Origin: a virus
Reading direction: 5' to 3' (one strand)
DNA length: 35,686 nucleotides
Virus record (IMG/VR): IMGVR_UViG_3300048586_000896
Coordinates: 1 to 35,686 of that record
Position numbers and translations under genes: made by a program
Notes under the pieces: model-generated
What the model was told of the DNA's origin: nothing
The model's database searches: none
Seen by the model: only the letters and a program-made list of their open reading frames with translations
Shown here: in pieces, positions 1 through 35,686 of the stretch
How positions within the stretch are numbered: the first letter of the stretch is position 1
Layout of the letters: each line of letters begins with the position of its first letter

Positions 1-789
1 CTACGCGGCGCGTGGGCGGGGCTCGGCAAGCTCAGAGATCGCCGCCAGCGAACGCACGTTCTCCGCGGTCAACCAATGGCCGCGATGCCTTCGCATCACG
101 TTGTGGCGGGCGAGCATGGCGGCACAGACGATGACGGCATGTCGTGCCGTCGAGGGCGTCTCGGCGATGATCGCCTCGGCCGTTTCGTAGACCGCCGACG
201 CGGCCTTGCTGGCTATTTCCGATGCCTCGCGGTAGCCGCATGAGATTCGCGCCTGCTCAAGCTCGGCCTCGTATCGGGTCGCCACCCCATGCAGCCTCCG
301 AAACTCATCAAGCCGATCCACAACAAAGGGCGATCTCGGGTTTGCGATCTGCTGGCCGATCTCCCAGGCCGACGCGATGTAGCGCGTCTGCTGCGGAAAG
401 CTGCGAACCAGCGGATAGTCGTCGATGCCGCGTTCGACCTCTCCGTTCAACCAGCAGCTGGCCAGATTGGGCCGCGTCCGCTTGTCACGATACCGCGTGA
501 CCAGCAGTTCCGCTGGCGGCTCGGGCTGGGTGTAGGCCGCGATCGCAGCGTTCTCCCGTTCGGTCCCGGCAGCGAGCACGGCGACGAATTTCGCAAGCAG
601 ATCGTTCAAGGTTTCGAACTGGTCGCTATCCAGTTCCGATGATGCCGCCCCGCCCTGAGGCTCCCACCGTCCGCCGTGTACACGGTCGAGTGCGGACGGC
701 GCTGCAAGCGCTACTCCTGCGCCTCCGGTTGCCGATATGGCGGCGAGCGCCCGCACCACGGCGCGCCTCGATATGTTGGTGATAGTCAT
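1..789 (-). CDS. Tat-signal hypothetical protein of phage element A
   Basis: This 262-residue protein starts with a twin-arginine type signal: SRRAVVRALA at residues 7-16, an alanine/glycine-rich hydrophobic stretch, then an ALAAPSA cleavage region near residue 30. The rest is a soluble, helix-prone domain with no motif I can assign. Similar short proteins with Tat-like leaders are frequent near alphaproteobacterial prophages; that is recall, not a search. The ATG at 789 is preferred over the one at 795 because AGGA lies 7 nt before it and only 1 nt before the other. It is transcribed leftward, away from the structured RNA at 842-1060. It holds the position that the acidic protein at 21599-22249 holds in element B. 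Export is inferred; the function is unknown. Confidence 0.7.
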   Translation of the reverse strand: MTITNISRRAVVRALAAISATGGAGVALAAPSALDRVHGGRWEPQGGAASSELDSDQFETLNDLLAKFVAVLAAGTERENAAIAAYTQPEPPAELLVTRYRDKRTRPNLASCWLNGEVERGIDDYPLVRSFPQQTRYIASAWEIGQQIANPRSPFVVDRLDEFRRLHGVATRYEAELEQARISCGYREASEIASKAASAVYETAEAIIAETPSTARHAVIVCAAMLARHNVMRRHRGHWLTAENVRSLAAISELAEPRPRAA

Positions 790-841
790 GGTCATGTCCT
801 GAATTGGCCTCTCACAGCCGATCCGGGGACGGCCCGGAGCC

Positions 842-1060
842 GGGGGGTGAGAACCTGCCAGGACGACAGGTCGGAACGCTTTTAAGGGTCTCCCCTCTGG
901 ACAGCACGTCCGCCCCCGGCCATAAAGGTCGGGATCGGAGCCGCGCCGCCAAGCGCGTCCGTTGTGCCGAAATCGGCACTCTCGCCCGCTCCCCTCGCCA
1001 AAGGGGAACGACCTCGTCAAAGGTCTATCGGGCACAGTCCTAGTCCGGGTTCTCACACCC
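842..1060 (+). ncRNA. Structured RNA element, copy 1
   Basis: A closing helix P1 pairs 842-855 with 1048-1060 (TGAGAACC/GGTTCTCA plus flanking G-C pairs and one bulged A). Inside it P2 pairs 860-864 with 1037-1041 (AGGAC/GTCCT). Local hairpins follow: 899-902/908-911, 915-921/927-933, 942-946/953-957, 964-969/974-979, 990-995/1002-1007 and 1010-1014/1021-1025. Three of them show related hexaloops, CGCCAA, CGCCAA and CGTCAA. Another stem with a GCAA loop (1100-1115) lies 39 nt downstream. A second copy at 22345-22570 changes both sides of several helices yet keeps pairing. The plus strand is favoured because G919 pairs with U929 as a wobble, which would be an A-C mismatch on the minus strand. 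This is one base pair of evidence, so the strand is tentative. It sits in a divergent gap, 111 nt before the next rightward gene. Family unknown; could be an antisense, protein-binding or leader RNA. Confidence 0.75.
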
Positions 1061-1117
1061 ACCGGACACGCTGCAACTGTTCGCTTAAATCGTCAAGCAC
1101 TGCCCGCAAGGGCAGAC

Positions 1118-1141
1118 GCTTGCGCGCGCCCTCACCTTGCG
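1118..1141. repeat. 24-bp intergenic repeat, copy 1
   Basis: A 24-bp sequence (GCTTGCGCGCGCCC followed by TCACCTTGCG) is found exactly again at 1929-1952, and in degenerate form at 24865-24890. Each copy lies 29-34 nt before the ribosome-binding region or start of a small rightward early gene. It could be a REP-like element or part of a shared promoter. I see no convincing -10 box at a fixed distance. Confidence 0.55.
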
Positions 1142-1170
1142 TCAAGCTCCGCGCTACGGAGGATATGCTC

Positions 1171-1365
1171 ATGGACGAGATCAAAGCAGGAAGCGTCGTT
1201 CAGCTGAAGTCCGGAGGGCCGCGCATGACGGTTTCCGAGGTTGGCCAGGCACAATTCGAGGAGCGGCTGAGCGCCTGGTGCGACTGGTTCGTTCAGGACA
1301 AGGCGCCATGGAAGAAGGAAAACGGCGTGTTCCCCCTGACCTCGCTCAAGCTGATAGAGCCGTAG
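1171..1365 (+). CDS. YodC-type (DUF2158) small protein
   Basis: This 64-residue protein begins MDEIKAGSVVQLKSGGPRMT, the hallmark of the YodC/DUF2158 family (a short beta-rich domain with a LKSGGPxMTV core). The family's later W-[CF]-x-W-F element is visible as AWCDWF at residues 36-41. Family length is about 55-70, so it appears complete. Function of the family is not established; members are common in phages and mobile elements. The ATG at 1171 lies 8 nt after GGAGG (1158-1162); the ATG at 1165 is too close to that site. It is the first rightward gene after RNA copy 1. Confidence 0.8.
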   Translation: MDEIKAGSVVQLKSGGPRMTVSEVGQAQFEERLSAWCDWFVQDKAPWKKENGVFPLTSLKLIEP

Positions 1366-1394
1366 CAGGTCGACAACCTCGCGAACCGCGGCCC

Positions 1395-1901
1395 ATGCAT
1401 CCGCTGTGGACCGCGGATGAATACGACATCGTCCGAGGGCGCTGGCCCGACGTCGACGCAATCAGGCAGGCTTTGCCTCACCGCAGCGTCGCGGCCGTCA
1501 TCAACACCGCCGCAAGGCTCGGCATCCGCAAGAAGCTGCACGTCTGGACCGCCGAGGAGGACACGAAGCTACGCCGCATGGTGAGGGCGCAAACGCCCGT
1601 CCGCGAGATCGCGCGCGCGCTCGGCATGGAGTGGATGCAGGTCCAGAACCGGATGAACTATGCAGGCGTGCGGTTCTCTCGCCGCCCCCTCAAACCCACC
1701 GGCGACGATCTGAAGGATTCAATCCGCCGGCGCGCCCACCAGCTCAACTTTACGCTGGTCGAGCTCGACGCCGCCTGCGGCACAGGTCAGTACTTCCAAG
1801 GTTTCGGGGACCGGCGCTACCCTATGGCCCAGCGCCATCTCGCCAAGGCGCTGCAGGTGCTCGGCGGCCGGCTCCGGATCGAATGGGAGCCTGCCGAGTA
1901 G
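1395..1901 (+). CDS. Double SANT/Myb-like DNA-binding protein
   Basis: This 168-residue protein carries two tandem SANT/Myb-like helical repeats, beginning LWTADEYDIV (residues 4-13) and VWTAEEDTKL (residues 50-59). Each ends in a helix-turn-helix-like segment (RSVAAVINTAARLGI; MQVQNRMNYAGVRF). The C-terminal part has another helical section, DLKDSIRRRAHQLNFTLVEL. This pattern fits a phage or mobile-element transcription factor; its target is unknown. The start at 1395 is chosen because the first repeat begins directly after it, although no strong ribosome-binding site is seen. The longer frame upstream overlaps the YodC gene and has no domain. It sits 29 nt after that gene, so co-transcription is likely. 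Confidence 0.75.
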   Translation: MHPLWTADEYDIVRGRWPDVDAIRQALPHRSVAAVINTAARLGIRKKLHVWTAEEDTKLRRMVRAQTPVREIARALGMEWMQVQNRMNYAGVRFSRRPLKPTGDDLKDSIRRRAHQLNFTLVELDAACGTGQYFQGFGDRRYPMAQRHLAKALQVLGGRLRIEWEPAE

Positions 1902-1928
1902 CGCCGCCCGACGTGGCCAAGGCAGGCC

Positions 1929-1952
1929 GCTTGCGCGCGCCCTCACCTTGCG
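1929..1952. repeat. 24-bp intergenic repeat, copy 2
   Basis: Exact copy of the repeat at 1118-1141. It lies in the 85-nt gap before the gene at 1987. The shared position ahead of early genes suggests a regulatory or REP-like role. Confidence 0.55.
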
Positions 1953-1986
1953 GCAGGGTCAACTGATTAGCATCAAGGAGGAACAT

Positions 1987-2253
1987 ATGGCTGGAGAAGT
2001 AGAGATATCGGGTGATGATGATCCCTATCCGTTGGGGATCAACAATCTGAAGATCATGCGAGCGATGCTCGTGGAAGAACGGCGCAAGGTAGTGGCGGTT
2101 GGTCTGTCTCTTCGCGAGCACAACGGTGAAGGCGGGCTGCGCGGCGCAGAGATTAAGATTCTTCAGGAGCAGATCGAAGCCGTCGACCGTGCGATCAAGG
2201 ATGAGGAGAGCCTCCAGCCCTCGGTGTACGAAACCAGGGGAATGATCGGCTAA
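1987..2253 (+). CDS. MAGEVEISGDD-family small protein (element A)
   Basis: This 88-residue protein starts MAGEVEISGDDDPYPL and ends in a charged helix with the motif QIEAVDRAIKDE. It shares both ends with the 89-residue protein at 24922-25191 of element B, while the middle differs. That makes it a conserved early gene of this element family. The ATG is preceded by AAGGAGG with 6 nt spacing, so strong translation is expected. The stop overlaps the stop of the convergent gene at 2250 by a few bases. No known domain is recognised; a short coiled coil at the C-terminus is likely. Confidence 0.75.
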   Translation: MAGEVEISGDDDPYPLGINNLKIMRAMLVEERRKVVAVGLSLREHNGEGGLRGAEIKILQEQIEAVDRAIKDEESLQPSVYETRGMIG

Positions 2254-3377
2254 GCCGCTTCGCAGGTGATCCGCGCGCCGCTCGCCCTGAGCACGTAGTC
2301 CACGACCTCAGGCTTGAGCGTCCGCTTCAGCTGCCATGCCAGCGACTTGGGCTCTTTCCGGCTGGTCAGCGAATTGACCTTCTGCCGGCAGGCTTTGCTG
2401 CAGGTGGTCGACCACGGCATCTTCGAGACATAGGCACCGCCGCACCAATGGCACGTAAGGTGGTGCTCGGCGGGAGCGTAGTTCCTCCTGTGCCAGGCCT
2501 TGCTGGCGACATCGTGCGAGCATCGGTCGGAGCAGTAGATCTGGTGCTCGGTCGCTGGCGTGAACGGCTCGCCGCAGTGCTGGCAGAGCCGCGTTTCGTC
2601 GGCGAGGCGTTCGCGCTCCAGCCGGGCCTTCAGGCGTCCGTCGCACACCTTCGAGCAGCATTTTTGGCGGCTTGTACGCGGTCGGAAGGTCCGTTCGCAT
2701 TCCGCGCACTGAATATCCGGGAGCACCCTCTGCGAGGCGATCTTGCATTCCAGGGTGCAATAGACCTGTTCCGGCCGATCGCTGCGAAACGTGTTGCCGC
2801 ACTGCGGGCAGTTCTTGGTCGGTGCCCTGTCCTTGCTGATGATGCGGATCGCCTCGCGATACACCGCACCTCGATAATTTTCGGGCCGCCACGTGCGGTG
2901 CGCCACCGCCTGCCGCGCACAATCCGCAGAGCAAAAGCGGCGGACACGTTCGAAACGCTCGGCTTCCGGCTGCTCCATCGGCCCCTGACACCACGAGCAG
3001 TGGTCGGGCGAGTCCGTCCACTCGCGCTGGCCCTGTTCCCACGTCGGCCGTTTCAGGCCCAGCAGGCTCTCGGCCTGGGCGACAAGTTCCGCTGCCTCAC
3101 GGTCAGCTCGCGACCATGGCTCCCCCTTCTCGCAGAATGCGGAGCGCAGACCCTGGACCATCGGCGCCTCGTGCTCGAACGGAGAAAACCGCCAGTCGCG
3201 TAGCCGGTCCATCACCCTGTTGATGACGTGCTGGCGCTTCTTGTCCGATAGGATCGGACCCACGGGCGCCAGCCTGATAGGACGCGATTGCCCATAGCGA
3301 AAATCCGAGTAGCCGCTGAAGGCCCCCGGCCCGAAACTCGCCACAACCTCGTCTCGCTGCCTGCGTCGCCTGCTCAT
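2250..3377 (-). CDS. Five-zinc-finger protein at the end of late operon A
   Basis: This 375-residue protein has an N-terminal region of about 140 residues followed by five Cys-rich units of the form C-x2-C, about 15 residues, then C-x3-C: CSWC..CSADC, CPQC..CTLEC, CAEC..CSKVC, CQHC..CSDRC and CHWC..CSKAC. These are typical structural zinc ribbons or knuckles. The tail is basic. A four-unit relative is found at 27359-28282, also directly downstream of a terL-containing operon. The start at 3377 overlaps the stop of the upstream gene as ATGA. A role in nucleic-acid binding is inferred from the fingers and charge; a link to packaging is suggested only by position. Confidence 0.7.
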   Translation of the reverse strand: MSRRRRQRDEVVASFGPGAFSGYSDFRYGQSRPIRLAPVGPILSDKKRQHVINRVMDRLRDWRFSPFEHEAPMVQGLRSAFCEKGEPWSRADREAAELVAQAESLLGLKRPTWEQGQREWTDSPDHCSWCQGPMEQPEAERFERVRRFCSADCARQAVAHRTWRPENYRGAVYREAIRIISKDRAPTKNCPQCGNTFRSDRPEQVYCTLECKIASQRVLPDIQCAECERTFRPRTSRQKCCSKVCDGRLKARLERERLADETRLCQHCGEPFTPATEHQIYCSDRCSHDVASKAWHRRNYAPAEHHLTCHWCGGAYVSKMPWSTTCSKACRQKVNSLTSRKEPKSLAWQLKRTLKPEVVDYVLRASGARITCEAA

Positions 3378-3865
3378 CCGAACACCGCGTCGAACGCCGA
3401 CGGCGTTATGTCCTGCGTCGGCGCTGCCTTCCCCTCGCCTGTGGAGGCATCCAGGAAGGCGACGTCCATCGCGCCAAGGATTCGCCACTCGCCCGGCGTG
3501 AAGGATTCGCCCATCATCTCGGCGCAGGCCTTCATCTCGGCTGCGGGCAGCGGAAGCCAACTGTTCATGCCCGCCTGCCGGCCCCGGTTCATCGCCCAGA
3601 AGGCCTGCCACAGGCGCTCGTCATCATCATCGATATCGGGATCGTTCCCGGCCACCGCCTGCCGCACCGCCCCGCACAGGCCCTCCGCAGCACCCGCCTG
3701 GAGCCGCCGTTCCTCCCGCAGGGCATCCCGCACCTGGTCGATCAGCCATTCGGCCGCCAGCACCGCGGCGACGTTCTCCGGCGTGACGTTCCGGACGTCG
3801 CTGCGGACCTCGACGAGGATGCCGGTCGGAAGGCCGCTGTGCGGGTGCAGGATGTTCACCTTCAC
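3374..3865 (-). CDS. Phage late-operon protein, 163 residues
   Basis: This acidic, helix-rich protein has a GTG start at 3865, three nt after the upstream gene's stop, and its own stop overlaps the next gene's ATG. Its second half contains FTPGEWRILGAMDVAFLDA, a pattern I associate with small phage tail-assembly or late proteins. I cannot place it in a family. Its position just after the tape-measure and Ntn-like genes fits a tail-assembly role, which is inference only. Confidence 0.6.
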   Translation of the reverse strand: MKVNILHPHSGLPTGILVEVRSDVRNVTPENVAAVLAAEWLIDQVRDALREERRLQAGAAEGLCGAVRQAVAGNDPDIDDDDERLWQAFWAMNRGRQAGMNSWLPLPAAEMKACAEMMGESFTPGEWRILGAMDVAFLDASTGEGKAAPTQDITPSAFDAVFG

Positions 3866-3868
3866 AGC

Positions 3869-4618
3869 CTACGCCCTGAGCTTTTTCGCCTCGCGCACCG
3901 CCGCACGGCGCTGCTGGCGGTTCATGCCCGTCGCTTTCAGCGACGTGACGTTGGTGCCGGCGAAGGGGTTGATCTTCTCGCCGATCCTGTCGTCCGGCCA
4001 GGTGTGGATGCGCTCGGTCTGGACGCCGGCCGCGGAGATCGTGGTCAGGTCGATAAACCCGCCGATGATGTAAGCCGCCGCGGTCAGACCGTCGGCATTG
4101 ATGCCCTTCTCCCGGCGCATAATCTCCATCAAGCGAACGCCACCATCCCGCAGCGTTCCGGCCGCGGCGATGGGCGCATGAATGTGCCCCACCGCTCTCT
4201 CGTGAGTGATACCGCATACGACTGTTTTCCGGGTGCTGTAGAGCTTCCAGCCTTCCACGAAACCGGGTTCATCGGCGGTGCGGAAATAGTAGACGATCGG
4301 CCCGTCCGCCTCCGAGAAGCCGGCCACGCAAACATCGGAGGATTGGCCGGGCGGCATCTGCCGGGCCATGCCGGGAAGCATGGCCCCAAATACAAGCATC
4401 GCGGCATCGAGGCCGCCGCGCAGGATCGCCTCGGTGAGTCCGGCGGCTATTTTCTTGCCCCAGCCGACATGCCCGCGGGAAGTGATCGCCACGCGATGGC
4501 CGGGTACCAGCGTTACCTTGCGCTCGAGGCGGCGCAGCACGCCGTCGCCGTCATAGCCCGCCCCGTCCGTCAGCATCTCGACGCGGTCGGCAAAGCAGGT
4601 TGCCATGTAGAAGCTCAT
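3869..4618 (-). CDS. Ntn-hydrolase/proteasome-beta-like phage protein
   Basis: This 249-residue protein begins MSFYMATCFADRVEMLTDGA, followed by a charged strand and AITSRGHVGWG. The run of a short N-terminal strand, DG turn, basic RKV strand and small-residue G turn resembles proteasome-beta/HslV-type Ntn hydrolases, in which a Thr, Ser or Cys is exposed as nucleophile. T7 or C8 would be candidates here. This is a fold-level guess from sequence layout. The C-terminus is basic (MNRQQRRAAVREAKKLRA). ATG at 4618 overlaps the upstream stop as ATGA, so translation is coupled to the tape measure gene. Confidence 0.55.
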   Translation of the reverse strand: MSFYMATCFADRVEMLTDGAGYDGDGVLRRLERKVTLVPGHRVAITSRGHVGWGKKIAAGLTEAILRGGLDAAMLVFGAMLPGMARQMPPGQSSDVCVAGFSEADGPIVYYFRTADEPGFVEGWKLYSTRKTVVCGITHERAVGHIHAPIAAAGTLRDGGVRLMEIMRREKGINADGLTAAAYIIGGFIDLTTISAAGVQTERIHTWPDDRIGEKINPFAGTNVTSLKATGMNRQQRRAAVREAKKLRA

Positions 4619-6450
4619 GCTGCTTTCTCCTGTACAAAGGCGGCCGCGACCATCGCGGCGATTTTTTCGGGAGGCAGATCGAAGATCGGCTCGACCACGG
4701 CATCAACCCAGTCCCAGACAGACTCCTTCGCGCCCTTGAAGATGCCGGCTGCGACCTGCCCGATAGTGCCGAGAAGGTCCTTGACCTGCTCGTAGCCGTC
4801 CATCTGGCGGGCGATCTCTTCGTTGATCCGGATGTCGGTGGCGAGCCGCTGGCCGAGCTGGGTATTGATGTCGACGCCGACGCTGCGCAGCTCGGCGTGT
4901 ACACGCTGCTCCACAGGATCGCGCATAAGCTGGGCGCGTTCGAACAAGAGGTCTTTCTGCAGTTCGATCACCGCGTTGAACCGCCGCTCTTCCTCGGTCT
5001 CCAACTTGGTCGCGTCGGCACTCCGCTGCCGCGTCTCGACGCTGCGCCGGGCCGCCTTCTCCGCCTCGTCCCGCTCGATGGTTTCGCGGGCGAGCTCGTT
5101 GGCCTGAAGGCGGGTCAGCTCGACGCCCTCGCGCTGGGCGTCGGCAAGGATTCGCTCGGTCTCCGCCATCTCGCGCCGCTGGTCCGCCGTGAGCTTCAGC
5201 TCCTCGCGGAAGCGCTTGATGAACTCCGCGGCCTGGTCGATCGACTGCTCCTCCTCGATCGTGATCGTCGGCAGGTTCGTCACCCCGCCCGTTTCGCCGA
5301 TCGTGCCGCGGCCTGCGTTGGCGAGGATGCGCGCGATCTCCTGCTCCATCTCGGCGCGGGCCTTCGCCAGCTCCTGTGTGGCCTCGATCGCATCGAAACC
5401 GAGCTTGCGCTGGTTCTCGATCGCGTCCTCCAGGATCTTGGCGCGGCGCTCGAGCCCGATGAGGTTGGCCCTGCCGCTGGCGAACTCCTGCGTCTCGCCG
5501 GCGCGTGCGAGCGACGGATCGATCATGCCTGCCGCGTCGAGCTTGCCGACCAGCCATTGGAACACGTCGGCGTTGCCGATCTCGGCCATCTTGTCGCGGA
5601 GCTGGTCGAGATAGCTGACCGTGTTGAAGATGCCGACCTTCGCCGCGATCTCGAAATTGCGCCACGCCGTCGACCAGCGGCGATCCATCTCGTCGGCCTT
5701 GCGGATCATCTCCTCGTCGAAGATCGCGCCGGCTTCCTCGGCCGAGCGGATGATGCCCTCGATCTCGCCGTCGGCCATCTGCAGGAACTTCACCATGCGC
5801 TCGCCGCCGGTGCCGCCGAACAGCTCGTCGAAGATGCGCGTGCCCGCCGCCACGTCCTTCAGTCGCTGGGTGCGGGCGATCAGTTCCTGCATCAGCTCGG
5901 AGGGCTGCTTCAGCCGGGTCCGGATATCCTGCTGCGACATCCCGAGTCGCTTGAACGCGTCGGCCGCGCTGCCCTTCCCTGTCGACACGAACTCGTCGGC
6001 GCGGATGTTCAGTTCCTTGAACGCGTCGGTGAGCGCGTCGATCGGCACGCGCGTGGTCTCGGCCACCGCCTTCCACTGTTGGAACGCGCGCACGCTGAGA
6101 CCCGCCCGGGCCGCCTCGTCGCCGAGCTGCGCGACCTCGCGCACCAGGCCGCGCACGCGCGTCACGATGCCCTCGACACCGCCGGCCGTGAGCCCGCCGA
6201 CAATGCCCACGGCAAAGGCCTTGCCGTAGCTGCCGATCTTCAGGGAGGCCTGCGCCAGCGCCTGGTTGATCCGCGACGTGGCGTTGACCATGTCGCGTTC
6301 CATCGCCTCGGTGGCGGTCCTGCTGCCGCGGCGCATGCGCTGGTAGCTGCCGTCGGCGGTCCCCGCCGCCTTCAGCATGTTCTTCTCGAAATCGCGGATG
6401 CGCGCCTCGAGGAGTACGATCAGGCGTTCGGCATCGGTCTCACCGGCCAT
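4615..6450 (-). CDS. Phage tail tape-measure-like protein
   Basis: This 611-residue protein is mostly alpha-helical with long charged, coiled-coil-prone stretches (for example residues 380-500). A small hydrophobic glycine-rich segment, AFAVGIVGGLTAGGVEGI, lies near residues 77-94. Tape-measure proteins have this build and set tail length by spanning the tail tube. At 611 residues it would specify a short tail. GAGGTGAG precedes the ATG. It lies directly downstream of terL, eight nt away, instead of after the tail-tube gene, which is unusual. Element B lacks a counterpart. Confidence 0.75.
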   Translation of the reverse strand: MAGETDAERLIVLLEARIRDFEKNMLKAAGTADGSYQRMRRGSRTATEAMERDMVNATSRINQALAQASLKIGSYGKAFAVGIVGGLTAGGVEGIVTRVRGLVREVAQLGDEAARAGLSVRAFQQWKAVAETTRVPIDALTDAFKELNIRADEFVSTGKGSAADAFKRLGMSQQDIRTRLKQPSELMQELIARTQRLKDVAAGTRIFDELFGGTGGERMVKFLQMADGEIEGIIRSAEEAGAIFDEEMIRKADEMDRRWSTAWRNFEIAAKVGIFNTVSYLDQLRDKMAEIGNADVFQWLVGKLDAAGMIDPSLARAGETQEFASGRANLIGLERRAKILEDAIENQRKLGFDAIEATQELAKARAEMEQEIARILANAGRGTIGETGGVTNLPTITIEEEQSIDQAAEFIKRFREELKLTADQRREMAETERILADAQREGVELTRLQANELARETIERDEAEKAARRSVETRQRSADATKLETEEERRFNAVIELQKDLLFERAQLMRDPVEQRVHAELRSVGVDINTQLGQRLATDIRINEEIARQMDGYEQVKDLLGTIGQVAAGIFKGAKESVWDWVDAVVEPIFDLPPEKIAAMVAAAFVQEKAA

Positions 6451-6458
6451 GGCTCACC

Positions 6459-8078
6459 TCATGCATAAGCCCACTCCTCGACGTCCTCGCTGGCATCGTC
6501 GTAGCTGGAGCGGCTGCTGTCCCCGGCCGCGCAGCGCGCCACCGCCATCGCCGCAGCTACCGCGCCGTCGATCCGGTCGGTGCTCTTGCCCTTGTGGAAG
6601 GACTTGTTCCCGGCCTTGTCGGTCTCGACGGCGATGTTGTCGAAGTTCCACCGGAGCACCGGATGCCCGCCGTGGCGGAAGCGGCGGCCGACGATCGCCC
6701 GCTCCAGTTCGCGGATCGCGGGCGCCATGGTGATCCACCCCTGACGCATCTCCACGACCGGGAACCCATCCTCCTGCAGGTTGGCGATCATGTTGCGGCC
6801 CATGTGCGGGTCGAACGCGACCTCGCGCACGTTGAAGCGGGCGCAGAGCTCCCGCACGTGGTCCTCGACGGCGCGGTAGTCGATCACGTTGCCGGGCGTG
6901 GCGGTGATGTGGCCTTCCTCGGCCCACTGCGGATATGGCACGCCGTCGCGGTCGGCGCGGCCGCGCAGATTGTCCGCCGGGCAGAAGAACCACGGCTTCA
7001 CCTGAAAGCCGTCGTCTCCGTCACGCCAGCAGGCGATGATCGCCGTGAGATCGTTGACGGCCGACAGGTCGACCGCGAGCCAGCACGGCTCTTGGCTTCC
7101 CTCCAGGTCCTCGTCGTCCACCGCCCCGGCACCCTGGTCGTAGATCATCATGTCGACGAACGGATCGGTCGAGTGGTCGAGCCAGACGTTCAGATGCAAC
7201 TGGCGGAAGGCGTCGCGCTCGCCGGGGCGGTGCTCGGCCTCGCGCGCGGCGGCGCGCAGCCCCTCGATGTCGGGGAAGCCGTGAGCCAGGCCGGGATTGA
7301 CGCGGTGCCACACCGCCTCGTCGCGCCAGTCCGCATCGGCCGGCGTCTCGAAGAGGATCGGCAGGAACGTCGGATCGTCGATCTCGCCCCGGGCGACCTT
7401 GCGGGCGTAGTCGACGAGATCGTAGGCGATGTTTTCCTGCCCACGCCCGGCCGTGGTGATGACGATGCCGAGGGAACCGGGCACCTTGCGCTGCCCGGTT
7501 CGCAGCACATCCCACAGCTCGCGCTTCTTCCAGGCATGGATTTCATCGTAGAGCGCGAACAGCGGTGTGCGGCCGTGCTGCGTCCCGGCATCGGCCGAGA
7601 TCGCCTCGAGGAACGCGCCGCTGCTCTTGTTGACGAAGCGGTTCTTCGAATCGACCAGCCGCATCAGGCCCTCGATCTTCGGGTGCGCCTGGATGATCCC
7701 CATCGCCTCGTCGTAGGCGATACGCGCCTGCTTGCGGTCGGAGGCCGCGAAGATCGATTCGCCGCCCGGCTGTTTCTCCGGGCCGATGGTGTGCAGCAGG
7801 CCCAGCGCCGCACCGATGCTCGTCTTCCGGTTCCCGCGGGGCAGGAGGATCATGACCGTACGCACGATCCGGCGGCCGTCCGTGTGGCACGGGCCATAGA
7901 CCCGGCGCACGATGCGCTCCTGCCATTCCGGCAGCTCGAAGGGCTGGCCGGGCAGTCGCGATTTCGGGTGCCGCAGCAGGCCGAGGAAATCGACCGCCCG
8001 CTGTCCGTAGCCGAACGGATCGTCGATCGGCGAGCCGTCGAACAGCCACTCAGGATATGAGGTTGCTGAAGAGGTCAT
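6459..8078 (-). CDS. terL: Terminase large subunit (element A)
   Basis: The 539-residue product is the ATPase-nuclease that cuts and pumps phage DNA into the prohead. The N-terminal ATPase shows a Walker A variant PRGNRKTS at 80-87, a Walker B end FALYDE at 174-179 with the catalytic acid E179, and the coupling motif ITTAG near 207-211. The C-terminal RNase H-like nuclease has acidic residues D337 (LAVDLS), D423 (AFDPHM) and D504 (RIDGA). This matches the HK97-type Terminase_1 family in length and order. Start at 8078 aligns with the start of the paralogue at 29883 (both lead into a YxxW/DWxxDG motif). It overlaps terS by 29 nt. Confidence 0.95.
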   Translation of the reverse strand: MTSSATSYPEWLFDGSPIDDPFGYGQRAVDFLGLLRHPKSRLPGQPFELPEWQERIVRRVYGPCHTDGRRIVRTVMILLPRGNRKTSIGAALGLLHTIGPEKQPGGESIFAASDRKQARIAYDEAMGIIQAHPKIEGLMRLVDSKNRFVNKSSGAFLEAISADAGTQHGRTPLFALYDEIHAWKKRELWDVLRTGQRKVPGSLGIVITTAGRGQENIAYDLVDYARKVARGEIDDPTFLPILFETPADADWRDEAVWHRVNPGLAHGFPDIEGLRAAAREAEHRPGERDAFRQLHLNVWLDHSTDPFVDMMIYDQGAGAVDDEDLEGSQEPCWLAVDLSAVNDLTAIIACWRDGDDGFQVKPWFFCPADNLRGRADRDGVPYPQWAEEGHITATPGNVIDYRAVEDHVRELCARFNVREVAFDPHMGRNMIANLQEDGFPVVEMRQGWITMAPAIRELERAIVGRRFRHGGHPVLRWNFDNIAVETDKAGNKSFHKGKSTDRIDGAVAAAMAVARCAAGDSSRSSYDDASEDVEEWAYA

Positions 8079-8463
8079 TTTGCTTTTCTGGGGGCGCCTG
8101 GAAGGCCGGCTTCGACCGCGACGCGGGCGTGAGGCCCAGCTCGACGGCAAGCCGCATGATCGTCTCGTTCGCCTTGCCGAGCAGCGACACGGCCGGGTTC
8201 TGCTTCAGGATCCCGTCCTTGCCCGAGGGGATCAGCACGCCGTGCGCGTCGATCGCCTTCTGCGCCTCCCGGGCGTTGTGCATGGCCATGACGTATGCGT
8301 CGACGGAGCCGCGCATTGCGTCGGTCAGCACCTTGCGCTCGGTCAGCTCGGCCATGACGCTGGTCCACTCGTCGGCCATGGCGGCGGGGATGTGCAGCGG
8401 CACGCCGGGCACGTAGTCGAGCCCATCCTCGATCACCCGCAGCTCGGCCTTGCGTCCCTTCAC
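8050..8463 (-). CDS. terS: Terminase small subunit, P27 family (element A)
   Basis: The 137-residue product recognises the packaging site and hands DNA to TerL. The central helical part (VLTDAMRGSVDAYVMAMHNA) and the tail LGKANETIMRLAVELGLTPA are characteristic of the P27-family small terminase. The GTG start at 8463 is supported twice: GAGGAGG lies 7 nt upstream, and it overlaps the preceding gene's stop as GTGA. It directly precedes and overlaps terL. Confidence 0.9.
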   Translation of the reverse strand: MKGRKAELRVIEDGLDYVPGVPLHIPAAMADEWTSVMAELTERKVLTDAMRGSVDAYVMAMHNAREAQKAIDAHGVLIPSGKDGILKQNPAVSLLGKANETIMRLAVELGLTPASRSKPAFQAPPEKQNDLFSNLIS

Positions 8464-8777
8464 GGCCGCACCTCCTCGCAGCGCAGCTCGAGGCCGCGGC
8501 GGCGGCCGATCTCCTTCACCTCTCGGATGTCGAGGTTCCTGCCACCGTAGACGACGCGGTGCTGCGTGGTGACGCCGTCGAGCCACCGGGTGCGGAAGAT
8601 CACGGCCAGCGCCTCGGTCTCGCCGTAGGCGCGCAGGTATTCCTCGGTCGACATCTGCACGAGCTGCGCGCGCACGGTGGCAACCAGCGCCCAATGCTCC
8701 ACGGGCGTGCCGTCCGGCTCGACCGTGTTGCCGAAGCTCTGGATCTGGATTTCCCGGTCGAGGCGGCCCGCGCGCAT
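8460..8777 (-). CDS. Head closure / head-tail adaptor protein
   Basis: This 105-residue protein begins MRAGRLDREIQIQSF and is rich in beta strands, with the TVRAQL and RWLDGV motifs seen in SPP1 gp16-like stopper or head-closure proteins. These form the ring under the connector that holds DNA in the filled head. Length is typical. Translation is likely coupled: the upstream stop is one base away and its own stop overlaps the terS GTG. Confidence 0.8.
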   Translation of the reverse strand: MRAGRLDREIQIQSFGNTVEPDGTPVEHWALVATVRAQLVQMSTEEYLRAYGETEALAVIFRTRWLDGVTTQHRVVYGGRNLDIREVKEIGRRRGLELRCEEVRP

Positions 8778-8778
8778 G

Positions 8779-9186
8779 TCATGCCTCGCTGACGACGGCC
8801 TCGACGGTGACGACGGCGTGCGCCGTCTCCCCGTCCGGATCGCGCAGGAAGCGCATCCCGCTGACGAAGCAGTCACCGAAGAAAAAGCTGTTCTCGGCCG
8901 GAATAGCTTTTTCGTGGATGGCCGCGCGCACCGCACCCGCGATCTGCTTCACCCCCGCGAGGCCAGGCTCCTTCTTCCAGATATGCAGCGTGGCGTAGAT
9001 CCGCTGCGCCTTGCGGTCGATCCGGCCCTCGTCGACCGACTGCGCCTCGCCGATGATGATTGCAGGATTCGGCGCGGGGCGCGCATTGCGATCGAGGATC
9101 GAGCCAGCCGGCACCAAGGCGGTGACCGCTGCCGTCGCGACGAGGCGGGCGCGGATCGCAAGCTGCAGGGCATGGTCTGCGCTCAT
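8779..9186 (-). CDS. Tail completion protein, DUF3168 type
   Basis: This 135-residue protein has the DUF3168 layout: an N-terminal helix (LQLAIRARLVATAAVTALV), a short strand-rich segment around PAIIIGEAQS, and a C-terminal half with HIWKKEPGLAGVKQI. The family (SPP1 gp17-like) caps the tail at the head-tail junction. ATG at 9186 overlaps the upstream stop as ATGA. Confidence 0.8.
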   Translation of the reverse strand: MSADHALQLAIRARLVATAAVTALVPAGSILDRNARPAPNPAIIIGEAQSVDEGRIDRKAQRIYATLHIWKKEPGLAGVKQIAGAVRAAIHEKAIPAENSFFFGDCFVSGMRFLRDPDGETAHAVVTVEAVVSEA

Positions 9187-9617
9187 CCCTTGCCCCAGTT
9201 CTTCCGCACCGCGCGGCCGACAGCTGACTTGATGGCGGTCGTCGCCTTCTTCCGGTGCAGCCGCACGGCGGGCCAGAAGAAAGGCTGCGCCGCGGCATGC
9301 GCGGTGCCGTACTCGACCAGGTGGCCGTACCGGACATCGCTGTTGCCGACGGTGATCGCGGCGCCGTTGGGCGGCACGATCATGCTGCCGCCGGGCTGCG
9401 AGTATTTCGGGGTCTGCCCGCGCGGGCCCGTAACGGTGATGCTCTCCTTGAGGTCGCCCTGGTCGACCGGAACCAGCGAGCGCATGGTGGCGGCCATCGC
9501 GCCCGCCTGAGTGATCACCGTCTTCAGCGCTGCGTCCTGCACGACGAGCGGGATGCTGGCGAGCCGCTGACGGAAGCGCGCCGCGGAGCGCTCGGCCTCC
9601 CAGCGGTCATTCCCCAT
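9183..9617 (-). CDS. HK97-gp10-family head-tail protein
   Basis: The 144-residue product has the gp10 signature: a helical N-terminus, then MRSLVPVDQGDLKESITV, and near the end GHLVEYGTAHAAAQPFFWPA. The family acts in head-tail joining or tail termination. Start at 9617 follows GAGG by 9 nt and overlaps the upstream gene by 11 nt; an upstream start at 9638 lacks a comparable signal. Confidence 0.85.
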   Translation of the reverse strand: MGNDRWEAERSAARFRQRLASIPLVVQDAALKTVITQAGAMAATMRSLVPVDQGDLKESITVTGPRGQTPKYSQPGGSMIVPPNGAAITVGNSDVRYGHLVEYGTAHAAAQPFFWPAVRLHRKKATTAIKSAVGRAVRKNWGKG

Positions 9618-9933
9618 CGTCGTCGTCCTCGGCGGCATAGGTGTAGTTGCGGTGCTCGGCGAGGATCTCGGGCACGCCGAGTGGTAGCGCCTGCCCCGTG
9701 AGGCCGATCAGCGTCGCCTCGCGGTTCTCGTAGAGATGCGTCGCGACGAGGTAGACCGCGTGCTCCAGGTCGGCGGGAGCGCCGTCCGGAAGGATGTCAT
9801 CGTCGTCGAGGGCGTAGCCAAGCTGCTTCTCGACCATCTTCGTCGCCACCGACAGGAGGCGCGTCAGCAGCGCGTCATCGGCATCGCCGGTGACGTTCGC
9901 CTGCGCCTTCAGGTCGGTGAGCGACAGAGCCAT
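9607..9933 (-). CDS. Head-tail connector, gp6-like
   Basis: This small acidic 108-residue protein opens with MALSLTDLKAQANVTGDADD followed by DALLTRLLSVATKMVEKQLG, the two-helix pattern of HK97 gp6-like connectors that dock below the portal ring. The C-terminus is a run of acidic residues. GAGG lies 8 nt before the ATG. The element B counterpart (31001-31615) is a longer member of the same class. Confidence 0.8.
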   Translation of the reverse strand: MALSLTDLKAQANVTGDADDALLTRLLSVATKMVEKQLGYALDDDDILPDGAPADLEHAVYLVATHLYENREATLIGLTGQALPLGVPEILAEHRNYTYAAEDDDDGE

Positions 9934-9943
9934 GAAGTCAGCC

Positions 9944-10348
9944 TCAGATGGTCACGTCCGGATCGACGATCTTCATGATCAGAATCGCGGTCGTCTTCGC
10001 GATGCCGATCAGGATCACGTCGTCACCGCTCTCGACGTCGGCGAGCGGGCCGATGCTGCCCGGGGTCGGCCCGAGGTAGTAGGCGGTGCCCGCCGTCAGC
10101 GTGGCGCCGATCGTGATCTCGCCGCCCGTCTGGACGGCGAGCGGCTGCCCGTCGGCGGCGCCGTGGAGCGCGATGCCGTGCACCTGCTTGAGGCCGGCGC
10201 CGTCAGCGTCGGAGAGGACGTACTTGCCCGTCGTGCCGTCGCGGAACACTGCCTGCCCGGCAGTGATGGTGGCGCCGGCGACGCCCTGCTGGACCTGCGC
10301 GGCCGCGCCCTGCTTGACGTTGGCCGCGGTGATGGAAAGAGCTGCCAT
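9944..10348 (-). CDS. Probable capsid decoration or tail-associated protein
   Basis: This 134-residue, beta-rich, Ala/Gly/Thr-rich protein has no charged helix. Repeated short strands (VAGATITAGQAVF, GGEITIGATLTAGTAYYLG) resemble the DUF2190-like capsid cement and small phage surface proteins. It lies between the tail-tube gene and the connector. The assignment rests on composition and position, so it is only probable. Confidence 0.6.
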   Translation of the reverse strand: MAALSITAANVKQGAAAQVQQGVAGATITAGQAVFRDGTTGKYVLSDADGAGLKQVHGIALHGAADGQPLAVQTGGEITIGATLTAGTAYYLGPTPGSIGPLADVESGDDVILIGIAKTTAILIMKIVDPDVTI

Positions 10349-10363
10349 GCTACGGTTCTCCTG

Positions 10364-10843
10364 TTAGGCCGCCGCGGACACGCGGACGATGTTGCTGTCG
10401 ATCTCCAGCGTCGACTGGAGCTGCTGGACGGTGTTCGCGCCGCCATGCTGCTCGGCCGCCGAGAGCACGTAGGCGATGAACAGGCGCTCGGACGGGGTGC
10501 CGCCGGTGGGCGCGTCGTTGAAGACGAGGCGGAACGCGAACGAATCCTTCGACTTCTCCGCGGCGACCAGCGCGAGCTGGCCCGCGTCGGAATAATCGAG
10601 GTCGGTCACCACCTGCATGGAGCCGGCGTTGCGCGTGCCCTTAAGCTTGCGGGTGCGGCCGGAGCCGACCTGGTCGGACGTGATCAGCTGCGCGGAGTCG
10701 CCGAGGGAGCCGAGATCGGTCGTGCCCTTGATCTCGGTCCAGGCCTCGGCGTTGAAGTCGGCGGCGACGAGGTCGGTGCCGGCGAAGGCTTTGGCTGCAC
10801 CGATGTACAGCTTCGAGCCGGCGGTTGCGAAAAGCTTGCTCAT
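10364..10843 (-). CDS. Phage major tail (tube) protein
   Basis: This 159-residue protein carries features of siphophage tube proteins: an early AWTEIKGTTDLGSLGDSAQL segment and a beta-rich second half ending in a short Ala tail. Tube proteins of this class run about 140-160 residues and polymerise into the tail tube. AGGAAAGGA precedes the ATG. Its start overlaps the stop of the HNH gene as ATGA. Element B has no counterpart. Confidence 0.75.
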   Translation of the reverse strand: MSKLFATAGSKLYIGAAKAFAGTDLVAADFNAEAWTEIKGTTDLGSLGDSAQLITSDQVGSGRTRKLKGTRNAGSMQVVTDLDYSDAGQLALVAAEKSKDSFAFRLVFNDAPTGGTPSERLFIAYVLSAAEQHGGANTVQQLQSTLEIDSNIVRVSAAA

Positions 10844-11187
10844 GTCTCGTTCCTTTCCTGTGCCTGCTTCCAGGAGGAGTGGCAGGGCGTGCAGAGAGCC
10901 TGGAAATTGGTCCTGTCGAGCCGGCGGTGCGGCGCGGTGCGGATCGACACTACGTGGTCGACGACGGTGGCCCTGCCGCCGCAGCGGCGACAGGATGGAT
11001 AGGCGGCCAGGTACTCGCGGCGCGCCTTCTCCCATTCCGAATCGTAACCGCGCTCCCGTGCCGTCGGCCGCTGCGCGTCATGGCGGGCCTTCCGCTCACG
11101 AGCGGCAGCAGCGGCCTTCGGGCACCGCTCGCCCGACTTGTGGACGCCGCCGCAGTGACCGCAGACCCGGGGAGCGCGGACGGGCAT
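10840..11187 (-). CDS. HNH endonuclease
   Basis: The 115-residue protein has an N-terminal Cys cluster (C9, C12, C22) and a C-terminal HNH nuclease: zinc ligands C66-x2-C69 and C99-x2-C102, with active-site residues D77-H78, N94 and H103. Phage HNH proteins of this size often stimulate terminase cleavage at cos, and usually lie beside terS. Here it lies between a capsid-adjacent gene and the tail-tube gene. Its start is 2 nt after the upstream stop. Confidence 0.9.
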   Translation of the reverse strand: MPVRAPRVCGHCGGVHKSGERCPKAAAAARERKARHDAQRPTARERGYDSEWEKARREYLAAYPSCRRCGGRATVVDHVVSIRTAPHRRLDRTNFQALCTPCHSSWKQAQERNET

Positions 11188-11189
11188 CG

Positions 11190-11579
11190 TCAGGCGACCG
11201 GAGCGATGGCCGGGTGACCCAGAACGAACACCGCGCCGGCGGCGATCGACGTGCCCGAGGTCTTCGTGATGACGGCGCGCACGTAGCGCTTCGACCCACG
11301 ATAACCGAGCCTGTAGATCGTGCTCGCGGCGAGGCTTTCCGGCAGCGCCGCACCGACCGTGTCGGCCGGGTCGACGTCGTCGAAATCCTCGTTCACCGTC
11401 GTGTCGCTCTCTTCCAGCGACATGACGTACAGGCCCGAGCCTGCGATCGCGCCGGTGTTCACCACCAGCATCGCCGAGCCGTAGCCCTTGAGGTCGACGG
11501 CAGCGCCCGCCAGCGTGGCGGACTGGACGGCCGGCACCAGCGAGGCGACGATGGCGAGGTTGGAATGAAGGTCCTTCAT
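11190..11579 (-). CDS. Conserved capsid-adjacent phage protein (element A)
   Basis: This 129-residue, beta-rich protein lies immediately downstream of the capsid gene. Its second half (YVMSLEESD, then YRLGYRGSKRYVRAVI, ending in GHPAIAPV) is shared with the protein at 31846-32262 in the same position of element B. A decoration or vertex role is plausible from position and beta content, but no family is recognised. Start ATG at 11579. Confidence 0.7.
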   Translation of the reverse strand: MKDLHSNLAIVASLVPAVQSATLAGAAVDLKGYGSAMLVVNTGAIAGSGLYVMSLEESDTTVNEDFDDVDPADTVGAALPESLAASTIYRLGYRGSKRYVRAVITKTSGTSIAAGAVFVLGHPAIAPVA

Positions 11580-11590
11580 GGTGCTGCTCC

Positions 11591-12808
11591 TCAGCTCGCC
11601 GCGACCTTGAGCAGCTTGATCGCCCGGCTGTCGCCGAGCCCGCCGCCCACGCGCGAATAGGTGTCGTAGAGGATGGTGCCCTTGACGGTGACCGCGTCGC
11701 GCTCGACGCGCAGGCCGTGGCGGTCGACCACGACGTAGCCCTGCTTGAAGTCACCGAAGGCGGCGATGATCTTGTTCTCGCCGATGTCCTCGAGGTGATC
11801 GTCGATCATCACGGGGTAGCCGAGGATCGAACCGTTCTCGGCGTTCTCCACCAGGTTGCCCGTGGCGGCCCACAGGAAGCGCTTCGCGGTGTCCTGCAGC
11901 TGACGGAAGCGGATATACGTCGCGTTGTTGCAGAGCAGCGTGGCGTTGGCGCGGAACCGGGGATGCAGGGTCAGCACCAGGGCAACGAGCGCCTTGGCCA
12001 GGTTGTCGTCGGTCGGCGCGGAGGCGTGCCCCGCCGGGACATACTGGAGCTGACCCCACGGACGCGTCGCGTCGGCCGTGTTGACGATGGTGTAGTCGAG
12101 GATCCCGCGCGGCTTGCCGCCCACGCCGTTGCCAGTCCAGAAGGCGTCGCCCTCGGTAAGCGCGAAGTCGTTCGCCACCCACGTCTGGAACCACGACGCG
12201 ACGTCGAAGGACGCGTCCTCGACCAGGTGGCGCGTCGCCGCCGGCGCGGCATACATCTCCTGCACGGTGTAGGTGTGCTTGATCAGTTCCGGCCGGGCGG
12301 TATCCTGCGGGCGGTCGCTGTTCTCGTTGACCCACTGCGCGCCGCGGTTCCCGGTCGAGTAGAAGCGCTCGTACGAGTTGCCGGAGATGGTGACGACTTC
12401 CGCCAGCGAGCGAATCGGCGACACGTCGGCCAGCATGTTGCGGATCGTCGTGTCGACGGTCGGCAGGATGAAGAAGCCGCCGTCGGCATCCGGCGTAGAA
12501 CCGGCCGCCTTGATCTCCACGTCGGTGCCCGTGCGGATGAACGAGGCGAGCGCCTTCTTCTCGATCTCAGCCTGCTCGTCCGGATCGGCATTGCCGCCGG
12601 GACGGTTGGCCTTCTTCTCCAACTCGGCCAGGCGGTCCTGAAGCGCCTTCAGGTCGGCGCTCGGAGCCGCCTTCTTCAACTCCTCATCGAGCTTCCTCCG
12701 AAGCTCCTCGAGCGACTTCGTGACGAAGGCGACCGGATCGTCGTCGTCGCCCTTCGTTATGATGATGGCTGCGGAGCCGCGCAGCGCGGTCTTCGACATG
12801 TGACGCAT
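11591..12808 (-). CDS. HK97-fold major capsid protein
   Basis: This 405-residue protein has an N-terminal charged helical scaffold (delta) domain with coiled-coil segments (residues 25-75, such as LKALQDRLAELEKKANR). The HK97 fold follows, starting near residue 105 (ADGGFFILPTVDTTIRNML). Family landmarks include SPIRSLAEVV, WTGNGVGGKPRGIL and GSILGYPVMI. The delta domain is normally removed by the prohead protease encoded just upstream. The start at 12808 follows AAGGA by 6 nt; the stop of the protease gene is one base away. Confidence 0.95.
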   Translation of the reverse strand: MRHMSKTALRGSAAIIITKGDDDDPVAFVTKSLEELRRKLDEELKKAAPSADLKALQDRLAELEKKANRPGGNADPDEQAEIEKKALASFIRTGTDVEIKAAGSTPDADGGFFILPTVDTTIRNMLADVSPIRSLAEVVTISGNSYERFYSTGNRGAQWVNENSDRPQDTARPELIKHTYTVQEMYAAPAATRHLVEDASFDVASWFQTWVANDFALTEGDAFWTGNGVGGKPRGILDYTIVNTADATRPWGQLQYVPAGHASAPTDDNLAKALVALVLTLHPRFRANATLLCNNATYIRFRQLQDTAKRFLWAATGNLVENAENGSILGYPVMIDDHLEDIGENKIIAAFGDFKQGYVVVDRHGLRVERDAVTVKGTILYDTYSRVGGGLGDSRAIKLLKVAAS

Positions 12809-12809
12809 G

Positions 12810-13313
12810 TCAGTTCCTTCCGATCTGCGCGGTCGCGCGGTTGATGGCGGCGGCGAGCTGGAGCGCTGCCACCGCCGACTTGGCCGAGGTCACCTTCGCG
12901 CCGGGATGCATGCCGACGGTCACGAGGCTGACTTCCAGAAGCTCGAGGGACTTGATCAGCCGGCCGCCGCCAGGGCGCGGCTCGGCCTTTCCGGTGAGGA
13001 AGCCGACCGAGAGCCCCTTCACGGCGCCGGCGCGCACAAGCGCGCGGACCTCGCGGGCGCGCGCGACTTCCTCCACGAGGAGCTTGCCCCTGATGTGCCA
13101 GGCACTGCCCTTGTCCTCCGCGCTCTCCCACGCCCCGATGGGATCGCCCATGTCATGGAAGGCCAGCATCGGCAGCGGGAACGCGGCCTTGGCAAAGGCG
13201 CCCGGCGCGATCATGTCGCCGATGCGGTCGGCCTGGTCGTACTTCCACGCGATGCCGGAGATCGCCCCGGCATCGTCGGCGAGCAGCTTCGTCTCGAAGT
13301 AGAGACGGTCCAT
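12810..13313 (-). CDS. HK97-family prohead protease
   Basis: The 167-residue serine protease (MEROPS U35 type) trims the capsid scaffold domain during head maturation. H53 (AFHDMG) and S102 (GLSVGF) are the catalytic pair by family alignment, with an acidic partner in LELLEVSLV (E124 or E127). Length is typical. Its ATG overlaps the stop of a 25-residue ORF (TGATG), and its end abuts the capsid gene. Confidence 0.93.
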   Translation of the reverse strand: MDRLYFETKLLADDAGAISGIAWKYDQADRIGDMIAPGAFAKAAFPLPMLAFHDMGDPIGAWESAEDKGSAWHIRGKLLVEEVARAREVRALVRAGAVKGLSVGFLTGKAEPRPGGGRLIKSLELLEVSLVTVGMHPGAKVTSAKSAVAALQLAAAINRATAQIGRN

Positions 13314-13390
13314 CAGCGGCCACCCCGAAGCGCGGCGGCGAGGGCCAGCATGCTCACCGAGACGAGCAGCGCCTTCCGGTGATCACGCAT
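13313..13390 (-). CDS. Possible 25-residue membrane peptide
   Basis: A 26-codon frame starts at ATG 13390, overlaps the upstream gene by 8 nt and ends in TGATG, sharing one base with the protease start. The product has a basic start (MRDHRKA), a hydrophobic core (LLVSVSMLALAAAL) and RGGR at the end, so a single short membrane helix is possible. GAGGGCGG lies about 5-9 nt upstream. It fills what would otherwise be a gap in a tightly packed operon. It may instead serve only to couple translation to the protease. Confidence 0.45.
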   Translation of the reverse strand: MRDHRKALLVSVSMLALAAALRGGR

Positions 13391-13817
13391 CGGTGCCGCC
13401 CTCGCGCGTCGGAGCGGAGGCCGGCTTCTCGTCCTCGTCGAAGTACGGGCTGCGATCTCCGGCGAAGGCGTCGATCTGGGAGCGGACCCAGGTGCCCGCC
13501 TTCAGCAGCCGCGTGAAGTTCTCCCGCGTCAGCGGCAGGACCTGCCCGGCCTCCTTCACCTCCCATTCGAGTACCAGCTCGAACAGGAAGCTGATCATCA
13601 GCTCCTCCCGGCCCTCAGGCGTACCCCCGTTCTTCCGGTTCTGGAGCTTGGTGAATTCGCGCTCCATCCGGAAACGGGCCTTGCGCGCCTTGTCGCTGTC
13701 GGGACCGACGAGCTTCACGCGGATGCCGACGGGATCGCCGTTGGTCGGGTGCAGCAGGTCCCACCAGTGGCCTGCGTCCTGATCGGAGGCGAGCTTCGAG
13801 AGTTCACTCAGATCCAT
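13383..13817 (-). CDS. Phage protein, possible tail assembly chaperone
   Basis: The 144-residue protein opens MDLSELSKLASDQDAGHWWD. Its C-terminal part (GQVLPLTRENFTRLLKAG and WVRSQIDAFAGDRSPYF) resembles tail assembly chaperones, where a similar motif ends the short product. Such genes usually lie before the tape measure gene; here it sits between portal and protease. The assignment is therefore tentative. Start at 13817 overlaps the portal gene by 14 nt and follows GAGGA. Confidence 0.6.
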   Translation of the reverse strand: MDLSELSKLASDQDAGHWWDLLHPTNGDPVGIRVKLVGPDSDKARKARFRMEREFTKLQNRKNGGTPEGREELMISFLFELVLEWEVKEAGQVLPLTRENFTRLLKAGTWVRSQIDAFAGDRSPYFDEDEKPASAPTREGGTDA

Positions 13818-15030
13818 CGTCTTCCTCTTCCGGCTTGGGTGTGGGGACCGGCTTCGGCGCAGGCGTTGCGCCGGGCTGGGAAGCCCCCGTGTTGGGGTTG
13901 GCGAACTTGTCGAGGTCGGCCGGGCCGCGCGGCATGCCCATCCACGCGCGCGCCTCGTTCGGGTTCAGAACGCGGCTGGCCACGAGGCTGTTGATCGCGG
14001 TGGCGAGCACCGAGAGGTCGACCTTTGAGAAGTCGTCGCGATCGAAGCGAATGGCGAACCGGGCACGGTCATCCCGCAGGAACAGGGCGCGCCGGAACGC
14101 CGATTCCAGCGCCTTCAGCCACGGCTCCAGGCAGAGCATCAGGAACAGGCGCTGCATCTCGGCGCTATTGCTCCAGGTCGCCCTGCTGAGCTCCCCCAAC
14201 ATCACGGCTGGGATGTTGAAGGCGCGGGCGATCTCCTGCAGCTGGAAGATGCGCAGCTGCTGGAACTGCGAATCGACGCTGTTCAGCGTCATCTGCTTCC
14301 ACTGCGCGCCGTCCCACAGCACGCCTGTCTTACCCGCGTTGTCCGCGCCCTCCATCGCGGCCTTCCAGCCAGCGAGCATCTTGCGCACGCCGTCGTCGCC
14401 GACATTCTTCGCCGTCTCGATCACGCCGCCCGGCCGCGCGCCCTTGCCGAACAGTCGCGCCGCGTGGCGCTCCATCACGATCGCGACGGCGATGGCTTCG
14501 CGGGCCAGCGTTACGGGAGCGCGGTCGAAGGCACCGCGAAGATGCACGATCTGCTGCGCCGGGATGGCCTGCCCGCGAATGCGATAGATCGGCTCCCCGC
14601 TCTCCTGGCTGACATCGGCGCCGATGTGGCCCGGACGGTAGCGGATGATCTCGACCGGCTCACCGTTCACCCAGTTCACCCAGGCGAGCCCGCCGGCATC
14701 GCGGCAGAGCGCGTCGACGACGAGCTGGCGGATCAGCTCGAACCCGCTGGTCCAGTCGTTGGCCTGGTCGCGCAGCAGGACCGCAGCCGGATTGTCGCGT
14801 GCCTCGGTCTCGGTACCGTCGGCGGCGATCTCCACGACCTTCACGTCGAGGCTGGCGGCGGCTTCCGCGATGGTGCGAACCGCGGCGGCGACGGCGGGAA
14901 CCCGCAGCGCCGCCTCGACCGATACGGCAACGCCGGTCGAGGTCGGCGCGCCACCCCCGAGCATGTCGAGGATCTGCTCGTCGGTGAGCGCCTTCTTCTC
15001 GGGCCAGAGGAAACGAAGCGGGTTGCGCAT
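13804..15030 (-). CDS. HK97-family portal protein (element A)
   Basis: The 408-residue protein forms the dodecameric ring through which DNA enters the head. Landmarks of the family are VPAVAAAVRTIAEAAASL (44-61), VHLRGAFDRAPVT, and ARAFNIPAVMLGELSRATWS in the clip/stem part. The Pro-rich, acidic C-terminus is a normal variation. It is the first gene of late operon A; the operon's promoter should lie in 15031-15275. Confidence 0.95.
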   Translation of the reverse strand: MRNPLRFLWPEKKALTDEQILDMLGGGAPTSTGVAVSVEAALRVPAVAAAVRTIAEAAASLDVKVVEIAADGTETEARDNPAAVLLRDQANDWTSGFELIRQLVVDALCRDAGGLAWVNWVNGEPVEIIRYRPGHIGADVSQESGEPIYRIRGQAIPAQQIVHLRGAFDRAPVTLAREAIAVAIVMERHAARLFGKGARPGGVIETAKNVGDDGVRKMLAGWKAAMEGADNAGKTGVLWDGAQWKQMTLNSVDSQFQQLRIFQLQEIARAFNIPAVMLGELSRATWSNSAEMQRLFLMLCLEPWLKALESAFRRALFLRDDRARFAIRFDRDDFSKVDLSVLATAINSLVASRVLNPNEARAWMGMPRGPADLDKFANPNTGASQPGATPAPKPVPTPKPEEEDDGSE

Positions 15031-15141
15031 CCCGATTTTATGCGCTGCGTCGCCGCCGGAAGGGAACTTGACAACTAGGGACAGTGCAAAACTGAACTAA
15101 GCCGCTGTTCTGGCACAGGAAATCCCCCTAATTGGGAAAAA

Positions 15142-15199
15142 TCTCGCGCTGTCCTCCCCGCGCCGGTCCCCGGCGGACGCGCAAAGTCGATGACCACCC
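15142..15199. other. Candidate cos/packaging block, copy A
   Basis: The block begins TCTCGCGCTGT (15142-15152), has GGTCCC at 15165 and ends AAGTCG then GACCACCC at 15184-15199. The same three parts occur at 30327-30384, with the first and last at exactly the same spacing (42 nt start to start). In element B the block lies just upstream of terS, where cos sites are expected. Here it lies upstream of portal. Confidence 0.5.
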
Positions 15200-15205
15200 G
15201 GGGGT

Positions 15206-15227
15206 GGGTCGGCAAATTTGCGGACCC
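15206..15227. promoter_or_regulatory. 22-bp inverted repeat, possible operator
   Basis: GGGTC-G-GCAAATTTGC-G-GACCC is a palindrome with one mismatched pair. Its AT-rich centre stands out in GC-rich surroundings. It lies about 175 bp upstream of the portal start, beside the shared block. A repressor or activator site for the late operon is plausible. Confidence 0.45.
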
Positions 15228-15275
15228 TCAGCTTCAACGATGTTCAGGGCGTGCAGATTTGCACCCCCTGCGCGA

Positions 15276-16004
15276 TCAGGGCGCTGCGGTCGCCGCTCGC
15301 TCCCTCTCCCAAGCCCCTTGCGACGGTGCCGCACGCTCAAAAATAGACGACTGGCGACTGAGAGAGAGGAGATTATTCTCGACAATGGTACTTGCTGGCG
15401 ACTTCCTGCACTCTGAAGCGACTCGGTAGGCGTTCACGGCCAGCGCGCCCCATCCCTTCGACGGAAGGTGGTACTCGTAGGCGTTGCTGTCCTGCACGAC
15501 ACGCGCGCCGAACGCGGTGCCCACGCGCTTGCAGCGCCGGTGCACAGTCAGGAACCCCCAGAAGGCGAGACGCTTGACGGCCTCGACGACGGCGCGCCGG
15601 CTGAGCCGACACAGCAGCGCGAGATGATCATACGAAGGGAACAGCCGGCCCCGGCTCTTCTTCACCACGAACATCAGCACCCTCAGCACGATCAGGGCAT
15701 TCCGGCCGAGGCAACCGCCGTGCTTGCCCTTCTTCCTGTTCCGCCAGCTGCGCCGCTCGATAGTCTCGGCAACGAACATGATGCGGGCGCAGGCGTTGCG
15801 ATCCGTCACCACGGCAGGCGCTGCCGCGAAGCCGGAACCCCGCCTGTACTGGGCGAAGTCAGGACCGCGCTGGATCTCGGCGTCGTACTGCTCGGATATC
15901 TCCTTAGCGCGGTCGGGAACGGCCGCCATGAGGTCGCACGCGGCGCGGCTCATGCTGCTGGCCCAGGCCGCGGCCCGTTCCAGCGCTCTAACAGGGGCGC
16001 TCAC
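15276..16004 (-). CDS. Winged-helix DNA-binding / replication-like protein
   Basis: The 242-residue protein has a helix-turn-helix in the middle: RLFPSYDHLALLCRLSRRAV, then VEAVKRLAFWGFLTVHRRCK, the recognition-helix and wing pattern of plasmid/phage replication or regulatory proteins. The GTG at 16004 is preferred over TTG at 16010 because GGGG lies 7 nt upstream. The next gene upstream ends 3 nt away. Function, whether replication initiation or regulation, cannot be separated from sequence alone. Confidence 0.7.
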   Translation of the reverse strand: MSAPVRALERAAAWASSMSRAACDLMAAVPDRAKEISEQYDAEIQRGPDFAQYRRGSGFAAAPAVVTDRNACARIMFVAETIERRSWRNRKKGKHGGCLGRNALIVLRVLMFVVKKSRGRLFPSYDHLALLCRLSRRAVVEAVKRLAFWGFLTVHRRCKRVGTAFGARVVQDSNAYEYHLPSKGWGALAVNAYRVASECRKSPASTIVENNLLSLSRQSSIFERAAPSQGAWERERAATAAP

Positions 16005-16006
16005 CG

Positions 16007-16324
16007 TCAAGCCCCGATGCGGCCGTTCGCTTCACGGATAGCGGTGATCGCCTCGAGCGCGCTCAGACCGAACATCCGGCGCAGGGCAGGCACGACAGGC
16101 CGCGCGCACGAATCCCTGTTGACCGAGTACCAGGTCGCGGCCTCACATATGGAGGCAGAGGATTCGTGGCAGAGGCCCGTGGGGCCAGTGGGCAAGGATT
16201 CGAGTTTGGGGCAGGCCGGAGAAACGCCTTGAAATTCAATGGGGGGCTTTTGCCCCCCGATGTTCCCTAACCCGTTGACTCTGCACGCTTCACCCGGTCC
16301 CCTTGGGCGTACCAGCGAAATCAA
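16007..16324 (-). CDS. Small alphaproteobacterial mobile-element protein, start uncertain
   Basis: The last 40 residues (RDSCARPVVPALRRMFGLSA then LEAITAIREANGRIGA) match a motif I recall from short prophage-linked proteins in alphaproteobacteria, where a helix-turn-helix-like segment follows RPVVPxLRxxFGLSxxEA. The N-terminal half has little character and no ATG. The frame opens at a TTG (16324), so the true start may be internal or the gene may be N-terminally truncated. It precedes the winged-helix gene closely, so the two may be coupled. Confidence 0.5.
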   Translation of the reverse strand: MISLVRPRGPGEACRVNGLGNIGGQKPPIEFQGVSPACPKLESLPTGPTGLCHESSASICEAATWYSVNRDSCARPVVPALRRMFGLSALEAITAIREANGRIGA

Positions 16325-16458
16325 GCACTTAGGCGATATCCAGTCGAACTTGTCGACTATTCATCGAGAATAGCGCCTGTGGACGGCTATGCACATCCAT
16401 GGACAAGCGCGCGCCGTAGCGCTCTTAGTTCTTGCCACTACGCGGGCGGAGAAAGTGC

Positions 16459-17652
16459 ATGACAACCACCGATGAAGATCGCGCGGATCCAGCGCTTCAT
16501 CTCGACACCGAACACGGAACAGTTCTCCAGTTCTCTACCTATAGTGCACTTCTTGAATGGACCGTCCAAGAGAATGCATTCTGGCGGGACATCGCAAAGA
16601 AGACGGAAAAAGCGCGTTTCCCACTCAACCTCGTGAATTTTCAGGCGGCGATTCAATCGCTGCACCTGATAGAAACTAGGATCGCTGAATACAGAAATGC
16701 ACCAGCGGAACGCAAGATATCTGGGCGGAATCGAATAGCCGCTGCGCTTGGCGATTTTCGCGAAAAACGTCACCTAACCTCGGACGCTCCGGCGGCTGCT
16801 ACGATGGCAGAGTTGGCGGACAACGAACCAGACGCCGCGATGGTAGCTTTCCTGCGCGCTCGTGGTGGGTTCAAAACACCACCTGACCAAGAGCAGGCTC
16901 AACTCAACTTCTCCGAAATCAAACAGGCGGTGCCGTTTCTGAACGCGTGGATGGCTACCGAGCGCGATGCTATCGACTACAAGCGTGCACGCCTATCGCA
17001 AGAAAAGTCGCTAACTGCACTTCGAGAGCGGTGGCAGAAGCACTTGGACGACGAGGGGGCGCTGTCTCGGAAGAAAGATCTTTCAACTCGCCAGAGCCGA
17101 GCGCGATTACGCCATGTCGCCATCAACTTGTTGCGCAGATATCGCGATCAAACACGCGAGCATGAAAGGCGGATGAAGGCAATGGAGAGCGCCTTCTCAA
17201 CAGAAATGCAGCTTCGCGCAGCGGAAAAATTTTGGGGCAAGAAACGCAGGACAAATAGGGCACGCGCCGAGGCCGCTTTCAAGCGACTTTGCTGGACCGG
17301 CGGCCTCGGCGGAGCCGCAATAATTGCAGTGTACTACATTCTCATTCTTCTATTTGGCGCACCTGGAAGCCTAAATATCGCGCAATCAATCGTCTTCGCC
17401 GTGCCAACTATAATTTACGTATGGATACTGCGGATTTTTGCGACCGAGTACCGAACGAACAAAAACATGGCCGACGACGCCGAAGAACGAGAGGCAATGG
17501 TCATGACATTCAAAGCGCTGGAGTATGAGCAGCGTGTCGGAAAGGAAGATCGTCTCGTTATCCTGAATGCCCTCTTCAGACCGCACGGCAACACCGGTGA
17601 GGAGAACGTTCCGGCGCCGATATGGGAAGCCGTAATCGGCCGGGCGAAATAG
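16459..17652 (+). CDS. DUF6161-like membrane protein (cargo)
   Basis: This 397-residue protein has a long soluble, coiled-coil-rich N-terminal region (to about 280) and two membrane helices (GGAAIIAVYYILILLFG and IAQSIVFAVPTIIYVWIL). A C-terminal cytoplasmic segment follows with FATEYRTNKNMADDAEERE and a helical end. This matches my recollection of DUF6161 proteins, whose function is unknown. GGAG lies 7 nt before the ATG. Base composition is clearly more AT-rich than the phage genes, which suggests recent import. It reads opposite to its neighbours and sits beside an AlbA_2-domain gene, so it may be part of a defence or cargo cassette. A hairpin (CTATTC/GAATAG, 16357-16373) lies upstream. 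Confidence 0.65.
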   Translation: MTTTDEDRADPALHLDTEHGTVLQFSTYSALLEWTVQENAFWRDIAKKTEKARFPLNLVNFQAAIQSLHLIETRIAEYRNAPAERKISGRNRIAAALGDFREKRHLTSDAPAAATMAELADNEPDAAMVAFLRARGGFKTPPDQEQAQLNFSEIKQAVPFLNAWMATERDAIDYKRARLSQEKSLTALRERWQKHLDDEGALSRKKDLSTRQSRARLRHVAINLLRRYRDQTREHERRMKAMESAFSTEMQLRAAEKFWGKKRRTNRARAEAAFKRLCWTGGLGGAAIIAVYYILILLFGAPGSLNIAQSIVFAVPTIIYVWILRIFATEYRTNKNMADDAEEREAMVMTFKALEYEQRVGKEDRLVILNALFRPHGNTGEENVPAPIWEAVIGRAK

Positions 17653-17677
17653 CGCAACACGGAGGATCCGGCGCAGC

Positions 17678-18193
17678 ATGTCGATCCTACGCAAACCACT
17701 CAGCCAAATCACCGCCGCTGATATTCAAGCGCTCTGCGACAACGGCGCCGCCGAAACCGCGGAGCTTGAGTTCAAGGGGCAACTGCCAGCGGAGGACTCG
17801 CGTTCGCGGCCGGACCCATGGTTGAGCGGCGGCAAGCTTGGCGACTACGCGAAGCGCAAGATTATCGCCGAAATAGTCGCCTTCGCGAACGCGCAGGGCG
17901 GAACGCTGGTTCTCGGAGTCGAAGAAACTGACAGCCAGCCTAGACAGGCCACCAAGGCCAATGCTTTGCCGCGCTGTAGGGATCTCGCCAGGCGCATCGT
18001 GGATATTTGCGAGGATATGATCGAGCCGCGCTTGCCGCTCATCGCCGCAGAAGGAATTCCCTCGTCCGACACGGCCGATGATGGTTTCATCATCGTGCGA
18101 GTCGCATCCTCTGCGGATGCGCCGCACCGATCCAAGGGCGACAGAGAGTACTACGTTCGACGCGGGGAGGTGCGCCGCCAACACGCCGATTGA
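17678..18193 (+). CDS. AlbA_2-domain protein, probably truncated
   Basis: The 171-residue product contains an AlbA_2 (Schlafen-like) domain: ETAELEFKGQLP near residue 26, then IVAFANAQGGTLVLGVEE around 66-83, and HRSKGDREYYVRRGE at the end. In the usual family the domain is followed by a further region. Here the frame stops a few residues after the YYVRRGE motif, at the junction with the S49 remnant, so the gene has probably lost its 3' end. It starts 25 nt after the DUF6161-like gene and shares its lower GC content. Related proteins have been proposed as regulators or nucleases; the role here is unknown. Confidence 0.7.
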   Translation: MSILRKPLSQITAADIQALCDNGAAETAELEFKGQLPAEDSRSRPDPWLSGGKLGDYAKRKIIAEIVAFANAQGGTLVLGVEETDSQPRQATKANALPRCRDLARRIVDICEDMIEPRLPLIAAEGIPSSDTADDGFIIVRVASSADAPHRSKGDREYYVRRGEVRRQHAD

Positions 18194-18721
18194 GCCCACT
18201 TCACCCGTCGTCGGTATCCAGATTTCGTCGGCGGCCGACGCAATGGCATAGCCTGCGGAGGCGGCAGCTTCGTTCACATGAGCCCACACAGGCTTGTCGG
18301 CGGCTGCGGACAGGGCCCGAAGGTTCGCGCACAAGTCGAAGCAACCGGCCGCCTCCCCGCCCTGCGTGTCCAGTTCGAGCATCACGCCATCGACCGCGCC
18401 GTCATCCATCATTTCGGCAACGGACGCGTGGATCGCGGCGTAGCTCATGAGCCCGGACTCCGCGTCCAGCCATGAGCCGCGGCGCACTAGCGTGCCGATG
18501 ATCGGCAGCACCGCGATACGCTCTTGCTGCAGGAGATAGCCGCCGCCGGAGTAGCGTCTCGCACCGGTCTTCTTCGGCTTGGGTGACGCCTCAGACGCGG
18601 GGGTGGTAAACCCGTCCAGAATGCGAGGGCCAATGGCCTTGAGCACCGTGTCGGCCTTCCTGGCCGAAAGCAACAGCGGGTTGTCGAAGACGATACCGGC
18701 GAGGTGAGCAAGGTCGCGCAT
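18182..18721 (-). pseudogene. S49 head-maturation peptidase, 3' end lost
   Basis: About 180 residues of an SppA/lambda gpC-type S49 serine peptidase are visible: MRDLAHLAGIVFDNPLLL, then IAVLPIIGTLVRRGSWLD, VDGVMLELDTQGGEAAG and the active-site segment AAASAGYAIASAADEIW with S155 as likely nucleophile. After GSIGVL the similarity ends, exactly where the AlbA_2 gene on the other strand finishes. The frame stays open into antisense sequence only by chance. The C-terminal catalytic lysine region is missing, so the enzyme is probably inactive. The start at 18721 fits family members; a GTG five codons upstream is possible. Confidence 0.8.
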
Positions 18722-18767
18722 TGCACGATGTTGCACACCCTCGCCGCAAGCTGAATGCGGGTTTCCG

Positions 18768-19096
18768 CTAGCGCATCGAGCGCAGCAACGCGACCACGTG
18801 TTCGGGGTCGAGGTTCGCGGCGATGGCATGGTCGGCGCGCAGAAGGTAGGCCGCCTTCCGGCGTACATCGCGCAGGCTGTTCACCGGGAACTCTAGCAGT
18901 CGCTTTAGCGCGATGGGCTCGGCAGCACTTAGCGCATCGTTAGCCGGGTCGTCATCGGAAAGCACGTTGAGGCGGTCATAGACCGAGCGGTGAGCTTCCG
19001 AGCCCGCCGAGCATACTCCACGGCCCGGAGGGCGCGAAGATAACGGCGCTCGGCGACACCGCGGCGCTGAACGGCCTGGCGAAAGGTCCGGGTCAT
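18768..19096 (-). pseudogene. Frameshifted small phage protein
   Basis: The ATG at 19096 overlaps the preceding stop as ATGA, and its frame gives a good helix (RQAVQRRGVAERRYLRALRA) that ends early at 18929. A second frame carries a convincing C-terminal part (VYDRLNVLSDDDPANDALSA, then ALKRLLEFPVNSLRDVRRKA) ending at 18768. The two join if one base is shifted near 19000. The whole would be about 109 residues, the size of related phage genes I recall. A sequencing error would give the same picture. Confidence 0.5.
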
Positions 19097-19284
19097 CGGT
19101 CGTCACCGATGCAGGACCACGTGGGGGTTTGGTTGGTACGGACGGGTTTGCCGGCTTCCTTCTGCGGAAATGTCAGCAACTGTGTGTCCGCACCATTGTT
19201 CTGACAGTTTCCCGCACCGGCCTGAAACAACCCCACTAAACCCACCAAACCCCCAATCTGGTTTTCGCGACTATTATCAATCAT
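19093..19284 (-). CDS. Small phage protein downstream of the chimeric gene
   Basis: A 63-residue frame begins MIDNSRENQIGGLVGLVGLF and ends SCIGDDR. The ATG overlaps the end of the upstream gene by 8 nt, and the stop overlaps the next start as ATGA. I associate GGLVGLVG proteins with short genes following phage primase/helicase genes in alphaproteobacteria. That fits the C-terminal half of the upstream chimera. Function unknown. Confidence 0.55.
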   Translation of the reverse strand: MIDNSRENQIGGLVGLVGLFQAGAGNCQNNGADTQLLTFPQKEAGKPVRTNQTPTWSCIGDDR

Positions 19285-20488
19285 TCGCTAGCGCCCCTAC
19301 AAACCATGTTGAGCCGTGCGAATTGTCGGCCCTAGCCAGTTGAATCGCGCGGCCGGCCACGGGCGTATTTCGGTATCGACGCAAGTAGTGCCCAAACTTC
19401 GTCGCATTGAACGCGCCCGTCCGATCAATGAACCGCGCCAGGCTTTGCCGCAGATCTGGGTCTTCGCCGACGCGGCGCCGCACCTCTTTGGCTGAAAACG
19501 GAGCGTCCGGCAGCGCGTCTATGATCTCGCCAAGTTCAACACGTTCGGGATCTTCGCTCGCCACCTCCGCCTGGTCGCCTCTCGGATCCGGCATGTTGAT
19601 CCACATGAGGGCCGAACGGACGTGATCGGACCAATCCTCAAAGCTGCCCATCGCGGCGGCTCGCTGCGGCAGTCCCGCCAACATGTAGGCGCGCACGATG
19701 GTGAGGGCAGCCGTCACAAGCTCGGCGCGAAGACGCTCGGCTACCGACACCGGGTCGAAACCGAAGCTGCGTTCGTCAGGACGCTCACAGGCCGCGTCGA
19801 GGCGGATACGGATCGTTCGCCGGTTCAAGTCGCCGTGGATGGAGAGATTGTTGCCGGTGGCCGCTACGAGTGCGGTCGACGGAATTTTCTGGAGTTCCGA
19901 TCTGCCGAGCACCCGCACCTGAATCTCGGGCTGCGAGAGCAACTGACACAGCATGTCCGATCGAAGTGGATGGGTGTAGAAGCCGTCAGGGTTCTCCGCG
20001 TAGCGCTCGACGCCGATGGTCGGGTCGTCTGTCCTGATGCCCTTCTTGATCGCGAAGCGGATCAGCCGGCGCAGGAGCTTCAAGAGCCGATTCGCCATCG
20101 TCGGCTGGTGCGCCTTCTTGGCGAGCAGCGCCTCGACGTGCACCGGCTGCAGCGTCTTCACCTGCCGCTTGCCATAGTCGACGCGGAAGCGCTCGAACTC
20201 GTGGCGCAGGTTGTACTGGCTGATCTTCGCGAGCTTCTGCCACTTCGGCGTCCGCATGTAGTGCTCTATCAGCCAATCGAACGAGCCGTGCTCGGCGCGC
20301 GGTATGGGCGGCATGGACGGGTCGGCCTTCACCGCCGCCTCATAGGCCGCCCGGAACTCGGCAGAGCCGTACTCGCCCGCCAGATAGCAAGGCGCCCTGC
20401 CCTTCATACGGAAGCGCCAGCGCGTCTTGCCGTGCCGGTCGACGACACGGGACACACCGGGGAAAGGGTTCCGGGCGCGGCGCTTCAT
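19277..20488 (-). CDS. Chimera: integrase N-terminus fused to primase/helicase-type C-terminus
   Basis: Residues 1-172 look like a tyrosine integrase: a basic start, an arm/core-binding region (FDWLIEHYMRTPKWQKLAKI, then LLKLLRRLIRFAIKKGI) and ENPDGFYT, the point where the catalytic domain usually begins. From residue 173 (HPLRSDMLCQLLSQPEIQVR) the text changes to the C-terminus of a phage primase/helicase-type protein: STALVAATGNNL, LNRRTIRIRLDAACERPDER and GSFEDWSDHVRSALMWI. The integrase R-H-R-Y residues and the helicase Walker A are both absent. The junction is near 19972. The frame is intact over 403 residues, so an in-frame deletion is likely. Activity of either kind is unlikely. ATG at 20488 overlaps the upstream stop. 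Confidence 0.75.
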   Translation of the reverse strand: MKRRARNPFPGVSRVVDRHGKTRWRFRMKGRAPCYLAGEYGSAEFRAAYEAAVKADPSMPPIPRAEHGSFDWLIEHYMRTPKWQKLAKISQYNLRHEFERFRVDYGKRQVKTLQPVHVEALLAKKAHQPTMANRLLKLLRRLIRFAIKKGIRTDDPTIGVERYAENPDGFYTHPLRSDMLCQLLSQPEIQVRVLGRSELQKIPSTALVAATGNNLSIHGDLNRRTIRIRLDAACERPDERSFGFDPVSVAERLRAELVTAALTIVRAYMLAGLPQRAAAMGSFEDWSDHVRSALMWINMPDPRGDQAEVASEDPERVELGEIIDALPDAPFSAKEVRRRVGEDPDLRQSLARFIDRTGAFNATKFGHYLRRYRNTPVAGRAIQLARADNSHGSTWFVGALAND

Positions 20489-20676
20489 TTGAGCACGTCA
20501 TCCCATTCGTTCGGCTCGCCCGGCGCGGGCTGGCCGGGCACCGGAGCCTTGCCGAACACCATCACGATCTTGCCGGTGGGTTCGATCTCGACACGCCCCA
20601 CGGCCACGCCTGCCGCCTGCGCAGCCTTGAGGGCGCGGGAGAGATCAGCCTGCCGGAAGGGTGCGGGGCGGTTCAT
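20485..20676 (-). CDS. Small conserved protein beside phage integrase
   Basis: The 63-residue protein (MNRPAPFRQADLSRALKAAQ, then GRVEIEPTGKIVMVFG, ending NEWDDVLK) is a family I recall lying directly upstream of integrase genes in alphaproteobacterial prophages. Start and stop overlap both neighbours as ATGA. This supports that the N-terminal half of the next gene was once an integrase. Function unknown. Confidence 0.7.
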   Translation of the reverse strand: MNRPAPFRQADLSRALKAAQAAGVAVGRVEIEPTGKIVMVFGKAPVPGQPAPGEPNEWDDVLK

Positions 20677-21398
20677 GCGGTTGCCACCACAGATGCAACA
20701 ACCAAGAGACTGCGGGCTCCGACAACCCGCGACTGCGCGTACAAGTCGGAGCCCAGCTTATCGCGTGGTACTTGCACCGCGCCGCGATACTCCATCACCG
20801 AAAGCCAGGTTGGGGTCTCAATCGCGATTTCGATGTGCTCGTGCGGAGCAGAAAACGTGGCAGCCACGCCACTCTTTACCCAGACGCGTTCTCGCGGCTC
20901 CAGTATCTCTTCCGCCACCCCGGCAGCGGCGATGTCCCCGAGCAGCGCTGAAATGGCGTCTATCGCAGTATGGCCGGCCGGCAGCGCCGCCAAGCTTGGC
21001 AGCCTAACGTCGTTGAGTTGGTAGGTCGGGCCGGTATCGCTCAAGGTGACCGCAGAAGCGCGCTCACCAAGAATCGGGCGCGCGGCCGTGCGGATCAGTC
21101 GCTGTGTGAGAGTGCCGCCAGCGACCGACCCCGCCATTCCATTCACGGCGGGCAAGGCGGCGTACCGTGATGTGCGCTCGGCAGCGCCTGCGACGGAAGG
21201 TCCAGCGATAGGGCTGGTCATGATGGCGATAAGCAGAGCGGCCGCATCGCGCGTGGTCATTTGCGCTGCACTGCGTCCCCGGCCACCCTTTGAGCGTAGA
21301 CCCGCCTCCGAAAGAACCCGGTCGTAAAGCACGACAGTCGCCTCGGGTATTCCGAGCGCGTCCGCTACCGCCTTCACCAACTGTCCCGACGTTGCCAA
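20673..21398 (-). CDS. Conserved phage hypothetical with N-terminal helix-turn-helix-like region
   Basis: The 241-residue protein starts at a TTG (21398) with AGGAGG 5 nt upstream. The first 60 residues (LVKAVADALGIPEATVVLYD, then SKGGRGRSAAQMTTRDAA) look like a helical DNA-binding domain. The rest has scattered strands and no motif I know. It is the first gene of the start/stop-overlapping leftward operon ending in the S49 remnant. An early regulatory role is a guess from position. Confidence 0.65.
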   Translation of the reverse strand: MATSGQLVKAVADALGIPEATVVLYDRVLSEAGLRSKGGRGRSAAQMTTRDAAALLIAIMTSPIAGPSVAGAAERTSRYAALPAVNGMAGSVAGGTLTQRLIRTAARPILGERASAVTLSDTGPTYQLNDVRLPSLAALPAGHTAIDAISALLGDIAAAGVAEEILEPRERVWVKSGVAATFSAPHEHIEIAIETPTWLSVMEYRGAVQVPRDKLGSDLYAQSRVVGARSLLVVASVVATA

Positions 21399-21468
21399 CG
21401 CGGCCTCCTATCGCCTCCATCTGTTTATCACACGAATGAAAAGGCGCAAGGTCCATTCGCGCTGTCCA

Positions 21469-21502
21469 CAAATGGAAAGCCCGGCCACCGCAGCAGCCGG
21501 GC
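21469..21502 (-). terminator. Rho-independent terminator candidate
   Basis: Read leftward, a 7-bp stem (21496-21502 with 21479-21485, GCCCGGC/GCCGGGC) is followed by TTTCCATTT. A second 7-bp hairpin (21507-21526, TTCCGGA/TCCGGAA) lies just before it. Together they follow the leftward genes ending at 21531 and should end that transcript. The U-tract is interrupted. Confidence 0.5.
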
Positions 21503-21530
21503 AACATTCCGGAACAAACTCCGGAAAGTC

Positions 21531-21602
21531 TCAGCCGATCATCCACCTCGCGTACAGCCCCATCGCGACGGACAGGCCATAGAGCACGTCGAAATAGGTC
21601 AC
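21531..21602 (-). CDS. Possible 23-residue membrane peptide
   Basis: A 24-codon frame starts at a GTG that overlaps the preceding stop as GTGA and ends 5 nt before the hairpins at 21507-21526. The peptide is VTYFDVLYGLSVAMGLYARW followed by MIG, a single aromatic-rich amphipathic or membrane helix. No other gene occupies this stretch. The tight overlap with the upstream stop supports translation. Confidence 0.45.
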   Translation of the reverse strand: MTYFDVLYGLSVAMGLYARWMIG

Positions 21603-22249
21603 GGCCGATACCCGCGGAAGTCGGTCATCTCCCGGCTGTCCGGTGCGATCTTGCGCAGCTTCGCCGGGTCGAGCAACGGGATAGCCGGCGACACGGGGAC
21701 ATGCCGGGCGCCGCGCACCCGACGCGCGAGGTGCTGCCCGACGCGGTAGCCACTTCCATCAAAGAGGGCAGACCCACTGCCTCGCGGCCATTCATCGCCG
21801 GTAGGCAGCGCGCCGCTGGTCGCCTGATATTCCGACCAGCCAAGGAAGGGCTCGTCATCGCCGCTGTCCCGATCGTCATGTGGCTGCGCCTGTATGTCGG
21901 CGCCCTCGTCCTCCGACACGTCCTCGCACTCGTCGAGCCCCCACACGCCTATGCTCGTCTGGTCGTAGGGGTGCCCGCCGCGCTCCCAGCCGAGCGTCGG
22001 CTCGTCATCGGACTTGTCGCCCTCGCGCTCGTCGTCGCCCTCGCGGTCGTCGGTGTTGCCGTCCCAGCCCGCCATCTCGGGCTCGAGGTCGGGGTCAGGC
22101 TCCATATCGTCCAGGCGCGCGATCAACGCCTCGATCTGGTCCTCGATCGCCTTGCGGCTGGTCGGAAGGTGCTGCTCGGCGTAGGCGATGCCCTTGCCGG
22201 TAAGCTGTACGGCGCGCTCGACGGCGCCAGGGTCGATTGTCAGGGTCAT
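21599..22249 (-). CDS. Acidic DDEP-LGW repeat protein (element B)
   Basis: The 216-residue product has a helical N-terminus (VERAVQLTGKGIAYAEQHL, then IEDQIEALIARLDDM), a very acidic middle and two copies of the motif DDEPxLGW near residues 81 and 132. Acidic proteins with this motif recur in alphaproteobacterial mobile elements as I recall; the function is unknown. ATG at 22249 follows AGGA by 8 nt. It diverges from RNA copy 2, as the Tat-signal gene does from copy 1. Confidence 0.65.
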   Translation of the reverse strand: MTLTIDPGAVERAVQLTGKGIAYAEQHLPTSRKAIEDQIEALIARLDDMEPDPDLEPEMAGWDGNTDDREGDDEREGDKSDDEPTLGWERGGHPYDQTSIGVWGLDECEDVSEDEGADIQAQPHDDRDSGDDEPFLGWSEYQATSGALPTGDEWPRGSGSALFDGSGYRVGQHLARRVRGARHVPVSPAIPLLDPAKLRKIAPDSREMTDFRGYRP

Positions 22250-22344
22250 GGTAGTCGTCCTGGTCTGGAACCGGCCTTCCACAGCCGGCGGCGCGTCTGT
22301 CGCACTGCAACAGATGAGCCATCATCCGGGGTCGGCCCGGAGCC

Positions 22345-22570
22345 GGGGGGTGGAAACCTGCCAGGACGACAGGTCGGAACGCTTTTAAGGGTTGCCCCTC
22401 TGGACAGCACGTCCGCCCCCGGCCATAAAGGTCGGGTTCGGAGCCGCGCCGCCAAGCGCGTCCGTTGTGCACCACGCGGTGCACTCTCGCCGCCGCCCAA
22501 CGCTGCCAGGCGTCAGGGCAATTCCTGCCAGGGAATATGCGGCACAGTCCTAGTCCGGGTTTCCACACCC
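22345..22570 (+). ncRNA. Structured RNA element, copy 2
   Basis: Same architecture as 842-1060. P1 pairs 22345-22358 with 22558-22570 (TGGAAACC/GGTTTCCA), two base pairs changed on both sides relative to copy 1. P2 (AGGAC/GTCCT, 22363-22367/22547-22551) and hairpin 22445-22460 with loop CGCCAA are unchanged. Hairpin 22467-22484 is GTGCACC-ACGC-GGTGCAC where copy 1 has GTGCCG-AAAT-CGGCAC. The last two are 22500-22513 and 22521-22536, both with loop TGCCAG. Segments between helices, such as CAGTCCTAGTCC and AACGCTTTTAAGGGT, are identical in both copies. It ends 124 nt before the bL12-like gene. Confidence 0.75.
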
Positions 22571-22607
22571 ACGGACACGTTCCACCGATTTGCTTAAGAT
22601 TGCAAGA

Positions 22608-22623
22608 ACGGCCTTCGGGCCGT
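22608..22623 (+). other. UUCG stem-loop after RNA copy 2
   Basis: ACGGCC-TTCG-GGCCGT forms a 6-bp stem with a stable tetraloop, 37 nt after the RNA element. Copy 1 has CTGCCC-GCAA-GGGCAG at the matching place (1100-1115), a different stem of equal length. No U-tract follows, so it may be a domain of the RNA or a leader structure and not a simple terminator. Confidence 0.5.
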
Positions 22624-22693
22624 CGGTTGGGGCATCTTCCCAGACAGGCCGTTTTGCGTAAGATGCACCCGCCACGTACTGCGAGGTCTGTCC

Positions 22694-23287
22694 ATGGCTG
22701 ATCTTTCCAGAATTGTTGATGACCTGTCTAAGCTGACCGTCCTTGAGGCAGCCGAGCTCTCGAAGATGCTGGAAGAAAAATGGGGCGCCGCTGCCGCTGC
22801 TGCTCAGGTTGCCGTTGCCGCCACTGGCGGCGGTGACTATGCCGCGGCTGCACCAACCGAGGAGAAGACCGAGTTCGACGTCGTGCTGACCGACGCCGGC
22901 GCCCAGAAGATCAACGTCATTAAGGAGGTCCGCGCGATCACCGGTCTCGGCCTCAAGGAAGCCAAGGACTTGGTCGAGGGCGCGCCGAAGCTGGTCAAGG
23001 AAGGCGTTTCCAAAGCCGACGCGCACGCAGTCAAACTCAGACTTGAGGCGGTTGGAGCTGTCGTTAACTTTGGCGACTACGGTGCCAAGTTCAACTATCG
23101 AGTTGGCCCCGCACACCCCGATGTAATCGCGCTCGCACGGGAACAAGAGCAGGAGATCGATCTTTCCGAGGACGCATGGAAGATTATCAGGTCGGAGGTT
23201 TTGAAACTGATTCGGGCCGATAGACTTGATACGCCTCAGCACCATATGGAGTATGTCAGGACGCGCTTAGCGAAGGTTGCCGCATGA
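22694..23287 (+). CDS. Ribosomal protein bL12 (L7/L12) homologue with C-terminal extension
   Basis: Residues 1-126 follow bL12: an N-terminal dimerisation helix pair ([18 protein letters not shown]), an Ala-rich hinge at about 31-56, and the factor-binding C-terminal domain with the family's core text [20 protein letters not shown] then [20 protein letters not shown]. Normal bL12 ends after GAxVELK. Here GAVVNFG is followed by about 70 residues with acidic and helical sections ([17 protein letters not shown]) not known from bL12. It is therefore a paralogue, not the housekeeping gene, which would sit next to rplJ. GCGAGG lies 8 nt before the ATG. It overlaps the next gene as ATGA. Binding to translation factors or the ribosomal stalk is inferred; some viruses are known to encode bL12. 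Confidence 0.85.
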
Positions 23288-23655
23288 GCCTGTTCGGTCG
23301 CGACAAAGCGCTAAAGGCTGCCAAAGAAATTGCGGATCACCTCGGCATCGTTGAGAACGTAGCCGCCTTGCAAAAAATGCAGAAAGAACAAGCGGACGCG
23401 ATAGCCGCGATTGCAGACAGGCTACATGCCATGGAAGTCGAGATGAGAGCGTTGAAAGCAGAGATCAAACAGGAGGCGTTCAAAGAGGCCCAGTCGGCAA
23501 CGCTTGCCACACTCGGAGGCTTGAACGCGAGAGTAGAAAAGCTTGCGGTTTCTCTAAGGGTTTTGCAGGTTCGGATTGGAGCGAATGAGATCGAAATTGA
23601 GTCTGACGATCCCGAGGATCAAGTTCTACTCCCTCGGCCGAAAGACAAGAAATAG
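23284..23655 (+). CDS. Coiled-coil partner of the bL12-like protein
   Basis: The 123-residue protein is almost entirely helical, with heptad-like spacing from about residue 30 to 95 ([40 protein letters not shown]) and an acidic then basic tail. Its ATG overlaps the stop of the bL12-like gene (ATGA), so the two are probably made together and may interact. No family recognised. Confidence 0.65.
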
Positions 23656-23950
23656 TTTCCGCACAGCCTTCCGGGCGGGGCGGCATGGATTTCGGCGAGC
23701 TGACTCCATCGCTCAGTGCTAACGGCTACCACACGTGTGGTAATCCCGTCATCGGCGACGGCGGCTGCGTTCGTTCGCAGGCTTTTAGTTTGCTGCGACA
23801 AGCCCATTTGCTGCCCGTAGGCTGTCTGCGGCAGCCCGCTCCTGAGCGCGTTTTTCCCGACTTCGTGCGGGTGCAATTCGCTGCACCAAGTAAGTACCGC
23901 GAAAGTTCGGCGCGAGGAACGCGCCGCCACCATGTGGGCCGCTGCCTTCC
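23656..23950. other. 295-bp convergent gap with palindromes
   Basis: No gene is supported. It contains a perfect 16-bp palindrome (23727-23742) and a 6-bp hairpin GGTGCA/TGCACC (23870-23887). The rightward bL12 operon and the leftward gene at 23951 converge here, so termination signals would be expected, but I see no clear U-tract. Confidence 0.5.
23727..23742. promoter_or_regulatory. 16-bp perfect palindrome, possible operator
   Basis: TACCACACGTGTGGTA is a perfect palindrome, typical in size for a dimeric helix-turn-helix repressor site. It sits in a gene-free gap 72 bp after the coiled-coil gene. I noticed no second copy elsewhere in the window. Confidence 0.4.
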
Positions 23951-24616
23951 CTAGCCCCTGCCGAGCCCCTTGGCCTGCTTGAGAAGCGCCGCGGCGTCGG
24001 CGGTCCATTCGGTGGCCCGCTTCGGAACAGCGTCCCTGCGGGCCTTGCGCGCTCTGTACAGCGCGGCACGCTGCCGATCGAACTCGACACGCCTGAGCTC
24101 GTTGACGCGCTTCGTCGCCCTGTCCTTGCCCGCCGCCTTCTCAACGATGGTCCGCACCGTCCGCACCGACAGAGACGTGGCGGCGGCGATGGCGCGGATG
24201 CTCTGCTTCGCCTTGTTGCGCTTGAGCACGTCGGCGCGCTGCGCCTCACTGGCGGCGAGCGGCCGGCCGATGTCCCGCGGGCGCACCGTGCCGTTGTACT
24301 CGCCGACGAACTTGTTCCACTTCCGCACCAGCTTGTTGTGGACGTCCATCAGCTCGGCGTGGCGTTCCCACACCTCCGACTGCTCCCGATCGTAGACGTA
24401 GACGCCGGCCTCGTTCTGCCGGAGATCGAAGACGGAGATCCAGTTGTCGACGTTGTCGGTGGCGTCCTGCAACCGCTCGCGCATCTTGTCGACCAGGTCG
24501 CGCGCCTCGCCGAGATCGGCCTGCAGTCGCTTGATCTTGTCGTCGCGGTCGCGAAGATCGGATTCGAGGTTGTGGATATGCGCCAAGGCGGCGGCGTAGT
24601 CGGCTGGCTTGCTCAT
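23951..24616 (-). CDS. Coiled-coil / helix-turn-helix phage protein
   Basis: The 221-residue product has a long N-terminal coiled coil (LAHIHNLESDLRDRDDKIKR onward to about residue 60). A central WNKFVGEYNGTVRPRDIGRP follows, then a resolvase-like helix-turn-helix (KQSIRAIAAATSLSVRTVRT, about 145-164) and a basic C-terminal helix rich in Arg/Lys. A DNA-binding role is likely. ATG at 24616 is used; a GTG nine codons upstream is an alternative, and neither has a good ribosome-binding site. Confidence 0.65.
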   Translation of the reverse strand: MSKPADYAAALAHIHNLESDLRDRDDKIKRLQADLGEARDLVDKMRERLQDATDNVDNWISVFDLRQNEAGVYVYDREQSEVWERHAELMDVHNKLVRKWNKFVGEYNGTVRPRDIGRPLAASEAQRADVLKRNKAKQSIRAIAAATSLSVRTVRTIVEKAAGKDRATKRVNELRRVEFDRQRAALYRARKARRDAVPKRATEWTADAAALLKQAKGLGRG

Positions 24617-24921
24617 GTGTCCATATATCGGCACTTTCGGCACACGCTACAAGCCTTGAGAGACAAGGAGTTGCGGGCGTTCGGCCGAGATTTCGTCACG
24701 CGGCCGTTTCGCAAAAGAGGACCGGGGGCGCTGAAATCGGGCTGAAACGGGCGGTTTGCAGGTCAAAATACGCTGCTGGACGCGATGTGCCGTTTCCGAA
24801 CCGCAATGAAATCAATAGGATAGCGCTCCCGTCCCTACTAACCTACGGCTCTATGACGTGCCCGGCTTGCGCGCCCGCTGCCGTTGCGGCACGTTGCGCT
24901 GGTATAACGCGGGAGGCGAGC
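24617..24921. other. 305-bp divergent gap
   Basis: No gene is supported. Close to the leftward gene there is a direct repeat CGGCAC at 24629-24634 and 24638-24643. A degenerate copy of the 24-bp repeat is at 24865-24890, and TATAAC at 24903-24908 could be a -10 box for the rightward gene at 24922. The gap should hold the promoters of both divergent genes. Confidence 0.5.
24865..24890. repeat. Degenerate copy of the 24-bp intergenic repeat
   Basis: It begins GCTTGCGCGC and ends in CCGTTGCGGC, like the copies at 1118-1141 and 1929-1952, with changes in between. As there, it lies shortly before a small early gene with a strong ribosome-binding site. Confidence 0.4.
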
Positions 24922-25191
24922 ATGGCTGGCGAAGTAGAAATCTCGGGCGACGATAGTCCCTATCCTCTTGAGATCGATTACGAGGATCGCGTCTGGCAGT
25001 TGCAGTTCTACCGGAAGCTGTTGGTGCGCACCCGGCGAAGCGAAATTCTTTCGATGCTGGAAACGCGGCAGCACAACAAGGCAACAGGCGATCTCCGACC
25101 TCAGAATCTGAAGTCGATACAGGATGAGATCGAAGCGGTGGACCGGGCGATCGAGGACGAAACGCGGCTCAAAGCTGCCACCTATAAGTAG
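24922..25191 (+). CDS. MAGEVEISGDD-family small protein (element B)
   Basis: An 89-residue relative of the protein at 1987-2253: identical MAGEVEISGDD then SPYPLEI, and a shared C-terminal helix EIEAVDRAIEDE. The middle section (DRVWQLQFYRKLLVRTRRSE) differs. GGGAGG precedes the ATG by 5 nt. It marks element B as a member of the same family as element A. Function unknown. Confidence 0.75.
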   Translation: MAGEVEISGDDSPYPLEIDYEDRVWQLQFYRKLLVRTRRSEILSMLETRQHNKATGDLRPQNLKSIQDEIEAVDRAIEDETRLKAATYK

Positions 25192-25217
25192 GCCGTGGCG
25201 CGAAACAGGGGGTGCGG

Positions 25218-25385
25218 ATGGGCAACGAGAAACAGGTGTCGGTTGGCGTCGAACGCAATCCTAAAGGTTGGTTGGTCCGAATCGGGGAGAAGGGCAACAT
25301 CACTGACCACCAGTTCGCCCGTGAGGAAGATGCGCGCGCGTTCGCTGCAAAAGAAGAGAGGCGCTTGGGGATCGGCCAGCGTTAG
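25218..25385 (+). CDS. Small basic protein, 55 residues
   Basis: The frame begins MGNEKQVSVGVERNPKGWLV and ends in a charged helix (REEDARAFAAKEERRLGIGQ). AGGGGG lies 6 nt upstream, and it starts 26 nt after the stop of the MAGEVEISGDD gene, so it is probably co-transcribed. The strand-loop-strand start (VSVGVERNPKGWLVRI) followed by a helix looks like a compact folded domain. No family recognised. Confidence 0.6.
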   Translation: MGNEKQVSVGVERNPKGWLVRIGEKGNITDHQFAREEDARAFAAKEERRLGIGQR

Positions 25386-25542
25386 GCGACTGGAGGTCAG
25401 CGGCCGTAGGCGTAGTTTGCGAAACCCCGGCCGGGGCGTCAGGCCAGCACCGTGACCGCGGCGACGATCGCAGCGGCCACAGAGAACACCGCCGAGGGCT
25501 ACAGGCCGCTCGGCCCTTGCATACCCGCTCTCGCCGCCGGCT

Positions 25543-25641
25543 GTATGGGTGCCGGACGGTCAGGCATCCTTCTACGTCAGTGACACGTGGATTTTCACGC
25601 CAAACGGGAAGCCGGCGTTCTACTACCGTGACGGCGAGTGA
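25543..25641 (+). pseudogene. Fragment resembling a beta-flower / beta-repeat C-terminus
   Basis: Thirty-two in-frame codons read VWVPDGQASFYVSDTWIFTP then NGKPAFYYRDGE and a stop. The alternation of a strand, a turn with NGKP and a second strand resembles short repeated beta units such as the 4-fold beta-flower domain. No start or upstream domain is visible in frame, so this looks like the tail of a lost gene. Confidence 0.35.
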
Positions 25642-25644
25642 TCG

Positions 25645-26124
25645 CTACCAAAGGAATGAGTTGTATTCCTGAAGCACGGAATCCCGCACCTGGTTCTCCG
25701 CAAGGAGGAAATCGTTCACCGCATCCACCATCACTTTTCCGTTGAGCGGTCCACTGACCGCCTCGGCGGCATTGCGGAGGTTCACGGCAGCATCCTGATA
25801 GGTGCGGACAAAGGTAGGGCCGCTATCGACCCGCCGGGATAGGTCTTCCACCTTTCCAACGGCCACCAGCAATTTCATCTGAAGCGCGGTGACATCATCA
25901 TCGGTCTTCGGCTTTTCACCTCGGCTGATATCCGCGAAGATTTTGAGCGTGCCCCGGATGTCTTCGGAGGCCTTATCGAACTGCTCGTAATTCGCGTTGA
26001 GCGCCTCAACATAATTGTTGCGATAGTCGACGTAGTAGTTCGTGACGAAACCTGCAGCGAAAGCGACAGTGCCGATGACGGCGCTTCGGACCCAGCCGGG
26101 AATCTTTTCCGCGATCGCTATCAT
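25645..26124 (-). CDS. Small membrane-anchored coiled-coil protein (cargo pair)
   Basis: The 159-residue product has one N-terminal membrane helix (VRSAVIGTVAFAAGFVTNYY, about 12-31) and then helical soluble sequence (YEQFDKASEDIRGTLKIFAD, LQMKLLVAVGKVEDLSRRV). It overlaps the upstream gene as ATGA and shares its lower GC content. It likely works with that gene at the inner membrane; no family known. Confidence 0.6.
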   Translation of the reverse strand: MIAIAEKIPGWVRSAVIGTVAFAAGFVTNYYVDYRNNYVEALNANYEQFDKASEDIRGTLKIFADISRGEKPKTDDDVTALQMKLLVAVGKVEDLSRRVDSGPTFVRTYQDAAVNLRNAAEAVSGPLNGKVMVDAVNDFLLAENQVRDSVLQEYNSFLW

Positions 26125-27233
26125 GGCTGCACACTCACGTTGCTGTTCACGCCCGTGCGTTCCGCTGCCTCCCTGACGAATTGGCAAGCTTCAGCCCACT
26201 TATCATATCCAAGAAGGCGCAATTGGGTCACGACCTGCTCGCTCACCTGGGTCACGCACGGGTCATCAGGCGGCGCCATCGAATTCCCGAATGTGATCAA
26301 TCCGTTGGTCGCAGCGTCGACGGCATCAGGGCCGACAAATAATGCGATCGCGAGCATTGTCGCTATCACAATAGGGGTGATGGTCGCGGATTTCAACGAG
26401 ATGCCGCCAGGCGAGTTCACGTTGGTAAAGAGATCGGGGGCAATCGCCTTGATGTCGGCGAACGCCGCCTCCTTGAACCCCTGCATCTCAGGCCGCGCCT
26501 GGTCGACCGCGCGGCTGTTCGCCACAACGAAGTTGAAGAACGCCTGGATATAAAAATCGTCGGTCGTGCGGAAGGTCTCCGCAGTGATCTCAAATCGGGA
26601 GCTGTACTCTGTAGCGGTCGAATATGAGCCGTAAGCGCGCCGAAAAATCTGCGGCCACGCAGGGCGGGACAGAAGGAAAATCGAGGTCGGCTTCTGAAGC
26701 GCGTCAAGGGTTTGAGCGGGAAGATCGGCTTTTGGTATAGACCCTAGCCAACGCACATTCCTGCCGGTCAAAGCCTCGTTCGGGTAACGAGGTACGAATA
26801 TCTCCTTCACCACATTAGGCGGGCTTGTGAGTTCGCCGATCTCTGCCATGCCCCTAAAGTTCAAGGGCGGGACGATTACCAAGTCCCCCTTCTTCATGTC
26901 CGAGAAATACGCCCTTGCCACCCGCAAGAATTGCGAAGTTGCTCGATCGGCTGCTCGCTGCTCATAATTTTCGAGATCTCGGTCGGGGAGCAAAACATCG
27001 CGCTGTCCGCCGGAGTACCACCGGCGAATCGCCACGGAGCGCATGACCCTTTCAGTGATGTCCGGAATATCGGCGAAATGGTCGAACGCCGGCAGCTCGA
27101 GGGCGGGCAATTCTGGTCCGACAAAGCTTTCGTCTATGAATTGATTGAATAATCTGTAGTGCGCACCCGGCCGAACGACATATACGCGGGTCCCTTCTGC
27201 AATGAACTTCGTGTTGATGTCGACCTGAACCAT
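26121..27233 (-). CDS. PUA/EVE-like domain protein with membrane segment (cargo pair)
   Basis: The 370-residue protein has in its first half MKKGDLVIVPPLNFRGMAEI, then VPRYPNEALTGRNVRWLGSI and LPAQTLDALQKPTSIFLLS. This layout is what I know from PUA/EVE-like sensor domains at the N-terminus of Mrr-type restriction proteins. No PD-(D/E)xK nuclease follows. Instead there is a helical region and a membrane helix (TITPIVIATMLAIALFVG, near 283-300). Start 27233 is preceded by GGGGGGAGG. It lies at the 3' end of late operon B, a common place for cargo, and overlaps its partner gene. A defence function is inferred. Confidence 0.6.
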   Translation of the reverse strand: MVQVDINTKFIAEGTRVYVVRPGAHYRLFNQFIDESFVGPELPALELPAFDHFADIPDITERVMRSVAIRRWYSGGQRDVLLPDRDLENYEQRAADRATSQFLRVARAYFSDMKKGDLVIVPPLNFRGMAEIGELTSPPNVVKEIFVPRYPNEALTGRNVRWLGSIPKADLPAQTLDALQKPTSIFLLSRPAWPQIFRRAYGSYSTATEYSSRFEITAETFRTTDDFYIQAFFNFVVANSRAVDQARPEMQGFKEAAFADIKAIAPDLFTNVNSPGGISLKSATITPIVIATMLAIALFVGPDAVDAATNGLITFGNSMAPPDDPCVTQVSEQVVTQLRLLGYDKWAEACQFVREAAERTGVNSNVSVQP

Positions 27234-27358
27234 CCATCCTCCCCCCGTGCCCCAGGCAAGGATCATGGAAATTCAGCGTTTCAGCAAGAGCCTCGCTCAT
27301 CGCAACATCCCTAGCGGCGGGTGATTGTCCGGGGGATGCCGCCCGAACCTTTCCATGC

Positions 27359-28282
27359 TCATCCGGCTTCGTCGCACCGGAATGCGCTCTTCGCTGCCTT
27401 GCTGGCGAACGGGTTGCAGCTCGGCGAACAGTAGCGCCGCTTGTCGCTGGGGAACTGCGCATAGAACACCGATGTGCAGGTGACGCAGGTCAGCGCCGGC
27501 CGCGCCTTCTTTCGGCCCGCCGCGGCACAACCGCGCGAACAGTAGCGACTCACGCCCTTGGCGCCGGAATTCTTCGGGCTGAAGGTCTCGCCGCATTGCA
27601 GGCAGTTCCGGTCCTGCAGCTTCTTCGCGGCCTTGAAGAAGCACCCGCGGGAGCAGTATTTCCGGTCGGCATTCGACGTGGCGAAGAACGTCCCGCACTG
27701 GTCGCAATTCCGCGAGTGGGTGCGCAGCGTCTCGGCCGTGCGGGCGGAACAGGCCGCCAGATACTCGGCGAGGGTGAACTTGTGGCCATCACGCCGGATT
27801 GTTTCGGCGTGTACCATGTGCCCGCAGTGATCGCTGCAATACTTGACGGGCTTGCCGTTCCTGATACCTCGCTCGATCGGAATAGGACGGCCGCAGCGGC
27901 GGTAGGAGCAGAAGCCGCGCGACGTGTCGGTGTCGGCGTATTCGGGCTGCCCCTGCCACCACGTCGGCCGCGTCATGCCGATCTGGGAAAGCGATGCGGA
28001 CAGCACGTCGGCCGCGGCTGCGTCGGCATCCATCCACGACCACCCGTCCAGGCAAAGCCTGCTGCGGATGCCATGCCGACACGCTCCCTCGAATGCGAAG
28101 GCCGTCGGCTGCCCGAGCTTCAATATCTTGGCGACGTCATCCACCAGTTCGTCGAAGCGGCGACGGTTGAGCTTCCTCGCGCGCTCAGTGCCGGCGCCGC
28201 CGCGCGACGAGCGCACGGACACGTTGGCCCGCTCCTGCGCCATGCGAATGAGTTTCAGAGCCTTGGGCGTGATCTGGAGCAT
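27359..28282 (-). CDS. Four-zinc-finger protein at the end of late operon B
   Basis: The 307-residue protein has an N-terminal helical part and four Cys units: CSYRRC..CSDHC, CDQC..CSRGC, CLQC..CSRGC and CVTC..CSPSC, each with C-x2-4-C and C-x3-C ends. It matches the five-unit protein at 2250-3377 in position and in the phrase RPTWWQGQPEYAD (RPTWEQGQREWTD there). Its ATG shares one base with the terL stop. Probable nucleic-acid binding. Confidence 0.7.
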   Translation of the reverse strand: MLQITPKALKLIRMAQERANVSVRSSRGGAGTERARKLNRRRFDELVDDVAKILKLGQPTAFAFEGACRHGIRSRLCLDGWSWMDADAAAADVLSASLSQIGMTRPTWWQGQPEYADTDTSRGFCSYRRCGRPIPIERGIRNGKPVKYCSDHCGHMVHAETIRRDGHKFTLAEYLAACSARTAETLRTHSRNCDQCGTFFATSNADRKYCSRGCFFKAAKKLQDRNCLQCGETFSPKNSGAKGVSRYCSRGCAAAGRKKARPALTCVTCTSVFYAQFPSDKRRYCSPSCNPFASKAAKSAFRCDEAG

Positions 28283-29883
28283 CAGAACACCCCCATCTCG
28301 TCGGACCAGGCGTCCGATTCGTAGAGGGAGCCGCCACGGTCACCCGCCGCGCACCGCGCCACCGCCATCGCGCACGCCACGGCGCCGTCGATCCGGTCCT
28401 TGCTCCTGCCCTTGTGGAACGTGCGGTTGCCGGCCTTGTCCGTCTCCACCGACACGTTGTCGAACATCCACCGCAGCACCGGGTTGCCGCCATGCCGGAA
28501 GGCGCGGCCGATGATGCTGCGCTCCAGTTCCTTCACGGCCGGCGCCATCGTCACCCACCCTTGGCGCATCGTGGCCGTGGGGAAGCCGTCGGCGGTGAGC
28601 GGGGCGAGCACGGCCTGCGCATAGGCTGGGTCGGCGACGATCTCCTGCACGTCGTGCTGTTCGCAGAGCGTGCGGATGAACCGTTCCACCGCCGCGTAGT
28701 CGGTGACGTTGCCGGGCGTGGGGATGATGTAACCTTCGTCGGCCCAGCGGGGATAAGGCACCCCGTCGCGGTCGGCACGGGCCTGCAGGCTGTCGGCCGG
28801 GCAGAAGTGCCAGGCCGCCACCTGAAACCCGTCCTCGCCGTCACGCCAGCACGCCACGACGGCGGTGAGGTCCGTGGTGAGGCCCATGTCGACGGCGACC
28901 CAGCACGGGCGGCCGGCGAGCGCGTCGGTGTCCACCTTGCCCGCGCCCTCGTCATAGACCCCCATGTCGACGAAGGGCGAGGCGCTATGGTCGAGCCAGG
29001 TGTTCAAGTTCATCTGGCGGAAGTCGTCGCGATCGGCGGGACGCTCTGCCGCCTCGCGGGCAAGCTGGCGCAACCCGTCGAGATCGGGGAAGCCTTCGGC
29101 GAGGCCGGGGTTCACCAGATGCCAGAGCCGTTCATCGCGCCAGTCGGCATCGGCCGACATCTCGAACAGCACCGGCAGGAAGCCGGGATCGTCCACCTCA
29201 CCGGACGCAACCCGGCGGGCATATTCGAGCATCCGGAACGCAAGGTTCTCCTGCCCGCGGCCGGCCTGCGTCGTCACGATGAGCAGCGTGTTCGGCACCT
29301 TCACCAGGCCGGTGCGCAGGGCCTTCCACAACTCCCGGTTCCGCCAGGCGATCAACTCGTCGGCGAGCACGAAATTGGGCGTCTTGCCGAGCTGGGCGCC
29401 ACCGTCAGACGAAATGGCCCGGAACGTCGCGCCCGACTTCGGATGCTCGAGGAAGAACGTGGACTCGGTCGCCTTCGCCGCTTTCTCCAGCCAAGGCGTG
29501 GCGCGGGCGATGGACAGGGCCTCGTCATAGGCGATGCGCGCCTGATCTTCGGCCGACGCGGCGGCGAGCGCCTGCCCGCCGGTGATCTTCTCCCAGCCGA
29601 ACGTGTGGAGCAGAGACAGGCCCGCGCCGATCGTGGTCTTTCTCGAGCCGCGCGGCAGGAGGCAGAACACGGTTTTCACCAGGCGATTGCCCTTGGCGTC
29701 GCACGGCCCATAGATGCGCCGCACGATCCGTTCCCAGAAGAACGGGAGATCGAAGCCGCCGTCCCGCTGGCGGGACTTGGGATGCTTCAGCTTCCGCAGG
29801 AAATCGACGGCCCGCTCGCCATAGCCGAACGGGTCTGCGATCTCGCTGCCGTCATAGATCCAGTCCGGTCGGCGCACCGTCAT
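28282..29883 (-). CDS. terL: Terminase large subunit (element B)
   Basis: The 533-residue paralogue of the terL at 6459-8078. Walker A variant PRGSRKTT (77-84), Walker B VLADE (172-176), and the nuclease acids in AVDMGL, VADPAY and RIDGA are all present. It shares long stretches with copy A (DPFGYGERAVDF, ADADWRDE, RADRDGVPYP) but differs enough to be a separate lineage. Start at 29883 begins MTVRRPDWIYDG, and it overlaps terS by 32 nt. Confidence 0.95.
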   Translation of the reverse strand: MTVRRPDWIYDGSEIADPFGYGERAVDFLRKLKHPKSRQRDGGFDLPFFWERIVRRIYGPCDAKGNRLVKTVFCLLPRGSRKTTIGAGLSLLHTFGWEKITGGQALAAASAEDQARIAYDEALSIARATPWLEKAAKATESTFFLEHPKSGATFRAISSDGGAQLGKTPNFVLADELIAWRNRELWKALRTGLVKVPNTLLIVTTQAGRGQENLAFRMLEYARRVASGEVDDPGFLPVLFEMSADADWRDERLWHLVNPGLAEGFPDLDGLRQLAREAAERPADRDDFRQMNLNTWLDHSASPFVDMGVYDEGAGKVDTDALAGRPCWVAVDMGLTTDLTAVVACWRDGEDGFQVAAWHFCPADSLQARADRDGVPYPRWADEGYIIPTPGNVTDYAAVERFIRTLCEQHDVQEIVADPAYAQAVLAPLTADGFPTATMRQGWVTMAPAVKELERSIIGRAFRHGGNPVLRWMFDNVSVETDKAGNRTFHKGRSKDRIDGAVACAMAVARCAAGDRGGSLYESDAWSDEMGVF

Positions 29884-30268
29884 CGGCCGGTCCCCCCTTT
29901 GGCTGGAAACCGGCTTTCGATCGGGCAGCCGGCGTGAGCCCAAGTTCTGCGGAGAGACGCGCGACGGCCTCCAGCGACTTCGCCAGGAGCGCGCACGCCG
30001 GGTTCGGCTTGAGGTTGCGGGCAGCCGCCTCGACCAGCACCCCGTGCTTCGCGATGGCCGCCTGTGCCTCGCGCACCGTCCACAACGCGATGACGTAGGT
30101 GGAGAGAACGCCGAGCCCCGACGCGGTGAGGATCTTCCGCTTCGCCATGTCGGCGGCGATGACCTTCCACTCCGCAATCATGGCCTCGGGGATACCGTCG
30201 GGCACCTGCGGCACGCCTTTCAGCCCGCCATCGATCGCCTTGAGGTTGGGCTTACGACCTTGGGCCAT
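29852..30268 (-). CDS. terS: Terminase small subunit, P27 family (element B)
   Basis: The 138-residue product has the P27-family text: ILTASGLGVLSTYVIALWTV, then LLAKSLEAVARLSAELGLTP. It begins MAQGRKPNLKAIDGG, the usual basic start. It lies directly downstream of the candidate cos block at 30327-30384 and overlaps terL, the normal terS-terL layout. Confidence 0.9.
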   Translation of the reverse strand: MAQGRKPNLKAIDGGLKGVPQVPDGIPEAMIAEWKVIAADMAKRKILTASGLGVLSTYVIALWTVREAQAAIAKHGVLVEAAARNLKPNPACALLAKSLEAVARLSAELGLTPAARSKAGFQPKGGPADDGAPTGLDL

Positions 30269-30588
30269 GGCCAGCCTCCCGGCCGAAATCGCCGTCTGTT
30301 GCGAAAAGGATGGCGTTTCGAGAATTTCTCGCGCTGTGGACCCCCGCGGTCCCTGTCCCCAGGGCAGGAAGTCGGCGACCACCCCGGTTCTGCTCGCGGT
30401 GAGACGATGACGAGGAAGCTGGTCTGCGTGATCGACCCCACAAGCTGCTCCAATGTGAGCGCGCGGACGATCGCGGGGATGCGGCATTCGACATAGGTTG
30501 CGTTCTGCGTGCCGACGGTGCGCCGCAACACGACGTCCTCGCCACGACGGGCGAGCCTACGGTCGAGCTGGGCGCGAAGCTGGTTCAA
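30220..30588 (-). pseudogene. Head-tail joining protein, 3' part replaced
   Basis: The first 65 residues (RAQLDRRLARRGEDVVLRRT, then IVRALTLEQLVGSITQTSF and LVIVSP) match a phage head-tail joining protein family that I would expect to run on for about 50 more residues. After VSP the frame enters the shared cos-like block and then overlaps terS, reading unlikely Arg/Pro-rich sequence. So the gene is fused to the packaging site by deletion. The start is a TTG overlapping the upstream stop. Confidence 0.55.
30327..30384. other. Candidate cos/packaging block, copy B
   Basis: TCTCGCGCTGT (30327-30337), GGTCCC at 30349 and AAGTCG..GACCACCC (30369-30384) repeat the block at 15142-15199 with the same outer spacing. 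It begins 59 bp upstream of terS, the usual place for a cos or pac site. Cleavage has not been shown. Confidence 0.5.
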
Positions 30589-31004
30589 CGGGCGCTGACC
30601 TTCACGCTGAGCGCCGTGTTCGCGTAGGTGCCGACGCTGGTGATCTTCACGCGCATCGCCGATCCCAGGATGCCGTCGACACAGGTGTCGTCAGTAAGGG
30701 AGCCGTCGCTCGGCGTGATGGCCGTGGTCTTCGGCGTGAGCCCGGACAGGTTGATGACCTTGGTTGCGCTCGCCGTGGTGAAGGCGAAGCATGCGATGTC
30801 GATCCAGGTCTGGCCGTCGTCGAGCGTCACCTGCACATACGCTTTGAGGCTGGTGCCTCCCGAGCCGTAGGACAGCTTCGCCTCGATGGTGGCCGCGAGG
30901 ATGCCCTCCAGGTTCTGCACGGGCGTCTGTGCGACGCCGCTGAGCGCCGTCGTTATGGCCAGGCTGGCAAGGCTGTAATCGCCGGGGTTCAACATGGCGG
31001 TCAT
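30585..31004 (-). CDS. Phage connector-region structural protein
   Basis: The 139-residue, beta-rich protein starts MTAMLNPGDYSLASLAITTA and contains AYVQVTLDDGQTWIDIACFA and GILGSAMRVKITSVGTY. I recall similar proteins in head-to-tail regions of alphaproteobacterial phages. Its ATG overlaps the upstream stop (ATGA). A neck or decoration role is likely from position. Confidence 0.65.
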   Translation of the reverse strand: MTAMLNPGDYSLASLAITTALSGVAQTPVQNLEGILAATIEAKLSYGSGGTSLKAYVQVTLDDGQTWIDIACFAFTTASATKVINLSGLTPKTTAITPSDGSLTDDTCVDGILGSAMRVKITSVGTYANTALSVKVSAR

Positions 31005-31615
31005 CCGAAAACGAGGTTTCGATAGGGGGTGAGCAGCGCCTCGGCTTCTGTCGGAAGCTGCGAATGCGTGCCGGCGAAGTAGGAGGTGGCGCCCGCGCCA
31101 TCGACAGTTTCGCTGCGGATGAGCGGGTCGCGGGTGCGGGCCATGTAGTTGCCCTTCACGGTGATCAGCGTGGCGCGCTCGACGTCGTAGGGCAGTGTCC
31201 GGCCGCTATCGCCAGGCAGGACGTAGCCGGCGCTGTAGGTGAGGATCAGGGTGCCGGAAGGCCAGTCGGTGCGGGCGCCGTCGGCGTCGAGCCGGTAGAG
31301 CCCGCCCTCGGTGTCGTCGACCTCCGTGGCGACTACCTCCAGAGCCTCGCCGTTGCGCGTGGTGCTGGTGAGGCTGATCAGAGGCCAGCGGGATAGGAGG
31401 ATAGCGGCGCGCGGGCAGCGCAGCGTCAGGTGCTCGGCGACCGTCTCCACCGCAAAGACGCGGTTGCACCAGCCGGCCACCGCATCGCTCGCCTGATCAA
31501 TGAGGCTGGCGAGATAGGCGTCATCGGCGCCGTCGGTAATGTCGAGTTCGGATTTGACCGCCGCGACCGTAGTGAGCCGCCTTCCCGATGCCCGTTCCTG
31601 CACAACTACCGACAT
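31001..31615 (-). CDS. Head-tail connector, gp6-like (element B)
   Basis: The 204-residue protein has the connector start (TTVAAVKSELDITDGADDAY, then LASLIDQASDAVAGWCNRVF) followed by a beta-rich part with LTYSAGYVLPGD and a C-terminal helix-rich end. The family docks under the portal ring. It is longer than its element A counterpart at 9607-9933. A 51-nt gap separates it from the next gene upstream. Confidence 0.8.
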   Translation of the reverse strand: MSVVVQERASGRRLTTVAAVKSELDITDGADDAYLASLIDQASDAVAGWCNRVFAVETVAEHLTLRCPRAAILLSRWPLISLTSTTRNGEALEVVATEVDDTEGGLYRLDADGARTDWPSGTLILTYSAGYVLPGDSGRTLPYDVERATLITVKGNYMARTRDPLIRSETVDGAGATSYFAGTHSQLPTEAEALLTPYRNLVFG

Positions 31616-31666
31616 GGCGGCCTCGTGGGTTGTCGGGGAGCGCGTGTCGGCACGCTCCCCTCTCCG

Positions 31667-31849
31667 TCAGCGCTTGGCGGTGCCAGTGGTGAGCATGACG
31701 CTCACCGGCTCGCTGGTGCGGCTGGAGACGACGAGTGCGCCGTCATCCTGCCGGGTCAGCCACAGACGGCCGTGCGCCGCGCAAAGCTCGGTGAGGAGCT
31801 TCGTGAAGGCAGCGGGCGTCATGGGCTTGGCGGTGTCGGCCATGGTCAC
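31667..31849 (-). CDS. Small phage protein, 60 residues
   Basis: The frame gives KPMTPAAFTKLLTELCAAHG then RLWLTRQDDGALVVSSRTSE. A GTG at 31849 overlaps the upstream stop as GTGA; an ATG at 31843 is the alternative. The helix-strand-strand layout fits a small folded protein. Unknown function in the capsid operon. Confidence 0.55.
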   Translation of the reverse strand: MTMADTAKPMTPAAFTKLLTELCAAHGRLWLTRQDDGALVVSSRTSEPVSVMLTTGTAKR

Positions 31850-32262
31850 ACCGGAACCGCGTGCGGACGGCCCAGGATGGCCAGCGCAGCGATCGGCGAG
31901 TTGCCGCTGTCCGCGCCGGTCGGCGTGATCGTGAGGCGGGTGTACCGCTTGTTGCCGACGTAGCCGAGCTTCCTCGAAACACCGTCGTTCGCGTAGGTGA
32001 AGGCGGCTTCGGCCTCCGTGCCGATCAGGTCAGCGTCGGCGACGGCCGCCGCGCCATCCATGTTCGAAGCGTCGCTTTCCTCGAGCAGCACCGCATACGT
32101 CGCGTTGGCATCGCTGAGCGTGCCGGTGACGATGGCATAGGTCAGCGTCTCGTAACCGGCCTTGTCGATGATGGCACCGACCCAGGGAGTGGTGCCGGCG
32201 TCGGTGTAGGTGCCCGGTGCGATGACCGGGCGGATGGTGATGTTGTTGGCGTGGTCGCGCAT
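31846..32262 (-). CDS. Conserved capsid-adjacent phage protein (element B)
   Basis: The 138-residue relative of 11190-11579, also directly downstream of the capsid gene. Shared text: VLLEESD, RKLGYVGNKRYTRLTITPT and GRPHAVPV at the end. ATG at 32262 lies 8 nt after AAGGAG; the ATG at 32268 is only 2 nt from it. A capsid surface role is plausible. Confidence 0.7.
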   Translation of the reverse strand: MRDHANNITIRPVIAPGTYTDAGTTPWVGAIIDKAGYETLTYAIVTGTLSDANATYAVLLEESDASNMDGAAAVADADLIGTEAEAAFTYANDGVSRKLGYVGNKRYTRLTITPTGADSGNSPIAALAILGRPHAVPV

Positions 32263-32274
32263 GGTCATGGCTCC

Positions 32275-33837
32275 TTACGAGGTCGCGCAGCGGATCTTGC
32301 GCAGGGCTTCGGCCAGCGTCATGCCGGCGCCGACTCGGCGGCGGGCATGAAAGCGAACCTTGCCGGCGGTGCGCTGCGTGTAGGGATCGGCGAAGATCGA
32401 CATGCCGACGCGATCGAACACGCGATAGGCGGCGTTGAAGTCGCCGAAGATGATGGGCTCGGCGGCGGAGCCGACATCATCCATCGTCGGGTCTTCGATG
32501 ACCGGGCGACCCAGGATCGTTTCCGGCTGGCCAGCGGTGAGCGCGGGCTGCCAGAGATAGGCACCGGAGCCGGCGTCCTTGAGCTTGCGGATGGCGGCGA
32601 GGGTGCTGCCGTTCATCATCCACACGCCGCGGTTGCGATAGTACGCCGGCACCTCATAGAACGCGTCGATCAGGAGATCGGCCGGCGCCGAGCCCAGCGT
32701 CGAGCCGTTGCCCGTGAAGCTGTAGGCGACGTCGGTGTACGCCATGACGCCCTTGGGCTTCTTGACGCCGTCGCCGTCCATCAGGGCAGCGGCCTCCAGG
32801 CGGCCGAACTCTTCGGCGAGGTCGAAGGCGACTTCGGACTCGACGTTGACGGCGCTGTCTTCGAGCAGCTTCAGGCTGACGTCGACGTAGCAGGCCATCT
32901 CGTGGATCGGCACCTCGACTTGGCCGTAGGTGCTGCCGGTTTCGGTGCGGGTTTCCGTTTCGCCGACCCAGTAGCCGGTCGGACGGCCGGTGCGCTTCGG
33001 CAGGATGACCTCACCCGCCGACGTGCTCGACACGCGGGCGGCCTGCCGGATCGGCGAGCGCTCGACGATGCCCTTTATGACTTCGGTCTGGAACTCGCTC
33101 GGCGCGAGGTAGCCGCCCATCTCGTCATTGCTGACGGTGAGCGCCTTGAGATCGTCGGCGCCGGCCTTGTCGCCGCGGCGCAGATAGGCGGTGAACGCCT
33201 TGCGTTCCTCGCTCGGCTCCGCCTTGTCGGTGTCCGTGGCCGGGCGATTGGTCTTCGCCTCCAGCTTGTCGAGCCGGGTGATGATGGCCGGGAAGCCCTT
33301 CACCGCTTCGGCGACCTCGCCGATCTTCGTTTCCAGTGCCGCAATTTCCGGCGCGGCGCCGTTCTCGTTGTCCATCACGGACTCCTTTCCGGGCTGCGCG
33401 CCCTTTGCTGCAGTGATCTTGGCGCCGGGGTGCATCCCGACGGCCACGATGGAGATTTCCAGGAGGTCGAGCGCGGAGATGGTGCGGCCTCCGCCCTTGC
33501 GGGGCGCCGCCTTCTTGGTCGCGAATCCGATGCTCAGCGCCGGCAGCGCCTTGGCCTTCACCAGGGCGAGGATTTCCTTCGCGCGGACCACTTCGTTGAT
33601 GAGCAGCCGGCCCTTCACCACGAGGCCCTGAGCGGTCTCGGCGATGGATTCCCAGACGCCGACCGTCTCCTTCTGCTCGTGGAACGCCATCATCGGGAGC
33701 GGGCCGGTGACGCCCTTGAAGCTGCCCGGCAGGATCTCGTCGCCGATCCTGTCGGCAGAGCCGAACGGCCAGGCGATGCCCTCGATGGTGCCTTCGTCGT
33801 CGACCGTGAAGGCGACCTTGACCTCAATCCTGTCCAT
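32275..33837 (-). CDS. Prohead protease fused to HK97 major capsid protein
   Basis: Residues 1-150 are a U35 prohead protease with H53 (AFHEQK), S102 (ALSIGF) and D124/E127, aligned residue for residue with the separate protease of element A. Residues from about 155 are a capsid protein: a helical delta domain (LETKIGEVAEAVKGFPAI), then MGGYLAPSEFQTEVIKGI, MDGDGVKKPKGVMAY and a C-terminal fold end. At codon 155 an in-frame ATG (33375) has AAGGAG 6 nt upstream, so a free 366-residue capsid protein is probably also made. Fusions of this kind are known in HK97-like phages. The start overlaps the portal gene by 14 nt. Confidence 0.92.
   Translation of the reverse strand: MDRIEVKVAFTVDDEGTIEGIAWPFGSADRIGDEILPGSFKGVTGPLPMMAFHEQKETVGVWESIAETAQGLVVKGRLLINEVVRAKEILALVKAKALPALSIGFATKKAAPRKGGGRTISALDLLEISIVAVGMHPGAKITAAKGAQPGKESVMDNENGAAPEIAALETKIGEVAEAVKGFPAIITRLDKLEAKTNRPATDTDKAEPSEERKAFTAYLRRGDKAGADDLKALTVSNDEMGGYLAPSEFQTEVIKGIVERSPIRQAARVSSTSAGEVILPKRTGRPTGYWVGETETRTETGSTYGQVEVPIHEMACYVDVSLKLLEDSAVNVESEVAFDLAEEFGRLEAAALMDGDGVKKPKGVMAYTDVAYSFTGNGSTLGSAPADLLIDAFYEVPAYYRNRGVWMMNGSTLAAIRKLKDAGSGAYLWQPALTAGQPETILGRPVIEDPTMDDVGSAAEPIIFGDFNAAYRVFDRVGMSIFADPYTQRTAGKVRFHARRRVGAGMTLAEALRKIRCATS
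33376..33386 (-). promoter_or_regulatory. Internal ribosome-binding site for free capsid protein
   Basis: AGGAG-T-CCGTG followed by ATG (33375-33373) lies inside the protease-capsid fusion, at the boundary of the two domains. The product would start MDNENGAAPEIAALE, like a normal capsid scaffold domain. Spacing is ideal. Confidence 0.6.
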
Positions 33838-35017
33838 CGGCCGGCCTCGTGGTGATGTTGGGGTTCTCGTATGTGCCGCCGCCGCCGTCGGTGCGGGGCG
33901 GCAGGCCCAGCCAATCGCGGCCTTCGTCGGCGCTCAGGACTTCGGACGCCCGCAGCGAGTTGATCGCCGTGGCGCGTTCGGTGAGGCTGGCGCGCGTGAG
34001 GTCGTCGCGATCGAAGCGGATGCGCACGGTGCCGCGATCTTCCGGCGCTATCAGCGCGCGGGACAGGCACGCCTCAAGGCTGCGCAGCCATGGCTCCAGC
34101 GAGAACACGAGGAATTCGCGAGTGGCCTGTTCCATGTTGGACCAGGTCTGGCGCGTCATCTCGTACAAGAGGCCGGGAGGCACCCGGAACGCGCGGCAGA
34201 TTTCCTCAACCTGATAGCGGCGCATCTCGAGGAACTGCGCATCGGCCGACGTCATCGTGAGCGGGTTGAAGGTGCCGCCGGCATAGAGAACGGCAGTCGA
34301 GCCCGCGTTCTCGCCGCCCTCATGCGCCGCGCGCCAGGCAGCCTTGATTCGACCGATGTTCGACGGGCCGACGTTGGCGTCTTTCGGGAACTGGATCACT
34401 CCGCCGGGACGGGCACCCTTGCGAAAGAAGTTGCCGGCGTGCCGCTCCATCTCGCGGGCTGCGCCGATCGCCTCGCGGGCCAGTGTGACGGGCGATTTCG
34501 AGAACGCGCTTCGCAGGTGGACGACGTCGCGGGCGGGCAGCATGGCCGCGCCGAGCCTGTATCGCGGTTCCCCGGTGTCCTCGTAGGTGACGGTGATCAG
34601 GCCGGCCTTGTAGTGGATCAGCTCCACCGGCTTGCCATCGGCGCGGCCGACATAGGCCAGCCCGCCTGCGTCGTTCAACAGCGCCGCGGCGACCAGATCG
34701 CGCAAGAACTCCATACCGGAGAGCCAGTCGTTTACCTGCCCGTGAAGCAGGACGGCGGCCGGGTGCGTCTCGTCGGCTTCCCAGCGCTCGCCGGCCAGCC
34801 GTTCAACGAACACGTCGAGCGTGGCGCAGGCTTCGGAGATGACGCGGACGGCAGCGGCGACAGCGGGGACGTGAAGGGCACCGGTGCCCCACAAGGCCAG
34901 GTTGCCAGGCGCAACCCCGGTGAACAGTTCAATCAGCTCGGCGTCGGGATCGGCGAGGGTCGCCGCCTTCGTCTCGACTGCCGGGGTTCGGAACGGCCAC
35001 CATGCCATTGCCAGCAT
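33824..35017 (-). CDS. HK97-family portal protein (element B)
   Basis: The 397-residue paralogue of the portal at 13804-15030. Shared landmarks: VPAVAAAVRVISEACATLDV, VVHLRSAFSKSPVTLAREAI, ERHAGNFFRKGARPGGVI and CRAFRVPPGLLYEMTRQTWS. First gene of late operon B, with only 65 bp before the divergent gene at 35083. ATG at 35017 or 35008; neither has a clear ribosome-binding site. Confidence 0.95.
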   Translation of the reverse strand: MLAMAWWPFRTPAVETKAATLADPDAELIELFTGVAPGNLALWGTGALHVPAVAAAVRVISEACATLDVFVERLAGERWEADETHPAAVLLHGQVNDWLSGMEFLRDLVAAALLNDAGGLAYVGRADGKPVELIHYKAGLITVTYEDTGEPRYRLGAAMLPARDVVHLRSAFSKSPVTLAREAIGAAREMERHAGNFFRKGARPGGVIQFPKDANVGPSNIGRIKAAWRAAHEGGENAGSTAVLYAGGTFNPLTMTSADAQFLEMRRYQVEEICRAFRVPPGLLYEMTRQTWSNMEQATREFLVFSLEPWLRSLEACLSRALIAPEDRGTVRIRFDRDDLTRASLTERATAINSLRASEVLSADEGRDWLGLPPRTDGGGGTYENPNITTRPADGQD

Positions 35018-35082
35018 ATGCGGGGATGCGCGCGCGCTCCGCTAATGGTTTAATCGGGGAATTCATGGCTCGGGAGGGGACT

Positions 35083-35475
35083 ATGGAGCCGGACGTCTAC
35101 ATACCGCTTCTATCAGCGCTCGTCGGCGCGTTGGTAGGAAGTGCGGGCACAGTTGCCACAGTATGGGTTCAGGCTCGGCGCGAAGACCGACGTGACCGCC
35201 GCGAACTCGCCTTTCGCATAGCATCAGAGCAACAAGCCAGGCACATCGAAACCGCCGAAAAATCCAGCGACGGCGGGAACATTATGCCCATAGACGCCTA
35301 TCTCGCCCATAGTTTCGCACTGGTGAAGGCGGTCGAAAATGGCCCCTTGACGGTTAAGGTGCTCAAGCAGATCAGTGCCGAAGTCGATCCGCTGTATGCT
35401 CACCTTCTTGCCGAGCACGAAAAGGCAGGAAATCAGGCCGCTAACCCGCCAGCCGCGTCACCCGGCCAGACCTGA
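35083..35475 (+). CDS. Small membrane-anchored protein
   Basis: The 130-residue product has one N-terminal membrane helix (YIPLLSALVGALVGSAGTVA, about residues 6-25), then a basic RREDRRDRREL stretch and helical cytoplasmic sequence, with a Pro/Ala-rich end. ATG at 35083 follows GGGAGG with good spacing. It could be a holin-like or accessory phage membrane protein, but a single membrane helix with a long charged tail is not diagnostic. It overlaps the convergent gene at its end. Confidence 0.6.
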   Translation: MEPDVYIPLLSALVGALVGSAGTVATVWVQARREDRRDRRELAFRIASEQQARHIETAEKSSDGGNIMPIDAYLAHSFALVKAVENGPLTVKVLKQISAEVDPLYAHLLAEHEKAGNQAANPPAASPGQT

Positions 35476-35686
35476 GATATGTAATCAGGTCGTCCTCAAA
35501 GGCATAGTATCGTCCGCCAATCTCCTTTACCGGCGATCCGGGTTGCTTTGACAGCGTGTCGCGCACGAAGTCGGGGCCCACCCCGATTCGCTTGCCGATC
35601 GCGCCCAACGTCCAGATGATGCGCGGCCGCGCCGGCGGCGCTAGCATCCGGTCCGCGACTTCGGGGGTGAGCGGTGGCTTCGTCAT
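35441..35686 (-). CDS. Small winged-helix/excisionase-like DNA-binding protein
   Basis: The 81-residue frame has IIWTLGAIGKRIGVGPDFVR then GGRYYAFEDDLITYLRSG, the helix-turn-helix plus wing pattern seen in MerR/excisionase-like and packaging (Nu1-type) proteins. The ATG is at the last base of the window, so an upstream start cannot be excluded. Confidence 0.6.
   Translation of the reverse strand: MTKPPLTPEVADRMLAPPARPRIIWTLGAIGKRIGVGPDFVRDTLSKQPGSPVKEIGGRYYAFEDDLITYLRSGRVTRLAG

Follow-up and report, generated by a model that had tools for sequence, protein, structure and literature searches.

Organization of the locus

The DNA analysed here (referred to as the window) is the whole 35,686-nucleotide (35.7-kb) IMG/VR virus record IMGVR_UViG_3300048586_000896. 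It embeds two related prophage units with separate terminase and portal genes, the two related but distinct terminase-to-portal modules being located at 2250-15030 and 25645-35017 (minus strand). The modules are arranged as tandem prophages; other IMG/VR contigs of the family are often 15-18 kb long.

Two copies of an element, previously delimited at 842-1060 and 22345-22570, are present in the window, and the segments 836-1062 and 22339-22572 (plus strand) align with 83% identity over 227 nt (E = 1.5e-64). The alignment reveals that the differences between the copies fall in stems, with which identical blocks alternate. The closing helix is rewritten on both sides (GAG/CTC in copy 1, GGA/TCC in copy 2), and so are the GTGCC hairpin (GTGCCG-AAAT-CGGCAC versus GTGCACC-ACGC-GGTGCAC) and the downstream hairpin (CTGCCC-GCAA-GGGCAG versus ACGGCC-TTCG-GGCCGT), while the last two hairpins are wholly swapped. 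The compensatory changes reported in the preliminary description are thus real. The shared segments that it regarded as unpaired turned out to be mostly promoter DNA, including the plus-strand -35 and -10 hexamers.

The element carries three related blocks, referred to as A, B, and C on the minus strand and as A', B', and C' on the plus strand. Missing from the preliminary description is a third copy of the A' strand, located about 25-85 nt to the left of the element (796-819 and 22257-22286), where in both window copies it overlaps the ribosome-binding site of the leftward gene. The element with both its putative promoters therefore spans about 795-1122 and 22250-22629, so that the former limits hold as a good core of the element and not as its true ends. 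The features are the following.

Copy 1
1-789, minus: leftward gene, 262 aa, Tat-signal-like start, ATG at 789, ribosome site AGGA at 797-800; its 3' end is the contig end
796-819, minus: block C, with triplet GAG on minus (CTC on plus); its hairpin overlaps the ribosome-binding site
844-870, minus: block B, complementary to A and C
884-897, minus: small hairpin, GNRA loop GAGA on the minus strand
898-926, plus: putative promoter, -35 TGGACA (898-903), 17 bp, -10 CATAAA (921-926, within a palindrome)
933-1122, plus: predicted antisense sRNA with putative ends, comprising CGCCAA-loop hairpins, A', and a terminator-like hairpin (1094-1122)
942-957: hairpin CGCGC-CGCCAA-GCGCG (UUGGCG loop on minus)
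964-979: hairpin GTGCCG-AAAT-CGGCAC
991-1025: last two hairpins, CGCCAA and CGTCAA loops
1043-1067, minus: block A, 5' end of the predicted leader; its complement A' lies in the sRNA
1068-1096, minus: putative promoter, -35 TTGACG (1096-1091), 17 bp, -10 CAGCGT (1073-1068)

Copy 2
21599-22249, minus: leftward gene, 216 aa, acidic, of the 'LDDMEPDPDLEP' type common to many copies
22257-22286, minus: block C, GGA on minus (TCC on plus), overlapping the ribosome site CAGGAC
22347-22373, minus: block B
22401-22429, plus: putative promoter, TGGACA (22401-22406), 17 bp, CATAAA (22424-22429)
22436-22629, plus: predicted antisense sRNA with putative ends and a terminator-like hairpin (22603-22629, UUCG loop)
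22553-22576, minus: block A
22577-22605, minus: putative promoter, -35 TTGCAA (22605-22600), -10 GAACGT (22582-22577)
19277-20488, minus: chimeric ORF of the operon downstream of copy 2, in which an integrase-like N-terminal half continues in frame into an unrelated primase/helicase-like C-terminus

Distribution of the element

About 60 further copies were retrieved from alphaproteobacterial prophages, both in IMG/VR contigs and in bacterial chromosomes. IMG/VR contigs with related terminases harbor six more copies, each lying on the strand opposite to the terminase and about 3-5 kb beyond it, and two degenerate-pattern scans of IMG/VR, in which the variable triplet was left free, disclosed more than 50 additional contigs; the nhmmer scores of the copies found by pattern ranged from 65 to 179 bits. 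Chromosomal copies were confirmed at four loci (L225, L227, L232, and L238), while that at locus L236 comes from the pattern match alone. Since the scans favour copies carrying GTCCGGG...CCCACGGA, divergent forms are under-sampled.

The BLASTN search of the element against 50,697 phage records gave no match, nor did that of an exact 22-mer of it in IMG/VR; a 16-mer scan of genome contigs returned 50 matches, none of which had the element around it by blastn, and BLASTN matches to plasmids were short, at chance level, and were discarded. The search of about 1,250 genomes and records for multi-copy hosts yielded single copies only, in a few genomes.

The preliminary description could assign the element to no named family, and this was confirmed with Rfam 15 at the gathering cut-off, where the element matched no family in the window or in six loci; the only gathering-level matches in these loci were tRNA genes located away from it. 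Weak matches near copy 2 (E > 0.2) were far below gathering, and the best trace of C4 (c4-a1b1) reached 15.5 bits against a gathering score of 46.7. On the basis of the open-access literature searched, the element apparently represents an undescribed RNA family that is widespread in alphaproteobacterial prophages.

Three matched blocks and a variable triplet

On the plus strand, the right end of the element is A' (GTCCGGGTT-NNN-A..CCC), the left end is B' (GGGGT-N'N'N'-AACC), and C' (CGGCTT-NNN-A.GGCCG) lies about 25-85 nt further to the left of B'. In the leader, A and C have a common variable triplet, whose reverse complement is held by B. The A:B triplet, which corresponds to the closing helix of the preliminary description, is Watson-Crick in 60/60 copies even if all three positions vary, with two to four pair types each (GC/AT/CG, GC/AT, and AT/GC/CG/TA, respectively), in agreement with the selection on base-pairing proposed there. 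Ten apparent mismatches of the regular expression for block B were register errors of the pattern, the right triplet being one or two bases along in all ten. Block C was extracted from 53 copies with a triplet-blind pattern, and in 52 of them the C' triplet equals that of A' (shuffled mean 9.5, maximum 21, in 10,000 permutations). The exception is L181, where the C triplet is mismatched (GCT versus TCT); besides, the second copy of L188 lacks block C.

A second, neighbouring block (e.g., CACTGG/CCAGTG) also matches three ways above shuffles, with run lengths of 6.3 versus 4.0 for A-B and of 7.5 versus 4.8 for C-B. The predicted energy of the A':C duplex is -28.6 kcal/mol within the same element, -24.3 with another element of the same triplet, and -18.3 with one of a different triplet; for the window copies the gap is modest (own -26.4 and -31.0, crossed -24.0 and -23.6). 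These copies are near-identical outside the variable stems, and their triplets differ (CTC and TCC), as do those of the two L188 copies (TTC and TCC). Taken at the level of sequence, the triplet behaves as a fast-changing "password" that appears to be kept matched in three places at once.

In five loci (L195, L215, L187, L167, and L168), the triplet half of block C is tandemly duplicated to the left of B', as if the start codon were preceded by two targets. The L144 element (9337-9547, minus strand) is followed, within about 130 nt past A', by tandem small hairpins with CCAAY loops (CCTCCAACGGAGG, CCCCCAATGGGGG, and CCGCCAATGGCGG), similar to the GCCAA loops of the element. A' also looks like a tRNA T-arm, a likeness that was set aside because it is common to A, B, and C and the tRNAs occupy other parts of the contigs.

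Promoter motifs and strand assignment

The two window copies fold better than dinucleotide shuffles on the plus strand (z = -3.8 and -3.2) as well as on the minus strand (z = -4.8 and -4.3); both strands out-fold the shuffles, so that the fold alone gives no verdict on the strand in use. The same holds for RNAalifold (-96.5 for plus versus -102.9 for minus, with nearly equal covariation terms), while the loops of the terminator hairpin give no decision for the plus strand. The stems of the CGCCAA (plus)/UUGGCG (minus) hairpins comprise 796 Watson-Crick, 4 G-U, and 16 A-C pairs. The latter two counts do not clearly point to either strand, and a two-strand model was therefore considered; stems nearly free of the wobbles of either strand are expected if both strands fold.

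Other features are strand-specific. A plus-strand promoter motif lies inside the element in 53/53 copies, with a TGGACA or TTGYAT -35 and a CATAAT-like -10, separated by 15-18 bp (mostly 17-18); its -10 matches 4.1 of 6 positions, versus 2.2 at random positions. Read on the minus strand, the loop of the small hairpin to the left of this promoter is of the GNRA/UNCG type in 39/51 copies, as against 3/51 on the plus strand, which is expected if the minus transcript alone covers that hairpin. To the right of A', CTTG is found at a constant distance in 40/54 copies and is mostly separated by 17 bp from the CANNNT hexamer that follows it, so that a leader transcribed from this minus-strand motif would start at A. 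The two promoter motifs are convergent, face to face. Finally, C' complements the ribosome-binding site that precedes the ATG of the leftward gene, in most copies by 8-12 nt, indicating that C belongs to a minus-strand mRNA leader. The terminator of the plus RNA is without a clear U-run in most copies.

The internal plus promoter, the minus-strand tetraloops, and the minus promoter at the right edge, as read from the sequence, thus point to two convergent transcripts with three-way covariation; these would account for all the strand evidence, whereas a single plus-strand RNA would not. Hence, the single structured RNA of about 220 nt initially proposed is not retained.

Genes downstream of the leader

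The first leftward gene is variable, encoding the acidic 'LDALDGDPDLE' protein, a Tat-signal-like protein, or others; the leftward genes of the window matched no family in Pfam and PHROG. Of the 29 copies whose left flank extends over at least 2.5 kb, 20 have an integrase-like ORF there, and 18 of these 20 ORFs run in the direction of the leader; one of them was confirmed by PHROGs (6e-57). No integrase was found nearby in one third of the copies tested (n = 29).

A predicted antisense-driven attenuator

The three-way match, the promoter-like motifs, the position of the ribosome site, and the downstream integrase can be read from the sequence itself. They suggest that the convergent phage transcripts are likely to work as an antisense-driven translational attenuator following the pT181/pSK41 logic, in which two face-to-face RNAs probably decide the translation of the genes leading to the phage integrase. 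The minus transcript would start at A, read through the hairpins, B, and C into the small gene, and usually continue towards the integrase; its leader, of about 270 nt, would end at the ribosome-binding site of the small gene. In the ON state, B would be engaged by A, so that the ribosome site in C is more accessible, while in the OFF state B would pair with C and close it. The plus sRNA, starting from the internal promoter, would be complementary to A and the hairpins; once bound to the leader it would remove A, letting B close C. The triplet in A, B, and C would set which sRNA acts on which leader. Transcription of both strands, the ends of the RNAs, the direction of the effect, and its spread to the integrase gene, the last presumably through polarity, are predicted features of this model.

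In order to describe these states, ensemble folding was performed on 54 leaders, each extending from A to shortly beyond the ATG; the calculation ignores co-transcriptional kinetics, Rho, and proteins. In the free leaders, the predicted probability of A:B pairing is 0.65 and that of B:C 0.24; when the leaders are covered by the antisense, B:C rises to 0.64. Concomitantly, the predicted unpaired probability of the ribosome site decreases from 0.45 to 0.28 (Wilcoxon p = 5e-8), dropping by more than 0.1 in 31 of the 54 leaders and rising in 2. If the whole sRNA stretch except A is covered, the site stays at 0.41, and the prediction is therefore that the antisense works by withdrawing A from B. 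The response is not uniform: B:C already exceeds 0.5 in the free state in 13/54 leaders, and the ribosome site of copy 1 barely shifts (0.41 to 0.38).

The strong fold of the leader and the A-B-C alternatives, which alone suffice for the three-way match, would also fit a switch acting only in cis, in which just the minus transcript matters and its blocks re-fold with transcription or a bound protein, the plus promoter being an operator or an unrelated promoter. We consider this unlikely, since a complete plus promoter with two -35 versions occupies the same place in 53/53 copies, and the stems avoid A-C as well as G-U pairs, which is not needed for a minus-only RNA.

Comparison with known systems

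The antisense-driven attenuator proposed here shares loop-loop antisense recognition with the I-complex plasmids (ColIb-P9 Inc/RepZ, IncB/O, and IncK RNAI), and its 5'-UUGGCG/CGCCAA loop pair is that of ColIb-P9. In those plasmids, however, a pseudoknot activates repZ, whereas the element has three repeated blocks, several UUGGCG hairpins, and a phage setting. The repABC ctRNA is a single short hairpin RNA located between repB and repC. In IncK plasmids, one loop base can change the compatibility group (PMC10724649). The same predicted logic as in the element is found in RNAI and the rep leader of the Staphylococcus plasmid pSK41, where the countertranscript binds the leader well upstream of the start codon and thereby induces a stem in which the ribosome-binding site is masked (PMC5703833). 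Nevertheless, pSK41 controls a plasmid replication gene with an RNAI of about 83 nt and two stem-loops, no sequence relation to the element was found, and an A-B-C specificity triplet is not known in pSK41. In pT181 and pIP501, binding of an antisense RNA makes the leader form an alternative stem close to the start codon (PMC5703833), but these act chiefly by transcription termination on plasmid rep genes and not on a phage integrase operon; no terminator U-run was seen next to B or C of the element, downstream of which the place of a plasmid rep gene is taken by a variable small gene and the phage integrase. Countertranscript control is documented in the same bacterial class as the element by the repABC ctRNA of alphaproteobacterial plasmids (PMC2783167). 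The repABC genes are absent from the setting of the element.

C4 of P1/P7 and the CI RNA of P4 rely on the complementarity of two blocks to sequence surrounding the ribosome site of a phage operon, the blocks of P4 CI being ordered seqA-seqB-seqC. The A-B-C order of the element resembles the latter and, as in these systems, complementary blocks lie on both sides of the antisense block, A and C flanking B. It might thus be supposed that a B-carrying fragment is cut from the minus leader and targets in trans the A and C blocks of its own phage or of an incoming one, and the sub-threshold c4-a1b1 resemblance goes in this direction. We nonetheless hold this to be quite improbable: no Rfam C4 match was obtained, B is at the far end of a 220-nt leader rather than in an RNA of about 70-90 nt, and the element has a separate countertranscript promoter motif, which to our knowledge C4 and P4 CI lack. 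The latter are processed from the same-strand leader, while the antisense RNA of the element would come from a predicted convergent promoter. The earlier comparison with C4-type RNAs was well directed as to the class of mechanism, but membership of the C4 family is not borne out, as nothing reaches the gathering score.

A single structured plus-strand RNA would agree with a plus fold that beats shuffles and with the few G-U pairs that favour this strand at 915-936, but is very improbable, as its 5' third would lie upstream of the plus promoter and the GNRA tetraloops are on the minus strand. Equally remote is a DNA-level element (cruciform, att site, or protein operator), to which the almost purely Watson-Crick stems and the -10 within a palindrome might point, given the three-way triplet match, the overlap of C with start codons, and the strand-specific tetraloops.

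The best reading is that of a new family and a new setting for countertranscript-driven attenuation, which would bring this plasmid-style control to an operon carrying a phage integrase.

Possible role in immunity

A role of the element in superinfection immunity is possible. More specifically, and tentatively, the triplet might represent an RNA "immunity type", the sRNA of a resident prophage silencing the integrase operon of any incoming phage whose triplet is identical; we regard this as rather doubtful. If it were true, RNA loops and not repressor proteins would define which related phages can share a host, and the copies would diversify by joint change of A, B, and C. Co-resident copies carry different triplets in both pairs available (the window and L188), a number (n = 2) too small to serve as a test. 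Since the triplet is kept matched in three places, its specificity can be read from the sequence, which makes orthogonality and cross-immunity directly testable; the element might provide ready-made orthogonal RNA switches for Alphaproteobacteria.

Other genes of the window

The ORF at 17687-18868 (minus) is an in-frame chimera, whose S49-peptidase-like start runs into the antisense of another ORF; this and the chimeric ORF at 19277-20488 resemble junctions formed between the two prophage units by deletion or by assembly. To the right of copy 1 lies a DUF2158 gene (1171-1365, plus), and a similar reading frame (MAEEIKAGDVVQLKSGGPRM...) is located to the left of the element in L206. Directly to the right of copy 2, among phage genes, the ORF at 22694-23287 (plus) encodes a complete homologue of ribosomal protein L7/L12 with both Pfam domains (E = 2e-28 and 3e-15) and an extra C-terminal part, i.e., a phage-borne bL12-like protein.
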